From positions 1 to 57,691 of the IMG/VR virus record IMGVR_UViG_3300044631_002111: DNA of 57,691 nucleotides. The stretch is one strand, 5' to 3'. The stretch's first letter is position 1; the number at the start of each line of letters is the position of its first letter. Under the pieces are notes generated by a model. That model saw nothing but the letters and a program-made list of their open reading frames with translations, had not been told where the DNA came from and made no database searches. The position numbers and the translations under genes were made by a program. Of this stretch, positions 1 to 57,691 are shown piece after piece. The DNA is from a virus.

Positions 1-3000
1 GGTCAACTCCAATCAACCGAGCCACCAAGTCTTTGAAAGTCTCCCACGCCTCGCGCCACTTGCCGGTGACAGTGTTGCGCATCTTCAGACCTTTCATGTA
101 GTCACGGAACCCGCTTTCCGACATCATCGCCGCGGTCCATTCGTCGACATTGGAAAATCTATAGGCCTCTCGGTGCTGGTCGGTGGGAAGCTCCAACACT
201 CCTTCGTCAGTCATCGCTCTCACCGCCTCCAACTGCTCGCGGGTAAATTTTCCGCTTTTAATCGCGGCCTCGGTGGTCCGCTCAAAAAAGCGGTTTAAGT
301 CCCCGACAACTTGTCGCTGTCTGGCGTTGAGCGATGCCGAATTTTTTGGGTTTAAGAAGTATCCGAGCAAGCCGTGGGTGATCTCGTGCAAACCGGTTTC
401 CACTCCGCGCTCAGGAGTCATAGTTTCGGCATTCATGCCAACTACTCCGCTTCGGCGATCGTATTCGCCATACGCGTTCTCCAAATAGTCATAAATGCGT
501 AGTGGTATATTATCCACGTTAGCATCGTCCAACAGCCGACGAACTAAGGCCGAGTCCTCGCTGCTGATCGTCTTGGAGTCGAGCAACTCGGCAAGGAACT
601 CGCGAGCGTTGGTCTCACGAATAACTTGTGGCGGGGCATCGCGGTCGACCGGAAAGGCGGCTTCCTCCAAGGGAGACAAAAGTCTCTCGCTAACCAGCTT
701 CCCCTTTTCGTTGCGATGCTCTTTGCGCAGGATTTGTTCCAGAGAATAATTGTCGGCAATAAGACTTCCGCGCTCGCGGTTGGACATCTCTATTTTCCCG
801 TCACGAACCATCTTGTCCCCGCCCGCCAGCGAAGACTCCAGAGCGTCGGTGTCCGGTTTAAGCCCTCTCATCTCGGCTTCTGTCAACGAGCCATCTTTCA
901 CCAGTCTTTTTACAATGGCGACTTTGTCAGCTTGCGGGACATCTTCGTTGCGAAGAGCTTCGTACGCCGCTTTTTTGACCTCTATGTCGATACCGGCGTT
1001 GGGGTTTTCTTCCGGCGCGGGAGCAACATCTACTAAAGACTTGTTTTCCTTATCGTCGCCCGAGATGACCGTATCTTCGATTACTTTGGCACCGGCTTTT
1101 TCCGCGTTGGCCTCAACGGTCTTGGTGGCCTTAAGCGCGTTGTCCAATTTGCCTTCCACATACTTTTTGAACTCCGCGGGCGCCATCGTCCAAGGATTGG
1201 ACTGGTTTTCCGCCGCTTCTCTTTGGGCCTGCAAATCCCGAAGCCTATCTTTTACGGCGCGCGGCGTTCTTTTTGCTCGCGTGGTCTGCTCTTGCAGCTT
1301 AGCGATCTGCTTATCGAGAGCCTCAAGTTTGGCTAGGTTAGATTTTGTCTTACGGGCGGGAATCGACTTGTCGTCGGCGCGCTTGACTAGGTCAGCGAGA
1401 ATGTTGCCCAAGGCTATTCTGGCCAACGAGTCGCGCGACCCCCCATATCCGGCGTATTTGGGGAAGGCCTTCGCCTGATCAAACGAAGCCCCGTAATCCG
1501 TTTCCCGATCAAAGTTGTTGCGGCGAGCAACTAGATCGGGAACCAACGCCTCCTCGGGATAAAGTTTGCGCAACCTTTCCGCGTAAGCCTCGAACACGTC
1601 GTTGCCTGCGCGATTCTCTAATAGACTTCCCAACTCTTTGAGCTGCATCCGCGGCAAACCGAGCGCACGGTTCAAGAAGTCGTAGGACTTGGTGAACAAG
1701 TCATTGAGCTTGGCCTGTTTGTCGGCCGGGAGACTTTCAAGTGCTGGCCGTAGTTCGGCCAGATCTCGCTCGTATTGGAATACAGACGTGGCTCTGTCTT
1801 TGAGCGGACGCCCCCGAGCATCCAGACGGGGCGCTACGTATTCGGGGATCGGACCTAAGTCTATTCCGACTTCTCTTGCGAGTCCTCCCAACTCGTTGGC
1901 AATGCGAAGCCTATCGGGCCCTCCGGCCCGATCTCGACCTCCTCCACTGGTATATTGTCCCAGGGATTCTCTGAGACGGACTGTTGCGGACTCTGTGTCG
2001 GCTCCGATTGACTCGGCGTCACCTTTGTAGACTTTGATTTTTCCATAATTGTTTTCTTGAGCGAAACGCTTTAGCGCGGTCAACGCGGTTCCGCTTTGTT
2101 CGGGGTTTTTTACTAGAACGTAAACTTGAACGCTACCAGTTTCGGGGTTCTTGACTAGCGTCGCGCCTTTGAGGCCGACTTCGGACAGACGCGAATTGAC
2201 GTAGTTAAAAAGTTTGGTGTCGGTGGCAATCTCGTAAAGGGAAGCGGCACCTCCACTGCGTTGCTTGAACAGGTCCACCGGGTTCCCCGATTTAACCGCT
2301 TTCAGCGTCTCGATCGTCTTCATCCAGTTCATGCCGGATGCGCCGCTGTAGCGTGACAGTGCGCTGGCTGCAAAGCCGTCAGGAAGACTGACCAAGGCGT
2401 CGTTGAGAGAAATCCGCGTGTTGGCCTTAGCCGACTCGTTTACTCCAGATCCCAACAAGTTGTGGACTCGCTCGGAAAAATCTTTGAACTGAACTCGGTC
2501 GAAGTCGCCTAACGCTCGTTCCGCTTCTTCGGGCGTATTGAATCTATTCTGGCGGAACGGAGACAGGCCCAAGCCGACTTGGCTATTAGAGATGTTCTGG
2601 ACATTGACCCCCGAGACGTCGCGGTTGCCCTGCATCGGGAATACTTCCAGATCGGTGTTAACAAGTTCTTCGGGTGCGGGAGCTTCGGGCGCGACCGGGG
2701 GAGCTTCGGGCGCGACCGGGGGAGCTTCGGGAGCGGGAGCTTCGGGCGCGGGAGCTTCGGGTGCGACCGGAGGCGGTGCAACGACGTTGTCTTCCGTAGC
2801 GGGGGCAACTTCGGGTGCGACCGGCAGAGCTTCGGGCGCGACCGAGGGAGCTTCCGCGACCGGAGGGCGGTTCATAGTCCAGTATACTTCTGCACCAATT
2901 TGTCCCCCAGATACCGGTCGGAGTGTGCCCCCGTATCCGTTTGTCTTGGCCCAGTCTACGAACTCTTCTTTGGTCTTCGATTGCGCAACACCCGCCAACA

Positions 3001-4267
3001 ACGTCTCGTCGGGCACGCGGGTAGGGTCGGGTCGAGACGCCCCCGCTTTAGGCGCCAGGTTGTCGTTGGCGGGTGCTTCGGGTGCTTCGGGTGCTTCGGG
3101 TGTGGGAGGGGCGGGGTTAGCTTTTCTCCACTGATCAATAGACTTCTTGGTGACACTGCCGCGTTCATTTGCGGGGACCTGAGCAATATCTACGCCCAAC
3201 TTCTCGGCGTAAGCCTGTGCCGCGGATGTTATTTTTGGTCCGGCAGGCTTTGCGGCGGCTTCCGTTATGTCGGTAGTTTCGGCTGCGGGAGGAACAATCG
3301 GCTTCTCGGCAATTTGTTTAGACTGTTGACGAAGCGCCTCGGCCGTCTGCGGAAGAGTCCCGGTGGATTCAGCAACACTCGCGGCACTCTCAGTAGCCTC
3401 CACGGCACGGGATTTGCCCGCGATCGCATCGTCCACAAGTTGTTGCTCCTCGGGCGTAACGGGCGTTTCCAAAGGCGCACCATCCTTGACCGGGGCAGCT
3501 TCGGGCGTTGCCTCTAAGACAGATGGCGCTTTGGGTTTCTGCCCGTTAAGGAATACCCCGCCAGGACCGACCCAAGGTTTGACCGCCAGACCCGCCACGC
3601 CCATCGCCGCTGCGGTCGGCAAGTCCCTGCCTTGCGCCAGCTCCATACCCGTTTGCGCCCCCAATCCGGCCGCGCCTCCCAACACGTTGCCGAAGTCTTG
3701 CATGGCGCGGGTCGCCTGCGGACCGGATTGTTCGAGAGCGGCACGGGCCTCTTTGTTGACCAGCGACTTGGCGACTTGGGCGACGCCAGCTCTGCCTTCG
3801 GCGGTTCCGATTGCGCGGGCGATGCCGAGGGGTTGAGACAGGCTTGGTCGACCCATGCCGATAAGAGATCCTCCAAAAGATGCTATGGGATTTGTCTCGT
3901 AATCGGCTTGAGCTGATTTGGTACCCATAATCGACTCAGGGGCCACCTCGTCAGCCACCACATCTTGCGCCTTGCGAACGCCCATGCCGGTCGCCATCGC
4001 TCCGCCAAGCGCGCCCACTATTGCCGCAGCGGGCCTCAGAGCTGCGGGGGTTAAAGCCGTCGCGACTTTCGCGGCCACCGGGGCTATGGCGGTGGCAGTG
4101 ATTCCGGGCACCACGCTGCGGACTGCTTCGCGACCAAATGAACCGAGCGCGCTAGGTTCTTCTTCTTCGGGCGCTTCCGGGCTTTTCAAATACGCGTCTG
4201 GGTCGAAAGCGTTCGACGCCGCAGAAGGGGTTTCTCCCTTCAGATACTCGTCTGGGTTAAAAGCCAT
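1..4267 (-). CDS. Very large multidomain virion (ejection/polyvalent-like) protein, C-terminus missing
   Basis: This frame stays open from an ATG at 4267 to the left edge, giving more than 1,420 residues. The N-terminus is Ala/Gly-rich. Residues about 345-378 (motif EKLGVDIAQV followed by GSVTKKSIDQW) resemble the peripheral subunit-binding domain of 2-oxoacid dehydrogenase E2 proteins. A Pro/Glu/Ala/Val tract (repeats of APEAP and PVAPEA) spans roughly 465-540. Near residue 1294 there is HEITH, an HExxH zincin metallopeptidase signature. The gene starts 4 bp after the preceding stop and closes a run of three Ala-rich genes in the place where podoviruses encode internal core proteins. My inference is a virion-carried, injected protein with a protease-like domain. 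Its exact role is unknown and the C-terminus lies outside the window. Confidence 0.8.
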   Translation of the reverse strand, partial: MAFNPDEYLKGETPSAASNAFDPDAYLKSPEAPEEEEPSALGSFGREAVRSVVPGITATAIAPVAAKVATALTPAALRPAAAIVGALGGAMATGMGVRKAQDVVADEVAPESIMGTKSAQADYETNPIASFGGSLIGMGRPSLSQPLGIARAIGTAEGRAGVAQVAKSLVNKEARAALEQSGPQATRAMQDFGNVLGGAAGLGAQTGMELAQGRDLPTAAAMGVAGLAVKPWVGPGGVFLNGQKPKAPSVLEATPEAAPVKDGAPLETPVTPEEQQLVDDAIAGKSRAVEATESAASVAESTGTLPQTAEALRQQSKQIAEKPIVPPAAETTDITEAAAKPAGPKITSAAQAYAEKLGVDIAQVPANERGSVTKKSIDQWRKANPAPPTPEAPEAPEAPANDNLAPKAGASRPDPTRVPDETLLAGVAQSKTKEEFVDWAKTNGYGGTLRPVSGGQIGAEVYWTMNRPPVAEAPSVAPEALPVAPEVAPATEDNVVAPPPVAPEAPAPEAPAPEAPPVAPEAPPVAPEAPAPEELVNTDLEVFPMQGNRDVSGVNVQNISNSQVGLGLSPFRQNRFNTPEEAERALGDFDRVQFKDFSERVHNLLGSGVNESAKANTRISLNDALVSLPDGFAASALSRYSGASGMNWMKTIETLKAVKSGNPVDLFKQRSGGAASLYEIATDTKLFNYVNSRLSEVGLKGATLVKNPETGSVQVYVLVKNPEQSGTALTALKRFAQENNYGKIKVYKGDAESIGADTESATVRLRESLGQYTSGGGRDRAGGPDRLRIANELGGLAREVGIDLGPIPEYVAPRLDARGRPLKDRATSVFQYERDLAELRPALESLPADKQAKLNDLFTKSYDFLNRALGLPRMQLKELGSLLENRAGNDVFEAYAERLRKLYPEEALVPDLVARRNNFDRETDYGASFDQAKAFPKYAGYGGSRDSLARIALGNILADLVKRADDKSIPARKTKSNLAKLEALDKQIAKLQEQTTRAKRTPRAVKDRLRDLQAQREAAENQSNPWTMAPAEFKKYVEGKLDNALKATKTVEANAEKAGAKVIEDTVISGDDKENKSLVDVAPAPEENPNAGIDIEVKKAAYEALRNEDVPQADKVAIVKRLVKDGSLTEAEMRGLKPDTDALESSLAGGDKMVRDGKIEMSNRERGSLIADNYSLEQILRKEHRNEKGKLVSERLLSPLEEAAFPVDRDAPPQVIRETNAREFLAELLDSKTISSEDSALVRRLLDDANVDNIPLRIYDYLENAYGEYDRRSGVVGMNAETMTPERGVETGLHEITHGLLGYFLNPKNSASLNARQRQVVGDLNRFFERTTEAAIKSGKFTREQLEAVRAMTDEGVLELPTDQHREAYRFSNVDEWTAAMMSESGFRDYMKGLKMRNTVTGKWREAWETFKDLVARLIGVD

Positions 4268-4271
4268 TTAG

Positions 4272-6302
4272 TTAGCTCCCTAGTTTGGCTTGGATTTTGT
4301 TTTTAATGTCCTGAGACCTTGGGTCGTCGGGGTTTGAATTGGCCCACGACAATGCTTCCAAATCTTGCGCACTAAGTTTTTGCAGATTAGCGAGGCTGGC
4401 CGCTGGGGATGCGGACGGCTCCTCTGGGGCGGCTTCCCCTAAATCAATGCCCAGCTCTTTGGCGCGAGCGTAACCGACGCCCAACGCGTTTTGCGCTTGG
4501 TTCATCTGCTCTTGAAGCGCTTGTTTCGCTTCGGGAAGAAGGAGCGGATCGGCAAGTTGCGTGGTATACTTAGCGATCTGTCCCTGGGAACGAGCGATTT
4601 GATTTAGAACCGCGTTTTCTTGGACCGTCTGGGCCGTCTGCCTACGAAGCTCCAGAGCTTCGTCCGCTCTCCCTGCATTTGCCTGCTGTAGTGCCAATCT
4701 TTCCTGCGCATCCTCCAGTTTGCTGGCCGTGGCCTCTTGAGCAACTGTCTTATCCTGCTGACTGAGCGCCGGAGCCAATTGGTTAGCGGCCTGCTTTTTG
4801 TAGTCGGCATCTCGCTGATCGCCCAAGTTCGTCGGCTGCATGGCCAAAGCCTCGGTAGCAATCTCAGCTTGGGTGGGATTCTGCCCATTAGCGCGAGCCC
4901 GCAAAACTTGGCGAGCCAGCTCCACGTTCCGGTTGGGATACCGGGGGTTGTTTTTGGGCAACAATTCGTCAACGCTTTGGCCCGTCAGCCTTGAGGCAGA
5001 CTCGGCTGCGTCCGCGATAGATTTGACTGTTTCGGCGTTGCGGATCGGGTCTGGGCTATTGCCGACGCCCAGCGCATCCCTCAGAAGTCGTTTGGAATCC
5101 ACCTCAGCGAAAAATTTTTGGGCGGCTTCGGGTGAAGTGCGCTCACGGAAGTCTTGCTCTTGTTGGGCCCGTTGCGTGAAACGAATTCGATCAATGTTCT
5201 CATCAACTCGTTTTCGGGAAGACTCTTCGGCCGAGGGACGGGCAACCCGATCTATTTGCTCCATAGATCCGGTGGCGGTTCCTCGATAAGTTCCGTCCGG
5301 TCCGTACAACTTCTGTTGGTAGCGACCATCGGACAACCTCTCGGTGTTGGCGGGCAGAGGCCCTTCAGCCGACTCAACCGGCGGCTGAACCGGCTCCTGA
5401 GCGGGTGCTAGCGGCTCTGGTTGCGCGGGCTGCTTCATCGACTCGGGGGTGAAGTAGTCCGCCACCGCATCGTTGGCCTGCTTGAGATACGGGTAAGGCG
5501 TATAGTTGTTGAGCAGATAGCCCGTTCCATCACCGACACCCCGCAGAATTTGTGACGCGACCCGCCCGGCGTCAGACACCGCCGCGGGCGCTTGCTCCCA
5601 GAAGTTGGGCTTGGCTTCGGGTAAAGCATAAGGCTGCTCATCCGCCTGCGGGTTTTCGCTGTGGTAATCGGAGAGCCTGTCATAAATCGCTTTGCCCGCA
5701 CCTAAAGCCGCGGCACCCCCAACGAGATAGGGGCTCTTAAACTTCAAGGCGTTGTTGGCGATAGCTGCCAGCGCCCCGTAGTTTGTCGCATTCACTGCCG
5801 CATCTCGGGCGGTATTGATGTCGTAACCAGCTCCGGTTGCGTCGCTGGCTCTGGGGACTACGGCATCGGCAACCCCGACCGCTGCGGGAACAACAAATGC
5901 CGGGGAAGCGAGGGCGCGGCCTGCGCGGGCCAGCATTCCGGGGGATTGGGCGGCTGCGGCCATTTTGGCGGCACCGGTCTCGGCGGCGGTAGCTTTGCTG
6001 GCGGCTTCTTCGGGAGAAACCATCGTGAAGCGCTTTTCAGCTTGAGCTGCGGCTGCCGCCTGATTGGCCGCTTTAGTCTCTTGGAACGCAGCCCTAGCTT
6101 CGGCGTTCGTCTGACCCGCAGCCTTGGTTCCCGCGTTCGGGTTTATAAAATCGTCCATGGCCGCGGCACCTTTTGCGGCGGCGTCGGGCTTCGGAGCGGG
6201 CTTTACCGCCCCGCCCGACATTTCTTGTGCGGAAGGCTTGGCCGCTTTGGCGTTTTCGGCTTCGGCCGCTACTTCTTCGGGAGTGAGCTTTTTCTTAGCC
6301 AT
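4272..6302 (-). CDS. Ala/Gln-rich internal virion protein (putative)
   Basis: The protein has 676 residues and is rich in Ala, Gln and Glu, with long predicted helices and coiled-coil character in the C-terminal 300 residues. The N-terminus is charged (MAKKKLTPEEVAAEAENAKA). A small hydrophobic, Gly/Ala-rich stretch near residues 130-210 could insert in membranes. It lies between two other Ala-rich virion-type genes, 4 bp before one and 6 bp after the other, in one operon. Composition and place match podovirus internal core (ejection) proteins, but I recognise no specific domain. Confidence 0.72.
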   Translation of the reverse strand: MAKKKLTPEEVAAEAENAKAAKPSAQEMSGGAVKPAPKPDAAAKGAAAMDDFINPNAGTKAAGQTNAEARAAFQETKAANQAAAAAQAEKRFTMVSPEEAASKATAAETGAAKMAAAAQSPGMLARAGRALASPAFVVPAAVGVADAVVPRASDATGAGYDINTARDAAVNATNYGALAAIANNALKFKSPYLVGGAAALGAGKAIYDRLSDYHSENPQADEQPYALPEAKPNFWEQAPAAVSDAGRVASQILRGVGDGTGYLLNNYTPYPYLKQANDAVADYFTPESMKQPAQPEPLAPAQEPVQPPVESAEGPLPANTERLSDGRYQQKLYGPDGTYRGTATGSMEQIDRVARPSAEESSRKRVDENIDRIRFTQRAQQEQDFRERTSPEAAQKFFAEVDSKRLLRDALGVGNSPDPIRNAETVKSIADAAESASRLTGQSVDELLPKNNPRYPNRNVELARQVLRARANGQNPTQAEIATEALAMQPTNLGDQRDADYKKQAANQLAPALSQQDKTVAQEATASKLEDAQERLALQQANAGRADEALELRRQTAQTVQENAVLNQIARSQGQIAKYTTQLADPLLLPEAKQALQEQMNQAQNALGVGYARAKELGIDLGEAAPEEPSASPAASLANLQKLSAQDLEALSWANSNPDDPRSQDIKNKIQAKLGS

Positions 6303-6308
6303 AATTTA

Positions 6309-7703
6309 TTAGGAACGAGAATTCCGGTAACGCTGGTAGTAGTCGGCGCGAGCCGCCGCACCCATTTGCGCGGGCGTAGGCCGAGGAGAAGTGTTCCGGG
6401 TCACCTCGCCCGTTGCGGGATCAAGGGAACTTACCGTTCTAGCCAGCCCACGTTGCTCAAGGGTCAGGTTGGGCGCCGGAGCTGCGGGCGCGGAGGGAGC
6501 TTGAGCTGCGGGCGCGGCTGGGGCTTGGGGAGATCCTGCCGCCGAACCGCTCGAAGAATATTGCCCAGGACGATAGTTTGGATTGGACGCCCGATAAGCA
6601 TTGGCCTGTTTGGAGTTGAACGTATCTTCACCGGCACGCATACGGTCCATGTTCAACTTGTCGTTGATACTTTTGGGGTCGAACGGGGTTCCAGTCTCCG
6701 TGCGGAAACGGGCCATCTCTTCCGCGGAGGGCCCCTGAAAGCCTTGGGGCTTGGCGGGCGAAGCGACCGACGCCGATTTGACATCGTATTTGAGGGGCTC
6801 TGTCGCTGTTTGCGGGCTGGCTTGACGCGTGATCTGCGGAGTCGTGCTGCCCGGAGCCGGTGCATCAATGCGCATGGCGTCCCCTGCCCCGCCCGTATTG
6901 GCGGTGAGTCCTTGCGGCATGTCGATACGCGAGGGAACCGCACGATTGGCGGAGTTGATCTCAGTCTGGCGCATGGCCTCGGGGTTCATGTAAGGGGAGC
7001 CCGATCCGGTCGCCGTGTCATAAAGTTTCGCCGCGCCTGCGGCTCCGGCCACGCTTCCGCCGACTGATCCCACAGCGGTTCCAACAGGACCGGCCAGAGT
7101 TCCAGCCGCACCTCCCGCAAGCCTTCCCCCGAGACTGCCGAGTCCCGCAGCAATACCACGACCAACCGACCCGCCCTCGTATCCGTAAGCGGCCCCCTGC
7201 AACGCGTCGCCCACAAACGGAAGGGCTTTTCCCACCATGCTGCCTGCGCCCGCAGCGGCGCGACCGACCCCACCCTCCAGCATTGGAGGAACGGTGGCCC
7301 CGCCGGTTCCGGGGAGGGTGCGCACGTTGAGAACCTGCGCGGGTTTCATCGCGGGAGCGGCCGAAGGAGCAGTCGCGGGCGCTGCGTTCGGGCGAACGGC
7401 CAGCGGCATAGAATCGCCAGCTCCTAGGGCCGCGGTCGGCATGGGGCGCATGCCCATGCTGCTGCCGTATTGCCCCGGAGTGTAGCCAGCTTGATAGTTC
7501 GCAGCAGCTCGGACATTGGCCGCACCTTGCGGGTCATAAACTCCATACATGTTGGGACGAGCGCCACCGCCAGCAAACTCACCGAGAGTAATGTTGCCGC
7601 CCGGATTGACGAAGGGGACTTGCGGCGTGGGCACCACTACCGGTGCGACGCGGGGGGTTAGCGGAAGTTCGGGTTGGGCGATGTTGTAAGCGAATGTAGC
7701 CAT
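6309..7703 (-). CDS. Gly/Ala/Pro-rich virion protein (putative internal or ejection protein)
   Basis: The protein has 464 residues. Residues about 150-240 form a Gly/Ala-rich hydrophobic block with repeated GG, AG and VG pairs, like membrane-inserting segments of ejection proteins. The second half is Pro/Ala-rich and probably disordered, ending in a basic tail. It sits directly upstream of the 676-residue gene in the late operon. No catalytic motif is visible. A role in the injected core is inferred from position and composition only. Confidence 0.7.
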   Translation of the reverse strand: MATFAYNIAQPELPLTPRVAPVVVPTPQVPFVNPGGNITLGEFAGGGARPNMYGVYDPQGAANVRAAANYQAGYTPGQYGSSMGMRPMPTAALGAGDSMPLAVRPNAAPATAPSAAPAMKPAQVLNVRTLPGTGGATVPPMLEGGVGRAAAGAGSMVGKALPFVGDALQGAAYGYEGGSVGRGIAAGLGSLGGRLAGGAAGTLAGPVGTAVGSVGGSVAGAAGAAKLYDTATGSGSPYMNPEAMRQTEINSANRAVPSRIDMPQGLTANTGGAGDAMRIDAPAPGSTTPQITRQASPQTATEPLKYDVKSASVASPAKPQGFQGPSAEEMARFRTETGTPFDPKSINDKLNMDRMRAGEDTFNSKQANAYRASNPNYRPGQYSSSGSAAGSPQAPAAPAAQAPSAPAAPAPNLTLEQRGLARTVSSLDPATGEVTRNTSPRPTPAQMGAAARADYYQRYRNSRS

Positions 7704-7724
7704 AATAGTGAGCGGGGTTGGTGG

Positions 7725-8711
7725 TTAGTATCGAGCGGGTATCCGCATTGCTGCGGCTATCGGGTTCATCTGAAGAGTTACGATGGGGGCGCCCATGTCC
7801 TCCTTGAGTTCGGAGTTCAAGAGCTGCAAAGCCTTGGAGAAATAGGTGTCGGCGCGTTCGAGGTCGTTCTTGTCCTCGTATTGCAACGCCATGAGCGTCA
7901 TTTTGACCGCGCCTTCGTTGTCGGGGATCAAGACGGTGTCGTCGTCTGGCCCGTTGACCAGCGCCACAAACCGTCGCTTGCAGAGGCAGTCGATCGTGTT
8001 GGTGAAATCCGCGGACGCCAACTTGTAGCGCTTGTAGCTCGGCACGGTTTCGGTGGGCTCGTAGGACGCAATCTGGCTCGACTGGGCCGAGTTGCTGGGG
8101 TTTACCGCGAACAAGTTGACAGCTCCCTCGGTGATTGGCTTGCGGATCGAGGTGATCTTGGAGATCGCCGTGCTGACCGTGACGCCGCTCTGGGTCAGCT
8201 CAACCTCCAGTCCGGTGTTTCCGTCTGCGTCAAACACGGGCTTGCCGGAGCCGTCCAGCGCGGTGAAGTGGACGAACTTCCCAACGTCGCCCGAATCGGT
8301 GATCTGAAAACGAGGGTAAAAAGAAGTTGTAGGGTCGGACCACGTAATGAACCCGTCCCCGGCGTCCACGACTTTTTGCATCCCGGTCCCGGCAGAAATG
8401 GTGCCCGCTCCCCCGGCGATATACTCCTGCCAACGGGGATAGGTAAGGCGAGGATAGCGGTCGAAGGTTACGCCCAGGACCGCCTGAAACTGGCGCGGAA
8501 GGGTCAGAGTCTTCGGAACCGCTGCCGCCCACCACTCGGTTGTTGCCCCCGACATGTTGAAGGAAACCGAAGAAAGGAGGCCTTTCCACTTGCCCGAGTT
8601 ATAAATGCGCTCCAGGGCAGAATTGATTTTTTCCGTAACGAGGTCGTCGTTCAGCACGGGGCTGACGTACCGGAACAACTTCTGTCTAGCTTGGGAAAGG
8701 GTTAGAGGCAT
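7725..8711 (-). CDS. Virion structural protein, putative head-tail adaptor or tail-tube component
   Basis: The protein has 328 residues. The N-terminus (MPLTLSQARQKLFRYVSPVL) is helical and precedes a Trp-containing segment and a long beta-rich middle. The C-terminus is helical (ERADTYFSKALQLLNSELKED). This order, a short helical head, a beta sandwich and a C-terminal helix, is seen in phage proteins annotated as tail-tubular or gatekeeper-like. It leads the three-gene block of ejection-type proteins. The start follows a 107-bp intergenic gap with a dyad element, so this gene may begin its own transcript. Exact structural role uncertain. Confidence 0.65.
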   Translation of the reverse strand: MPLTLSQARQKLFRYVSPVLNDDLVTEKINSALERIYNSGKWKGLLSSVSFNMSGATTEWWAAAVPKTLTLPRQFQAVLGVTFDRYPRLTYPRWQEYIAGGAGTISAGTGMQKVVDAGDGFITWSDPTTSFYPRFQITDSGDVGKFVHFTALDGSGKPVFDADGNTGLEVELTQSGVTVSTAISKITSIRKPITEGAVNLFAVNPSNSAQSSQIASYEPTETVPSYKRYKLASADFTNTIDCLCKRRFVALVNGPDDDTVLIPDNEGAVKMTLMALQYEDKNDLERADTYFSKALQLLNSELKEDMGAPIVTLQMNPIAAAMRIPARY

Positions 8712-8806
8712 TGGGTAAAGGTTGGGAAACTGACGTCACCAGCCTGTAACCAAGCTATCGGGGACAATGTGTCTTGGTGTGTGCGTTCCTGTCAAGTCTT
8801 ATTTGT

Positions 8807-8819
8807 GGTATGTGATACC
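8807..8819 (-). promoter_or_regulatory. GGTAT-N3-ATACC dyad element
   Basis: On the minus strand this reads GGTATCACATACC followed by ACA. The same 13 bp occur at 55432 on the other arm. It abuts the stop codon of the Cys-rich 158-residue gene and precedes the 328-residue virion gene, with TTGACA about 11 bp further along. The rest of the 107-bp gap shows nothing else that I recognise. Confidence 0.55.
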
Positions 8820-9295
8820 TACCACTTTCCAATAGGGCATTTTTCAGTGGCCATTCTAAGTTTGGCCCAGGTTGAGCAACCGCACTTCATGCAGCGCCCA
8901 GTGCCGTTGAAAGCTTTTGCGTTCCAAAATTCGCAAGCTTCGCAAACAGATTGTCTTTGTTTGAGAACCTCTCCAGAAGCTAAAGGAACTCCTTGTTGCG
9001 CCCACGTAGAAGCAGATTTAACCGCCGTTTTTGCCATTTGGAAAAGTGAAGGCGGTTGCGTTTGGGGGCTTTCATTTTGGTTGTCCGTTACATTTTTGCT
9101 TCTGTTTTCAAAATCTTCGATTGTTTGTTTAGCAAGTATTGCGTTAGGATCTACAGCCAGCATTGAGCACAAAACCGGCCCCCATATTGATCGAGGGCAC
9201 TTAGCGCACGGATCGGCGAAATCCACTTTGCACCCACAGTCCACACACGTAAGTTTGCGCGATCTTACAACGCACTCTGGTAATACTGTATTCAT
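8819..9295 (-). CDS. Double zinc-ribbon small protein
   Basis: The protein has 158 residues and two Cys clusters: CVDCGCKVDFADPCAKC near the N-terminus and CEACEFW ... CMKCGC ... KCPIGKW at the C-terminus. Both look like structural zinc sites. The C-terminal cluster resembles a small zinc-binding module often found beside phage virion genes. The ATG overlaps the stop of the upstream gene (ATGA), so translation is probably coupled. The coding sequence is visibly more AT-rich than its neighbours. Function unknown. Confidence 0.75.
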   Translation of the reverse strand: MNTVLPECVVRSRKLTCVDCGCKVDFADPCAKCPRSIWGPVLCSMLAVDPNAILAKQTIEDFENRSKNVTDNQNESPQTQPPSLFQMAKTAVKSASTWAQQGVPLASGEVLKQRQSVCEACEFWNAKAFNGTGRCMKCGCSTWAKLRMATEKCPIGKW

Positions 9296-10905
9296 CGGCT
9301 TCGATTTGGAAACCCATCTTTGTTAGCAGTCGGACTAAGATGCCAATCTTCAACTCTTAGATTTGGAGGGTCGGGTTTATAGCCTCGTATAATGCTATAA
9401 GTAAGCACCACTTCTATTGTAGTCCCTGGAACTGAAGGCTCGAAAATTTCGTGCTCCGTTGAGTCTACGATGACTTCGCTGCAATTTGCAAGTTTCAAGT
9501 GACGTGGCATCGGTGTTGGCTGGCCCCCAACCACGCTTAAGTCAGCGCATCTATTCGGCCCTCCTGCCGGGTCTGCATAAGTGCCGGAAACATCCCACTC
9601 GTAGGCAAACCACTCTTCATACCAAACAACGGGTTTATCGTAGGCAAACACCCTCCGAATATGAGTGTCGCAGATAATAAAATTTGGAGGGCATGGCTCG
9701 TTTGCAACGTAAGCAATATGGCACCGATTACAACTCCAAATAGGAGTGCCCGCCCAGGGCCCGCTATTAAATTCTTCTATTCTGCAAGGAAAGAACGTGT
9801 ATTTTTTATACGCCCACACTTTCAGATAGCACGTAACTGACGCAGAGTGAGCAAGCTTGAATTTCATTCTTTGCTTATACTTGCCACCGTTAGTTGCAGT
9901 ATTACAAATAGAGAGGTTAAAAGCAGAGTCTGCAAATCCTTGTCCCGGCTGCAATGTTGGATACCGGTATGGACTTCCATAACCGTTTTCTGGATCGTTA
10001 CAACTAGTTGGCCAATATGTGCCGCACTCCCACGGCCATACCGGTGTTTCTGAAGGGTCGTAAATGCACAGCTCCCGATAATACTCAGGAACAGACTTGT
10101 ATTCTGGATAATCTGCGAACTGTTGAGATGCGGGCATTATTCCTCCACAATCGTCTTCTCCACAACCTGTGCAGGCAGCACCTTCGTCTGCACAAGCGCC
10201 TCCATTTTCTCCGGACTCGTCTAATGCTACCCATTCCTCGCCGGTAACATTGCCCTCTTCGTCTTTAATTTCTTGATAAACGTGGGTTGCCCCGTTGAAT
10301 TTAGCTATATCGCCTATTGACGGATCTTCTGGCTCTTCTGCGGCTTCTTCGGTTCCATCGCCATCCGCGTTAACTCTAGTGCCTGAACCGGCAATAGGAT
10401 ATAATATGGGTCTGAAATTACTTGACCCTATCTTCCTCGGCCAAATATTACTAAACTCCCATTGGCTACAATCGTTATCGGGACAACACACTTTTGGCTC
10501 CGTCCCTGGGCAGGGCTCGGGCAGATAGTAGCCCCTAATTTCGGGGTATCCATCGGCATACGGAGACGCGGGGTCTTCGGGAATAAATTGTATCCCATGG
10601 CAACAAGTTATTTCAACCTCAGTTTGGGGGAACGATTTTCTTTTAAAAAGGTACGTATCGCAGGTTGCGAGCTGGCACGATCCATCGGGCTGCTGCTTAG
10701 GTTCAACATCGGGGTTATTAGGATCAGGGCAAACACCCATTCCATTTGCACTCCAATTTCCAACATACTCTCTTTGTGGACAGGACAAAGTAGACGATAC
10801 AGGCATTATCCCAATCCACGGAGTCGCAATTCTACATCCACATTCCCCTTCGTCCTCAGGAAGTTGATAGCAGTCTGCTGTTTCTTTGTAAGTAACATTT
10901 CCCAT
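9292..10905 (-). CDS. Cys-rich virion or surface protein of unknown function
   Basis: The protein has 537 residues with an exceptional number of cysteines spread over its whole length, often in C-x-C or CC pairs (for example ECGCR, VCCPDNDC, ACTGCGEDDCG), plus many Pro, Trp and Tyr. There is no signal peptide or membrane segment. It is followed by an acidic linker (about 185-210) and a beta-rich second half. A virion appendage stabilised by metal or disulphides is one reading. It overlaps the zinc-ribbon gene by 4 bp. Together the two form an AT-richer island in the late operon, possibly acquired separately. Confidence 0.7.
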   Translation of the reverse strand: MGNVTYKETADCYQLPEDEGECGCRIATPWIGIMPVSSTLSCPQREYVGNWSANGMGVCPDPNNPDVEPKQQPDGSCQLATCDTYLFKRKSFPQTEVEITCCHGIQFIPEDPASPYADGYPEIRGYYLPEPCPGTEPKVCCPDNDCSQWEFSNIWPRKIGSSNFRPILYPIAGSGTRVNADGDGTEEAAEEPEDPSIGDIAKFNGATHVYQEIKDEEGNVTGEEWVALDESGENGGACADEGAACTGCGEDDCGGIMPASQQFADYPEYKSVPEYYRELCIYDPSETPVWPWECGTYWPTSCNDPENGYGSPYRYPTLQPGQGFADSAFNLSICNTATNGGKYKQRMKFKLAHSASVTCYLKVWAYKKYTFFPCRIEEFNSGPWAGTPIWSCNRCHIAYVANEPCPPNFIICDTHIRRVFAYDKPVVWYEEWFAYEWDVSGTYADPAGGPNRCADLSVVGGQPTPMPRHLKLANCSEVIVDSTEHEIFEPSVPGTTIEVVLTYSIIRGYKPDPPNLRVEDWHLSPTANKDGFPNRSR

Positions 10906-10907
10906 AA

Positions 10908-12266
10908 TTATGTATAACGACTAACGCTGACTGTCCAAGGTCCTAGTGAGTCGGCTACGTAAAAGCGGCGGCAAACTCTTACTTCAAGACTGCCACAACC
11001 ATAGTTTTGGTACTCGACTCCGTCCGAAGTAAACTCATAATACCCTAACACATAGTAATAATCAGTGTTGCTATCCGCAGGAAACGAAGAGTAGCCTCCA
11101 TCAATCTGAACAGAACCTATACTACCGTGTGGATCTGATTGGTCTATAGTAACTAAAGCCGCTACGTATCCGCTCCCGCTCGTAGCTATAAGCTTTCCTT
11201 CTATAGGATCAAAATTTGGAGGCAGCTCGCCCCCAATAGTGCCTGGGCCTATCCATAATTGTGATTGCTGACCGTTTCCTACGGGTACAGTTTTTACGTT
11301 CAAACCGAAACCAGCGCAAGAACCGCCCCCACCCCCACCCAGGTAGTAGTCAGCCGTATCTGCCGGGGGCTCACTCACAATATTCCCGGCGGACACGTCC
11401 AACTGCACCACCACTTTTTGCCCGCCATCTGCGCGCTCAAAGTAGACAGGTATCATTCCTTTGTGAAAATAGCTGGCATCACCATTTTTAACTGCGTCCG
11501 GCGAATCTTCCGGCCCCCGCCTTGCCTTGCCGGTGTCGGGATCGAATTGGATTTTTTCCAAACGCTTCTGCCACTCCTTGTTCGACTCGCCCGTCATCCT
11601 ACGGGGATCGTAATAGCGGTCATCGGATTCGGTTACTCGCTTCGCTTCTGAAGGAGTGTATTGGCTCCGGGACTCCTTGTCCTCAAGCGCTTTTTCAGCG
11701 CGGTCTATTTCGACGGAATTCATACCCCGCGCCCGGTAAGAATCTATGCGCTCATTTCGCGCGGCCATCGCATCTAAATTGGGGGTTGAGGCCACAATCG
11801 GCTGATTCTGGCGAGCCGCCATCGCATCTAAATTGGGGGTTGAGGCCACAATCGGCTGATTCTGGCGAACCGTCACTCCCCCGCTAACAGTAAAAGATTC
11901 CGAGGCTCTTGGGGACACCGGCACTTCAAACGAAACTTGAGATCCCACGAAGTCGGGAGAAACGCCGTTAATCGTTACGCTTTTAAAATAGTCTCTAATG
12001 GCCCCCCTAACTACTTCCGATAGCGACTCCAAAGCGCCCACGACTGGCATCGGGGCAACGGGAAAAGGAGTCTGCCCAGAAGTTGAGGGAAGGGCTGGCT
12101 CGGATATCTCCACAGGACGTGGAGAAGAGCGGTCCACTGACCTCGCCGGAGAAACCTCGACCGAACGAGAGACAGGATCAGTAACGCGACGGCGTTCGGA
12201 TTGGTCTCCGACGATGTCCCTCGGGCGGGTATCCGAGTTTTCCGGAATTGGAGGACTTTCTGCCAC
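10908..12266 (-). CDS. Virion-associated protein with an internal tandem repeat
   Basis: The protein has 452 residues, assuming a GTG start at 12266 just after the DUF3431 gene. The N-terminal 140 residues are Pro/Ser/Arg-rich and probably disordered. An exact 18-residue duplication (unit containing QPIVASTPNLDAM) sits around residues 132-167. The middle is charged and the C-terminal 160 residues are Gly/Tyr-rich and beta-like, with a GGGGG run. It ends 2 bp before the Cys-rich gene. Function unknown; a fibre or decoration role is plausible. Confidence 0.68.
   Translation of the reverse strand: MAESPPIPENSDTRPRDIVGDQSERRRVTDPVSRSVEVSPARSVDRSSPRPVEISEPALPSTSGQTPFPVAPMPVVGALESLSEVVRGAIRDYFKSVTINGVSPDFVGSQVSFEVPVSPRASESFTVSGGVTVRQNQPIVASTPNLDAMAARQNQPIVASTPNLDAMAARNERIDSYRARGMNSVEIDRAEKALEDKESRSQYTPSEAKRVTESDDRYYDPRRMTGESNKEWQKRLEKIQFDPDTGKARRGPEDSPDAVKNGDASYFHKGMIPVYFERADGGQKVVVQLDVSAGNIVSEPPADTADYYLGGGGGGSCAGFGLNVKTVPVGNGQQSQLWIGPGTIGGELPPNFDPIEGKLIATSGSGYVAALVTIDQSDPHGSIGSVQIDGGYSSFPADSNTDYYYVLGYYEFTSDGVEYQNYGCGSLEVRVCRRFYVADSLGPWTVSVSRYT
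11764..11871 (-). repeat. 54-bp tandem duplication inside a coding region
   Basis: Two almost identical 54-bp units lie head to tail and encode two 18-residue copies in frame. The near identity suggests a recent duplication by slippage or unequal recombination. Confidence 0.9.
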
Positions 12267-12284
12267 AACAAATAGACGAGGAGT

Positions 12285-12884
12285 TTATCGGTGATCGAAG
12301 ACGTTGCCCCAATGGCCTTCTAGAGCGTGGGCCAAAGACATTTCAGGCTCATCGGCGGCGGACAAAATTCGTTCGTAATGCGACACTGGACGACGGTGGA
12401 CCACGTCCCGCTTTACATAAAACTGAGCGCCTATTTGGAACGGAACTCCTTCCGGGTAGGTCCTCCGCTGCCACCCCAAACTGAGGACATGATCGGTGGC
12501 GCTCCACGGGGTAACCGGATGCCCCGGCCCCGAATATTTTCCTCCCACGTAACAAAACGGATGGGGGAAGGACGGCTTTCCGTATAGAATCTCCAACAAA
12601 GGTAGGACGTCATGGGGTACGTGGGGCCAGGGATTGGCCTGTAAAAAAACCGTCACGTCTGACAGGTCCTCGTAGTGACTGACTATGTAGCGCAGATAAT
12701 GGCCCGCCTCCCTGCCGGAATTGGGGACAGAGATTTCTTCATCGGCCGAGGAACCGACTCCCGAGCCCCCCGAGTTGCTCACAACTATCCGGTATGACCG
12801 ATCTTCTTTGGGCGGCAGGTAATCCGTCCATTTCAATAACTCGCCGTGGCGAGCCAACAATAGGGTGTAACTATGGGTTTGCAT
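12285..12884 (-). CDS. DUF3431-family protein
   Basis: The protein has 199 residues. The core matches what I know of DUF3431: PNSGREAGHYLRYIV at about 54-68, then DVTVFLQANPW at 76-86, then a His-rich stretch and a C-terminal domain with an FYVKRD motif. DUF3431 is a poorly characterised, possibly glycosyltransferase-related family seen mostly in cellular genomes. The start overlaps the 3' end of the repeat-rich 942-residue gene by 14 bp, so the two may be co-translated. An inferred role is modification of virion or host glycans, or of the Ser/Thr-rich neighbour. Family call fairly firm, function open. Confidence 0.65.
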   Translation of the reverse strand: MQTHSYTLLLARHGELLKWTDYLPPKEDRSYRIVVSNSGGSGVGSSADEEISVPNSGREAGHYLRYIVSHYEDLSDVTVFLQANPWPHVPHDVLPLLEILYGKPSFPHPFCYVGGKYSGPGHPVTPWSATDHVLSLGWQRRTYPEGVPFQIGAQFYVKRDVVHRRPVSHYERILSAADEPEMSLAHALEGHWGNVFDHR

Positions 12885-15699
12885 AAGCTGGAATAAAAAC
12901 TTCTACGATCTCGGTTACCCAAATCCCGTACTTCCAATGCTCGCTTTGGCGAGCCACTTCCAACCACCCTCCGAACGGGAGGGTGCTGGGCTGGGTAGCG
13001 GGTATATTCAAGATCCCTCCGCCGGGCAGCGAACAGGCAAGGGCGGCACGCAAGCATTTCGGTATGCTCAAAGAAAGTACTCCTATTTGGGTAGTCGTGC
13101 TTTCCGACTGCGACGTCCCAGACGAAACCCCGGAAGAAGTGGAGGAGTTGGTCCCGCTCTGCGTGCCGGAGTTCGTTGAGGAACTCGTCCCGCTCTGAGT
13201 GCCGGAGTTCGTTGAGGAACTCGTCCCGCTCTGAGTGCCGGAGTTGGTAGAAGAGCTGGTAGAGGAGTTGGTCCCGCTCTGCGTGCCGGAGTTGGTAGAA
13301 GAGTTGGTTCCACTCTGCGTGCCGGAGTTGGTGGAGGAGTTGGTTCCACTCTGAGTGCCGGAGTTGGTAGAAGAGCTGGTACCGCTCTGAGTGCCGGAGT
13401 TGGTAGAAGAGTTGGTACCGCTCTGAGTGCCGGAGTTGGTAGAAGAGTTGGTACCGCTCTGAGTGCCGGAGTTGGTAGAAGAGTGGGTACCGGAACTGGT
13501 GTTGGAACTGGTGCCCGACCCTGTGCCGGACTCTGTCCCTGAACGAGTGCCGCTTCGGGTCCCTGACGACGTCTCCACGTTCGTCCCGTTCCTAGTGCCG
13601 TTAGTTACGCGGGTTGTCGAGGGGTCGGCGGTAGTCGGCCAACCTCCCGTCTTACTGGTAGTGGTGTCGCTGCTTCCGTAAATCCCGTTTGAAGAGTCGT
13701 TTGACGAATATGATTCTGAAGAAGAACTGGTGCCGGAGCTAGTGCTAGAACTTGTTCCTGAGTTGGTGCCGGAATTTGTTCCCGAGTCGGTGCCGGAGTT
13801 GGTGCCGGAATTTGTTCCCGAGTTGGTTCCGGAGTTGGTTCCGGAACTTGTTCCCGAGTTGGTGCCGGAGTTGGTTCCGGAACTTGTTCCCGAGTTGGTG
13901 CCGGAGTTGGTTGACGAGCTGGTGCCACTCTGCGTTCCGGAATTTGTCCCCGAACTCGTTCCGGAGCTGGTTCCGGAATTTGTCCCAGAATTTGTCCCCG
14001 AACTAGTTCCGGAGTTGGTTCCGGAGTTGGTCGAAGAGTTGGTACCGCTCTGTGTGCCGGAGTTGGTTCCGGAACTTGTTCCTGAGTTGGTGCCGGAGTT
14101 GGTTGACGAACTGCTGCTGCTAGAAGTGGAACTGTTAGTCGAGGAGTTGGTGGAAGAGCTAGAGCTGACACTGCTAGATTCGCTTACCAGTTGATATTCT
14201 ACAGCCCCATTAAACGCCTCGGGACGCAAAGGCATCTGGGTATTGTTGGGATCGTAATCCGAGGGGGGTCCGTAAGAAAACTTGCGGGTAAACCGGGCTT
14301 TCATTGGGCCTTCCGGAGCAGTGCGCCACAACGGGATAGCGCGCCACTGCTCAGTCCCCTCGATGCGAAGACCGATCAAAACGTCGGGAAGATTTTCCCG
14401 CTTTTTGCCGTACCATACTTGATCCGCAGGCAGTTGGTTGAGTTGCGTCTTTACTCGCCAGGAGCGCCACTGATCTTTGGGCTCTATCTCAGTGGCGATA
14501 ACGGGGTCGCCGCTTGTCCCTGTACCCGACACCCCGCCGGTAGTTCCAGCCGCAACAATCGTCCGCTCGTAAGCAAAGGGGACGCCGAACCGGGAGTCTA
14601 TCTGAACTCCCTGCAAAGTGGGAAACTCCCCCTGGGCACGAGTAACGGTTTTGATGAAAGTTCCATCTCCAACGGGCTCCGTTTTGGATTCCAAAATGTC
14701 GAACCCCACCTCTAGAACTGCGGCGTCTGACGCGGAAACCAAAGACTCTTTGACTGTCGCAACAACGCCGCCAAAGTCTGTAGTTGTGGTCTTCCCTTCA
14801 AGGTGAACGGGCAGCGAAACCGCGCTTCTGGTAGTGCTTTTGACCCGTTTTGTAAACTTGGTCAACTGCTGCTGACTTTTAGCCAAGTCTCCCGGCCCCA
14901 TACTTGGAACCCCTGCGTTGCCGGTCACCGTCTCTTCTTGAGTAACCGCCGGAACCGCTACACGAAACTTTTGTGGGACAACGTCGGGGACTTCTTTAGA
15001 ATATGTATTGCCGGAAAAAACTTCGGGCAACTTCTTGACCGTATCAATTATGACGTTCCCCTCCCCGATCTCGGACCCAAACGAGGTGACCGAGTCGGCG
15101 GTCGGCGGGACGTAGTCGTCTTCGTAAAACTTGCGTCGCGTGGTTACTTCAACAGTCTGCCCGAGTTCGTTGGTTTCATAGCGAGTGATCTCCGGGCCGG
15201 GCAATTTCTCGAAGGCCCGCAAAACCCTTACGTAAAGAGAATCAAGCGCCCCGTCCTGGGCATCGCCTTTGAACCTCTGGACTTCTTCGGAGATCAATTT
15301 GGCGTCCGGGAAGACTGGATCTGGGGAGCCTGCTGGTAGCGGAGCGTACTCGGACCGCAGCACCGTATAGGTCCTTATGTAGGTCGGGTAACCCGGATCA
15401 TTGGCGGAATACTTTATCGCATAATTGTAAGCGTCTTCATCTAGGCGATCTTTGGCGTAAATGCGCCGTACCCACATGTGGTTGCTCTCCTGATCCAGAG
15501 GAGACTGCGAAACCAACTTTAGTCCGGGAAAAGTGACGGGATCGGGGTGCGGGTCACCGTAAGCCAACGCCGCGTATCCAGGAATGCGAGTGTCAACATC
15601 CTGGACTACGATTAAGTCCTCAATGTTGGGCGTCGGGTAACTGACGACCGGGATCTCGGGGGAAAGAATGCGGGGGTTGGGGGCTCTGTTAGCGGCCAT
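12871..15699 (-). CDS. Giant Ser/Thr/Gly/Asn-repeat virion protein
   Basis: The protein has 942 residues. The first roughly 500 are ordinary mixed structural sequence. Residues about 510-860 are low complexity, made of S/T-S/G-T-N/Q/S units (TNSGTQSGTNSS and similar), interrupted near residue 675 by about 45 ordinary residues. The last 80 residues are ordered (IPKCLRAALACSLPGG and EHWKYGIWVTEIVEVF). The design suggests a flexible stalk, presumably exposed on the virion, between a particle-binding N-terminus and a C-terminal knob. Its start overlaps the upstream zinc-finger gene by 11 bp. Hydroxyl-rich repeats are possible glycosylation targets, and the next gene is DUF3431. Confidence 0.75.
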   Translation of the reverse strand: MAANRAPNPRILSPEIPVVSYPTPNIEDLIVVQDVDTRIPGYAALAYGDPHPDPVTFPGLKLVSQSPLDQESNHMWVRRIYAKDRLDEDAYNYAIKYSANDPGYPTYIRTYTVLRSEYAPLPAGSPDPVFPDAKLISEEVQRFKGDAQDGALDSLYVRVLRAFEKLPGPEITRYETNELGQTVEVTTRRKFYEDDYVPPTADSVTSFGSEIGEGNVIIDTVKKLPEVFSGNTYSKEVPDVVPQKFRVAVPAVTQEETVTGNAGVPSMGPGDLAKSQQQLTKFTKRVKSTTRSAVSLPVHLEGKTTTTDFGGVVATVKESLVSASDAAVLEVGFDILESKTEPVGDGTFIKTVTRAQGEFPTLQGVQIDSRFGVPFAYERTIVAAGTTGGVSGTGTSGDPVIATEIEPKDQWRSWRVKTQLNQLPADQVWYGKKRENLPDVLIGLRIEGTEQWRAIPLWRTAPEGPMKARFTRKFSYGPPSDYDPNNTQMPLRPEAFNGAVEYQLVSESSSVSSSSSTNSSTNSSTSSSSSSSTNSGTNSGTSSGTNSGTQSGTNSSTNSGTNSGTSSGTNSGTNSGTSSGTSSGTNSGTQSGTSSSTNSGTNSGTSSGTNSGTNSGTSSGTNSGTNSGTNSGTNSGTDSGTNSGTNSGTSSSTSSGTSSSSESYSSNDSSNGIYGSSDTTTSKTGGWPTTADPSTTRVTNGTRNGTNVETSSGTRSGTRSGTESGTGSGTSSNTSSGTHSSTNSGTQSGTNSSTNSGTQSGTNSSTNSGTQSGTSSSTNSGTQSGTNSSTNSGTQSGTNSSTNSGTQSGTNSSTSSSTNSGTQSGTSSSTNSGTQSGTSSSTNSGTQSGTNSSTSSGVSSGTSQSESTTTQIGVLSLSIPKCLRAALACSLPGGGILNIPATQPSTLPFGGWLEVARQSEHWKYGIWVTEIVEVFIPAYANP
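13130..14180 (-). repeat. Low-complexity coding repeat (12- and 36-bp periods)
   Basis: Over about 1 kb the DNA repeats in 12-bp (four-residue) and 36-bp (twelve-residue) units. The half encoding the C-terminal side follows the 36-bp period almost perfectly; the other half follows the 12-bp period with more third-base drift. A non-repetitive insert at about 13,570-13,715 splits the two. The tract is in frame throughout and lies inside the 942-residue gene. Confidence 0.9.
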
Positions 15700-15865
15700 A
15701 ATGACTGTCCTCTCTTTCTTCTTTCCGACGGTAGTGGGGCTTCATCCTCCGGCCCTCTGGGCGCTCGTCCTCTTCACCCTCTCCTAAACAAGTGGCGCAG
15801 AGCCCTCGATAGACGGCGGGCTCGTCATCGCACATTTGGCAGAGATGGTGGTCATGGTTATACAT
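15689..15865 (-). CDS. Small CxxC/CxxC zinc-finger protein
   Basis: The ATG at 15865 opens 58 residues ending at a TAA inside the start of the 942-residue gene. It has the pattern CQMC-x12-CATC, a plausible single zinc site, then a highly charged Glu/Arg/Lys tail. No Shine-Dalgarno is seen; the start sits 8 bp after the dyad element. The stop/start overlap suggests coupling to the large repeat protein. Function unknown. Confidence 0.6.
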   Translation of the reverse strand: MYNHDHHLCQMCDDEPAVYRGLCATCLGEGEEDERPEGRRMKPHYRRKEEREDSHYGR

Positions 15866-15872
15866 GGGCGGC

Positions 15873-15885
15873 GGTATATTATACC
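15873..15885 (-). promoter_or_regulatory. GGTAT-N3-ATACC dyad element
   Basis: A perfect copy, GGTATAATATACC on the minus strand, lies directly after the endolysin stop codon and just before the zinc-finger gene. It contains TATAAT, so it could include a -10 box. Confidence 0.6.
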
Positions 15886-15886
15886 T

Positions 15887-16414
15887 CTAGCGACGTTTGT
15901 CCACAACGGAAGGATGGATTCGGATATACGACCGGACCAGCGAAGCGGGCCTGCTTTTAGCCCACACTCCGTCACCGGACTCGCTGTCTCGTGTTCCTCT
16001 TCCGTTAGTATTCCCTTCGACAGTCAAGATTCGGGAGCCCTTGGTGCCTGTGACGATGCCGCAGTGGCTGAAGTCAAAGACGACAAGGTCTCCGGCCTTG
16101 GGCGTCGCGGTCTCCGGATAAATAGTGGTTGTGTGCGGGCGATCCTGCGCCCACTTGAGGAAACCGAAAGCCGCTGCCGTCTTGGGCCTCCAAGTGGCGG
16201 GCGAAGTTTTCTTGAGGTCCAACCAGAACACAGAGCCGGGGTCTTTAAGCCACTCTTCGAGTGCCCAGCATAGGAACGCGGCGCACCAGGGCCACGCTCC
16301 CGGAGACAAGTTGGTAGAAGACTGGTAAGTCCGGATTTTGGCGCCGCGGTTGTTGCCGCCGATTTCTTTGACCCCCACTTGGGAGAGCGCAATCTCTGCC
16401 AGTTGCTGAGTCAT
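15887..16414 (-). CDS. Endolysin, Cys/His (CHAP/NlpC-P60-type) peptidase
   Basis: The protein has 175 residues, the usual size for a single-domain lysin of this group. Cys44 (PWCAAFLCW), His117 (FDFSHCGIVTG) and the following VEGNTN stretch fit the Cys-His-Asn/Glu arrangement of CHAP-like amidases or endopeptidases that cleave peptidoglycan. There is no signal peptide, so export would need a holin; holin-like genes lie directly upstream in the operon. An AGGAGG ribosome-binding site lies about 12 nt before the ATG, inside the preceding gene, whose stop overlaps it (TAATG). Confidence 0.85.
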   Translation of the reverse strand: MTQQLAEIALSQVGVKEIGGNNRGAKIRTYQSSTNLSPGAWPWCAAFLCWALEEWLKDPGSVFWLDLKKTSPATWRPKTAAAFGFLKWAQDRPHTTTIYPETATPKAGDLVVFDFSHCGIVTGTKGSRILTVEGNTNGRGTRDSESGDGVWAKSRPASLVRSYIRIHPSVVDKRR

Positions 16415-16584
16415 TAAAACTCTACGCCTCCTTTTATCGACACGTAGCGGGAAAGGCGTCCCCGTTTAAAGCGCGGCTCGATGCGAACACGCACAGACGA
16501 AAGCAGCCGGGCCCACACCGACCTGCGGTCTTCCGGAGGAACGGGCTTTTGCAAAGCTGCTTTGTTGATTTGCTCCTGGGTCAT
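16414..16584 (-). CDS. Small basic protein in the lysis cassette
   Basis: This 56-residue gene starts in an ATGA overlap with the upstream holin-like gene and ends in a TAATG overlap with the endolysin. It is basic (VRVRIEPRFKRGRLSRYVSI) with no membrane segment. Tight coupling on both sides supports real translation and a lysis-linked role. Its product is not recognised. Confidence 0.65.
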   Translation of the reverse strand: MTQEQINKAALQKPVPPEDRRSVWARLLSSVRVRIEPRFKRGRLSRYVSIKGGVEF

Positions 16585-16901
16585 TTCTTTTTTTTGAGCA
16601 CCGGAATGGCTCGGCGCACTTCGGTATAAGTGACTGGTCCGGGAATGCCGTCCTGTCGGACGTTAACCAGGGCCTGGATGGCTTTGACGCCCTCTGTTTG
16701 GCGCAAGTTGGTGTAGTAGTTGACCGCTGAGAGCAGAAGAGCCACGGCGAATCCAGTGACCGCCGTCTGGTCGACCCCATTGGCCAAGTTGGGGTCGAGT
16801 GCAGCGAGCTTACCGACGGCCGCACCCACCAGCCCGGCCACGATCGGAGTCAGGACGCCGCCGGACTTAGAGACCAGAAAGCTCAGGATGAAGTTCTTCA
16901 T
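16581..16901 (-). CDS. Holin-like membrane protein
   Basis: The protein has 106 residues. Two hydrophobic segments, about residues 17-35 (TPIVAGLVGAAVGKLAAL) and 47-63 (TAVTGFAVALLLSAVNYY), are followed by a basic tail ending KKKK. Size, topology and position two genes before the endolysin fit a holin that permeabilises the inner membrane. It overlaps the following gene by 4 bp. The neighbouring 95-residue protein is a competing holin candidate. Confidence 0.65.
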   Translation of the reverse strand: MKNFILSFLVSKSGGVLTPIVAGLVGAAVGKLAALDPNLANGVDQTAVTGFAVALLLSAVNYYTNLRQTEGVKAIQALVNVRQDGIPGPVTYTEVRRAIPVLKKKK

Positions 16902-17185
16902 TGCTGGCTCACTTTCAGCCGCTGAACCGCGGACTCAACGGTAAGTCGGATCAAGCTCTCGGAAGCATTTATGCCAAGCTCAGTCGCCGACGAGCGGAGC
17001 CTTTTTACGGCCATCTCTCGCTTTTTAGAGCCGGTTTCCGATGAGCTGGCTAGAGACGAAACAATCTCCAGCGCAACGGGCAACAGAGCCGACATGCCGG
17101 TGGCCACCAATTCACGGAGAATGGGGGCATAGAATTCGAGTACACTTCGGGACAACCCGAGCAGTTTAGATAGCAATGTTTTCAT
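16898..17185 (-). CDS. LL-H-type holin-like protein
   Basis: The protein has 95 residues: a hydrophobic N-terminal half (LRELVATGMSALLPVALEIV) and a charged C-terminal half with the pattern KKREMAVKRL ... LGINASESLIRLTVESAVQ. A membrane N-terminus followed by a K-x-AV ... I/ES ... IE/VESAV tail resembles LL-H family holins. It opens the lysis cassette 2 bp after a dyad element and overlaps the next holin-like gene by 4 bp. One may act as holin and the other as antiholin. Confidence 0.6.
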   Translation of the reverse strand: MKTLLSKLLGLSRSVLEFYAPILRELVATGMSALLPVALEIVSSLASSSETGSKKREMAVKRLRSSATELGINASESLIRLTVESAVQRLKVSQQ

Positions 17186-17187
17186 GT

Positions 17188-17200
17188 GGTATATTATACC
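17188..17200 (-). promoter_or_regulatory. GGTAT-N3-ATACC dyad element at the head of the lysis cassette
   Basis: A perfect copy, GGTATAATATACC followed by ACATG on the minus strand. It overlaps the stop codon of the upstream gene and ends 2 bp before the holin-like ATG. Such closeness to the start would make a transcript leaderless if this were a core promoter, or allow translational control. Confidence 0.6.
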
Positions 17201-17481
17201 CCGCTTAGTTTTCTTTCCAAGCGCTCCAGCAGGGTCGAGTTCTTGGTGATGGTGGCGTTCGCCAAAGCAATGACGTCCAACATCTCTTTGTTTGCAGCCT
17301 TCAAGTGGTTGACGAAGTCATTGGTTTGCGTGTCAATGCGGGACTGGAGGCCATCGAGACGCCCGGTGAAATACTTAAAAAGCACCGCGATTGCAGTGAG
17401 CCCGATTACCAAGAGGGCGACAAAGAGCCATCGGTCGGTTTGCTGGCTCACATAATTAGCGGTTTCGATTACTTCTGTCAT
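17194..17481 (-). CDS. Single-span membrane protein with cytoplasmic or periplasmic coiled coil
   Basis: The protein has 95 residues: a short N-terminus, one hydrophobic span (WLFVALLVIGLTAIAVLF, about 18-35), then a heptad-rich helix (QSRIDTQTNDFVNHLKAANKE). This is the plan of an inner-membrane spanin or a holin regulator. It lies just upstream of the holin genes. The stop codon is inside the dyad element. Role in lysis is inferred from position. Confidence 0.6.
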   Translation of the reverse strand: MTEVIETANYVSQQTDRWLFVALLVIGLTAIAVLFKYFTGRLDGLQSRIDTQTNDFVNHLKAANKEMLDVIALANATITKNSTLLERLERKLSGV

Positions 17482-17485
17482 AATG

Positions 17486-17959
17486 CTACGTGCCTAGTTG
17501 TTGAACTGCCTCCTGCACCGCAGCCTCGAAGGTCGTCGGGGGCAGCGGCCAATCGGAGCGGGGGCTGGGGTCGGTGGCATAGAGGGCCAAGATTTGTTGG
17601 AGATATTGCTCCAACGAGTTGAGCAAGGGACTTTCCTTCGACGCTGCCGTAAGGCTCTGACGGAGATACAATAATGTCGGCTGGCGGTTGCCGCCGATTC
17701 CTTTGAACTCCAACCACTCCTCAGCAAGCATCACGCGGGGCGGCAGGCTTACGACGCTCCACTCGCGACTTAAGGTCCCAGCAGCTAGGTCCACGGAGTC
17801 GGTCTTAACCAAATACTGTGTTAAAGAGTCAAACGACGGTTTCTCGGACTCGATCACTTGCAAAGACACGAACGGCGCTTCTAGCCCCTGAATGTCCGCG
17901 CCGTCAGTGCGCGGGTAATCGAAGGTTTCTTCGGTAACAGTGTTATAGAGAAGTTTCAT
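17486..17959 (-). CDS. Hypothetical protein, possible fibre-assembly or tail chaperone
   Basis: The protein has 157 residues of soluble, mixed alpha/beta composition. It follows the fibre genes with a 4-bp ATGA overlap, the place where tail-fibre assembly proteins are often encoded. No domain is recognised and the C-terminus is helical (EAAVQEAVQQLG). Confidence 0.6.
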   Translation of the reverse strand: MKLLYNTVTEETFDYPRTDGADIQGLEAPFVSLQVIESEKPSFDSLTQYLVKTDSVDLAAGTLSREWSVVSLPPRVMLAEEWLEFKGIGGNRQPTLLYLRQSLTAASKESPLLNSLEQYLQQILALYATDPSPRSDWPLPPTTFEAAVQEAVQQLGT

Positions 17960-18669
17960 GGTTTTACATCAAAAGTGAGGAGACTGAACGCAGACACCGA
18001 ATTAGTGCCGCTATTTTGCCACATCGAGATGTTAGTATAGGCTCCCGCCGCTGCTTCGATATCGAATAGCACTAACTTTGGAATGCCGTTGCGCGACAGT
18101 AACGTGGAGAATATCGTGTTCGTGGGGTATGCGAAGGCCGCTACATAATCAGGCGCATACTGGCCTGTGGCTACCGTGTCAACGGCTACCCCGACACGCC
18201 ATTTGCCTGCGTTTTTAAACGTCATTTCGAGAGCGATCCCGTAGTAACTCGCGTTACTTCCGCTTGGGCTGTTGAACGGCCCACTGCTGACACTGACCGA
18301 CAACGCCCCACTACGAACAAGGGCGCTTCCATCGGGTGCTTTGAACGATGGATAACCCGGAAAATTAACAAAAGTACCGCCGCCGCCAAAAACGTCAATA
18401 TTGCTGGGAGGTAAGACGTTTGAGCGATATGAAACGGGTAATGTCGCTCCTAAATCGTTTTGGGTTCCTACAGCTTGGAAAACTGTAGTGGAGCCCGGAC
18501 AAATTTGAAAGTAGCCAGCGGTTCCGTAGCGGTTACTCCCGCCAATAGAGAACAGTTTGGGTATTGAAGGATCTGACCACTGTGTCGCACCCGTCGCATC
18601 GACACCGACAAAAGTAGGCGCGGCTACAGCCAGATCAGAAAGATAAGGATTGATGAGGTATGCGCTCAT
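17956..18669 (-). CDS. Virion surface or fibre-tip protein (putative)
   Basis: The protein has 237 residues, rich in Gly, Ser, Thr and aromatic residues, with predicted beta structure throughout, like a receptor-binding tip domain. There are no transmembrane segments. Start and stop both overlap neighbours by 4 bp, so it is translated with the 482-residue fibre gene and the following 157-residue gene. Confidence 0.6.
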   Translation of the reverse strand: MSAYLINPYLSDLAVAAPTFVGVDATGATQWSDPSIPKLFSIGGSNRYGTAGYFQICPGSTTVFQAVGTQNDLGATLPVSYRSNVLPPSNIDVFGGGGTFVNFPGYPSFKAPDGSALVRSGALSVSVSSGPFNSPSGSNASYYGIALEMTFKNAGKWRVGVAVDTVATGQYAPDYVAAFAYPTNTIFSTLLSRNGIPKLVLFDIEAAAGAYTNISMWQNSGTNSVSAFSLLTFDVKP

Positions 18670-20114
18670 TGTCCAGTGATATACACTTTCAAGCCGCGCC
18701 CCTTTTCAGCGGCCCCCGTTTGAATGATGTGAATGGAAATAACATCATTTTGATTGGCTTGATCGACATTCAAACTACCAAGCTGCTGAACAGTTGTAAA
18801 AAATGAGGTTTGTCCCGAGGGAATAATAAGAACTGCCGAGTTATTTTCAAAGACGCTGGAACCGTTTACACGGACATCAACAATCAGACTTGCGCCCTGA
18901 GGAGCAGTCGTCACGCTTGCGCCAAAGCGCGTGAACGTAAAAAAGCGAGGCGAAAGAAATCGAACCTTTTCACCAGCGGTCAGGGCCGTCACCTCGTCGG
19001 AGCAAGCCACAACAAGGTCATAAGGGTGGGTGTGAGCAGAAGGCGGAAAGGTCGAGGGCTTGTTCAGAATCTGCGCGTCCCCCGAATTGGCATTCCAATT
19101 TGACTGCACGTTGGGACTAATCTCAGTGTAAGCAGTGCCGTTCCAGACATACACTTTACCGTTGTCTGAGGTCACATACACGGAGCCACCTTGAGAAACA
19201 GTAACGCCAGTTGTAGGAAGAGCGGCAAAATTGGCTACGCTAACAAATGTATCCAAAGCGTCTCGTTGAGCTTGTGCATTTGCGGCAAGCAACAAAGCGC
19301 GGCCTGCGGCGGTGCTGTCGGAGATGGCCGAGGCGGAGTGGGTGTGGCCCACGAGACTAATGGTGCCGGAGGAATTCGGGACGGTGAGCGTGCAAGTATC
19401 GCCCGGATTCACGCCAGACAGACTGAAGGCTAAAAATTTAGCGGTAGTGAATTGACCACTAACCTCGCTGACGCGAAAGTCCGACGAGGAAAACTTCGGG
19501 TCGATATCGGGGTGGGTGTGCGCTTCCCATGTGCCTAGCGTCCACGCGCCGGAGGTGTAAATGAAAGTGCGGTGCTGGCCGAGGCCTATTGAGGCCGACA
19601 CCGTATAATCAAACGGGCCCGTTCTTACGCCTAGCGACGCGGAGTGAGCCGATTCGACAAGCGCCACTTCCAGACGATCTCCTTCAACATTACCAGTGGC
19701 AGGCAGATAGACAGCGGCACCGCTGGTGGTGTTTGTGCTGTTGACCCGCACTCGCTGATTTCGGGCGGCGGTGAGTTGCTGGGCGCTGCTGACAGTGATG
19801 CTGGTGACGGATTGCAGCGACTGCGCCCCCACATCCGCCGCGTCAAGCGTGACCGCCCCCGTCTCGCCGTTGACCGAGGCCACCGGCGCTGCACTCATTT
19901 TTTCCACGAAATTCGAGTCTGCGACACCGTCTTTGAACCAATACTCCACGACCGAACTGCCGCTTTTGATACCGACGGTTAAGCCCTGATAACGGAAGCC
20001 AGACGTGAGGTCAGCGAGCGCGAGTCCGGCGGTATCGTAAGGCCCGTATTTGGCGTCCAGAGCGGTTGGCGCCCCAATCAGAACGCCTGCTGCGAGTGTA
20101 ATTCCCGATGGCAT
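18666..20114 (-). CDS. Tail fibre-like protein
   Basis: The protein has 482 residues. Near residue 85 it has SVNGETGAVTLDAADVGA, a motif common in phage fibre shafts (NGxTGxVTL). It contains several HTH-type turns (HTHSASAISD, HTHPDID, HTHPYDLVV) typical of trimeric fibre repeats that bind metal through histidines. The rest is beta-rich. The stop overlaps the next gene by 4 bp and the start shares a TAATG with the preceding fibre-like gene. It is likely a host-recognition shaft. Confidence 0.78.
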   Translation of the reverse strand: MPSGITLAAGVLIGAPTALDAKYGPYDTAGLALADLTSGFRYQGLTVGIKSGSSVVEYWFKDGVADSNFVEKMSAAPVASVNGETGAVTLDAADVGAQSLQSVTSITVSSAQQLTAARNQRVRVNSTNTTSGAAVYLPATGNVEGDRLEVALVESAHSASLGVRTGPFDYTVSASIGLGQHRTFIYTSGAWTLGTWEAHTHPDIDPKFSSSDFRVSEVSGQFTTAKFLAFSLSGVNPGDTCTLTVPNSSGTISLVGHTHSASAISDSTAAGRALLLAANAQAQRDALDTFVSVANFAALPTTGVTVSQGGSVYVTSDNGKVYVWNGTAYTEISPNVQSNWNANSGDAQILNKPSTFPPSAHTHPYDLVVACSDEVTALTAGEKVRFLSPRFFTFTRFGASVTTAPQGASLIVDVRVNGSSVFENNSAVLIIPSGQTSFFTTVQQLGSLNVDQANQNDVISIHIIQTGAAEKGRGLKVYITGQ

Positions 20115-21316
20115 TAGAGTGCGTTCCTCAGTTCTAAAGTCGTAGCTGAGTCAGTCAGCGGATTTTTACTTACGAGAATCTTAAAATCGCGTGTCCAACG
20201 CGGCGATGTTGACGCTTGGGCAACGCTGTTTTGAGTCTCTTCAGTCTTAAATGGTCCGGTAATCGAACCGCTGTTAAGAGCCGACACAAAATAAGCAGTC
20301 TTGCTAGTTAAGGCAGAGTCGTGCGCTACGCCCACAAACTGATTGCTTACGTTGTAGGGGACAGACAGGGTGCCGCCAGCATCCGCCACCACCTTCGCAA
20401 TATTTGCGGAAGCGTGAATGTTTGTAGCTGTTCCAGAGGTGCCGTTACCAAGAGCCGTGATCGCAGCACCAAACTGAGCCGCAGTAAACGTCACAGGAGA
20501 CTTGATGTAATACCAAGGGTACACGCCTGTGAATGCCGTAGTGCTGGCGGTGACTGTTCCGGCAGCTCGGCTTCCGTCTAGGGCAGTGCTGGCATTGTTT
20601 TTGTTATCGAAATACGCATCGGACCCTGCGCCGTGGGTAATTGAGACGCTCCATTGGTTTGATCCGAGAACAACAGCGATGGAACCAAGTGCGGAGTTGC
20701 TGGTTGAAGCGATGCCCGTGCCCGAATAGACGGGAAATTCGTTAGCATTCCCGACAAGTCCTGGCCCCAAAGACCCATCGCCGTTGGTGATGCGCCCCCG
20801 GTCAAAGACCGCGACCACGTTTCTAACAACCGAGCTGCCGACTTCCTGAACTCCAGTAGGTCCAGAAACCAACAAGGAGGCAGACTTCGGGGTAGATATA
20901 AAGGGCGGGACAGTCGGGAAAAGAATCGTGTCGAGAGCTTGGCTAATGGTGCGGGCCTTCCATGTGCTGGCGGGTTGCGCAGTCGCGCCCCCGACCGGAG
21001 TGCTAACGACCGTATCTGCCACAGCAGTCTGGTAGTTTAAATTGGCGGGCGGCGAGACGGCGGCTACAGCGGGGGCGAAGTCGGATATGTCCGTCGACAG
21101 GTGAGTGTGGCCCGGCTGACTGGCCGAATTGGCTTTGGCGAGAGAAGCCTGAACGGCGGCGGAGAGCCGCGCATCCGGAAGGGTCCCGTTGGTAAGCAGA
21201 GAAGCGTCTCCGTTAAGTGAGGCCGCGGGTCCTTGGGGCCCCGAAACTTCGAGGACAATCTCAACCGGCGTCTCTATGGCGACAATGTCGGTCTCTATGA
21301 TGACAACATCACTCAC
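20114..21316 (-). CDS. Fibre or baseplate-like appendage protein
   Basis: The protein has 400 residues. It opens with an acidic beta segment and VSGPQGPAASL, a collagen-like fibre motif, then a GHTHLSTDISDF histidine turn. The C-terminal 250 residues are Ser/Thr/Ala/Gly-rich and resemble surface adhesin domains. It lies between the BppU-like adaptor and the longer fibre, with 1- to 4-bp overlaps, so it is part of one adsorption module. Confidence 0.7.
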   Translation of the reverse strand: MSDVVIIETDIVAIETPVEIVLEVSGPQGPAASLNGDASLLTNGTLPDARLSAAVQASLAKANSASQPGHTHLSTDISDFAPAVAAVSPPANLNYQTAVADTVVSTPVGGATAQPASTWKARTISQALDTILFPTVPPFISTPKSASLLVSGPTGVQEVGSSVVRNVVAVFDRGRITNGDGSLGPGLVGNANEFPVYSGTGIASTSNSALGSIAVVLGSNQWSVSITHGAGSDAYFDNKNNASTALDGSRAAGTVTASTTAFTGVYPWYYIKSPVTFTAAQFGAAITALGNGTSGTATNIHASANIAKVVADAGGTLSVPYNVSNQFVGVAHDSALTSKTAYFVSALNSGSITGPFKTEETQNSVAQASTSPRWTRDFKILVSKNPLTDSATTLELRNAL

Positions 21317-21666
21317 AGCTTTGTTATCTCCGCTGAAACGACAAACGCCCCCTTCATCAGGGAGGTCACTTGTCCTCCGTTGCCCGTGGCCTTTAACTCA
21401 TACGCATACCGACCGGCGGCTAATCTTTTAGTCTGAGCAGCCGAAATGTTGAGAGTGAATCTCCCGAGCAAAGGCGTGATTACAATGCCCCCATTAGAAG
21501 TTGTGAGGGACAGCAACACGGAGGCCGAGGAGGCGCTCCCTCTCACCTGCAAAGCTGCGGTATACCCAGTTAAGTCGACGGGAACTTTCGGGGTTCCGGC
21601 CTTCCACGTAATGTTCCGCGAAAATGTGCCCCCCTGATCAATCGTTAGATTAACGGTCGCGGCCAT
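21313..21666 (-). CDS. BppU-N-like baseplate or fibre adaptor
   Basis: The protein has 117 residues with the pattern IDQGGTFSRNITWKAG, VDLTGYTAALQVRG, SLTTSNGGIVI and AGRYAYELKA. This matches a small beta-sandwich family that begins many phage baseplate or fibre attachment proteins (BppU N-terminal type). It probably anchors the downstream fibres to the virion. It overlaps the next gene by 4 bp. Confidence 0.75.
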   Translation of the reverse strand: MAATVNLTIDQGGTFSRNITWKAGTPKVPVDLTGYTAALQVRGSASSASVLLSLTTSNGGIVITPLLGRFTLNISAAQTKRLAAGRYAYELKATGNGGQVTSLMKGAFVVSAEITKL

Positions 21667-21675
21667 GGTTGGGGT

Positions 21676-21711
21676 GGGCCCTAGTGCAGGATTGAACTGC
21701 TCCAGGGGCCC
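21676..21711 (-). other. Hairpin resembling a tRNA acceptor/T-arm minihelix
   Basis: On the minus strand two GGGCCC blocks flank a four-base stem (GCAG/CTGC) that closes the seven-base loop TTCAATC, the sequence of a tRNA T-loop. It lies in the leader of the adaptor gene, downstream of the acidic protein gene. There is no U-tract, so it is not a clear terminator. Confidence 0.5.
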
Positions 21712-21717
21712 GGTGCA

Positions 21718-22215
21718 TTACATCTTCTTATTTTTCTTGGAGACTTTCTTTTCAATAGACGAAAGGAAGTCCAAGTTGTCGTCGGCCTCGTCTGCCTCAT
21801 CTTCCTCCGACGGCTCTTCGGACTCTTCGTCCTCGGACGGCTCCGGAGCAACCACTTCTTCAGACGTTTCGGCTTCCGGCTCTTCAGCCTCGGGGGCTTC
21901 CATTTCCGGCTCTTCAGCCTCGGGGGCTTCCATTTCCAGTTCGTCGCTGACCGGGGTTCCGTCCAGCTCGCCCAAAACCAGTCTGCCGCCCTTGACCATC
22001 AAAGTGGCCATCGCGTCGAACGGCTCGCCGTCTTTGACGCCGTCCGGGACTTTGAAACCTGCGGGCATCGAGAAATTGATTTCACCATTCCGGCTACCTT
22101 CGGCTTCCATAAGCGGTTCTTTGCCTTCGCCCTTACTGAGATACTTTTCCATGGGATTCATATCTTTGGGTCCTTTCTTCTTCGGCCCTACGCCGATAAT
22201 CAACATAGTGCCCAT
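21718..22215 (-). CDS. Acidic protein following capsid, putative decoration or head protein
   Basis: The protein has 165 residues. A basic N-terminus (VGPKKKGPKDMNP) precedes a moderately ordered middle, then a strongly acidic Glu/Ala/Pro/Ser tail with two exact MEAPEAEEPE units, ending in a basic patch (KKVSKKNKK). It is the first gene after the capsid. A GGGGAG ribosome-binding site lies about 10 nt before the ATG. DNA- or capsid-associated function is inferred only from charge and place. Confidence 0.62.
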   Translation of the reverse strand: MGTMLIIGVGPKKKGPKDMNPMEKYLSKGEGKEPLMEAEGSRNGEINFSMPAGFKVPDGVKDGEPFDAMATLMVKGGRLVLGELDGTPVSDELEMEAPEAEEPEMEAPEAEEPEAETSEEVVAPEPSEDEESEEPSEEDEADEADDNLDFLSSIEKKVSKKNKKM

Positions 22216-22227
22216 TTTGGTTGTTCT

Positions 22228-22275
22228 CCCCTTAGAGGGGCGGGGCCGTTATTTGGCCCCACCCGCTCAAGTGGG
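22228..22275 (-). other. Stacked hairpins in the capsid 3' untranslated region
   Basis: In minus-strand RNA, just after the capsid stop, CCCAC/GTGGG, GGGGCC/GGCCCC (loop of seven) and CCCC/GGGG hairpins follow each other. There is no long U-run, so partial termination or mRNA stabilisation of the capsid message is more likely than a full terminator. Confidence 0.55.
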
Positions 22276-22283
22276 AGGGTGGA

Positions 22284-23711
22284 TTAGGCGTAGATCGGGT
22301 TGTTAGCCGAGCCAGCAGTCAGGTCGAGGAAGGTCGAGCTGCGGCGAGCGCGGATGACCGTACCCCACTCCGGACGGATCGGCTTGCTACCGGCGGAAAG
22401 AACCGCGCGGAAGTAACCAATCGTAGAATCCGGATTTTCCGTGGCGTGAGGGATATTTTTCCATTTGAAGTCTCCCATGTAGGAAACAGCATCAAACGTC
22501 ACGTTGGAACCGGCGCTGGTGAGGGGCTTCGGAACCAAGCAGGTGAAAACATCCTGGTGGAACACGATGGAGTCCTCGTAAACCGCAGCCTCGTAGGCCG
22601 GGTTGATGTCGAACTTGTTGCCCTGAGTCGTGGCGACTGCCTTGTAAGGCATGCGGCGCACGTAGACCGAGGTGCCGGTCGTGCCGGTTGTGGGGGCAGA
22701 CAGAGTCGCCGACGTAGCGGTGGCCGCGGTGACGAAGGTGCCGTGCGCGATTCCGTTGCCCGACAACTGGTCGCCGACAACCAGCGAGCTGCCGGTGATC
22801 GTGAGCGTGGTGGCTCCGGCACTGGCGCTCGTGATCGTCACGGCGTCGTGGCGGGGAAGCCAATCGTCTACCAAGTGGAAGAAGCCCGCGTAGCTGCGGC
22901 TGATGCCGAGCGGAGCAAGCAGCTCGTTCTTGGAGTCGCTCCAACGATAATCCTGGCGGATCGCGTCGTTGGTGGCGATGAGGTTGCGGCTGGCTTCCGA
23001 GGAGATGATCGCGCCAAAAACGGGGCGGGCATTCTCACGGTCCATCGGGTTGTTACCGCCGCCGTCGCGGATCAACTTCATGTAGACGCGATCCAAGATG
23101 CCCTGGTTGAGGGGCAGAGTCGGGAGCGTGGTGGAGTTGAAGACCGAGCCGTCGCCGTTGTTTTGGACCAAGGCGCCGCTGGTGCCGACCGCGTTGATCT
23201 TGTTCTGGGCCAAGCGGACGTATTCGTCGCGATAACGATCCTGCCAAGCGTAGGAGGTGTTCTCCTGGAGGATGGCGAAGATGTTAGCGAGCTGCTCTTT
23301 ACGCTTGAGCGAGAAGCGAAGGTCGTTGACCGAGAGCTTCGGGCTTTCCAGCGCGGTGTGCGTCAGGTTGTAGCTACGCAGGGTCTGAGCGAACTCGATG
23401 CGCTGCGCGCTGGGCAACTGGTTGGCGGCGCTGTTGGCGGAGATCGCCGAGGTGCCGTTGTTGAAAGTGCCGTCGCGGGAGACAACGCCGTTAACGGAGA
23501 TTTGGCTCCAGTTCAGGCTATTGGCCGGGAGCGAGCGCTCGTAGGTGAGCACGCGGACCGTGTCGCCCATTTCGTCGGGCCAACTGTCTTTCTTGACGAG
23601 TTTGAGCCAGGGGCTGGTGTTGAGAGTTTTGCGATAGATGTCGGGCCCGATACGATTGGCTTCGTTAATCAGGACCTGTTCGATATTTAGACCGGCAGCG
23701 GACTGTGACAT
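22284..23711 (-). CDS. Major capsid protein
   Basis: The protein has 475 residues, placed after the scaffold-like gene and preceded by its own leader. The N-terminus is helical (NIEQVLINEANRIGPDIYRK), and mid-protein segments such as RNLIATNDAIRQDYRW and the terminal GTVIRARRSS fit a HK97-fold shell protein. Residues about 288-350 form a Thr/Ala/Gly-rich beta insertion (VVGDQLSGNGIAHGTFVTAA) that looks like an added surface domain. The call rests on position, length and overall pattern. Confidence 0.78.
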   Translation of the reverse strand: MSQSAAGLNIEQVLINEANRIGPDIYRKTLNTSPWLKLVKKDSWPDEMGDTVRVLTYERSLPANSLNWSQISVNGVVSRDGTFNNGTSAISANSAANQLPSAQRIEFAQTLRSYNLTHTALESPKLSVNDLRFSLKRKEQLANIFAILQENTSYAWQDRYRDEYVRLAQNKINAVGTSGALVQNNGDGSVFNSTTLPTLPLNQGILDRVYMKLIRDGGGNNPMDRENARPVFGAIISSEASRNLIATNDAIRQDYRWSDSKNELLAPLGISRSYAGFFHLVDDWLPRHDAVTITSASAGATTLTITGSSLVVGDQLSGNGIAHGTFVTAATATSATLSAPTTGTTGTSVYVRRMPYKAVATTQGNKFDINPAYEAAVYEDSIVFHQDVFTCLVPKPLTSAGSNVTFDAVSYMGDFKWKNIPHATENPDSTIGYFRAVLSAGSKPIRPEWGTVIRARRSSTFLDLTAGSANNPIYA

Positions 23712-23742
23712 AGTGATGTGTTTCCTCTTAAAGTTGGGTTGT

Positions 23743-23755
23743 GGTTGAATATACC
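23743..23755 (-). promoter_or_regulatory. Dyad element upstream of the capsid gene
   Basis: The minus strand reads GGTATATTCAACC followed by ACAACC, and the same string occurs on the plus strand at 47272. It lies about 31 bp upstream of the capsid ATG, so a capsid promoter or operator is likely. Confidence 0.6.
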
Positions 23756-23805
23756 CGCCGCCAGAAATCTCCGACGTATGAACGGAACATTCAATTTGGT
23801 TTCCC

Positions 23806-23839
23806 GTCCCGAGCCGGGGACAGCAGTCCGAGAGGACTG
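23806..23839 (-). other. Two small hairpins upstream of the capsid promoter region
   Basis: GTCCC/GGGAC, and CAGTCC/GGACTG closed by a four-base loop, occur in tandem. They lie between the zinc-knuckle gene and the capsid leader and may end or process the upstream transcript. No U-tract is present. Confidence 0.45.
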
Positions 23840-23926
23840 ATTTAAGCTCTAAAGACTGACTGTAAGAGTGATTTGAGGCTCACACCGCCGGTTGCTAAGT
23901 AGAAGTGACTAGCAGCACGATGACAG

Positions 23927-23938
23927 GGTTAATATACC
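23927..23938 (-). promoter_or_regulatory. Dyad-like element with adjacent TTGACA
   Basis: The minus strand reads TTGACA, ten bases, then GGTATATTAACC. The same 12-bp dyad lies at 30045 in the integration region. It is a shorter-spaced variant of the 13-bp family. Confidence 0.45.
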
Positions 23939-23962
23939 GCCTACTTTTTGTCAAGCGCTTTT

Positions 23963-24172
23963 TTATGCCGCCGCAAACTTTTTTCGCCTGCGGGCCGAGT
24001 TCCTTAAAAACAACTGTTGGTGTCGCCGCCAGTTACCCGCCTTCGCAGAAAGCGGGGAACGGCGGTGAAACTTGCAGCAAAACAGACAGAAATACGTTTC
24101 CTGTCCCAGTTGCCGTGCGTCGGCTTCCGTGTCGTAACCTCGTTTGAAAAGACAGGCCTCGTATTGTTTCAC
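23963..24172 (-). CDS. Small zinc-knuckle protein
   Basis: The protein has 69 residues: KRGYDTEADARQ, then YFCLFCCKFHRRS, then a basic tail. The order (a K-R-G-F/Y-D-T turn, then C-x2-C ... H) matches a small phage/bacterial zinc-finger family with a CxxCxxxH core. It sits between scaffold and capsid genes. A virion or packaging role is possible; unproven. Confidence 0.6.
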   Translation of the reverse strand: MKQYEACLFKRGYDTEADARQLGQETYFCLFCCKFHRRSPLSAKAGNWRRHQQLFLRNSARRRKKFAAA

Positions 24173-24192
24173 ACGGGCCCTCGGTTGTGGGA

Positions 24193-25401
24193 CTACCCTA
24201 GCTGTTGCTCCAGAGCGTCGAGGAAGCCGACGTCTTCGGGTAGAGATCTGTTGGAATCCGCCGAACCGGAACCCGCTTTGGGCGAGCTGTTGCGGTATCC
24301 GACGATCTTCTTGTTAGCTTCCTCCAACTCCGATTTGGCTTCCTTAAGAGCTTTCAACAAGTGAGGAAGAAGCGCTCCCGAGTGGGCCATGTAGGCTTTC
24401 AACTCGGCGTCAGCTCCGGAATAGTCGCCTTTAGCGAGACGCTGAACGTCGGCCGCAACTTCCTCCTCAGCCAAAACCGGCACGGACTCCTTAAGGTCCG
24501 CAAAAACTTTTTCTACCGCCGCACCATATTCCGCTTTGGCGGCGGCTGCGGTTTTTCCCGACTCCTCTTGATATTGAGCCAACTCCGCTTGGCGCTGGGC
24601 CTCAATGGCCTGCATCCGTTCTCGGCTCGTGCTGTGGTATGAATCTCGACGACGGATAATTTCAGAGTAGTCGTCGGCAGAAGCATAGAGCCGCAGACGG
24701 TCTCGCTCGTTCATGTTGGCCGCTAGATCCGTCAACAAGTCACTCTGTTTGTTGGGGTCCGACTCAGAAAACGCCGTCATCATCTCGCGGGCGTTGAGTT
24801 CATATTTGGTAGCCAAGGACTCGACAAAACCGACTACGTTTACCATCGGATCAACCACGTTGACTTTATATTCCTGCGTCGCCTCCACCCGCGCTACAGA
24901 CAGCTCCTGCTCGTATTGCTGGTTGATCTGCCGGAGTTGCTCCAGCTCTGCCGAGTTGACGGGCGCCGCTTTGGCGGCTTCCAGCTCGGCCTTCAAAGAC
25001 TCGATCGTCTTGGCGTATTCTTTCGCCTTAGCGGCTTCGGCCCGAAGCTCGCCCCACTTGACTGCCGCTTTTTCAGTGAGGCCTTTCGGGACTTCTTCCT
25101 TGGGAGCGTCCGATTTATCTTCGGTCTTCTCGGATTTTTCCTCGGTCTTCTCGGATTTTTCCTCGGTCTTCTCCGGTTTTTCCGCGGCGGGCTCGACTTT
25201 TTCGGCCTTCTCAACTTTTTCGGTTTTCGCCTTGGGCTTCTTGTCCTCAACTTTTCCGTAGAGAGTGGCGCCGGTCTCCCTGTTCAAATTGTCGATCTGC
25301 GACTCCATACGACTTGCCCAGTCGTCGGAGCTGAAAGTGTCGGCGGGCGGCACGACTTCCAGGTTGGATTGAGGGGAGGATTCTATTGGTGTGGTTTCCA
25401 T
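24193..25401 (-). CDS. Capsid scaffolding-like protein
   Basis: The protein has 402 residues, almost entirely charged and helical. Residues about 50-100 are Lys/Glu repeats (KTEEKSEKTEEKS), followed by long coiled coils. The C-terminal end carries Ser/Gly residues and an acidic tip. Position directly before capsid and composition fit a scaffold that guides prohead assembly and leaves before DNA packaging. No protease domain is seen. Confidence 0.72.
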   Translation of the reverse strand: METTPIESSPQSNLEVVPPADTFSSDDWASRMESQIDNLNRETGATLYGKVEDKKPKAKTEKVEKAEKVEPAAEKPEKTEEKSEKTEEKSEKTEDKSDAPKEEVPKGLTEKAAVKWGELRAEAAKAKEYAKTIESLKAELEAAKAAPVNSAELEQLRQINQQYEQELSVARVEATQEYKVNVVDPMVNVVGFVESLATKYELNAREMMTAFSESDPNKQSDLLTDLAANMNERDRLRLYASADDYSEIIRRRDSYHSTSRERMQAIEAQRQAELAQYQEESGKTAAAAKAEYGAAVEKVFADLKESVPVLAEEEVAADVQRLAKGDYSGADAELKAYMAHSGALLPHLLKALKEAKSELEEANKKIVGYRNSSPKAGSGSADSNRSLPEDVGFLDALEQQLG

Positions 25402-25419
25402 GATGGTTTGGTGTTTGGG

Positions 25420-25707
25420 TTATTCTTGTTCCGCGGCGTATTTCCACGGGGACAAATCTTGATCTGGGGCTTGGGCGCGGCGCACGGCCAGCGACCGCAA
25501 ATTTTGAAGCGCCTCGAAGTACCCTTCGCGCTTGGCGTTAAGCAGCGCGTGGTTCTCCATAAGATTGGCCGCGTCCGGGCGCAAACGAGACCGGGGGATA
25601 CCCGCGTCTTCAACAACGCTCAGGGCCAGTTGCAAAAGGTCCTCTCGCAATAGACTTGCGAATCCGTCGATTAGGTCCGGGCGAGCGAACCATTCTTTGT
25701 TAGTCAT
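25420..25707 (-). CDS. Small head-region protein of unknown function
   Basis: The protein has 95 residues, soluble and mostly helical (LIDGFASLLREDLLQLALSVVED, then EGYFEALQNLRSLAVRR). It lies between portal and scaffold genes in the packaging/assembly operon. No domain is recognised. Confidence 0.6.
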   Translation of the reverse strand: MTNKEWFARPDLIDGFASLLREDLLQLALSVVEDAGIPRSRLRPDAANLMENHALLNAKREGYFEALQNLRSLAVRRAQAPDQDLSPWKYAAEQE

Positions 25708-25722
25708 TTATTTTTTTCTGGG

Positions 25723-25815
25723 TCACCAATTGTCAAAGTCGAAAGCGCACACTAGAACGAAGGCCACTACCGCGGACGCGAAACCGTAAGCCGCCAGTGC
25801 GTGCAAGGGGTCCAT
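25723..25815 (-). CDS. 30-residue single-span membrane peptide
   Basis: The ATG overlaps the stop of the portal gene (TAATG) and the product has one hydrophobic span (AAYGFASAVVAFVLVCAF). Coupled translation supports it as a real gene too short for routine gene finding. Function unknown. Confidence 0.5.
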   Translation of the reverse strand: MDPLHALAAYGFASAVVAFVLVCAFDFDNW

Positions 25816-28052
25816 TAGAACATTTGGCTAGCTTGCTGAATTTTTTGCGCCGTCTCGGCGTCTCGGAGCGCCAGCTTTTGTTGCGCTTCGGCCTGTTGCA
25901 GTGCCAGCTTTTGCTGGTGCCGTTCGGCTTCCATTTGAAGTTGTGCCTGATGGGCTTGAGCTTTGGACTGGGTCTCAGACGCTCCGCCTTCGGCCGGGGC
26001 TCCCCCCGCCGCTTCTTGGGCGCGGGCCTGTTCAGCGGTGACTTTCTCGATGGTCTGCTCGGCAATCTCGTTGCTCTGTTGGAACATCTGTTTGAGTTGT
26101 CCGTATTCCTGTTTCCGAGAGGCGTCTTGAGCGACGAACTGCATGTGCTCATTGGCGTGCGCCACGGCGATTTGGAAATACCGCGCTGCCGTCTGCGGAT
26201 CTGCCTGCTGCTGTTTGACCGCCTGCGCCATGTTGGCGAGGTCCTGAATGTGGACTGAGGCGTGGACAAAGTGGTTCTCGGACGGCTGCAAAGTCACCGG
26301 ACGGCCCTGAGCGATGGCTGCGTTCTCCAATTCGGCGATCTTCTCGTCGATGACCGGACGCGACTCTTGGAGCTTCGGCACATAGCGGTCGACGTGGTCG
26401 TAACCGATGCGGGCGGCAACACGATCGCGCAAAAGGCTCTGTCGGCCCTGCTCATCGAACTGATTGGCCATGGCCATGAACTCGTCCATGGCGACAAGTC
26501 GAAGTTGATCGGAACCCGCTCCGATGGAGCGCACAGCGCGAACCTCGGTAACTTTGTTGTGAAGAACGTCGAGCGGCACTCCGCGGGAGGTGCAATACTT
26601 TTTGAAAGCCGCGACGGCCTCGCCACCACGTTCTTCGACCATGTAGTCCTTGCGAATAGCGCGCTTGAAAGTGCCGCGCAGCAACCGGCTCCAGGGTTCG
26701 TAAAAAAGATTCATCGCACCCGTGGTAAGCCGGGCGTCGCCTTGAAGTTGCGCCTGAACCTCGAACTTGGTGCGCTCTTTGGAGGTGGGGTTTCCGGCTA
26801 CGCTGCGATACGCCCCGGCTCGCTCGCGCAACTGCTGAGACATGTCCTGGAGAACGGGGATGGCATTCTGTCCGATGTTGGGCAGGTTTTTCTCCAAAAT
26901 CTGAACGCCAGAGTTGAGGACGCTGAAGGGCCCCAGATACTCGAAAGCAAGATTCTCCAGACTGTCTTCGCTGTCGGGTTGAATCAGGAGCGACGTGGAG
27001 AGCATGGCCCCGTCAACAAACTGACACCGCATCCGATTGCTGACCTGAATGTGCGGGAAAATCTTGTAACCCAATCCTCGGATTGAGGCGTAGTAGCCAT
27101 TGGTGCCGACCCCATAGCAAAAGGTCACGAACGCGTCGCACGCCTTACGGAAACGGCTGCGCTTCTCGTAAAGAAACTCGTCGTTGCTGCCGTCGGCCAA
27201 GGAGATGTAGTGACTGACGGTGCCATCGTACTCCTTGACCCAAGCGTGGATGACGCGAATCTCGGAACCCGACCCGTGCGCAACGTAAAGGTCGTTGTTC
27301 TTGAGGTCTTCTTGGTAGCGCTCCCAATCGGTAATTTGATAGGAATCGTTGGCACCGGAGTTGGCCAAAATGGCCTTCTTGACCTCGTTTACATCCCACC
27401 CTATTTCCCGAGCACGCTTTTCGTTTTTGATGAAGCTGTAAAGTTCGTGCGCTCGCATGATGCGAGGAGACACGGCGACCTCCACCATCTCTTCCGCGGC
27501 GAACGTGCGTCGCGGGAGCAGAAAGTCTCCGATCTTAGAGATCTGCCAGCGCCAGTCATACTCGTCTTCCCAATACGCAACCGACACGCCGTGTTTGATG
27601 AAATACGTCGAGTTCAAGACGTGCTTGAAATTGAACTCGTCCCATTCGCGCAGCATCTTGGTGAAGCCCTCCGCAATGACGCGCTCGTAATCGCCCTTCT
27701 TCTGCGGATCGGCCTCTTTGACCTCGACCGTAATTAAATTCTCTACCGACTGAACGAGGTCGACATAACCGGCGAGCGAGGACTCCAACAGCGATTCAGC
27801 TTCGCCAAAATTCAAATTGCAACGACTGGCCATCCCCGCCTCGCGCAAGGAATTGTCGTCATAAGGAGGCGCCCCATCGAACATTGCGTCCACCTCACTG
27901 CGATTTCTCGCATTGACTGAATCGGCCTGCTTCAGACGCTGATAGACCGAGTTAAGCGACTCGGGATCTTTGATGCGGCTCGGGGGCGGTGCGCCGTCCG
28001 ACCGCAAATTCCCTACAAGCGGGTCGGAAGTTGAAGGAGAATTAGGGACCAT
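25815..28052 (-). CDS. Portal (head-tail connector) protein
   Basis: The protein has 745 residues and lies directly after the large terminase. The central region contains the VAGNPTSKERTKFEVQ segment and the following helix-rich stretch typical of podoviral portals. The N-terminus (SLNSVYQRLKQADS ... AMFDGAPPYDDNSL) is also portal-like. The last roughly 150 residues are Gln/Ala-rich coiled coil, suggesting a long barrel above the crown. The ring would form the DNA channel and dock terminase. Confidence 0.82.
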   Translation of the reverse strand: MVPNSPSTSDPLVGNLRSDGAPPPSRIKDPESLNSVYQRLKQADSVNARNRSEVDAMFDGAPPYDDNSLREAGMASRCNLNFGEAESLLESSLAGYVDLVQSVENLITVEVKEADPQKKGDYERVIAEGFTKMLREWDEFNFKHVLNSTYFIKHGVSVAYWEDEYDWRWQISKIGDFLLPRRTFAAEEMVEVAVSPRIMRAHELYSFIKNEKRAREIGWDVNEVKKAILANSGANDSYQITDWERYQEDLKNNDLYVAHGSGSEIRVIHAWVKEYDGTVSHYISLADGSNDEFLYEKRSRFRKACDAFVTFCYGVGTNGYYASIRGLGYKIFPHIQVSNRMRCQFVDGAMLSTSLLIQPDSEDSLENLAFEYLGPFSVLNSGVQILEKNLPNIGQNAIPVLQDMSQQLRERAGAYRSVAGNPTSKERTKFEVQAQLQGDARLTTGAMNLFYEPWSRLLRGTFKRAIRKDYMVEERGGEAVAAFKKYCTSRGVPLDVLHNKVTEVRAVRSIGAGSDQLRLVAMDEFMAMANQFDEQGRQSLLRDRVAARIGYDHVDRYVPKLQESRPVIDEKIAELENAAIAQGRPVTLQPSENHFVHASVHIQDLANMAQAVKQQQADPQTAARYFQIAVAHANEHMQFVAQDASRKQEYGQLKQMFQQSNEIAEQTIEKVTAEQARAQEAAGGAPAEGGASETQSKAQAHQAQLQMEAERHQQKLALQQAEAQQKLALRDAETAQKIQQASQMF

Positions 28053-28102
28053 GAAAAAAGGGGAGATTGCGGAAAGGTTTGGGTAAGCACGCAGATATGC
28101 GC

Positions 28103-28122
28103 GGTATATTATGCTTTGTCAA
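28103..28122 (-). promoter_or_regulatory. Dyad element and TTGACA upstream of the portal gene
   Basis: The minus strand reads TTGACA, one base, then AGCATAATATACC. The right half of the dyad is conserved and the left half is degenerate. A CATATC lies 17 bp after TTGACA and could serve as a -10. It lies at the terminase 3' end, about 50 bp before the portal ATG. Confidence 0.5.
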
Positions 28123-29918
28123 ATAGAAAATTTGCTAAACTTGATGGACTTGCCCGAGTTAGCGGCGGAGAGCTTTCCAAAAGTAATTTTACGCTTCACC
28201 TGAATCGAGGTCTCTTGACGCTTCATAGTTACTGTCATGCCACCGAATCCGAACCTTTGACGACACAGCTCAATCAAAATCATGGCCGCGTCGGCCAAGT
28301 CAGGTGATGCGCCGGTCCGGGCTTTCATGTCCGTCTTGCTTTCGACCTCCATGCGGATGGACGCCCCTTTCTTGGTGGAATACTTCCGGGCGCACATCTC
28401 CTTGGCCAGTTCGCGGTCTATGCCCTTGAGCTGCCCGGTCCGAATCAGCTCTTTGGCCCCGAACCACAACTCGGAAACCCTGTTGGTATACCGCTCGCTG
28501 CTAAGAGCGGAGTCGGAGATAGAGACAGGAAGTTCGCTAGCCTTGCCGCCGAACTGAACGCCCAGAACTTCGGGCGACCAGACCATGGAGACGACGTCCC
28601 CGAACGGACCACCAGCTCCAGACTTGTCGTAGGAAGCGCACCAAGGTTCCACTCCCTCCGCCTCACAGGCGTCTTTGAACTGCTGGACGATTTGTTCAGT
28701 CCGGGTTCGTTTCTTGTCGTGAACATTGTCCTGAAGAAGTTTCCGGTGGGTAAACATGAGTGTCGGAATCCCGTCCCGCGAGATGCCGAACTCCCCAAAT
28801 TGTATTGGAGTGCGGTCGCCTCCATTGGTGAAGGCCGGGTCCAGGCCAGCTATCTTGGTCGGCGGCTCTAGCCAGATCGCCTCCCCGTCCGCCCCTGCCG
28901 AAATGATCTCCGTCTCAGAGTAAATGTTGTCCTCGTCTCCCGTGGGGGCCCAGTACCCGCGGAACATGCGGTAGTAGGCCAGCGAGTTCTCCCCAAACCG
29001 AGCTTTGGCCTCGTCCAACTTAGCCTGGGTGACAATCCAGGGGTAAATCGTCTTTCCGGTCAGCACGTTCGGGCTGCGCTCCCCGTCAAACCGGATACAC
29101 AGTCCGCGCTCAGTGTCCCACTCCTCTTCCAGGGGGCTGATCGACTGCCAACCGCCCTTTGGTTTGGCTAAAATACCGAACGCGTCAAAGCGGCTGGCGG
29201 GGTTCCCGATCCCGATGAACTGGAACTCGGGGTTTAAGGACAGATTCGACGCCGAGGCCTCCAAAATTGACTCGGAAAGCTCGGGCATCTCGTCAGCGAT
29301 AACAATGACGCGCCGATTTTTGAACCCGATCAATTTTCCCACGGCTTCTTTTTCTTTTTTCTTCTCGGCCGCGATGAGCGTGATGCCGCATTTGTCCGAA
29401 GTTCCGCCCGTTCCGTCCTCGAACCGGATAAGCCCCATGGAATCGACAAGTTTCCCCGGCAGCGGAGGTGCAGCTTGCCAGTAATCCCGAATACTCCCCC
29501 AAATGCGTTTGCGGGAATCCTTCAAAGTGGTCGAAGTTACGAGCACCATCGTGTCATAAGGCGCGGCGATGAAATTCACGATCGCCCACACGGCGAAAAA
29601 ATCCGTTTTCCCAGACGAAGCACACCCGGCCACGGCGAGGTATTGATTGGCGCAGGACGCTTCCAACATCCGTTCGGCCCATGGGTGCCAGACGAAGGGT
29701 TTCGGACCGTCTTCCGGCCACAGAGCTGACACGATGCGCTTGAAATGATGCTCGGGCGTCTCCCCGCCTTTCTCCAGCGGCATCGGATTGCGAAACGAAA
29801 ACAGTTCGCGGTTGAATTGGTCGATCTTTTTGCTCCACCAACGCCCGTACTGCCACTCTTTGTCGGAGACATCGACGACACGGCCATCCGCCGTGCGAAT
29901 TTTTCCTCGTGATGACAT
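28119..29918 (-). CDS. Terminase large subunit
   Basis: The protein has 599 residues. The ATPase domain has a Walker A-like GCASSGKTDF (about 96-105) and a Walker B VIADEMPE (about 203-210). The nuclease domain has Asp-containing strands AGLDPAFTNGG, WCASYDKSG and LADAAMIL, as in RNase H-like terminase nucleases. It pumps DNA into the prohead through the portal and cuts concatemers. It is the first gene of the leftward arm, facing the integration region. No separate small subunit is evident next to it; the HTH protein at 45.8 kb is one candidate. Confidence 0.88.
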   Translation of the reverse strand: MSSRGKIRTADGRVVDVSDKEWQYGRWWSKKIDQFNRELFSFRNPMPLEKGGETPEHHFKRIVSALWPEDGPKPFVWHPWAERMLEASCANQYLAVAGCASSGKTDFFAVWAIVNFIAAPYDTMVLVTSTTLKDSRKRIWGSIRDYWQAAPPLPGKLVDSMGLIRFEDGTGGTSDKCGITLIAAEKKKEKEAVGKLIGFKNRRVIVIADEMPELSESILEASASNLSLNPEFQFIGIGNPASRFDAFGILAKPKGGWQSISPLEEEWDTERGLCIRFDGERSPNVLTGKTIYPWIVTQAKLDEAKARFGENSLAYYRMFRGYWAPTGDEDNIYSETEIISAGADGEAIWLEPPTKIAGLDPAFTNGGDRTPIQFGEFGISRDGIPTLMFTHRKLLQDNVHDKKRTRTEQIVQQFKDACEAEGVEPWCASYDKSGAGGPFGDVVSMVWSPEVLGVQFGGKASELPVSISDSALSSERYTNRVSELWFGAKELIRTGQLKGIDRELAKEMCARKYSTKKGASIRMEVESKTDMKARTGASPDLADAAMILIELCRQRFGFGGMTVTMKRQETSIQVKRKITFGKLSAANSGKSIKFSKFSI

Positions 29919-29985
29919 TTTTTTCAGCCTGTCACCATTCCGTCACCACTTTGCTCCGATTTCTTCACTTACTCTGTAAAAAAAC

Positions 29986-30010
29986 CGGAGCCTACGGGGC
30001 TCGAACCCGC
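29986..30010 (-). other. tRNA or tmRNA 3'-end remnant (probable att core)
   Basis: On the minus strand the sequence has a 5-bp T-stem (GCGGG/CCCGT), the T-loop TTCGAGC and an acceptor 3' strand AGGCTCC with G after it. No matching 5' acceptor strand GGAGCCT exists upstream, so this is not a complete tRNA. It most likely restores the 3' end of a host tRNA or tmRNA gene on integration. Confidence 0.6.
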
Positions 30011-30044
30011 ATTCGCATACACCAGTTCCATATAACTGCATTAG

Positions 30045-30056
30045 GGTATATTAACC
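30045..30056. promoter_or_regulatory. Dyad-like element in the integration region
   Basis: GGTATATTAACC, a 12-bp variant of the GGTAT-N3-ATACC family, lies between the att core and the integrase. A related half site GGTATATTC follows at 30112. Confidence 0.45.
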
Positions 30057-30131
30057 CAAAACAGAGTGTTTCGTCAAGGGGTTTCATACACCATGACCAA
30101 AAAAGAGTGTCGGTATATTCCACTTTCCCGG

Positions 30132-30161
30132 TTGACAAGCGTCACCAAGCGTCACCATATT
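30132..30161 (+). promoter_or_regulatory. Possible integrase promoter
   Basis: TTGACA (30132-30137) and CATATT (30156-30161) are 18 bp apart. The two right-hand GTCACCA repeats lie in the spacer, so a protein bound there, perhaps the integrase, could repress its own gene. The start would be close to the ATG at 30171. Confidence 0.4.
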
Positions 30162-30170
30162 GCGGCACCT

Positions 30171-31334
30171 ATGAAGTTAAAAAAGACCAAAAACATCGTG
30201 TATCCTTTCGTCCAAAAGACCCCCTTCGGGAGCGTGAACATCTACCGACAGGGTCAGGGCAGAACAAGATACTTTGTCACCTGGACGGGGGAGAACGGGC
30301 GGCAGAGAGCGGCCTTCGACAACGAAGTCACAGCGCACCAACGCGCGGAGGAGATCATCGAAGATTTCCGTCGCGGAGTATCCTTGAGAAACAACATCAC
30401 CTCCGCCCAAGCGGCTCGGATTGCCGAATACAGCTCCGTCCTATCCGAGCACAACGTGTCCATAGGGGATGCGGTGAAATTTTTCGTCTCGCACGTCACC
30501 AACACAGCAAAAACGAAGAAAGACGCCTTACTCGCGGCACACGAATATCTCAGCTCGTTCGAGGAACAATCGTCCAAGAACCGGCACTACTCGACAGTCC
30601 GCTCGATCTGCATGCAGTTCGGAAGAGCTTTTAGGAAAACTCTCGACGCTATAACGCTCAAAGAACTCGACACCTACTTGCGGGGAATCTCGTCCTCCGG
30701 GAGAACTCGGAACAACCATCTCGGCACGCTCAAAACTTTTTTCAAGTGGGCGCAGAAATGGGGGTATATGGCTACCGGTGAGATGGAGATCGACAAGATC
30801 GACCAGTTTAAACAGGCCATCTCTCCCATCGAAATCTTCACCCCCGCGGAAATGCGCAAGCTGCTGGCGAATGCGAGCGAAGAGCTGTTGCCTGCCCTGG
30901 TTGTCGGCGCTTTCGCGGGCGTTCGCACGGCGGAAATCAGCCGAATGCACTGGGAGGACATCCGCTTGGATGAAAAAGTCATCATGCTCGACTCCCAAAA
31001 GACTAAGACCAAGCGGCGCCGGATGCCCCTGATCTGCGACAACTTGGCGGCTTGGTTGGAGAAGCTCAAAGGGGACAAGACGGGCCCAATACGCTGCGGC
31101 CAGACCAAGTTCCACCACGACAGGGCCGCGCTCTGCGAAAAGGTTGGGATTCCTTGGAAAGACAACGGGCTTCGCAAAAGCTACATTTCCTACCGCATGG
31201 CCCAGCCGGACGCGGACGCCCAGAAGGTTTCCAAGCAGTGCGGAAATTCCGCGGACATGGTGGAGGAGTGCTACAAAGGCTTAGTTCCTCCAAGCGCAGC
31301 AAACGAGTGGTTTTCCCTCTTACCCCAGCAATGA
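30171..31334 (+). CDS. int: Tyrosine site-specific integrase
   Basis: The protein has 387 residues from the ATG at 30171; the frame is open upstream to 30066 but that part overlaps the att region. It has an arm-binding N-terminus, a SAM-like core-binding domain (TLKELDTYLRGISSSGRTRNN) and a catalytic domain. Visible catalytic features are the first Arg in AGVRTAEISRMHW (about residue 252), the KTKTKRRRMP strand, the second Arg in NGLRKSYISY and Tyr in VEECYKG (about 367). The usual His before the second Arg is Asn, and the His/Trp near the C-terminus is not obvious; variants like this occur in some environmental integrases. It catalyses phage integration at attB. Confidence 0.88.
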   Translation: MKLKKTKNIVYPFVQKTPFGSVNIYRQGQGRTRYFVTWTGENGRQRAAFDNEVTAHQRAEEIIEDFRRGVSLRNNITSAQAARIAEYSSVLSEHNVSIGDAVKFFVSHVTNTAKTKKDALLAAHEYLSSFEEQSSKNRHYSTVRSICMQFGRAFRKTLDAITLKELDTYLRGISSSGRTRNNHLGTLKTFFKWAQKWGYMATGEMEIDKIDQFKQAISPIEIFTPAEMRKLLANASEELLPALVVGAFAGVRTAEISRMHWEDIRLDEKVIMLDSQKTKTKRRRMPLICDNLAAWLEKLKGDKTGPIRCGQTKFHHDRAALCEKVGIPWKDNGLRKSYISYRMAQPDADAQKVSKQCGNSADMVEECYKGLVPPSAANEWFSLLPQQ

Positions 31335-31487
31335 ATACCGCACGGCGCCCAATCCGAACCGATGGCACTAACGCAAAGAACTTTGGCGCTATTTTAATTT
31401 TGTGGTTGCATACACCATGGCCCTGATGTAATTTGAAAATGTTTCCGAACTACCCGTTTGAAAACACCAACCCTAAAAAAAACCATA

Positions 31488-31682
31488 ATGCCTAACAAAA
31501 TAGCCGACCACCGACGCCGAGTGGTATACATCGAAGAAAAAGAAAATTGGGACTTAATGTGTGAAGTCGCAAAACGCAACGGGATACCTCCGTCTGCCAT
31601 CATTCGAGCTGCCACGCATCAAATCTGCGAAAAGCTGCGTGCGGACCCCAAAGTTCGCTTCATCCAGCCCATCTTCAGTTAG
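31488..31682 (+). CDS. Ribbon-helix-helix-like DNA-binding protein
   Basis: The protein has 64 residues with the order basic stretch (DHRRRVVYIEEKENW), helix (LMCEVAKRNGI), turn, helix (PPSAIIRAATHQICEKL). This strand-helix-helix plan fits Arc/MetJ-type repressors that bind DNA as dimers. It lies between integrase and the excisionase-like gene, a usual place for lysogeny control. Assignment is by pattern only. Confidence 0.55.
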   Translation: MPNKIADHRRRVVYIEEKENWDLMCEVAKRNGIPPSAIIRAATHQICEKLRADPKVRFIQPIFS

Positions 31683-31685
31683 CCT

Positions 31686-32012
31686 ATGGGCGGTTCGATC
31701 ACGCTAGAAGCCGCCTCCTTCAGGGTCATCGCCCTGAACGAAGGTCGCATCAAGATCGAGCTGGAGGACGCGGATCTCTCCGGACTGACGTCGATTGCGC
31801 CAGTCGCCGTGTATGACAAAAGTAAACTTGCACGGCGGCTGGGCGTAACGAAGAGGTCAATCGACAACTACATCCGGCAGGCCCGTCATCCCCTGCCCTA
31901 CACGATTGCCATGGGTAGGGCGCGCTTTTTGGAAAGCGATGTGGAAGAGTGGCTGCGAGCGGGAGCCTCACCGGCTGCACGTAGAGTGCGCGCACGCCTG
32001 ACCAACCTATGA
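31686..32012 (+). CDS. Excisionase-like helix-turn-helix protein
   Basis: The protein has 108 residues. The C-terminal half, YDKSKLARRLGVTKRSIDNY followed by an R-F-x-x-S-D-V-E-E-W strand-helix, is the winged helix-turn-helix type (HTH_17/MerR-like) found in Xis and AlpA proteins. The N-terminal half is a small beta domain. Position two genes after int supports a directionality or regulatory role. It overlaps ruvC by 4 bp. Confidence 0.65.
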   Translation: MGGSITLEAASFRVIALNEGRIKIELEDADLSGLTSIAPVAVYDKSKLARRLGVTKRSIDNYIRQARHPLPYTIAMGRARFLESDVEEWLRAGASPAARRVRARLTNL

Positions 32013-32485
32013 GCGCCATCCTTGCCCTTGATCTTGCCACCCAGACCGGCTGGGCCTACCACGCTAACGGACTGATTTCGTCGGGCAGCGAGGGGTTCAA
32101 GCTCAAAAAGAACGGCGGGCCAGGAGTCAGGTTCCTTAAGTTCCGATCGTGGCTCCGCGACCAACTTGTTGAGGTGAAGCCGGAGCTGATTGTCTACGAG
32201 GAGGTCATGCGCTGGTCGTCCGGTGCCGCTGCGAAATGCTATTGCGGCTTACTTGGGGTACTGCAAACCGAGTGCGAGGCGAAGGAAATCAAGTATGAAG
32301 GAGTCCATGTCGGCACGATCAAAAAGTTCGCGACGAAGAAGGGCAATGCGACCAAGGAGCAGATGATCGAGGCAGCAAAAGACCTGGGATTTGGGCCGCA
32401 GGATGACAATGAGGCCGACGCCCTGCACATTTTGCTTTTATTTTGTCAGAGGTTGAATATACCACTACCCCACCCGACCAAATGA
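32009..32485 (+). CDS. ruvC: RuvC-like Holliday junction resolvase
   Basis: The protein has 158 residues. It has the RuvC acidic residues: LALDLATQTGW (first Asp, residue 7), VYEEVMRW (Glu, about 63) and DDNEADALHI (Asp pair, about 131-136). It cleaves four-way junctions and branched DNA during recombination or packaging. The start overlaps the previous stop (ATGA) and the end overlaps the next gene. Confidence 0.85.
   Translation: MSAILALDLATQTGWAYHANGLISSGSEGFKLKKNGGPGVRFLKFRSWLRDQLVEVKPELIVYEEVMRWSSGAAAKCYCGLLGVLQTECEAKEIKYEGVHVGTIKKFATKKGNATKEQMIEAAKDLGFGPQDDNEADALHILLLFCQRLNIPLPHPTK
32451..32463 (+). promoter_or_regulatory. Dyad element inside the end of ruvC
   Basis: GGTTGAATATACC, identical in sequence to the complement of the capsid-leader copy, is followed by ACTACC and lies 18 bp before the next start. 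The left half is degenerate. Confidence 0.45.
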
Positions 32486-32913
32486 CGCCCGAAGTCGAAG
32501 AACAACTCGAAGGTCTGCTGCTGGCCACCGGCTACGACGATTGCCTCCTCGGGATCGCCGAACGCTGCGGACAACCCAACGCCGCCGCCTACGACGCGCA
32601 GAAAATCGCGCGGTCTCTCATGCGGCAGGGCATGTCTGAAGAGGAAGCCTGGGAATTTTTTTATTTCAACATCTCCGGCGCCTACGTCGGGGAACTAACG
32701 CCCATATTTATCCACAAATTATGCCAACCAAAACAAAAAGCCGAGTCAACCAAGCCAACAACTACACGAAGCCGTCGATGCGAAAACGCCTCTTTGAAAA
32801 AATCAAAGCGGGAACCAAGGGCGGGGACCCCGGCGAGTGGTCGGCGCGCAAAGCGCAACTACTCGCGACTAAATACAAAGCGAACGGCGGCGGCTACCGC
32901 GACTAAGAAATGA
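32482..32913 (+). CDS. Small acidic phage protein with overprinted basic tail
   Basis: The ATG at 32482 opens 143 residues. The first 80 are a recognisable soluble phage-type domain (LEGLLLATGYDDCLLGIAER, GMSEEEAWEFFYFNI, GAYVGELTPIF). After about residue 80 the frame continues as a very basic, low-complexity tail that fully overlaps the 32721 gene in another frame. The tail is probably the by-product of reading through the neighbour. Function unknown. Confidence 0.6.
   Translation: MTPEVEEQLEGLLLATGYDDCLLGIAERCGQPNAAAYDAQKIARSLMRQGMSEEEAWEFFYFNISGAYVGELTPIFIHKLCQPKQKAESTKPTTTRSRRCENASLKKSKREPRAGTPASGRRAKRNYSRLNTKRTAAATATKK
32721..32906 (+). CDS. Small basic protein, N-terminal half of a DUF5872-like protein
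   Basis: The protein has 61 residues: RVNQANNYTKPSMRKRLFEK and GEWSARKAQLLATKYKANGG. The pattern of a KPxxRxRLF helix, GG-PG-WSARKAQLLA and KxxGGGY matches the first half of the DUF5872 family as I remember it. A single in-frame ochre codon and one GAA codon separate it from the next gene, which looks like the second half. Possibly DNA- or nucleoprotein-binding. Confidence 0.65.
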   Translation: MPTKTKSRVNQANNYTKPSMRKRLFEKIKAGTKGGDPGEWSARKAQLLATKYKANGGGYRD

Positions 32914-33140
32914 AAAAGCCGCAAACCTCTCTGAAGAACTGGACCGCACAAAAGTGGCGCACCTCCGATGGCTCCCCGTCCAAAGGCAAAAAACGCTACC
33001 TGCCCGACGCGGCATGGGGCTCGTTGACCAAGTCAGAAAAAGCCTCGACCAACCGCGCAAAAGCCAAAGGCAACCGAGCAGGAAAACAGTTCGTCAGTCA
33101 ACCCAAGAAGATAGCCGCGAAGACCGCACGCTATCGCTAA
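32910..33140 (+). CDS. Small basic protein, C-terminal half of a DUF5872-like protein
   Basis: The protein has 76 residues: SLKNWTAQKWRTSDGSPSKG, RYLPDAAWGSLTKSEKA and GKQFVSQPKKIAAKTARYR. These match the second half of DUF5872-type proteins. It is in the same frame as the 32721 gene, 3 bp after its stop. Either a split gene or a stop codon read through at low level. Confidence 0.65.
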   Translation: MKKPQTSLKNWTAQKWRTSDGSPSKGKKRYLPDAAWGSLTKSEKASTNRAKAKGNRAGKQFVSQPKKIAAKTARYR

Positions 33141-33154
33141 CCCCAACCAACAAT

Positions 33155-33421
33155 ATGCCAAACAAAACCGCAGCCTGGACCAGAAAAGAAGGTAAAAACC
33201 CGAAAGGCGGGCTCAACGCCAAAGGCAGAGCCAGCTACAACCGCGCCACCGGAGGGAACCTCAAACCCCCCGCGCCTAAGCCCAAGACCGCGAAAGACGC
33301 CGGACGACGTAAGTCGTTTTGCGCGCGCATGTCGGGCATGAAGTCGAAGCTGACCAGCGCCAAAACCAAGAACGATCCGAACAGCCGCATCAACAAGTCG
33401 TTGAGGGCCTGGAACTGCTAA
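33155..33421 (+). CDS. DUF6321-like small basic protein
   Basis: The protein has 88 residues: TAAWTRKEGKNPKGGLNAKG, RRKSFCARMSGM, LTSAKTKNDPNSRINKSLRA and terminal WNC. This is close to the DUF6321 family, small Lys/Arg-rich proteins common in large aquatic phages, with unknown function. It sits in a block of basic proteins that could package or condense DNA, or join the virion. Confidence 0.75.
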   Translation: MPNKTAAWTRKEGKNPKGGLNAKGRASYNRATGGNLKPPAPKPKTAKDAGRRKSFCARMSGMKSKLTSAKTKNDPNSRINKSLRAWNC

Positions 33422-33425
33422 AGCC

Positions 33426-33590
33426 ATGGCGGACGAAAGACTTGAGCGCAATTGGAAGATGGCCAACGCCGCATCCGACAACGTGATGCGACCGGCCAGC
33501 GAGCAATACCGCGCCAACTACGACGAAATCTTTCGGAGCAAATCTCCGACGCAGCAACCTCCCGACGAGACTCCGTGCCAGCCAAAGTGA
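33426..33590 (+). CDS. 54-residue hypothetical protein
   Basis: ATG at 33426, 4 bp after the DUF6321-like gene. It is soluble and helical (ERLEREWK-like start, MRPASEQYRANYDEIF) with a Pro/Gln-rich end. The stop lies inside the dNMP kinase gene. It is not recognised, but spacing and codon pattern support it. Confidence 0.5.
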   Translation: MADERLERNWKMANAASDNVMRPASEQYRANYDEIFRSKSPTQQPPDETPCQPK

Positions 33591-34126
33591 CGCCGCCCCG
33601 CCTGGTTGCTTTGTGTGGCCAAGCCGGTTCCGGAAAATCCACTTGCTCGGAGTTTCTTGAGCGGGAATGGGGGTATCATCTAATTAAGTTTGCCGCTCCT
33701 CTCAAAGAGATGTTGCGGGCCCTAGGACTCTCCCCAGCTCACCTTGAGGGAGACTTAAAAGAAACGCCCACAGAGCTGCTTGCAGGGCAAACCCCGCGTT
33801 GGGCTATGCAAACACTCGGAACCGAATGGGGAAGAGAACTAATGGGGCCGGATATCTGGGCGAACGCGTGGGAGCACGCGGCGACTCTAGTTCTGAACGA
33901 AGGGGGGACAGTGGTTGTCGACGACTGCCGCTTCCCAAACGAACTGGAAGCAGTTCGTCACTTGGGGGGAGTGGCCATAAACATACTGCGCCCGTCTCTT
34001 CGCATTCCGTGGGAGCACAAGTCGGAAAGCCACGAACTGCCCACCGACCACACTATTGTCAACGACCACGACCGAACCCATTTACTGGACAGACTCTGCG
34101 CCATCCTGAAGCTCAACTGCCTATGA
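33575..34126 (+). CDS. Deoxynucleoside monophosphate kinase
   Basis: The protein has 183 residues from a GTG at 33575. P-loop CGQAGSGKST (about 14-23), a lid/substrate region with ELLAGQTPRWAMQTLGTEWG, and VVVDDCRFPNEL match the phage dNMP kinase family (T4 gp1-like). It would phosphorylate dNMPs to feed replication. It overlaps the preceding small gene by 16 bp and the next gene by 4 bp. Confidence 0.82.
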   Translation: MPAKVTPPRLVALCGQAGSGKSTCSEFLEREWGYHLIKFAAPLKEMLRALGLSPAHLEGDLKETPTELLAGQTPRWAMQTLGTEWGRELMGPDIWANAWEHAATLVLNEGGTVVVDDCRFPNELEAVRHLGGVAINILRPSLRIPWEHKSESHELPTDHTIVNDHDRTHLLDRLCAILKLNCL

Positions 34127-34341
34127 CCGCTACACTCGCATTCTCGCTGCCGGAGGAAAACGAAGAGCACCTAAACGCTCTGCAAGGATGGGAGTGGAAA
34201 CTGGTCGTCATTGAAATCCACGATCAACTCAGGAACTACAGCAAGCACGGACATTCATTCAAAGATGCGGATGGGTGTATCGACGAACTAAGGACCGTGC
34301 TCAACGCCCTGATCGAAGAACGCGGACTGCTGCTACATTGA
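34123..34341 (+). CDS. 72-residue protein of unknown function
   Basis: ATG in an ATGA overlap with the kinase. The protein is acidic and helical: LPEENEEHLNALQGWEWKLV, then IDELRTVLNALIEERGL. Its stop overlaps a TTG start of the helicase (TTGA). Similar small proteins lie next to replication genes in many phages, but no function is known. Confidence 0.6.
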   Translation: MTATLAFSLPEENEEHLNALQGWEWKLVVIEIHDQLRNYSKHGHSFKDADGCIDELRTVLNALIEERGLLLH

Positions 34342-35624
34342 AAACTCTCTACCCACGGCAGGAAAAGCACGTCGACAAACTCATCGCCGCGCTTGAAACC
34401 TGCGGCTCCGCCCTCGACAGCTCGGAGACTGGCACCGGCAAGACGGTGTGTGGGGCTGAGATCGCCCGCCGCGCCAACGCCAACACGCTCGTCGTCTGCC
34501 CCAAAGCCGTCATCCCCTCGTGGGAAAAAGAATTAAAGGAGCGCGGGGTAAAAGCCGACGTCATCAACTATGAGAAGCTGCGCACGGGTAAAACTAGCTT
34601 TGGTAAATGGGTGAACAAAAAGTGGGTGTGGACGGTCCCCCCTTCCCTACTGATCTTCGACGAGGCGCACAAATGCTCCGGTGTTTCGACGCAAAACGCC
34701 AAAATGCTGATCGAGGCCAAAGACCGCCACGTAGTGCTGATGCTCTCGGCCACCCTTGCCAGCAACCCACTGCAAATGCGCGCAGCGGGGTGGTTGCTCG
34801 GAGCGCACATGCTGGGAAACTTTTGGCAATGGGCTCTAAAACACGGGTGCGTCAAAAACCGTTGGAACGGACTTGAGTTCAACGGGACGCACTCGCACAT
34901 CGAAGCGATCGCGCAGCAAATAGCGCATCGTTGCGCACGGATGACTGCGGCCGAACTTGCAGACCACTTTTCCGAAACGCAGATCATTACCGAGCCGCTG
35001 CAATTCGGTGACGAGATCGCGGAGATCTACGAGGAGATGGAACGTGAGCTGCAAGAACTCGAAGAGCGAACGAAGCAAGACAAGACGAACTCGGCGGCGG
35101 AGGCATTGGTGAAACAATTGCGGGCGCGTCAACGCGTAGAGCTTTACAAAGTGCCGGTCATTGTGGGCATGGCGCAGGATCTCCTGGCCGAAGGAAAAAG
35201 TGTCGCCATCTTTGTCAACTTCCAAGCGACCTTAGACGCGTTGTGTGATAAACTGGCTACCACGGCGTACATCGACGGTCGGCAAAGCGCTGCGGAAAGA
35301 CAACGACGCATCGAGAGTTTTCAAAATGACTCCGACCGGATCATCGTGTGCAACACGGCCGCGGGCGGCGTCGGCATATCCCTGCACGACACGCGCGGCA
35401 AATTTCCGAGAGCCGCAATCATTTCGCCGGATTGGAACGAGAAAAACATTTTGCAAGTGGTCGGTCGCGTCCATCGCGCTGGGGGAAAGACCCCATCGTT
35501 GCAGCGGATTCTTTTTGCCGCGGGCACCGTGGAAGAGAAGGTCGAAAAATCCGTCCGCAAAAAAATTTCCCTGCTTAAAACCCTCAATGAAAAAAGTGCT
35601 TGCGCCTTTTCGGAACCCGAATAA
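34338..35624 (+). CDS. SNF2/DEAH-type superfamily 2 helicase
   Basis: The protein has 428 residues, choosing the TTG at 34338 that overlaps the previous stop. Motifs: I ETGTGKT (about 29-35), II FDEAHKCSG (about 107), III LMLSATLASNP, V AAGGVGISLHD and VI QVVGRVHRAGGK (about 373-384). Motif layout fits SNF2-like translocases that remodel DNA or protein-DNA complexes. It probably assists recombination or replication together with RuvC and the neighbouring nuclease. The last codons overlap a degenerate dyad element. Confidence 0.85.
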   Translation: MKTLYPRQEKHVDKLIAALETCGSALDSSETGTGKTVCGAEIARRANANTLVVCPKAVIPSWEKELKERGVKADVINYEKLRTGKTSFGKWVNKKWVWTVPPSLLIFDEAHKCSGVSTQNAKMLIEAKDRHVVLMLSATLASNPLQMRAAGWLLGAHMLGNFWQWALKHGCVKNRWNGLEFNGTHSHIEAIAQQIAHRCARMTAAELADHFSETQIITEPLQFGDEIAEIYEEMERELQELEERTKQDKTNSAAEALVKQLRARQRVELYKVPVIVGMAQDLLAEGKSVAIFVNFQATLDALCDKLATTAYIDGRQSAAERQRRIESFQNDSDRIIVCNTAAGGVGISLHDTRGKFPRAAIISPDWNEKNILQVVGRVHRAGGKTPSLQRILFAAGTVEEKVEKSVRKKISLLKTLNEKSACAFSEPE

Positions 35625-35630
35625 TATACC
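35618..35630 (+). promoter_or_regulatory. Degenerate dyad element overlapping the helicase stop
   Basis: CGAATAATATACC, with only the right half (ATACC followed by ACG) conserved, lies 22 bp before the nuclease start and contains the helicase TAA. Confidence 0.35.
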
Positions 35631-35652
35631 ACGCACCTACCTAAAACACCCC

Positions 35653-36762
35653 ATGTCTCCGACCAGCTCTTCCGCTAATCGTCCCCACGCAGAACACGGA
35701 CCCTCCGCACTCAAAAACTATGAAGCATGCCCATCATTCAAAGGCCGCTCCGGCACGAACCCGATCGCCGAAGCGGGTAACCGCATCCACGAAGCGATTG
35801 AAAACAGAGACCCGTCCGTGCTCGTCGACGAAGTCGAGAGAAGCCTCGCTGAGTGGTGTCTGGCATTCCTCGCCGCTAATCGCCATGAGCGATCGGCGAA
35901 CGCAAAGCTGGTGGCATCGCACCAGGAAATCAGGGTCGAAATGCGAGTGGGGGATTTTCACACCTTTGGCACAAGCGATCTCGTCGATCTTTACGATGAT
36001 GGGTCGGGCGCTCTCTACGACTGGAAGACTGGTTACGGAGCTGTGGAGGACGCTGAAGTCAATGTTCAGGTTCAAGCCTACGCCTTCGGCATCTTTGCCA
36101 AATTTCCCCAACTACACACTCTGGACTGCTACCTCGTCCTCCCTAGACGTGGAGAGATTACGTACGCCAAATACGTCCGTGATGACATGGAGCGCGTGCA
36201 ACTGCGCATCGGGACAATCATCGCCCGCGCCAAAGAGTCCGCAGGCAAGATCTTCAACCCGACAGAAGGGGTCTGCGACTACTGCGCGAAACAGGGCAGT
36301 TGCAAAGCGCTCGCCGAAAAAGCGCTCAACATAGGGCATAAAGCCGGGTTCGACGTCCCGAAAAGTATATCCCTAGACGGGACACCGGCCGACAGGGCGA
36401 AGCTGCTCAAACTAGCCAACTTGTTGGCCAATTGGTGTGAGGACACCAAAAAAGAACTTTTGCGCCAAGCAATGGAAGAAGGCGCAGAGATTCCTGGATA
36501 CAAGTTGGACCAACGCCGCACCCCTCGTGCGGTGGAAAATCCTCTGCTCGGTTATGGCGCCGTCAAAGACATGGTGTCGATCGAGGAATACCTTTTGAGC
36601 TGCACCCGAGTGTCGGTGCCGCAGCTTGAAAAATTTGTCGCGGACAAAGCCCCCAAGGGCAAAAAGGCAGAAGCCAAACAGCACTTGGAAGACTTGCTCC
36701 GCGGCAGCGGCGCCCTTCGAGATGAAGGCGTCATCCACCTCTTAAAAGCCATCAAGGCTTAG
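35653..36762 (+). CDS. Cas4/RecB-like PD-(D/E)XK nuclease with Fe-S cysteines
   Basis: The protein has 369 residues from ATG 35653. The nuclease core is visible: FGTSDLVDLYDDG (metal-binding Asp), ALYDWKTGYG (D-x-K, about residue 120-127) and VNVQVQAYAFG. An early CPSF and a later CDYCAKQGSC (about 208) give four cysteines as in 4Fe-4S Cas4/AddB nucleases. The N-terminal SALKNYEACPSFKGR is like the DUF2800 family. It probably trims DNA ends for phage recombination. The C-terminal 120 residues are a helical extension. Confidence 0.78.
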   Translation: MSPTSSSANRPHAEHGPSALKNYEACPSFKGRSGTNPIAEAGNRIHEAIENRDPSVLVDEVERSLAEWCLAFLAANRHERSANAKLVASHQEIRVEMRVGDFHTFGTSDLVDLYDDGSGALYDWKTGYGAVEDAEVNVQVQAYAFGIFAKFPQLHTLDCYLVLPRRGEITYAKYVRDDMERVQLRIGTIIARAKESAGKIFNPTEGVCDYCAKQGSCKALAEKALNIGHKAGFDVPKSISLDGTPADRAKLLKLANLLANWCEDTKKELLRQAMEEGAEIPGYKLDQRRTPRAVENPLLGYGAVKDMVSIEEYLLSCTRVSVPQLEKFVADKAPKGKKAEAKQHLEDLLRGSGALRDEGVIHLLKAIKA

Positions 36763-36764
36763 GA

Positions 36765-36777
36765 GGTATAATATACC
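36765..36777 (+). promoter_or_regulatory. GGTAT-N3-ATACC dyad element
   Basis: A perfect copy, GGTATAATATACC followed by ACAACC, lies between the nuclease stop and the putative SSB gene, 27 bp before its start. It also reads AGGAGG just upstream. Confidence 0.62.
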
Positions 36778-36804
36778 ACAACCCAAAACGCAAAAAGTAA
36801 AAAT

Positions 36805-37551
36805 ATGGCAGCAATCACATTCAACCCAAAAACCTCGGCCTCCAACGCGGATCAACCCGTAACGATCACGGCCGAAATCGTCGAAATTCCGGAATCCAAG
36901 GCCGTCGCCTTGGCCGAACCCCGCCCATCGGGCACCAACATCACTCGCGACGACATCGTCTTTCCTCGCATCAATTTGGTGCAGAAAAGCGGCAAACTCT
37001 GCGACGACTTCGCACCAGGGACATTCTTGTTTGAAAAACAAGTTGTCTTGGCCAAGCCGGGCGAAGAGTTCGTCGCGGTCGTGTTGAGCGACAAAAAGTA
37101 TTTCCAAGAGAAAGTGGAATACGGGTCGCCCGATTTTGGACAGCGCGCCGAAACCGAAGAGGAAGTTCGCGCCAAAGGGGGAACCGTGACCTGGGGCATT
37201 CCAGACCGGCCCTACTACCAGTCTGTGGCGGATTTCCTTCTGGCAATTCCCGCGCCCGCTGGGGCCACCCAAGAGCAGCTCGATATGTTTCCGTTCATCG
37301 ACAAGAGCGGAACGCATTGGGCCATGGCTATCTACACCGTTGCCGCCAGTGCCTACACCTCGCTGGCCAAACGCGTCTTCACCGACAAGCTCTACACCCT
37401 GAAAGACGGCCTGCACTTGGGTGAATACCGCATTCACTCAGAACTAAAACGCAACGCCGCGAACTCGTGGTACGTGCCGGTCACCGGCATGCCCAAGCGC
37501 CACAACGACCCGGACAAAGCGAAGTTCTTTGCTGAACTGAAAGGCAACTAA
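36805..37551 (+). CDS. Putative ssDNA-binding or recombination accessory protein
   Basis: The protein has 248 residues. It is soluble and beta-rich with several aromatic residues, and includes ITRDDIVFPRINLVQKSGKL and FLFEKQVVLAKPGEEF segments seen in phage proteins encoded between recombination nuclease and polymerase. I see no catalytic motif. Its position and an own dyad element suggest a single-strand binding or annealing role, but homology is not certain. Confidence 0.55.
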   Translation: MAAITFNPKTSASNADQPVTITAEIVEIPESKAVALAEPRPSGTNITRDDIVFPRINLVQKSGKLCDDFAPGTFLFEKQVVLAKPGEEFVAVVLSDKKYFQEKVEYGSPDFGQRAETEEEVRAKGGTVTWGIPDRPYYQSVADFLLAIPAPAGATQEQLDMFPFIDKSGTHWAMAIYTVAASAYTSLAKRVFTDKLYTLKDGLHLGEYRIHSELKRNAANSWYVPVTGMPKRHNDPDKAKFFAELKGN

Positions 37552-37558
37552 GCAATTT

Positions 37559-37699
37559 GGTGACACGGCGGAGGCATTGAAGTCGGAAGACGATTCCGAA
37601 TCTGGTTATGCCGAGGGATGCCGAGTGTGGCTCATGGTCGGCTCACTACGAGACCCCCGCTGAAGCCCATAGGAGAACACTCCGCCGTGCCACCACTTT
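37559..37699 (+). ncRNA. Candidate structured RNA upstream of DNA polymerase
   Basis: Two 15-nt arms (37559-37573 and 37680-37694) pair over 14 of 15 positions and enclose about 105 nt. Inside are a perfect hairpin TCGGAA/TTCCGA (37583-37599) and a GCCGA/TCGGC stem (37620-37642). The closing stem is followed by ACTTTTT, like an intrinsic terminator. No ORF is supported in the 157-bp gap. It may be an sRNA, a leader control element or a replication origin structure. Confidence 0.55.
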
Positions 37700-37708
37700 T
37701 TGACTGAT

Positions 37709-39574
37709 ATGTCCATCGCCGCCGTCGACTTCGAGACGTACTACGACTCGGACGTCACAATCGTAGAGCTGGGGGTTCACCACTACCTCCGGCACTCTGA
37801 GAGTGACATCTATTTGGTCTCGATCGCCACCGACACCGGCCTCCGGTATGTCGGCCATCCTAAAGACTTCGATTGGAGCCAGATCGCCGGTCCTCAGTGG
37901 ACGTGGCTCTCACACAACGCGCAGTTCGACATGCCGGTATTCCAACGGCTGCAAGAGATTGACTGCGGAAACGCCCGATCCGTGACGGAACTCGCGGAGT
38001 GGCACGATACGGCAGACCTGGCCGCGTTCCTATCCGTGCCCCGATCCCTCAAAGAATCCTCCCGCCATTTACTCAACGTCGCCGTTTCCAAAGACGTGCG
38101 CGACGAAATGAAGGGTCAACGCTGGGAGTCAATGTCCCCGCAATTTCGCAAAGCAGTCGAGGAATACGCCCTCGCCGACGCGGAGAACTGCCTCAGACTT
38201 TTTTTGGAGCACGGTCATAAATGGCCGGAGCATGAACGGGAGATCAGCGCGATGACCCGCACCATGGCTCTCCGCGGTGTTCCTCTCGACGCAGAAGCCC
38301 TGGACCGCGATATCGAGAAGCTGGAGGTAGATATGTGGGAGATCCGCCAGTCCATCCCATGGAAGGACGAACCTCACCGCAGTCCGGCTAAAGCCAAGAA
38401 GGGGGTCAAGGTCCCCCTGCTCTCCCCCATCATGCTGCGGGAAGAATGCGCGAAACACGGCCTCAAAGCGCCGACTAGCTTTGCGCAAGACGACCCCGAA
38501 GCAGAAAAGTTTTTCGACGATCACGCCAAAGACCACCCATGGATTCAAGGCGTGCGCGATTACCGCCGCGCGGGCAAGCACCTCAAGACGCTGGAGACCA
38601 TGCGTCAACGCAAGCGCGAAGACGGGTGGATGTCCTACGGGCTCAAATACGGAGGGGCGCACACCTTGCGGGACTCCGGGGACTCGGGCCTCAACATGCA
38701 AAACTTACCAAAGGGCTTGGTATGTGGCGTGGACGTGCGCGCGAAAATCAAGGCTCCCGAGGGCTATACCTTCGCCATCGTCGATTTGTCCCAGATCGAA
38801 CCGCGCTGCCTTCACTGGCTGGCCGAGGACGAAACAACTCTCGCCTATATCCGCCAAGTCCCCGATCTCTACGAAGCGCAGGCGAGAGCGTGGGGGCTTT
38901 ACAACGGGGAAGGCTCGATGGCGCAAAACGCACCGGAGACCCGCTTCCTCATGAAGCAGTTGGCGCTCGGGCTCGGATACGGGATGGGCGCGAAAAGATT
39001 CGCGGACGTAGCCGGTGTCCCCCTCGAAGAGGCAGAGCGGTTGGTGAACCTCTACCGAAACAAGAATCCTCTCGTGCTCAAGCTCTGGAAACGACTGGAG
39101 ACAACTATGAGCGACACCGCCAAGCACCCGACCAACAAGTTGCTGGAGATACACCTGCCCTCGGGACGCACAATGAACTACCGCAACGTAGCCCGAATGG
39201 AGGGAGAAACGCCCAAGCCCTCCAAACTAGCCAGCTACAAAAAGGAGACCTCCACACGACCGAAGGTAGGCCTGCGCGCCGAGATACCCCGCGCCGGAAA
39301 GTTCATGAGACTCGGCTTTTGGGGCGGAGTGCTCGTAGAGAACCTCGTTCAGAGCGCAGCGAGGGATGTTTTTATGGCGCAATGCCTGTCCATCGAGAGA
39401 GCAGGCATTCCGGTTCTCATGCGCGTTCACGACGAAGTCGTGTGTCTTGTCCGCGAGGACGAAGCCGAAGCCAAGCTCGCCCAGATCCTTTCCATCATGT
39501 CCACGCCGCCCGAGTGGGCGCACGGACTGCCGCTCGCTGCGGCCGGAAGCCTGTCCAAAACCTACAAAAAATAG
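37709..39574 (+). CDS. polA: Family A DNA polymerase with proofreading domain
   Basis: The protein has 621 residues from ATG 37709 (a TTG lies 9 bp upstream). The 3'-5' exonuclease is intact: VDFETYYD (Asp7, Glu9), SHNAQFDMPVF and YALADAENCLRLF. Polymerase motifs: A DLSQIEPR (about 359), B RFLMKQLALGLGYG (about 411), C MRVHDEVV (about 574). There is no 5'-3' exonuclease, as in T7-type enzymes. It is the replicative polymerase of the phage and precedes the primase/helicase by 3 bp. Confidence 0.93.
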   Translation: MSIAAVDFETYYDSDVTIVELGVHHYLRHSESDIYLVSIATDTGLRYVGHPKDFDWSQIAGPQWTWLSHNAQFDMPVFQRLQEIDCGNARSVTELAEWHDTADLAAFLSVPRSLKESSRHLLNVAVSKDVRDEMKGQRWESMSPQFRKAVEEYALADAENCLRLFLEHGHKWPEHEREISAMTRTMALRGVPLDAEALDRDIEKLEVDMWEIRQSIPWKDEPHRSPAKAKKGVKVPLLSPIMLREECAKHGLKAPTSFAQDDPEAEKFFDDHAKDHPWIQGVRDYRRAGKHLKTLETMRQRKREDGWMSYGLKYGGAHTLRDSGDSGLNMQNLPKGLVCGVDVRAKIKAPEGYTFAIVDLSQIEPRCLHWLAEDETTLAYIRQVPDLYEAQARAWGLYNGEGSMAQNAPETRFLMKQLALGLGYGMGAKRFADVAGVPLEEAERLVNLYRNKNPLVLKLWKRLETTMSDTAKHPTNKLLEIHLPSGRTMNYRNVARMEGETPKPSKLASYKKETSTRPKVGLRAEIPRAGKFMRLGFWGGVLVENLVQSAARDVFMAQCLSIERAGIPVLMRVHDEVVCLVREDEAEAKLAQILSIMSTPPEWAHGLPLAAAGSLSKTYKK

Positions 39575-39577
39575 CCC

Positions 39578-41749
39578 ATGAAAATATTCTCCCTGCCCAA
39601 CTTGGTCGGCCACGTCGTCTCCATCCTCGACGACACGACGGCCAGCCAACTCCCGAGTCAGCGTCCGAGCAACATGACCAAGGAGATCTACAACCGTTGG
39701 TGTCGCGAGGCTACGACCAAGGGGCATTTTATCTCCGCGTGGGAAGGACTCAACGCGCAGGGGCGCATATCGGAAACCAATCCGTCACGCTACCTTCACG
39801 GCATCATCGCCGACTACGACAACGCGAACGCGATGAGCAAACTCCAGTCGCTGGCTAACAGCACCGGCCACCTGCCGACGTGGGTCGTGCAAAGTTTTAC
39901 TCCGGGCAAGTGCCGACTGATCTGGGTCTTCGAGAACCCTGTCCTGGTGGCCAACCCCGACATCACCGCGGAGTTTCTCAAGAAGCTCGACGAGAAAATT
40001 AAGATCAGCCACGCGCTGCCGGGCTTCGACAAGGCGAGCTGGAAAGACACGCAATACTTCGAGCTGGGGTCGAACTGGCAGTCCATCACCGGGTCGCTGC
40101 CTGTCCCGGATTCCATGCTCTCGGAGTGCATGTTGCAGGGCGGCATGGCGGCAAAGATGGAATTGGCCGACACCGAGATACCAATGGAGGTGATCGCCGA
40201 GGAGGTCGAAAGCCGCTGGCCGGGACGCTGGGGAGGTCAGTTCACCGAGGGCGCGGCGGGCCCACTGTTTTGGATTGAACCATTCCTCAACCATCGAAAC
40301 GCCGTGGTGCGGGAAAACGGGATGGTCTGCTTTTCCGACCGCTCCCCCAGCAACTTCATGCCGTGGCGCGCGATTCTGGGCGACAAGTTTGTCGAGAAAT
40401 ACGAGACCGAACGCGCGGCCAAGCTGGCGGAGATGTTCTACTTCGACGGCACCTCCTACTGGACCAACACGCTTAACGGGGGCACGTGGAAGCCGCTCAA
40501 TCAAAACAACGCGCAACTGCATCTGAAAAATGCGCGCTGCTCACCGCGGATCATCAAGGGCGCCTACGTTAGCGAGGTCGACAAAGTGCTGGTCCACATC
40601 CACACCAGCCGCAACGTCGCCGCCGCCGTGCCAATGCTTTTCCGCGACGAGTCGGTGGTGAGCTACAACGGCGAGGACTACCTGAACATCTCCAACAAAC
40701 ATGCGATGGCTCCGGGAGACAATGGCGACCCCGCCAACTTCCCGTGGATCTACGACTTCATCATGAACGGTTTGGATGGAGAGCAAAACGGGGTTCCGGC
40801 CAGGGAATATTTTATCGGATGGCTGCGCCGGTTCTGGCTGACCAGCTACCAGAAAAACCCGCAGCCGGGACAATCAGTCATCCTTGCCGGGGAGGCCCAC
40901 ACGGGTAAGACGTTTTTCTCCAAGTGCGTTCTGGGGGTGGCCGTGGGCGGATCAATCACTGCCGAGGACATCCTGCTCCAGAGGACAAAGTTCAACCGGC
41001 AGGCCGCGCACAACGCGCTCTGGCGCTGCGACGATGCGATTGCCGAGGGCGACGCCCGCACCAAACAAGTTCTGGCCAACAGTCTGAAGGCGATGGCGGC
41101 AAACCCGACCGTGCTTTACCAGCCAAAGTTTGTGGACGCGGCCGAGCTTCCCTTCCTGGGGCGGGTGTTCCTCACCTGCAACACGGACCCCGAGTCACTC
41201 AAGATCCTGCCCTACCTGGACGGGACCATCAAAGACAAGTTGATGATGTTCCGGATAAAGGACGGCTACCGGCCCCACTTCTTCGGCATCAACAGCGACA
41301 ACGAAGCCCGCGCCATGGCCGAGCTTCCGTTCTTCCTGCGCTGGCTCATGGACTACACCGTCAACCCTGCCGTCCTCGATCCACACAGTCAGCGCTTCGA
41401 GATCGCCAGCTTCCACCACGCCACGCTGGTCGCGGAGGCTAACAGCGAGCAGCCCGAGAGCCTGCTGGCCGAACTCATCCACGCCGCCATGATCAACCTG
41501 CGCGGCGCGGCCAAGAAGGGGGAGCAACACCGCATGACCATGACCGAGCTGTGCCGCGCGATCGAAGTCGCCGAAATGAGCCGCCCGCTGCAACAGCTCG
41601 GAGGCGTCCGGACCCTGGGCAAGCTGCTGCACAAGGTCATCGAGCAGAAACTTTCGCCGCACCTTTCGGCTCCGCCGAAAATCATCCACGGCACCAACAC
41701 ATACACCTTCGACCCTTGGGCCGGAGAAGAACAGGAAACCAAACCATGA
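39578..41749 (+). CDS. Primase-polymerase/SF3-type helicase
   Basis: The protein has 723 residues. The N-terminal region carries HGIIADYDNANA, a likely acidic metal site of an archaeo-eukaryotic-type primase, and a VQSFTPGKCRLIWVF strand. The C-terminal half is a helicase: Walker A GEAHTGKTFFSK (about 437-448), Walker B ALWRCDDAIAEG and sensor VFLTCNTDPES. This is the phage D5/SF3 primase-helicase plan, unwinding and priming for the neighbouring polymerase. The stop overlaps the next gene (ATGA). Confidence 0.82.
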   Translation: MKIFSLPNLVGHVVSILDDTTASQLPSQRPSNMTKEIYNRWCREATTKGHFISAWEGLNAQGRISETNPSRYLHGIIADYDNANAMSKLQSLANSTGHLPTWVVQSFTPGKCRLIWVFENPVLVANPDITAEFLKKLDEKIKISHALPGFDKASWKDTQYFELGSNWQSITGSLPVPDSMLSECMLQGGMAAKMELADTEIPMEVIAEEVESRWPGRWGGQFTEGAAGPLFWIEPFLNHRNAVVRENGMVCFSDRSPSNFMPWRAILGDKFVEKYETERAAKLAEMFYFDGTSYWTNTLNGGTWKPLNQNNAQLHLKNARCSPRIIKGAYVSEVDKVLVHIHTSRNVAAAVPMLFRDESVVSYNGEDYLNISNKHAMAPGDNGDPANFPWIYDFIMNGLDGEQNGVPAREYFIGWLRRFWLTSYQKNPQPGQSVILAGEAHTGKTFFSKCVLGVAVGGSITAEDILLQRTKFNRQAAHNALWRCDDAIAEGDARTKQVLANSLKAMAANPTVLYQPKFVDAAELPFLGRVFLTCNTDPESLKILPYLDGTIKDKLMMFRIKDGYRPHFFGINSDNEARAMAELPFFLRWLMDYTVNPAVLDPHSQRFEIASFHHATLVAEANSEQPESLLAELIHAAMINLRGAAKKGEQHRMTMTELCRAIEVAEMSRPLQQLGGVRTLGKLLHKVIEQKLSPHLSAPPKIIHGTNTYTFDPWAGEEQETKP

Positions 41750-41925
41750 ACCCAACCCAAAAAATCGCCCAACTTCGCGACGAAGTAGAGGCCTGCCAAT
41801 ACGACTGGAAACGCACCGAATCCCGGCTGCGGGATGCCGAGAAGCAACTGACCCTGATCCTCGTCATCATGCTGGCCCAGACTGCGCTGTTTGCCGCCAT
41901 GGTCTACACGGCGTCGCTGAAATAA
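41746..41925 (+). CDS. Small coiled-coil membrane protein
   Basis: The protein has 59 residues: a heptad helix (KIAQLRDEVEACQYDWKR) followed by one hydrophobic span (LTLILVIMLAQTALFAAMVY). The ATG overlaps the primase/helicase stop. It could tether replication proteins to the membrane or act in superinfection exclusion. Not recognised. Confidence 0.6.
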   Translation: MNPTQKIAQLRDEVEACQYDWKRTESRLRDAEKQLTLILVIMLAQTALFAAMVYTASLK

Positions 41926-41929
41926 CTTC

Positions 41930-41950
41930 TTGACATCGGTAGCATATACC
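41930..41950 (+). promoter_or_regulatory. TTGACA plus dyad element
   Basis: TTGACA is followed after 2 bp by GGTAGCATATACC (one mismatch to the dyad consensus) and GCC. It lies 46 bp before the 41997 start. No good -10 is seen at normal spacing. Confidence 0.5.
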
Positions 41951-41996
41951 GCCAGTCTGTAAAGCATTACCACAACCCCAACCCGACGACTTATTT

Positions 41997-42323
41997 ATGC
42001 CATATAACGCAGACCCCGCAACTTGGATCACAGGATGGAACGTAGCTAGCAACAACTTGCAGCTACCCCTCGCTCAGTTCCCGAAACTAAGCAGCGCAGA
42101 GGCCACCCCAGGAACTGCAAACGCGGACGTGCGACGCTGTTGGTTTGCCCTCCTCGACAAACTTTTCACGACTTTTGTCGCCAAGCAAGCCGCGGGCGAT
42201 GCGCCCACCAAAATGACGGTGACGAAAAACTCGTTGGTCAATACCAGCACGAACAGAACTACCACCACCTACAACGTATCTTTCGTAACTGAGTTTACGG
42301 ACGAAGAGGTTGTTAGCGAGTAG
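41997..42323 (+). CDS. 108-residue protein of unknown function
   Basis: The protein is soluble: WITGWNVASNNLQLPLAQF, a helical LLDKLFTTFVAKQAAGD and a C-terminal beta hairpin rich in Thr/Asn (NTSTNRTTTTYNVSFVTEF). It follows its own dyad element with TTGACA. The family is not recognised. Confidence 0.6.
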   Translation: MPYNADPATWITGWNVASNNLQLPLAQFPKLSSAEATPGTANADVRRCWFALLDKLFTTFVAKQAAGDAPTKMTVTKNSLVNTSTNRTTTTYNVSFVTEFTDEEVVSE

Positions 42324-42335
42324 CTTGTTTTTCCG

Positions 42336-42458
42336 GTGAGCGCCGGGTGGTTTTTAATCGGCATGGCATGCGGCCTTATTTTGGGCGCGCTGGCCAGCTA
42401 CGGCTTCATGTTCGCCTGGGCCGTTAAATACGGCGGCGAGGAAGACGAAGACTCTTGA
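42336..42458 (+). CDS. 40-residue membrane peptide
   Basis: GTG start. One hydrophobic span (WFLIGMACGLILGALASYGF) and an acidic tail (GGEEDEDS). It ends 5 bp before a dyad element. It is short, but the sequence is typical of real phage membrane peptides. Confidence 0.5.
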   Translation: MSAGWFLIGMACGLILGALASYGFMFAWAVKYGGEEDEDS

Positions 42459-42463
42459 CGCGA

Positions 42464-42476
42464 GGTATCATATACC
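42464..42476 (+). promoter_or_regulatory. GGTAT-N3-ATACC dyad element
   Basis: A perfect copy, GGTATCATATACC followed by GCAC, with TTGACG 3 bp before it. It precedes the compact RNA-like structure at 42.5 kb. Confidence 0.6.
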
Positions 42477-42496
42477 GCACGCTTCGACTTGCAAAT

Positions 42497-42561
42497 GGTG
42501 GGGGTGCGTGAACAGGCTTAAGGCCTGGGTCTCGCAAATATGGTTCAACCCAGCCCCCACC
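42497..42561 (+). ncRNA. Compact RNA-like structure of tRNA size
   Basis: GGTGGGGG (42497-42504) pairs perfectly with CCCCCACC (42554-42561). Stacked on its 3' side, CTGGGT (42525-42530) pairs with ACCCAG (42548-42553). A 20-nt segment with a TTAA core makes the other branch. The length is near that of a tRNA, but there is no normal T-arm or anticodon arm. It lies in the leader of the following gene. Confidence 0.45.
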
Positions 42562-42580
42562 CCCTTAACCCCAAACGTAC

Positions 42581-42724
42581 ATGACCCGAACCACTCGCCT
42601 CTGCGTCCTTTCAGGAGCCATTTACATCCTTCTCTTCGGCGTTCTGCTGACCGTTCTGCGACACGTCGTCCCTGACACACCGCCCGAGCCAGACCTGTCG
42701 CTCTGCCCATTCTGCCACAAATGA
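42581..42724 (+). CDS. 47-residue membrane protein with C-terminal CxxCH
   Basis: Residues about 8-30 form one hydrophobic span (CVLSGAIYILLFGVLLTVL), followed by a Pro-rich linker and LCPFCHK, a possible zinc or haem-like motif. The stop overlaps the next ATG (ATGA). Confidence 0.55.
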   Translation: MTRTTRLCVLSGAIYILLFGVLLTVLRHVVPDTPPEPDLSLCPFCHK

Positions 42725-43092
42725 TGGACGGGCAAGTCATGGAAATCCTCCGAGTTCTTGCGGAGAAGTTCGGGACCACCACGGAGTTCTTGTGGGGCAT
42801 CCTGGTCCGGCAGGCCTACGTCCACGGAATAACCGCGATCGTCTGCTTCCTCGTCACCTCAGTCTTAATCTTCGGATGGAACTGGGTCTGGTGGCATGCG
42901 GAAGTTGATGAGGAAACCAGCCGCCGCGACCAGGGCGATCGAATGTTCGCTATATTCATGTGCCGACTTGGTGGCCTAGGTCTGGTGTTCATCTGGACCT
43001 GCTTTTTCCTGAGCGGAATGTTCGAGGTCGCGACCGCGCTGATCAACCCCGAGTACTGGGCGATTCAACAGGTCTTGAGAGGTTTGAAATGA
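42721..43092 (+). CDS. Two-span membrane protein
   Basis: The protein has 123 residues. Spans lie at about 37-57 (ITAIVCFLVTSVLIFGWNWV) and 80-100 (LGGLGLVFIWTCFFLSGMF), separated by a charged loop. Start and end both overlap neighbours by 4 bp. It could be a holin-like, exclusion or membrane-anchor protein. Confidence 0.6.
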   Translation: MMDGQVMEILRVLAEKFGTTTEFLWGILVRQAYVHGITAIVCFLVTSVLIFGWNWVWWHAEVDEETSRRDQGDRMFAIFMCRLGGLGLVFIWTCFFLSGMFEVATALINPEYWAIQQVLRGLK

Positions 43093-43373
43093 CCGACCAC
43101 CCCCACACCCGAGAAGCGATAGAGCGTTGGCGACAGGGTAAAGTCAACGTGTTCGACGCGTTGGCCGAACTGGAAGATCAACGGGACGCGGCCCGAGCCG
43201 AGATCGAACACTTTCGCGTAGCGACAAGAGAACTGATCCGACTCTTGGAGATCGAGGAAGAGTCGGATTCGGGCACCCCATTCAAACCGAACCGGATCTC
43301 CTCTTGCCGCGTCATGGACGGGATGCAGATGAACCAGTGCCTCAAGAAACTGAAGGAGCTTGCCGCCGAATGA
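43089..43373 (+). CDS. Helical charged protein of unknown function
   Basis: The protein has 94 residues with strong coiled-coil character (LAELEDQRDAARAEIEHF, then ELIRLLEIEEESD). It overlaps the membrane gene upstream and the next gene downstream (ATGA type), so it belongs to the same small operon. Function unknown. Confidence 0.58.
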   Translation: MTDHPHTREAIERWRQGKVNVFDALAELEDQRDAARAEIEHFRVATRELIRLLEIEEESDSGTPFKPNRISSCRVMDGMQMNQCLKKLKELAAE

Positions 43374-43714
43374 TCCACGAGTTCCGCAACCCTGTGCCGG
43401 TGAAGACGGACATCGGTTACGGCTGGCTCATGTATGTGCGGGACGGAGGCACCTTCGCCAACGACGTCTTCGCGGTCGTCATGGAAAAGGACGGCGGCAT
43501 CCGGCACTTCCGCAGCGAGCAATTCACCCTGCTGCCCAACCCGACTTTCGACATCCAGCAGGCAGAAGACGAGTCAGCGGGAACCCCAGAGACTGATGTA
43601 AAGGAAGCCCAAATTCCCAATCGTATATCCGGCGAAGGCGATGCTCATGCCGATCTGGCCCTCCCGGAGGAATCCGATCGAGGTCAGCACGTAGCACGTT
43701 GTACACACAAGTAG
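43370..43714 (+). CDS. 114-residue protein of unknown function
   Basis: Soluble, beta-rich N-terminal half (VKTDIGYGWLMYVRDGGTF, FAVVMEKDGGIRHFRSEQF) and an acidic, disordered C-terminal half. It is the last gene of the 41.7-43.7 kb operon and faces the convergent DUF5856-like gene 22 bp away. Confidence 0.58.
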   Translation: MIHEFRNPVPVKTDIGYGWLMYVRDGGTFANDVFAVVMEKDGGIRHFRSEQFTLLPNPTFDIQQAEDESAGTPETDVKEAQIPNRISGEGDAHADLALPEESDRGQHVARCTHK

Positions 43715-43736
43715 GGGCCAGAAGGTCATGGGCCGA

Positions 43737-44099
43737 TCAGCTCAGGTGTTTGAGCTTGTAGAGGGTCGAGTTGACCAGGGAGGCGATCTCGTCCACGACG
43801 TTCTGCAACTCTGATTCCTTGCCGACCGACTCCCGGTATTCGGTAAGGTAGGAGCGCAGCGACTCGGCAAACTGGACCGCGTCGTCCGGGGACGTGACGG
43901 CGTAGGAGGGGTACTTCTCCACGATCCCGTTGAGCCCTTGGTAGCTCTCGATAAGCGTATCCACTAGCCCTGGGAGACCTTCGTAGAGATCCCCCAGAGC
44001 CTTGTGAGCGGCGTAAGACTTAGTCTTAAGGTGTAGAATATGTGCCTGGGTGGAGGCGTGCAAGAGCGTGGCGAAAAATTCAGGAGCGGATTGAGACAT
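43737..44099 (-). CDS. DUF5856-like (ferritin/Dps-like fold) protein
   Basis: The protein has 120 residues: FFATLLHASTQAHILHLKTK, SYAAHKALGDLYEGLPGLVD and TLIESYQGLNGIV. This fits DUF5856, a four-helix, Dps/ferritin-like phage family with conserved His/Glu/Asp positions. It is the only minus-strand gene in its neighbourhood, with its own dyad element upstream. A metal-storage or protective function is possible; unproven for phages. Confidence 0.65.
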   Translation of the reverse strand: MSQSAPEFFATLLHASTQAHILHLKTKSYAAHKALGDLYEGLPGLVDTLIESYQGLNGIVEKYPSYAVTSPDDAVQFAESLRSYLTEYRESVGKESELQNVVDEIASLVNSTLYKLKHLS

Positions 44100-44116
44100 G
44101 ATGGAACAAGGCTAGT

Positions 44117-44129
44117 GGTATATGCGGCC
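44117..44129 (-). promoter_or_regulatory. Half dyad element before the DUF5856-like gene
   Basis: The minus strand ends in ATATACC followed by AC, with only the right half conserved. It is 18 bp before the ATG. From here to 44,370 I see no gene or clear signal. Confidence 0.4.
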
Positions 44130-44370
44130 AAGTCAATACTTTTCCTTAAAAGATCAGCTTACCTCCCACCCCGCCCTAGTTTAACATAAATCGAAGCTAA
44201 TTGCGGCGAATACCGGCCGATTCTCCGCAGGATGTGTAAAAACAAGTTGGACAGAAGATAGAGCTTTTGATCGGGGGCTATTGCAATTTGATACCCCGAC
44301 ACCCAGATGCGGAGCAATTTGAGACAGGGATGCAGGGATTCAGGGGTACAAACGGGGGACAGCTATCGAA

Positions 44371-44668
44371 TTGGGTGGATGTAATTCTGCTGGGTGGATG
44401 AGAAAATTTTACATCCACCCAAATTAAGGTGCTGATTTTGAGACGTTTGTGATCGCTGGGTGGATGAGGGGGGTTAGGTGGGTGTGTTTTGAGTCCTTAT
44501 ACATAATGGGTGTATGAAGGAAGATGCCTTATTATTTTTCTCGCGCGCGTATTTTAAAATTACATCCACCTCATCCACCCAAATTGCATAAGTCGTTGAC
44601 CATCAACATCGCATTTGGGTGTATCAAGCGTTTTTTCTCATCCACCCAAACCCACCCTCATCCACCCA
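44371..44668. repeat. Iteron cluster, candidate replication origin or regulator-binding region
   Basis: The decamer TGGGTGGATG occurs perfectly at 44372, 44391 and 44457 on the plus strand and at 44412, 44572, 44639 and 44659 on the minus strand. TGGGTGTATG/C variants lie at 44507 and 44616, with partial copies near 44475, 44563 and 44650. The copies at 44371-44384 and 44409-44422 form a perfect 14-bp inverted repeat. The tract is AT-rich between copies and has no gene. Confidence 0.8.
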
Positions 44669-45022
44669 ATACTGATAACTCGCTTTTTATCCTGTCAACT
44701 GGCCCCCGGCGGGGCGTTGTCTGTTTTTGCGGCCGGACCAATCTCATGGAATTCGATGGGGTATCGCCGCCCCCCCCTCAACTTGGTATGTGCAACCCTG
44801 TCGCCTTGATGCCTTGATTTTGCGCGCTATGGCCTCCAGGAGACGTTTTCATGGTTTGAGGCGCCCGTTGGAGCCTTCCGGGGTCTGAACACGTCCTGGG
44901 GCCAAAATTTTTTTACGGAGGGGTATATTAATTCGTTCTGTTTAAAGACACCCCCTGCACCCCCACCCCCCGGCGGGGGTCAATACAGAGGTGGCCCTCC
45001 ACTATCTTTCACGTATAGGCCC
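44669..45022. other. Non-coding stretch
   Basis: No gene is supported. Two near-identical C-rich/G-rich inverted repeats, CCCCCGGCGGGG type, lie at about 44703 and 44966. A half dyad element GGTATATTAATTC lies at 44922. The short ORFs here are Pro/His-rich artefacts of the iterons. Confidence 0.6.
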
Positions 45023-45042
45023 GGTATCCGATATCGGATACC
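45023..45042. promoter_or_regulatory. Long palindrome copy 1 (20 bp)
   Basis: GGTATCCGATATCGGATACC, the longest perfect version. Its outer 5 bp on each side are the GGTAT/ATACC half sites of the other dyad family. It lies about 100 bp before the 45145 gene. Confidence 0.85.
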
Positions 45043-45144
45043 CCAACAGGCCGCGCCACCTAACTACAGGGGCAGGTGTGAGCGGGACACGTGACCGGAA
45101 GCAATAACGCCAACGGCGCGCAATCCCCCGCCCACACCTATAAC

Positions 45145-45654
45145 ATGAAGAAAGCGAAAACCGAAAAGAAGGCGCGCGCTGTCGTCGCCGAAACGAAAAC
45201 CGCTGGCCTCCTCGCCAGCACGGCGCGCATCCTGTCGCGCCTTGTGGGCGGGCTGGTAAAGATCGCGTCCGGCGAGGATTCTCTCGCCGCGCACGTTGAA
45301 AAGACCAAGGCCACACTCAAAGCGCAGATTGATGCGGCAGTCGAAGACTGGCGCGCAATCAAAGCGGAACACCGCGAACCCGCCGAGCGGAAAGCGTTGG
45401 CGCAAAGCGTTTATAACGCTTTGACAAAAGAGCACGGCATGACGCCACAACGCGCTTCCGAGGTTCTGAAACGCATTGGCGTGCAGATTCGCGAAAAGGC
45501 GAAAACCGAGGCGACGAACGTCTCGGCGGAAAATATCGAACAGCTTTTCATGCTGGCCGATAAGTTAGAGAATGGGGACGGGCGCCGCGTTTGCGCGCTT
45601 CTCTCCCGCGCTTATGGGAAAGGCCGGAAGGTCTACCCTGCGAAACGCGACTAA
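45145..45654 (+). CDS. Basic helical protein of unknown function
   Basis: The protein has 169 residues, Lys/Ala/Glu-rich and almost fully helical (EKTKATLKAQIDAAVEDWRA, KERGMTPQRASEVLKRIGV-like helix-turn region). A possible nucleic-acid-binding or transcript-control protein. It is flanked by palindrome 1 upstream and a strong terminator downstream, so it forms a single-gene transcript. No domain is recognised. Confidence 0.6.
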   Translation: MKKAKTEKKARAVVAETKTAGLLASTARILSRLVGGLVKIASGEDSLAAHVEKTKATLKAQIDAAVEDWRAIKAEHREPAERKALAQSVYNALTKEHGMTPQRASEVLKRIGVQIREKAKTEATNVSAENIEQLFMLADKLENGDGRRVCALLSRAYGKGRKVYPAKRD

Positions 45655-45663
45655 TCAAAAAGA

Positions 45664-45693
45664 CCCTCGCACCTTCGGGTGCGGGGGTTTTTT
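45664..45693 (+). terminator. Strong intrinsic terminator (likely bidirectional)
   Basis: A 10-bp stem (45664-45673 with 45678-45687), a UUCG loop and TTTTTT follow the 45145 gene. On the minus strand the same stem is followed by TCTTTTTG, so it may also stop readthrough from the convergent HTH gene. Confidence 0.92.
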
Positions 45694-45790
45694 CGTGCCA
45701 AAATCACTGTCATGTTCACTGTCACCAACTGTCATCTACTTTCACTGCTCGCGCGCGGTTGCGCTCCTCTGCTCCTCTGCTCCTCGACTA

Positions 45791-45808
45791 TTATCCGATA
45801 TCGGATAA
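45791..45808. promoter_or_regulatory. Long palindrome copy 2
   Basis: TTATCCGATATCGGATAA. It contains the stop codon of the minus-strand HTH gene, whose last codons read L-S-D-I-G-stop. Confidence 0.88.
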
Positions 45809-46426
45809 GTCGTTTTGCTGCTCATCGGGCTGGCAACCCGTAGTTTCACTCTGTGGAGCATCGGATGGTGACGCTTTGGTGACGGATTCGGCCTCATTTT
45901 CGACGAATTCGCCCTCTATGATCTCATCCTGCAAACTTGTCTTTAGCCTCTCGTTGACGACCTGCAACTGGACGATGGTGTTGCTCTTGCCCTCTGTCTC
46001 GTCGATGCCCAGCAACCGGCGCATCATCTTATCCGCGATGTCGTAGTCCTTCCAGTTGCGCGGCGGGGCGATGATCGTCTGGTCAAGAAGTCTGGCCATC
46101 TTTAAGACCCCTTTGCTCCGGTAGTCCTTGGTGGCCTTGTCGAAGTCGAGCGCACCTGTTGATGTCGATAACGAGTTTGCGGAGCGCGCGGCTCCTTCTA
46201 TTTGTTCTGCAAGAGCATTGTTTTCTGTGACCCTGTAACCCTGCATCTCTGCGACCTTGTCGAGCTTGTTCCGAACACGCTTCGGAGTGTTCCATTTGTA
46301 GCGCATACTCCGCATCCGGATGGTCGCCTGATTTATTCCGAACATCCGTGCTACATCTGCCAGAGAAGTTCCCTTCTCCACCACCTTTTGAATCTCGTCC
46401 CATGGGACATCTAGTGCTTTGGGCAT
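45791..46426 (-). CDS. HTH protein, candidate regulator or small terminase
   Basis: The protein has 211 residues. The N-terminus holds a clear helix-turn-helix (SLADVARMFGINQATIRMRS, about 21-40). A middle helical region (KMARLLDQTI, YDIADKMMRRLLGIDE) and an acidic Glu/Ser/Asp tail follow. This plan is found in phage terminase small subunits and in repressors. It is encoded against its neighbours with its own promoter, and palindromes lie at its stop codon and upstream. I infer it may bind them, but a packaging role is an equal alternative. Confidence 0.65.
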   Translation of the reverse strand: MPKALDVPWDEIQKVVEKGTSLADVARMFGINQATIRMRSMRYKWNTPKRVRNKLDKVAEMQGYRVTENNALAEQIEGAARSANSLSTSTGALDFDKATKDYRSKGVLKMARLLDQTIIAPPRNWKDYDIADKMMRRLLGIDETEGKSNTIVQLQVVNERLKTSLQDEIIEGEFVENEAESVTKASPSDAPQSETTGCQPDEQQNDLSDIG

Positions 46427-46473
46427 AATTTGGACAGGTCTGTAAAGCTCTGCAACTTGTTGTAAAAAAGGTA

Positions 46474-46502
46474 GGAATATGGTGTATTAAACCTTGAGTC
46501 AA
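46474..46502 (-). promoter_or_regulatory. Probable sigma70-type promoter of the HTH gene
   Basis: On the minus strand TTGACT and TATTCC are 17 bp apart, giving a start about 40 nt before the ATG. The -35 is good and the -10 is weak. Confidence 0.4.
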
Positions 46503-46630
46503 GCACTACCCCATGTTAATATGGTTATCGTAAGGTAAGAGTTAGATCAGACCCTTACGATCCTTGAAATTTGAAGGCCAAGTAAGTCCGAGGCAAGTGT
46601 GCCAACGCTGAGTCGATTGACTGCCAGAAG

Positions 46631-46646
46631 TATCCGATATCGGATA
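46631..46646. promoter_or_regulatory. Long palindrome copy 3
   Basis: TATCCGATATCGGATA followed by ACTC, inside the structured non-coding region. The flank is similar to that of copies 7 and 8. Confidence 0.85.
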
Positions 46647-46903
46647 ACTCCGGTGAAGCGTGGGTGGCGGGCGCCGAGCACGACCCGACGATACTGCATG
46701 GCCGAGAAGTGAGATCAGACCAGCATCAGCAAAAGTTGGTTCCTGTGCCGACCCGCATTGAAAGCGGGCAGCAACCCTAACGGGTTCAAGTCGTGTAGCG
46801 CGAAAGCGTGTGACGGGCGGATGGTGCAAAGCCCACAGGATGCGCGGAAGTGGATAGCTGGTAGACCGGACACTCGCATTGGGTTGCTCCCAACCTCCGG
46901 TGC

Positions 46904-46921
46904 TTATCCGATATCGGATAA
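46904..46921. promoter_or_regulatory. Long palindrome copy 4
   Basis: TTATCCGATATCGGATAA, directly after the 46865-46901 hairpin and inside the structured non-coding region. Confidence 0.85.
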
Positions 46922-47271
46922 GTAGATTAACCTTGTAGCGTCGATTTATTCACGCGAACGGATTGACGTCTGGCAGACGTCTGAAACAGCAAAGCGTGGA
47001 ATGTCTGGCCAAGATGGCAGCAGACTCGCACAACGCTCATTCGCCCTTCGCGAATAGCAAGTAAGCGTGGAAGCCCTCGGCCCGAGTTGTATCCGAACCC
47101 CCTTTCCGAGCCTATCGGCTCACCTAAAAAATCAGCGGGAATCCCATACAAGTCGTTGAGACGTCGCGTAATTAAAGCAAAAGCAAAAGTCATTAGATCA
47201 CCCCCTGCTTCGAGAGAGGCAGGGGCTATCTGGTGAATAAGTGTTACCAGAGACGCTCTGCCGTCAGGCAG

Positions 47272-47284
47272 GGTATATTCAACC
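47272..47284 (+). promoter_or_regulatory. Dyad element before the 47311 gene
   Basis: GGTATATTCAACC followed by ACAACC, the same string as in the capsid leader. It begins one base after the last hairpin of the non-coding region and 27 bp before the next start. Confidence 0.6.
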
Positions 47285-47310
47285 ACAACCTAAAAACGAA
47301 AGATCATACC

Positions 47311-47553
47311 ATGAACAAACAAATGCACCGCTTCACAGCACCGCTGGAAAGCGACGACTGGAAACAACGTCTCGCCGCCTACCTCGCGCAAGACGACGAG
47401 TCGTTGGAAGCGCAATACCACAAGAACGACACCGCCTCGGAACCCGATCCGGAGCCGTTCTACTTCGTCGCACCCGCTGTCTCCGAACAGCGTTTCGCGG
47501 TTCCCACCAACGTGTTGTCCGCCTTGGACACACTCAACAAGTCGGTCGCCTAG
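47311..47553 (+). CDS. Small acidic protein of unknown function
   Basis: The protein has 80 residues, acidic and soluble (LESDDWKQRLAAYLAQDDES, NVLSALDTLNKSVA). It is a single gene between a dyad element and palindrome 5. A-rich leader with CGAAAG; no clear Shine-Dalgarno. No family is recognised. Confidence 0.6.
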   Translation: MNKQMHRFTAPLESDDWKQRLAAYLAQDDESLEAQYHKNDTASEPDPEPFYFVAPAVSEQRFAVPTNVLSALDTLNKSVA

Positions 47554-47558
47554 TCCGG

Positions 47559-47574
47559 TATCCGATATCGGATA
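47559..47574. promoter_or_regulatory. Long palindrome copy 5
   Basis: TATCCGATATCGGATA preceded by GG and followed by AGTAAC, 5 bp after a stop and 25 bp before the next ATG. Confidence 0.88.
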
Positions 47575-47599
47575 AGTAACCCAAAATTACTTTCACACT

Positions 47600-47839
47600 A
47601 TGAGCACCAACTTCCCATCAACCGGCATCAAACCGCAAGACGTTGCCGCGGAACTAGCACAAGCCATCCGCGACCACCGCCAGCGCAAAACCCTGCGCCT
47701 TGTCGTCCGAGACAACGACGGCAGCAACCAATGCTTGCCGCCCTCGGCGTGGATGATCCTCGCCGACCGGATCTCCAACCGCGCCATCGACAAAGTCATG
47801 GACGTGGTGGCCAAGCAACGCATCGGCCTTGCCGCCTAA
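47600..47839 (+). CDS. Small protein ending in LAA
   Basis: The protein has 79 residues: an amphipathic helix (IKPQDVAAELAQAIRDHRQR), then a short beta segment, then a helical end RIGLAA. The C-terminal Leu-Ala-Ala is like the end of the ssrA degradation tag. The product is not recognised. Confidence 0.6.
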   Translation: MSTNFPSTGIKPQDVAAELAQAIRDHRQRKTLRLVVRDNDGSNQCLPPSAWMILADRISNRAIDKVMDVVAKQRIGLAA

Positions 47840-47843
47840 TCCC

Positions 47844-47939
47844 ATGACCACCATCGAACTCACTCAAACGATGCTGGAGATCGCCGTGTTCCTCGTCATC
47901 CCCGCCGTGTTTGTCGCGGTGTGGGTCACCAACGATTAA
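47844..47939 (+). CDS. 31-residue membrane peptide
   Basis: ATG 4 bp after the previous stop. One hydrophobic span (MLEIAVFLVIPAVFVAVWV). It ends just before palindrome 6. Likely real by spacing and composition. Confidence 0.5.
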   Translation: MTTIELTQTMLEIAVFLVIPAVFVAVWVTND

Positions 47940-47944
47940 GCCCT

Positions 47945-47960
47945 TATCCGATATCGGATA
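47945..47960. promoter_or_regulatory. Long palindrome copy 6
   Basis: TATCCGATATCGGATA, only 7 bp before the metallophosphoesterase ATG, so bound protein would also cover the ribosome-binding area. Confidence 0.88.
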
Positions 47961-47967
47961 TCTCACC

Positions 47968-48645
47968 ATGAAACATCTGTTCTACCAACCGCTCAAAGTT
48001 GACGCCAAAGACCCCGACGTTCTGTTTTGGGGTTGTTTGCATTACGGCCACGACCCCAAGTGGGATGTCCCACTCTGGGCGCGGCGCGGCTATGCTTCGT
48101 CGGCGGATCACGATCAAGGCATCATAGATGCCTGGCGCACCAAGGCCACCGACCGCACCATAGCTTTCCTGCTCGGAGACAATGTCTTCGGCTACGGAGG
48201 CGAAGAGAAGTTCCGTTACCTGCTCGACACGCTGCGCTTCAAGACCGCGTATGTTTTGTCGGGCAACCACCACGCCGGATGGAAGCAAGTGTTCGAGAGC
48301 TGCGAAGGTAATACCCTGCAACTCGGCGACGACAAGTCCGTGGTCTTTGTCCCCAACTACTTGGAGACATACGTCAACGGCCAACCCATCGTCCTGTCGC
48401 ATTATCCGATAGCTTCATGGAACGGCCAAGGCCACGGATCGTGGATGCTCCATAGCCATTGCCACGGAGAACTCTACAAGAGCGACCTCGGCAAGCTGCT
48501 CTACCGCGCCAAGATCAAGGACGTTGGTGTGGACTGCTGCCCTGCACCCCTGTCGTTTGGCGAACTGCGACACCAATTCCGTGAAGAGTCGGTCAGCTTC
48601 GACCATCACACCCCGAACACTCGGACTCCGTTTACCCCGCAATGA
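47968..48645 (+). CDS. Calcineurin-like metallophosphoesterase
   Basis: The protein has 225 residues. Metal-site motifs are in order: GCLHYGH (residues 22-28), LLGDN (68-72), LSGNHH (97-102), LSHYPIASW (143-151) and HSHCHG (162-167). The first motif normally is D-x-H; here the Asp position is Cys23. Members of this phage-type family hydrolyse phosphodiesters or phosphomonoesters such as nucleotides. It overlaps a zinc-ribbon gene by 4 bp. Activity is uncertain because of the changed ligand. Confidence 0.8.
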   Translation: MKHLFYQPLKVDAKDPDVLFWGCLHYGHDPKWDVPLWARRGYASSADHDQGIIDAWRTKATDRTIAFLLGDNVFGYGGEEKFRYLLDTLRFKTAYVLSGNHHAGWKQVFESCEGNTLQLGDDKSVVFVPNYLETYVNGQPIVLSHYPIASWNGQGHGSWMLHSHCHGELYKSDLGKLLYRAKIKDVGVDCCPAPLSFGELRHQFREESVSFDHHTPNTRTPFTPQ

Positions 48646-48893
48646 ACTGCCCACAATGCGGCGCCGGTATTCCGGCTGCTCGCACCAACCTCGGCTTCTT
48701 CATCTGCGTGTCTTGTGCTCAACAGCGTCCGGTTCCCAAATACAAGGGAGCCATGACCTACGATCAAAAGACCGGAGGCGCCGTCACCCTCATGTCGCCC
48801 GCCGAGTTCACCTACTTCAGGAAGGTGACTCGTCGCCGTGGGCAGCAAAGCGTCCTGCGCAACGTGTTACACGCAAACGGACGCGCCGTCTGA
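48642..48893 (+). CDS. Zinc-ribbon small protein
   Basis: The protein has 83 residues: NCPQCGAG at 2-9 and FICVSCAQQ at about 20-28 form a four-Cys zinc ribbon. The C-terminal part is basic (FRKVTRRRGQQSVLRNVL). Coupled to the phosphoesterase by an ATGA overlap; the two may act together or the ribbon may bind nucleic acid. Confidence 0.65.
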   Translation: MNCPQCGAGIPAARTNLGFFICVSCAQQRPVPKYKGAMTYDQKTGGAVTLMSPAEFTYFRKVTRRRGQQSVLRNVLHANGRAV

Positions 48894-48898
48894 AACCC

Positions 48899-48916
48899 TT
48901 ATCCGATATCGGATAA
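48899..48916. promoter_or_regulatory. Long palindrome copy 7
   Basis: TTATCCGATATCGGATAA followed by CTCTGG, 5 bp after a stop codon. It begins a leader that is repeated after copy 8. Confidence 0.88.
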
Positions 48917-48982
48917 CTCTGGCAAACGCCGTCCCGCCAACAAGTGGACAGCAAAACCTAACCTAGAAAGACCAACACCAGT
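48917..48982 (+). repeat. Leader repeat, copy A
   Basis: The 66-bp leader shares CTCTGGC, then CGCC, then TCCCGCCAACAAGTGGA, then TAACCTAGAAAGA with copy B at 49421-49481. The order is the same and both are between a palindrome and an ATG. Confidence 0.75.
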
Positions 48983-49420
48983 ATGAACGAATCCATCGAA
49001 TACTCCGATCTGTATTCTGGCGTCCAATACTCCAAGGATCAGCACGACGAGCTTGTCGCGCCGCTTCTGCGCGTTATCGAAACCATCCCCTCGGTCGTTC
49101 GCGACGAGAAGGGGAGTGTCAAACTCGGCGAGCCGATCATCGCCGACCTCTTGGGGAGCTACCCCATGACCATCGTGCGATTCCGTCCGAGCATTGTCTT
49201 GACGCTCCAACTCCAAGACGACGGCGGCAAGCCGTATGTCATCGGCAAACTCAAAAAGTTCCACGAACTGCGCCGCGCAGAAAATGGCGACGTCATCAGT
49301 AGTGCAAACGAGACCATTGAATTGGGGCCGTTGTATCCGCGGGAATTGGAACGTCTACCCGAACTTGTCGCCAAGCTGGAGCAGACAGAAGTCCCGAATC
49401 TCTTATCCGATATCGGATAA
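48983..49420 (+). CDS. 145-residue protein of unknown function
   Basis: The protein has 145 residues: an acidic start (IEYSDLYSGVQYSKDQHDEL), a helix, a beta-rich central domain (MTIVRFRPSIVLTLQLQDDG) and a helical end. The last codons read L-L-S-D-I-G-stop and lie in palindrome 8. It forms a one-gene unit with a repeated leader. Confidence 0.62.
   Translation: MNESIEYSDLYSGVQYSKDQHDELVAPLLRVIETIPSVVRDEKGSVKLGEPIIADLLGSYPMTIVRFRPSIVLTLQLQDDGGKPYVIGKLKKFHELRRAENGDVISSANETIELGPLYPRELERLPELVAKLEQTEVPNLLSDIG
49403..49420. promoter_or_regulatory. Long palindrome copy 8
   Basis: TTATCCGATATCGGATAA containing the TAA stop of the 48983 gene, followed by CTCTGG as in copy 7. Confidence 0.88.
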
Positions 49421-49481
49421 CTCTGGCCTCCGCCATCCCGCCAACAAGTGGATGGCATCTAACCTAGAAAGAAAACGAACC
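49421..49481 (+). repeat. Leader repeat, copy B
   Basis: Shares most of its 61 bp with copy A, including the AACCTAGAAAGA element close to the ATG. That element also occurs near 51808 and 57659. Confidence 0.75.
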
Positions 49482-49676
49482 ATGACCTTCGAGTCACCAA
49501 CCAAACAACCGAACCGCCGCGCCTTCATCTGGAGACCCGGCTGCAAGCGTCTCGTGCCCGAGACGACCCGCAAAACCCAGCACTCCTTCTCCTTCCTACC
49601 GGATGCCGAGATCGAGCGCTACGTCAGCGCCGATTTGGCGCAGGGTATCATCAACCGCAACCCTAAAAAGCACTAA
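49482..49676 (+). CDS. 64-residue protein of unknown function
   Basis: Basic N-terminal half (PNRRAFIWRPGCKRLVPETT) and a helical C-terminal half (DAEIERYVSADLAQGII). ATG after leader copy B. It starts a four-gene unit that ends in palindrome 9. Confidence 0.58.
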   Translation: MTFESPTKQPNRRAFIWRPGCKRLVPETTRKTQHSFSFLPDAEIERYVSADLAQGIINRNPKKH

Positions 49677-49681
49677 CCCAC

Positions 49682-49855
49682 ATGAAGAAGAAATCCCCAA
49701 AGCAGGGACAACCCCTCAATTCAACCGGACAGAAATGCACCTGCCGCAAAGGCGTTGAACGCAACAACTGCCCCCACTGCGAAGGCACAGGATGGCGCAT
49801 CAATTTCCGCGCTGTGTTCTTCAACTTCCTATCCGAACTCGACGAATACCAATGA
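49682..49855 (+). CDS. 57-residue zinc-finger protein (DnaJ-type CxC/CxxCxG)
   Basis: The motif CTCRKG-x5-CPHCEGTGW resembles one half of a DnaJ-type zinc finger (C-x-C ... C-x2-C-x-G-x-G). The protein has a basic N-terminus and a helical end (VFFNFLSELDEYQ). The stop overlaps the next ATG. Confidence 0.55.
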   Translation: MKKKSPKQGQPLNSTGQKCTCRKGVERNNCPHCEGTGWRINFRAVFFNFLSELDEYQ

Positions 49856-50316
49856 GCAAAAAACTCACCAAGAAAGCTCTGTTGCAGAAGGCCAAAGCCC
49901 GACTCATGGGCGACGAACCGACTGCTGCCGAGATGTTCCTCCTCGCCCACAAGTTGGGGATAAAGTCTGCCAAGATCGAATTCAGCGGTTCCGGTGACGA
50001 CGGCGATTACTACGACCCAGAATACGAAGGCGGCGAAGACCCCAAGATCACAGACGCCAGCGGCAACTGGGTCCCCAACCCCAAGTATGGGGAAGACCAC
50101 CAACGCTTGGACAAAATGGTCCAAGAGACGGCGGAGAACTGGGTCCAAAGCACCGACGTCGATTGGTATAACAACGAAGGCGGCGGAGGTAACGTCGCGT
50201 TCGACTTCAAGACCGGCGGAGTGACCGGATACATCTTCCAATACGAGCAGGTCGAACACGAAGCCGCTAGCGGGGAGTGGAACCTGCTCGAAGACAAAGA
50301 AGAGGGGGACGAGTAA
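49852..50316 (+). CDS. Acidic protein, possibly DUF6878-like
   Basis: The protein has 154 residues: helical basic N-terminus (KKALLQKAKARLMGD), then LGIKSAKIEFSGSGDDGDYY and a very acidic Gly/Asp/Glu-rich remainder. The IEFSGSGDDGD pattern recalls DUF6878. Coupled to both neighbours by overlaps (ATGA and TAATG). Function unknown. Confidence 0.58.
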   Translation: MSKKLTKKALLQKAKARLMGDEPTAAEMFLLAHKLGIKSAKIEFSGSGDDGDYYDPEYEGGEDPKITDASGNWVPNPKYGEDHQRLDKMVQETAENWVQSTDVDWYNNEGGGGNVAFDFKTGGVTGYIFQYEQVEHEAASGEWNLLEDKEEGDE

Positions 50317-50675
50317 TGTCGCACCCCTACCACCACGCCGTTTCCTCTGCCAAGAAGTGGGGAGGAAAGGCCGAGGACTACCAGAAGATTCACGACTGGT
50401 TCGACCAGTCGAAATCATTCTATGCCGACTGGCGGCATCGCGCCCTTCGCCACCACGCGGAGGGCATTTTTATGTGCGAGTCCATCTTCGGCGTCACCCT
50501 CACCAACTCGCTCGGCCAGGAGATTCCTGTCCGTTTGATCGGCGAGCAACACGTCCGCGAGGACTTGGGCCGGATACCCAGCGTCCAAGACTGGCTCTCC
50601 AACATCACAAGTGTGCCGTGGATGCGGCACACCCCTAAAGAAGATCAACCACAACCAGTATCCGATATCGGATAA
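50316..50675 (+). CDS. DUF6915-like protein
   Basis: The protein has 119 residues: HPYHHAVSSAKKWGGKAEDY, HDWFDQSKSFYADWRHRALR, HHAEGIFMCESIFG and GEQHVREDLGRIPSVQDWL. This order of conserved His/Trp/Arg blocks matches a phage family (DUF6915) of unknown function. Its stop lies in palindrome 9 and the last residues are V-S-D-I-G. Confidence 0.72.
   Translation: MSHPYHHAVSSAKKWGGKAEDYQKIHDWFDQSKSFYADWRHRALRHHAEGIFMCESIFGVTLTNSLGQEIPVRLIGEQHVREDLGRIPSVQDWLSNITSVPWMRHTPKEDQPQPVSDIG
50659..50674. promoter_or_regulatory. Long palindrome copy 9
   Basis: TATCCGATATCGGATA; the TAA stop of the DUF6915-like gene overlaps its right end. It is 36 bp before the next ATG. Confidence 0.88.
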
Positions 50676-50710
50676 GTCACCACACCAACAACAAACTAAC
50701 TCAAATAAGT

Positions 50711-51856
50711 ATGAGCACTAACCTAACAACCGAAGAAATCGCGGACAAGATCCGCTCCTCTGCCCTGCTGGTATCTCTCCAGCTCGGCTCCTACAACCCC
50801 GTCAAGACCGACAAGACCGAGAGCCGCAAGGTCTCTTCGTCGCACGGCATCAACGACCCGAAGCTGATGAAGGTCCAGAAACACACGCTGCCCACGGCTG
50901 GCGTGCTCGACGACATCGGCAAGCTCGACACCAAGATCCGCGCTGCTGTTGACAAGTATACCGCTCCGTTTGCTCGGGGCATTGGTCTGCTTCCGGCCAT
51001 CAAGTTCTTCGACCTGCGCAAAGAAGTTAATGCGCTCTTCGACGAACGCGCCACCATGGTCAAGCGATTGGCCGATGAATACTCGATCTACTTGGACGGC
51101 GCGAAACGCAGCCTCAACGGCGCCTTCAAGGACGACGACTACCCTCCGGTCACCGACGTTGTCTCGCGCTTCTACGCCAAGCTCGACAGCTTCGCCATCG
51201 CCAACCCCAAGGACGCGCGCCTCGGAGTGCTCGGCGAAATCGCGGAGCAGATCCAAGCCGCGCAAGCCGACACCCTCAACGACAAGTTGTCCACAGTCGT
51301 GCCCTACCTGCGTGAGCTTCTGCTCAAGGCCCTCTGCCACCAGTCGGCCATCTTGCAGAACCCCGACGCCAAGCTCTACGAAACTACTTTCACGAACGTG
51401 CTGGAAGCCGCGGAGCAAGCCGAACATCTCAACATGTTGGGCGACGAACAGATCATCAACGCCGTCTTCGCCATCCGTGACCGGCTCGACCGGACCAAGG
51501 ATCAGGTGAAGGACGACGACCACATGCGCAAAATGATGTGTCCAAAGGCACAGGCAAGGCCAAAGCCAAGAAGTCCGTGGCCCCTGCCGCGCCGCTTCCC
51601 GAACCTCCTGCCGAGATCATCGTGCCCGATCTGGCCGAGGAGGATGAGCCGATTGATGAGCCGATTTCCTCCGCAGAAGTTGCGGAGATTGAACCGGAAA
51701 TCTCCGCAGAAGTGGAGACGACCGAAACCAAGGCGTCCTTCGACGCTGATGCCATGCTGGCCAAACTCGGCTGGTAGGTATCATACACCACACCAACAAC
51801 ATAACCTAGAAAATCAAACATCATGCAAACGATCGAAGTCACAACATCCCAACTGA
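50711..51856 (+). CDS. Helical protein with probable frame disruption near residue 275
   Basis: The frame from ATG 50711 gives a convincing 275-residue protein, mostly helical (LDTKIRAAVDKYTAPFARGI, ALFDERATMVKRLADEYSIY, LLGDEQIINAVFAIRDRL-like end). After about 51,537 the same frame becomes Pro/Arg/Ser-rich without structure and runs into the MoxR gene. A sensible acidic tail is in the -1 frame (51538-51777). A frameshift, natural or technical, or a separate overlapping gene would explain this. Function unknown; located before MoxR, so perhaps its partner. Confidence 0.6.
   Translation: MSTNLTTEEIADKIRSSALLVSLQLGSYNPVKTDKTESRKVSSSHGINDPKLMKVQKHTLPTAGVLDDIGKLDTKIRAAVDKYTAPFARGIGLLPAIKFFDLRKEVNALFDERATMVKRLADEYSIYLDGAKRSLNGAFKDDDYPPVTDVVSRFYAKLDSFAIANPKDARLGVLGEIAEQIQAAQADTLNDKLSTVVPYLRELLLKALCHQSAILQNPDAKLYETTFTNVLEAAEQAEHLNMLGDEQIINAVFAIRDRLDRTKDQVKDDDHMRKMMCPKAQARPKPRSPWPLPRRFPNLLPRSSCPIWPRRMSRLMSRFPPQKLRRLNRKSPQKWRRPKPRRPSTLMPCWPNSAGRYHTPHQQHNLENQTSCKRSKSQHPN
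51538..51777 (+). CDS. Acidic C-terminal part or separate small gene
   Basis: GTG start in the -1 frame of the 50711 gene. The 79 residues start basic (KGTGKAKAKKS), continue Pro/Glu/Ile-rich and acidic (EPPAEIIVPDLAEEDEPIDE), and end ADAMLAKLGW. This looks like a natural C-terminal tail. No stop-coupled start is present, which makes a fusion with the upstream frame attractive. Confidence 0.5.
   Translation: MSKGTGKAKAKKSVAPAAPLPEPPAEIIVPDLAEEDEPIDEPISSAEVAEIEPEISAEVETTETKASFDADAMLAKLGW
51777..51789 (+). promoter_or_regulatory. Dyad element before moxR-like gene
   Basis: GGTATCATACACC (one mismatch) followed by ACACC overlaps the last base of the upstream stop and is 33 bp before the ATPase ATG. 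AACCTAGAAAA follows in the leader. Confidence 0.55.
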
Positions 51857-52836
51857 AAACCGTCCTCAAGGACTGCCGTGCCGCCAAGCTCAACCCCTTC
51901 ATCCAAGGTCAGCCGGGGGTCGGCAAGTCCGCTGTCGTCAACGAGTTCGCCCGTGAGGAGAACTCCGAGTTCATCGACGTCCGCTTGGCCTACTTCGGCC
52001 CGCAGGACTTCGGCTACCCCTACCTCCACGTCAACGAGGACGGCACCAAGACTATGCGCGTCAGCCGCCCCTCGTTCTGGCCGACCACCGAGAACTCGGT
52101 GATCGCCTACGAGGAGTTCAACACCTGCTCCAAGAACGTGCAGAACTGCTCGTTGCAGTTGTTCCATGACCGCCGCCTCAACGACCACCACCTGCCGGAG
52201 GGCACGTTCCAAGTGCTGCTCGGCAATCGTGCCGAGGACCGCGTCAACATCGAGAAGCTCTCGTCCGCGGTCATCAACCGCATCGTCAACATCCGAGTCC
52301 GCCTCGACTTGGATTCGTGGATCAAGTGGGCGCAGAAACATGACGTTGACTCTCTGGTCATCGCCTTCCTGCGCTTCCGCCCCGACTTGTTGACGACATT
52401 CAACGGAGCCAAGTGGGACGGCGTGAGCAACTTCGCCTCGCCCCGCACATGGGAGAAGGCGGGCAACATCATCTCGGTGTCCACCGACCGCCACGTCCGC
52501 CACGCCCTCTTGCAGGGTGCGCTCGGTGACGGCGCTGCTGCCGAGTTCCTCGGCTTCCTCGCCGTCTACGAGAAGCTGCCCGACTTGGACGGCGTGCTGC
52601 TCAACCCGAACAAGGCTCCGGTCCCGACTGACCCTGCCACCATCTGGGCTACTTGTGCTGGCCTGTCCAAGCGCGTCAAGCCCAAGACCATGCCCAACTT
52701 CCTCACCTACCTCGACCGACTCCCCAAGGAGTTCTCGATGTTCGGGGTCAAGACGGCGGTCAACCAGAACAAGGCGCTCATGAATACCCCCTCGTTCGTG
52801 ACGTGGGTCACCGACAACCAAGAGGCGTTCAACTAA
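51823..52836 (+). CDS. MoxR-type AAA+ ATPase
   Basis: The protein has 337 residues. Walker A GQPGVGKS (about 29-36), Walker B-type VIAYEEFN (about 92-99), sensor 1 LLGNRAED, and a downstream arginine-containing VINRIVNIRVRL fit MoxR/GvpN-like ATPases. The C-terminal domain is helical. Such proteins act as chaperone-like motors and are nearly always paired with a VWA protein, as here. Phage targets are unknown. Palindrome 10 separates it from its partner gene. Confidence 0.82.
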   Translation: MQTIEVTTSQLKTVLKDCRAAKLNPFIQGQPGVGKSAVVNEFAREENSEFIDVRLAYFGPQDFGYPYLHVNEDGTKTMRVSRPSFWPTTENSVIAYEEFNTCSKNVQNCSLQLFHDRRLNDHHLPEGTFQVLLGNRAEDRVNIEKLSSAVINRIVNIRVRLDLDSWIKWAQKHDVDSLVIAFLRFRPDLLTTFNGAKWDGVSNFASPRTWEKAGNIISVSTDRHVRHALLQGALGDGAAAEFLGFLAVYEKLPDLDGVLLNPNKAPVPTDPATIWATCAGLSKRVKPKTMPNFLTYLDRLPKEFSMFGVKTAVNQNKALMNTPSFVTWVTDNQEAFN

Positions 52837-52840
52837 CCAC

Positions 52841-52858
52841 TTATCCGATATCGGATAA
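52841..52858. promoter_or_regulatory. Long palindrome copy 10
   Basis: TTATCCGATATCGGATAA, 4 bp after the ATPase stop and 19 bp before the VWA-like ATG. No further copy is seen to the right. Confidence 0.88.
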
Positions 52859-52877
52859 GACAACCCATCAATAAGTT

Positions 52878-54197
52878 ATGAGCAAAGCATCAGACTTAGT
52901 CAGCCAAGCAGTCACCACGATTGTCTTGGACCACCCATTCTTCGCCACGCTGCTTCTCCAGATGCCGCGTATCGAAGACTCATCCATCCCGACTGCTTGC
53001 ACCAACGGGGTCCACATCCGCTACAACCCCACGTTCATCGAGTCGCTTACCCCGTCCGAGATCGCCGGATTGTTGGCGCATGAGGTCCTGCACCCTGCAC
53101 TCGGGCATCTCAAGCGACTACCTCCCAACAAGTTGGGCAACATCGCTGGCGACTTCGCCATCAACAACTTCCTTGATTCCTACAACAAGGAAGCCGGTGC
53201 GCGCCGCCTCGACCTGCCCGCTGGCGGTTGTCTCGACCACAAGTATGACGATATGAGTTGTGAGGAGATCCTCGCTGATCTGCTACGCAACCAACCGCCC
53301 GAACCTCCGGTCCCCACAAATCCTGGGGAAGAGGAAAGCGAGGGCGAGGGCGAAGGTGACGGCGACGGCCAAGGCGAAGGCAAGCCCGACCCCAACGGCA
53401 AATCCGGCAAGGGCAAGGGCAAGGGCAAAGGCAAAGGCAAAGGCTCCGAACCAGACGGCGGCTCCGGCCAAGACGACCCCCGCACCCAAGACGAGGGCGG
53501 CTGGGGCGAGTTCGAGGAGCAGGCTGGCTCCGAGGAGTTGTCCTCCGACGAGATGGCAAGCGAGTGGGAGCGGCGTGTTATCCAAGCAGCGACTGCTTGC
53601 AAGATGCAGGGCAAACTGCCCGGCTGCGTCGAAGCCCTACTCGACGACATCCTCGACCCCGATATCCCGTGGGAGCAGTTGTTGCAGCGGTTCTTCGACC
53701 AGACTTCTGCCAACGACTACTCGTGGCGCAAGCCGGATCGCCGGTTCTTGCCGCAGGACATCATCATTCCTGACCTGCACGACGAGACGCTCGGCGAAGT
53801 TGTAGTAGCAGTTGATACTAGCGGCTCCATCTTCTCCGATCCCGAGGCGCTCGCCTCATTCCAAGGCGCAGTCAACTCGCTCTTGGAAGGCTCCAAGCCG
53901 ACCAAGACCCACGTCATCTACTGCGACGCGGCGGTGCAAGGTAAGCCCGACGAGTCCTTCGACGGCGCTCCGATCAAGATCACTCCGCGTGGCGGTGGCG
54001 GCACCGACTTCCGTCCGGTTGGAGAATACATCGCGAAGCACAACATCACGCCTCGCGTCTGCATCTATCTCACCGACTTGTTCGGTGAGTTCCCCGACAC
54101 CGAATGGCCGTTCCCGACCATCTGGTGCGTCTACGGCAACCCCAATGGCGTCGCCCCCTTCGGCGACACCGTTCACATCAAACCTAAAAAGAAATAA
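52878..54197 (+). CDS. DUF2201/VWA-like metallopeptidase protein, MoxR partner
   Basis: The protein has 439 residues. N-terminal zinc-peptidase-like motif LLAHEVLHPALGHLKR (HExxH plus third His, about 67-80). A long acidic then Gly/Lys-rich linker (about 150-205) follows. The C-terminal VWA-like domain has a MIDAS-type VAVDTSGSI (about 308-316), a Gly-rich RGGGGTDF and YLTDLFGEFP. This is the DUF2201 plan. MoxR-VWA pairs assemble or remodel protein complexes; the target here is unknown. Confidence 0.82.
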   Translation: MSKASDLVSQAVTTIVLDHPFFATLLLQMPRIEDSSIPTACTNGVHIRYNPTFIESLTPSEIAGLLAHEVLHPALGHLKRLPPNKLGNIAGDFAINNFLDSYNKEAGARRLDLPAGGCLDHKYDDMSCEEILADLLRNQPPEPPVPTNPGEEESEGEGEGDGDGQGEGKPDPNGKSGKGKGKGKGKGKGSEPDGGSGQDDPRTQDEGGWGEFEEQAGSEELSSDEMASEWERRVIQAATACKMQGKLPGCVEALLDDILDPDIPWEQLLQRFFDQTSANDYSWRKPDRRFLPQDIIIPDLHDETLGEVVVAVDTSGSIFSDPEALASFQGAVNSLLEGSKPTKTHVIYCDAAVQGKPDESFDGAPIKITPRGGGGTDFRPVGEYIAKHNITPRVCIYLTDLFGEFPDTEWPFPTIWCVYGNPNGVAPFGDTVHIKPKKK

Positions 54198-54199
54198 CC

Positions 54200-54856
54200 A
54201 TGAAAACGAACAAACCTAAAAAATACCAATACAACTGCCATCTCATCGACGCTTGGCTCACCGATCAACTCCCGCCCGAAGGCGGATACTACACCGGAAG
54301 CAGCACCTACTTGGAGTGTGATGCCACCCACTTCTGGGCCGGAGAGGACCAAGCGTTCTTGCTCGCTCTCAAGCATCCGAAAGCCTTGCTGCTCAGTCCG
54401 GTGGCCGACATTCCGTTCACCGGAGCGGTGTGCGATGCCTCTCGCATGGTGGCGGCAAGTTATACCGAGTCCCGAGAAATTCGGTTTTTGTTGCCAAAGA
54501 ACGAACGTCAAAAGAACTGGGAAATGTATCGGATCGAAAAGCGGCCCCCTATAGGCATCCCGACGTTGTTCGTCCCCCGTCTGCGCGAAGACATGGCCAA
54601 CATGTTTTTGGAGATGCTGCTTCCGTCTGTCCACAAATACTACGACCGCGCATTCCAGAAACATTTCGCGGCCCGATCACACGGGGCCTCCAACCATTTG
54701 CTCGGCTACTATGCGGGGTATTATCGGGACTCCGACCAACACTCGGCCCCTGTCGCCCGTGTAAAGAAAACCTTCGCGGCCCTCAACCTTCCCTTCAAGG
54801 AAGAATGGAACCAGATGGCCCTGCTGCTCACCGCCAAGAAGCGGCTCGCTGCTTAA
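54200..54856 (+). CDS. 218-residue protein of unknown function ending in RLAA
   Basis: Soluble mixed alpha/beta protein with YQYNCHLIDAWLTDQLPPEG, ALLLSPVADIPFTGAVCDAS and a helical C-terminal half. It starts 2 bp after the VWA-like gene and may be part of the same unit. The C-terminus KKRLAA is degron-like. No family is recognised. Confidence 0.62.
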   Translation: MKTNKPKKYQYNCHLIDAWLTDQLPPEGGYYTGSSTYLECDATHFWAGEDQAFLLALKHPKALLLSPVADIPFTGAVCDASRMVAASYTESREIRFLLPKNERQKNWEMYRIEKRPPIGIPTLFVPRLREDMANMFLEMLLPSVHKYYDRAFQKHFAARSHGASNHLLGYYAGYYRDSDQHSAPVARVKKTFAALNLPFKEEWNQMALLLTAKKRLAA

Positions 54857-54886
54857 CCCGAAACAAACAACGAAAGAACTACTGAT

Positions 54887-55429
54887 ATGGAAACAACAAC
54901 TACACCAAAACGAAAAGCCCCCACCAAAGCCGAGGCCATGAAGGCCCTCGTCGAACTGGAGCGCAAGCTCATGGTCAAAGAGAACGATGAGGCTGCGGTT
55001 GCGAAGCAACTCGCCTTAGAGGAGTTGAAGCAAGCAACTTTGCAATACGTCTTGGAGAATCTCGACGCTCTCAAGGCCCAGCTTCATGTAGACGTTAACT
55101 TTTGGCGGCTAAAGGCTGGCGTTGGCTTCAACGTCGACTCCAAGGACAAAGACGACGGAGGGCTACCGATGCCGCCCCACCTCAAGAAGCTGCATAAAAA
55201 GTGGAATGAGATCGAAGAGCGACCCAACGGATACAACGTCGAGCACCTGGCGGAAAAAGAAATTCGCAAACGTATCGAGGACAAGTTGAAGAGAATCAGT
55301 CCCGATGCCGTGATCAACGGCGCCAACTGCGCCCAAGTCGAGCGCACCCCTGTCGTCAAGGAATACCTCACCGAGTTCCTTGCATCCCTGACCAAGGCAT
55401 CCAAAGCCGCCGAGCGGCTTGCTGCTTAA
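54887..55429 (+). CDS. Helical protein of unknown function ending in RLAA
   Basis: The protein has 180 residues, charged and helical (MKALVELERKLMVKENDEAA, EKEIRKRIEDKLKRISPDAV). The last residues are AAERLAA, similar to the previous gene's end. The leader is A/C-rich. The product is not recognised. Confidence 0.6.
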   Translation: METTTTPKRKAPTKAEAMKALVELERKLMVKENDEAAVAKQLALEELKQATLQYVLENLDALKAQLHVDVNFWRLKAGVGFNVDSKDKDDGGLPMPPHLKKLHKKWNEIEERPNGYNVEHLAEKEIRKRIEDKLKRISPDAVINGANCAQVERTPVVKEYLTEFLASLTKASKAAERLAA

Positions 55430-55431
55430 CC

Positions 55432-55444
55432 GGTATCACATACC
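55432..55444 (+). promoter_or_regulatory. GGTAT-N3-ATACC dyad element
   Basis: A perfect copy, GGTATCACATACC followed by ACAACT, 2 bp after a stop and 19 bp before the next ATG. Confidence 0.62.
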
Positions 55445-55463
55445 ACAACTTAACAATAAACTT

Positions 55464-56057
55464 ATGAAACACTATTATACTAACTACGACGATCTCGCCG
55501 AGGCTTGGGTCAAAGGCGAAGTAGACGGCGAGATTTACACCGCCAAGCGCCGGATGTATGCGACGGAGGACGCCATCTATTCGTATGGCTCCCACTTCTG
55601 CATCGCACGGCGTTGGCGATCAGTCGGTCGCAAGAACGCCCACTTCTTGCTCACCGAGCGCCGATACAGCAATACGACCGAGACCCATAAAAGTGCGGTC
55701 TATAGCAACCTGCCCGACAGCAGAACCATCCTGCTGCCGCAAGTAGATAACTTACACGCATACGGACTGGTCAACGGAACGGACGAGGACCTGAGCAAGG
55801 CGGTCTATGAGACGGAGTGCAGTCGTCTGGACAACTTCTTGACCAAATACAATCGGATGCTGCGCCCCTACGAGGAGGAATACTTGTTGGAGCGAGTCCG
55901 CAACTCCTCCGATCTGCTGAACCGCTTCGGCCTCACCCTGCCTGAGCGGCTCACCGACAAAGCGCAGTCTGCGCAAAATCACTGTCACTCGCGCAAATCC
56001 CGAAACGCCGTGCTTGATGCCACCGCTCACGCACGTCACCGGCTACTCGCAGCCTAA
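55464..56057 (+). CDS. 197-residue protein of unknown function ending in LLAA
   Basis: Mixed protein: Tyr-rich N-terminus (HYYTNYDDLAEAWVKGEV), a basic middle (CIARRWRSVGRKNAHFLL) and a helical second half. The end is RHRLLAA. It is the first gene after a dyad element, with an A-rich leader and no clear Shine-Dalgarno. No family is recognised. Confidence 0.6.
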   Translation: MKHYYTNYDDLAEAWVKGEVDGEIYTAKRRMYATEDAIYSYGSHFCIARRWRSVGRKNAHFLLTERRYSNTTETHKSAVYSNLPDSRTILLPQVDNLHAYGLVNGTDEDLSKAVYETECSRLDNFLTKYNRMLRPYEEEYLLERVRNSSDLLNRFGLTLPERLTDKAQSAQNHCHSRKSRNAVLDATAHARHRLLAA

Positions 56058-56063
56058 CTACGT

Positions 56064-56252
56064 ATGAATAAATCTCTTATCTACCAAAGCGCGGCCCACT
56101 TCAACGCCACGCACGACTACAGCGTCGAGGCAGCACTCATGCTCTCGTCGGCCGTCGTTCGCCATGCCCACCAAGTCCAGTTGGCACGGAAAGAAGCGGC
56201 CGATCCGCAGCTAACCCTGCCTCTGGACCTACACGAAACACCGCTGCCATGA
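56064..56252 (+). CDS. 62-residue protein of unknown function
   Basis: Helical: YSVEAALMLSSAVVRHAHQV and QLARKEAADPQL, Pro/Leu-rich end. It lies 6 bp after one gene and overlaps the next by 4 bp (ATGA). Confidence 0.55.
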   Translation: MNKSLIYQSAAHFNATHDYSVEAALMLSSAVVRHAHQVQLARKEAADPQLTLPLDLHETPLP

Positions 56253-56950
56253 GAACTATAGAAACAAAAGTCTACACGTTCGACGAGTTGTCAGACTCCG
56301 CAAAACAAAAAGCCTTAGACAAGCATCGGTATATGGAAGTCGAATACCCCGAATGGTGGGACTGCACCTACGACGACTTCTTAGAACAAGTCGCCCTCAA
56401 AGGGTATTCGGTCGCCTACAAGGATATAAACTTCAGCGGCTTTTGTTGCCAAGGCGACGGCGCCTGCTTTCGCGGCCGCGTCCACAAAACGCACGAAGAA
56501 ATCCTCGCCCTGTTACCCTGCGACCTTGCCGCCAAGCTCAAATTCATCGGCTCCAAGCTGCGGTTGCTCGGGGAAGATGTGCGCCTAGACGACCTGTCTT
56601 GCGACTTCACGTTGGAAACCTCTGGTCGCTACTCCCACAGCAGCGCCATGCGGATCGACAACGTGTATCCGAATCACGGTCCTTGGAGTCGATGCCAGCC
56701 CGATACCTGCACCTGTTATCCGGAGTGGCCGGGGCTTTGTGACGAGCTGGAGGAACTCCACGGACTCGTGGAGGATGCGCTACACAGCACAGAGTTGCAG
56801 AGCGCTCTTCTAGAAGAAGCCCGCGATCTTGCCGACGAATTATATAAAAGTCTGGAGCAAGAACACGAGTATCTCACGAGCGACGAGTATATCGCCGAGA
56901 GGCTCCGCGATAGGGATGACGAGTTCACCGAAGACGGCGCGTCCCTTTAA
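56249..56950 (+). CDS. Acidic phage protein with conserved N-terminus (unknown function)
   Basis: The protein has 233 residues. The start, TKVYTFDELSDSAKQKALDK, followed by EWWDCTYDDFLEQ, belongs to a common but uncharacterised phage/plasmid family that begins with this K-V-Y-x-F-x-E-L-S motif. The middle has a Cys-rich stretch (FCCQGDGACFRG). The C-terminus is an acidic helix (EEARDLADELYKSLEQEHEY). Function unknown. Confidence 0.65.
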   Translation: MRTIETKVYTFDELSDSAKQKALDKHRYMEVEYPEWWDCTYDDFLEQVALKGYSVAYKDINFSGFCCQGDGACFRGRVHKTHEEILALLPCDLAAKLKFIGSKLRLLGEDVRLDDLSCDFTLETSGRYSHSSAMRIDNVYPNHGPWSRCQPDTCTCYPEWPGLCDELEELHGLVEDALHSTELQSALLEEARDLADELYKSLEQEHEYLTSDEYIAERLRDRDDEFTEDGASL

Positions 56951-56952
56951 CC

Positions 56953-56965
56953 GGTATCTCATACC
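56953..56965 (+). promoter_or_regulatory. GGTAT-N3-ATACC dyad element
   Basis: A perfect copy, GGTATCTCATACC followed by ACAACT, 2 bp after a stop and 20 bp before the next ATG. AAGGA lies close to that ATG. Confidence 0.62.
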
Positions 56966-56985
56966 ACAACTACGAAAGGAAACCA

Positions 56986-57186
56986 ATGAATAAGAAAATA
57001 CAGGAAACCTATGACCTCGCCGTGCGCGAGGTGCTGGCCGACTTGTCGGTCATGGATGAGGACGACGAGTGCTACACGCTCTCCGTCGATAAGAACATCT
57101 ACGACAACTTCATCGAGGCAACCCACGCGCTATCCAACGAGAGAGCAAAGGTTTTGCGCCGACGCAAGGCCGTCAAGAAACACTGA
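56986..57186 (+). CDS. 66-residue acidic/basic protein of unknown function
   Basis: Helical: TYDLAVREVLADLSVMDEDD, then a basic end (NERAKVLRRRKAVKKH). AAGGA ribosome-binding site. It follows a dyad element as the first gene of its unit. Confidence 0.6.
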   Translation: MNKKIQETYDLAVREVLADLSVMDEDDECYTLSVDKNIYDNFIEATHALSNERAKVLRRRKAVKKH

Positions 57187-57212
57187 CCCCTCAACGAAAG
57201 GAAAACACACCT

Positions 57213-57455
57213 ATGAAAAAGCAAAAACCCTACACCTTCTTCTTCCACTACAACAAACCGCTCTCGCAACAGCGCGGCAAGAACATCTTGTCGGTCCACT
57301 TCCGGAACGCTTGCCACTTTGTCGAGAGCTTGAGTTGCAACGTCCCCATTGCGACTCGCAACCGCAAAACCCAACCGCGCTGCGTGATGAGTGGCCGCGC
57401 TAGTTCCATCGAACTTCGCAACGTCAACGGGGAATCACACGCCATCATCCTATGA
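57213..57455 (+). CDS. 80-residue basic protein of unknown function
   Basis: YTFFFHYNKPLSQQRGKNIL followed by SVHFRNACHFVESL and beta-rich end. The leader has GAAAGGAAAA. The stop overlaps the next ATG by 4 bp. No family is recognised. Confidence 0.6.
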   Translation: MKKQKPYTFFFHYNKPLSQQRGKNILSVHFRNACHFVESLSCNVPIATRNRKTQPRCVMSGRASSIELRNVNGESHAIIL

Positions 57456-57658
57456 AAAAGAAACTCGTAGATCCACGTAAAGTCAAAGTCCCAGGTTACG
57501 TCACAGAAATTGCCGCGTCCGCCTACATCTACTCGGAAATGCACGGCGGCTACTGGAAAGGCGAGCGCCCCGGCTATCCCCGCGAAAGGTGGCTGCGCGA
57601 AATCAAACTCGGCGCCACGCTCAAGGGCTACTGGGAGTGGGCCGCGTCGTTTATCTAA
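57452..57658 (+). CDS. 68-residue basic protein of unknown function
   Basis: VDPRKVKVPGYVTEIAASAY, then a Gly/Trp/Arg-rich segment (MHGGYWKGERPGYPRERWLR). Coupled to the previous gene (ATGA). Confidence 0.58.
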   Translation: MKKKLVDPRKVKVPGYVTEIAASAYIYSEMHGGYWKGERPGYPRERWLREIKLGATLKGYWEWAASFI

Positions 57659-57679
57659 ACCTAGAAAGGAAAAACACTT

Positions 57680-57691
57680 ATGCCCTACAAC
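57680..57691 (+). CDS. Start of a gene cut by the window edge
   Basis: An ATG at 57680 follows AACCTAGAAAGGAAAA, the leader element seen before other genes here. Only M-P-Y-N is visible. Confidence 0.5.

Follow-up and report, generated by a model that had tools for sequence, protein, structure and literature searches.

What does a phage keep in 46427–47310, a stretch of 884 nucleotides flanked by a leftward HTH gene and a rightward ORF of 80 aa? The DNA analysed here (the window) is a linear IMG/VR virus record of 57,691 bases, and the host genome of the stretch is that of a freshwater-type phage. Its leftward genes are structural, with the terminase at 28119–29918, and its rightward genes belong to replication and the early region (Table 1). 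The earlier note had proposed that the stretch encodes a large, ornate phage RNA of the GOLLD/ROOL kind, or a new one.

Coding signal is absent from both strands of the stretch, as judged by codon log-odds. Its ORFs of at least 40 aa score −0.24 to +0.02 bits per codon, whereas almost all phage genes score between +0.14 and +0.44. A tblastx search found no relative. The proposal that there is no convincing coding frame is thus borne out. The ORFs at 46927–47286 and 46542–46829 (both minus strand) were considered as genes and rejected, and the stretch holds no long ORF for an endonuclease or RT.

Perfect hairpins occur in excess. Seven have stems of 6 bp or more, whereas dinucleotide shuffles give 2.4 and only 2 of 200 contain as many as seven; similarly rare matches are found for stems of at least 7 bp (four hairpins, matched by 1 of 200 shuffles) and at least 5 bp (14 hairpins, 4 of 200). 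The claim of at least eleven perfect hairpins therefore holds when 5-bp stems are counted and fails for stems of at least 6 bp. Several finer details that had been reported are present as described, namely a GNRA-type loop, a repeat of AAGCGTGG in three places, and a right-end hairpin that meets a dyad exactly, with the hairpin ending at 47271 and the dyad-like GGTATATTCAACC starting at 47272.

The full stretch folds more stably than its shuffled versions on both strands (z −3.25 on plus, −3.08 on minus), and with repeat estimates included the values for the plus strand range from −3.3 to −3.9. Relative to other 800-nt pieces of the window, for which the mean dE of 41 is −8.9 ± 12.4, the value for the stretch is −32.5. 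This folding excess is genuine and modest. Energy alone is weak evidence, because four of those 41 pieces reach −29 to −32 (one of the four overlaps the stretch); likewise, 8 of 91 other 884-nt pieces reach seven hairpins of at least 6 bp. The greatest local excess lies at 47187–47306 (z −5.9). This region contains the best individual element, a hairpin of 19 bp (z −5.4 over 59 nt), whose predicted energy is −29.3 kcal/mol on the plus strand compared with −21.2 kcal/mol on the minus strand because of its G-U pairs on plus. No U tract of the terminator type follows the last hairpin of the stretch.

That other parts of the genome fold equally well would be expected if the stretch, lying in an early region that changes fast, were filler free of selection or the remains of decayed genes, with hairpins that arose by chance. 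However, only about 1% of shuffles match the hairpin excess, and chance would not readily supply the 19-bp hairpin or the motifs that bracket the stretch. Moreover, phages seldom retain 0.9 kb of filler.

The bracketing motif, GGTRTNNTNWACC, has 12 copies in the window where 0.15 are expected (sites include 15873, 17188, 23743, 32451, 36765, 42464, 46481, 47272 and 49644). Copies lie upstream of the putative major capsid gene (23743–23755, minus strand) and of other ORFs, and the motif, which is found in all eight relatives searched, precedes coding genes in relatives too. We infer that it is a phage promoter element because it has a −10-like core (TATAAT, TATATT or TATCAT). Several copies are nearly palindromic (GGTATAATATACC). 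The plus-strand copies at 46481 and 47272 bracket the stretch, which suggests a separate rightward RNA of about 750–790 nt that would be transcribed from the first motif, end near the 19-bp hairpin and stop just short of the motif of the next gene. Such an RNA is predicted to adopt a multi-hairpin fold, the ends of which may be joined by a closing helix, and its two internal palindromes are predicted to be able to pair and so may enclose a central domain of 256 nt.

Table 1 Features of the stretch, its surroundings and the loci of related phages.
Feature	Position	Strand	Remark
DNA polymerase	37700–39574	rightward	
Primase-like gene	39578–41749	rightward	
MoxR-type ATPase	51823–52836	rightward	
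Divergent HTH gene	45791–46426	−	Weak resemblance to terminase small subunits; anchor for finding relatives
Stretch studied	46427–47310		Between the leftward HTH gene and the rightward 80-aa ORF
Promoter-like motif GGTGTATTAAACC	46481–46493	+	Predicted RNA start just downstream, about 46490–46500
Putative non-coding structured RNA	46494–47257	+	No coding signal; z −3.4 to −3.9; hairpin excess
Predicted end-to-end closing helix, AGCACT/AGTGTT	46502–46507 / 47240–47245	+	Ensemble pair probability >0.7, from a single sequence
Perfect 9-bp hairpin ATCGTAAGG/CCTTACGAT	46527–46561	+	
Palindrome TATCCGATATCGGATAA, RNA-internal copy 1	46631–46647		
Repeat 1, AAGCGTGG	46656–46663	+	
GNRA tetraloop hairpin CGC-GAAA-GCG	46799–46808	+	From sequence
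Palindrome TTATCCGATATCGGATA, RNA-internal copy 2	46904–46920		
7-bp hairpin GACGTCT/AGACGTC	46965–46981	+	
Repeat 2, AAGCGTGGAA	46992–47001	+	
6-bp hairpin ATTCGC/GCGAAT	47039–47055	+	
Repeat 3, AAGCGTGGAA	47063–47072	+	
19-bp hairpin (9 + 10 bp)	47190–47236	+	Three G-U pairs on plus; strongest fold in the stretch
Hairpin CTGCC-GTCA-GGCAG	47258–47271	+	Adjoins the next promoter-like motif
Promoter-like motif GGTATATTCAACC of next gene	47272–47284	+	
First rightward ORF past the RNA	47311–47553	+	80 aa, no known family
Palindrome TATCCGATATCGGATA, ten sites	45025, 45792, 46631, 46905, 47559, 47945, 48900, 49404, 50659, 52842		
Shared hairpin in window	48913–48960 and 49432–49460		Model matches; each directly follows a palindrome and precedes an ORF
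Shared hairpin in L010	9375–9426	−	
Shared hairpin in L011	9582–9633	−	
Shared hairpin in L032	9902–9951	−	
Shared hairpin in L035	8598–8651	−	
Shared hairpin in L036	7411–7460	−	

Eight related phage contigs (L009, L010, L011 and L032–L036) were found through the HTH protein, and a TerL identity of 79–86% in the five that hold this protein confirms the kinship. A further locus, L012, carries the closest relative of the gene at 47968; it is not syntenic and was set aside. The TerL match in the L033 record (G005:C1:59802–62621) is interrupted by about 1 kb that stays within one unbroken open frame of 984 aa; the insertion appears intein-like.

In five of the eight relatives the slot beside the HTH gene holds non-coding, RNA-like sequence of about 220–660 nt. 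L009 has the longest, at 661 nt; its z is −5.7, or −3.8 when the calculation was repeated after slight trimming of the ends. The values for L035 are about 430 nt and z −3.1, and those for L036 about 270 nt and z −2.6, which falls to −0.8 after trimming. The slots of L010 and L011 (about 390 and 220 nt) are non-coding, fold no better than shuffles and have in common the block AAAGTGGGACTCAAA...TACGGCCAACACCCTAGCC, and those of L032, L033 and L034 contain only a short hairpin element or small ORFs. A copy of GGTRTNNTNWACC lies directly 5′ of the slot RNA in L011, and near-copies are found in L035 and L036. The L035 and L036 sequences are alignable over about 200 nt. A structure set by hand for this pair, including a pseudoknotted helix without variation, retains 35 of 35 base pairs in both phages, and seven of these pairs are changed on both sides compared with 3.4 in shuffles. 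Coming from two sequences, these compensatory pairs are suggestive, a support for the structure and not proof of it.

The window RNA itself shows no convincing similarity above shuffles to the same-slot RNAs of the relatives, whether by local alignment or word chaining, and neither of two covariance models, one built from the L035/L036 RNA and the other from a hairpin shared by the clade (see below), finds a match in 46427–47310. No alignable homologue was present in the collections searched; blastn against phages and plasmids and scans of GTDB genomes returned no match. A motif seemingly common to the window and L009 (GGTGGCGG..GACGAT..GAGATCAG) was tested by word chaining and rejected, as 107 of 300 shuffles gave chains equally good; its other matches in a scan of viral collections were chance-like and mostly coding. 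Filler would account for this lack of sequence conservation, but not for the structured RNAs that relatives carry at this position, and we regard it as highly unlikely. It is the slot, and not its sequence, that is conserved.

The slot of five of the eight relatives (L010, L011, L032, L035 and L036) ends in a covarying hairpin that is 15–60 nt before an ORF. This shared hairpin has a 7-bp stem and an 11–13-nt loop, CGCCA...AAG(U). Across the five phages, all 35 cells of the alignment pair, and four of the seven base pairs are changed on both sides. It is present in six of ten clade records, and a relaxed pattern gave only weaker 6-bp matches in the other loci fetched. No Rfam family matches it at gathering level in the window, L010 or L011. 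A boxB- or put-like role, or one as a translational element, is possible.

The placement of this hairpin bears on whether the rightward early operon instead begins with this stretch as a long, structured 5′ leader, so that transcription would continue into 47311 and further and the RNA would act in cis through antitermination, translation control or processing. Lambda nut/boxB and HK022 put are early leader RNAs of phages, and the resemblance is real in two respects: the stretch comes first in the rightward early block, and ORFs of the clade are repeatedly preceded by a hairpin whose loop is conserved, two copies of which are in the window (48928 and 49432). However, both of those copies lie outside the stretch, where a model search finds no instance of the hairpin. 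In addition, the window RNA is about ten times longer than these leaders, and a separate promoter-like motif stands directly before the next gene. A cis-acting leader is therefore an unlikely explanation, albeit one with some chance of being correct.

Ten identical 16-bp palindromes, TATCCGATATCGGATA, are distributed over 45025–52857, compared with 0.02 expected. Most are at the ends of early-region genes, and several ORFs stop on the palindrome (...LSDIG*). Relatives have counterparts in comparable places. L009 has three that resemble TTAGCCGNNNNCGGCTAA, a pair inside its RNA and a third where its HTH gene ends, and L011 has TTGTCC-N5-GGACAA. The set is a candidate for either a stoperator-like group of operators or a family of intergenic hairpins. 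A gap of about 1 kb with few genes also contains an array at 44373–44667, in which nine repeats of the GGGTGKATG type, in both orientations, occupy about 300 bp. This array, which is present in L009 as well (3224–3435), is a candidate for a replication origin or a regulatory array.

These repeats raise the prospect that the stretch functions as DNA, in the form of an operator, packaging site or replication site whose dyads bind protein, with RNA folding being incidental. Two of the ten palindromes are indeed inside the stretch, and both strands fold nearly equally, a symmetry that strand-specific selection on an RNA would not predict. A packaging role gains some interest from the divergent HTH protein, which may be a small terminase subunit encoded about 16 kb from the large one. 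Its top Foldseek match is a TerS (E 0.005, from a poor model), four to five of the eight members of its group give weak matches to PHROG TerS families, and a tblastn search in phages found no match. However, the two inner palindromes are not special to the stretch because they belong to a set of ten whose other eight members lie elsewhere, and an origin at 46427–47310 is unlikely because the array at 44373–44667 is a far better candidate. Moreover, the strongest hairpin depends on plus-strand G-U pairs, and the relatives' slot retains compensatory pairs of the kind expected for RNA. A DNA-level element is thus distinctly unlikely.

Known classes of large RNA do not accommodate the stretch. No covariance model for GOLLD, ROOL, HEARO or group I introns, the families named in the earlier note, gives a match; nor does that for group II introns. 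With lax filters, cmscan of the stretch returns no family up to E 10, and none is found in the whole window at gathering level. ARAGORN detects no tRNA gene in the window. GOLLD RNAs are similar in being phage-borne, about 800 nt long, densely structured and found in phages of lakes and other waters (PMC12286853). They often lie near tRNA genes, although this is not an obligatory feature, and their members have a universally conserved 3′ region (PMC12286853). In contrast, the window RNA has no tRNA island and no conservation even among close relatives. A homo-oligomeric nanocage is a further feature of GOLLD. ROOL is likewise a large phage RNA of unknown function (PMC12286853), but the stretch lacks a ROOL covariance-model match and a tRNA island, and no conserved pseudoknotted core was found. 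Thus, of the original proposal, the large structured RNA survives as the best reading, given the non-coding sequence, the hairpin excess, the motifs and the same-slot RNAs, and the GOLLD/ROOL assignment does not. The stretch does combine non-coding sequence with significant structure, as is generic for structured non-coding RNAs of phages.

The stretch is very likely an RNA gene. We somewhat favour the more specific reading that it is an independent, lineage-specific non-coding RNA gene, transcribed rightward from a slot shared with relatives, whose transcription, ends, independence and function are all inferred. The slot would consist of the divergent HTH gene, the RNA and then small rightward ORFs, and many members of the clade would fill it with non-coding, often structured RNA that turns over too fast for most examples to align. 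This fast turnover, together with the adjacent small and rapidly changing ORFs and the separate motif, suits an early RNA that acts in trans on the host better than it suits a conserved machine of the GOLLD/ROOL type. The promoter-like motif that belongs to the next gene also makes action in trans seem likelier than action in cis. The function is probably directed at the host or at gene expression, and candidate roles on the host include regulator, decoy or counter-defence.

A bolder form of this idea is that the clade reserves a place in its early region for large structured RNAs, with both sequence and fold exchanged from one lineage to the next, as happens with counter-defence proteins, such that the 0.78-kb window RNA would be one exchangeable effector unrelated to the classes described so far. 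We consider this quite improbable. The known large phage RNAs, GOLLD and ROOL, are conserved and were discovered through that conservation. Because same-slot RNAs here cannot be aligned even at terminase identities of 80–86%, RNAs of this kind would escape discovery methods based on covariation. If expressed, the window RNA would point to host takeover at the RNA level in uncultured phages.
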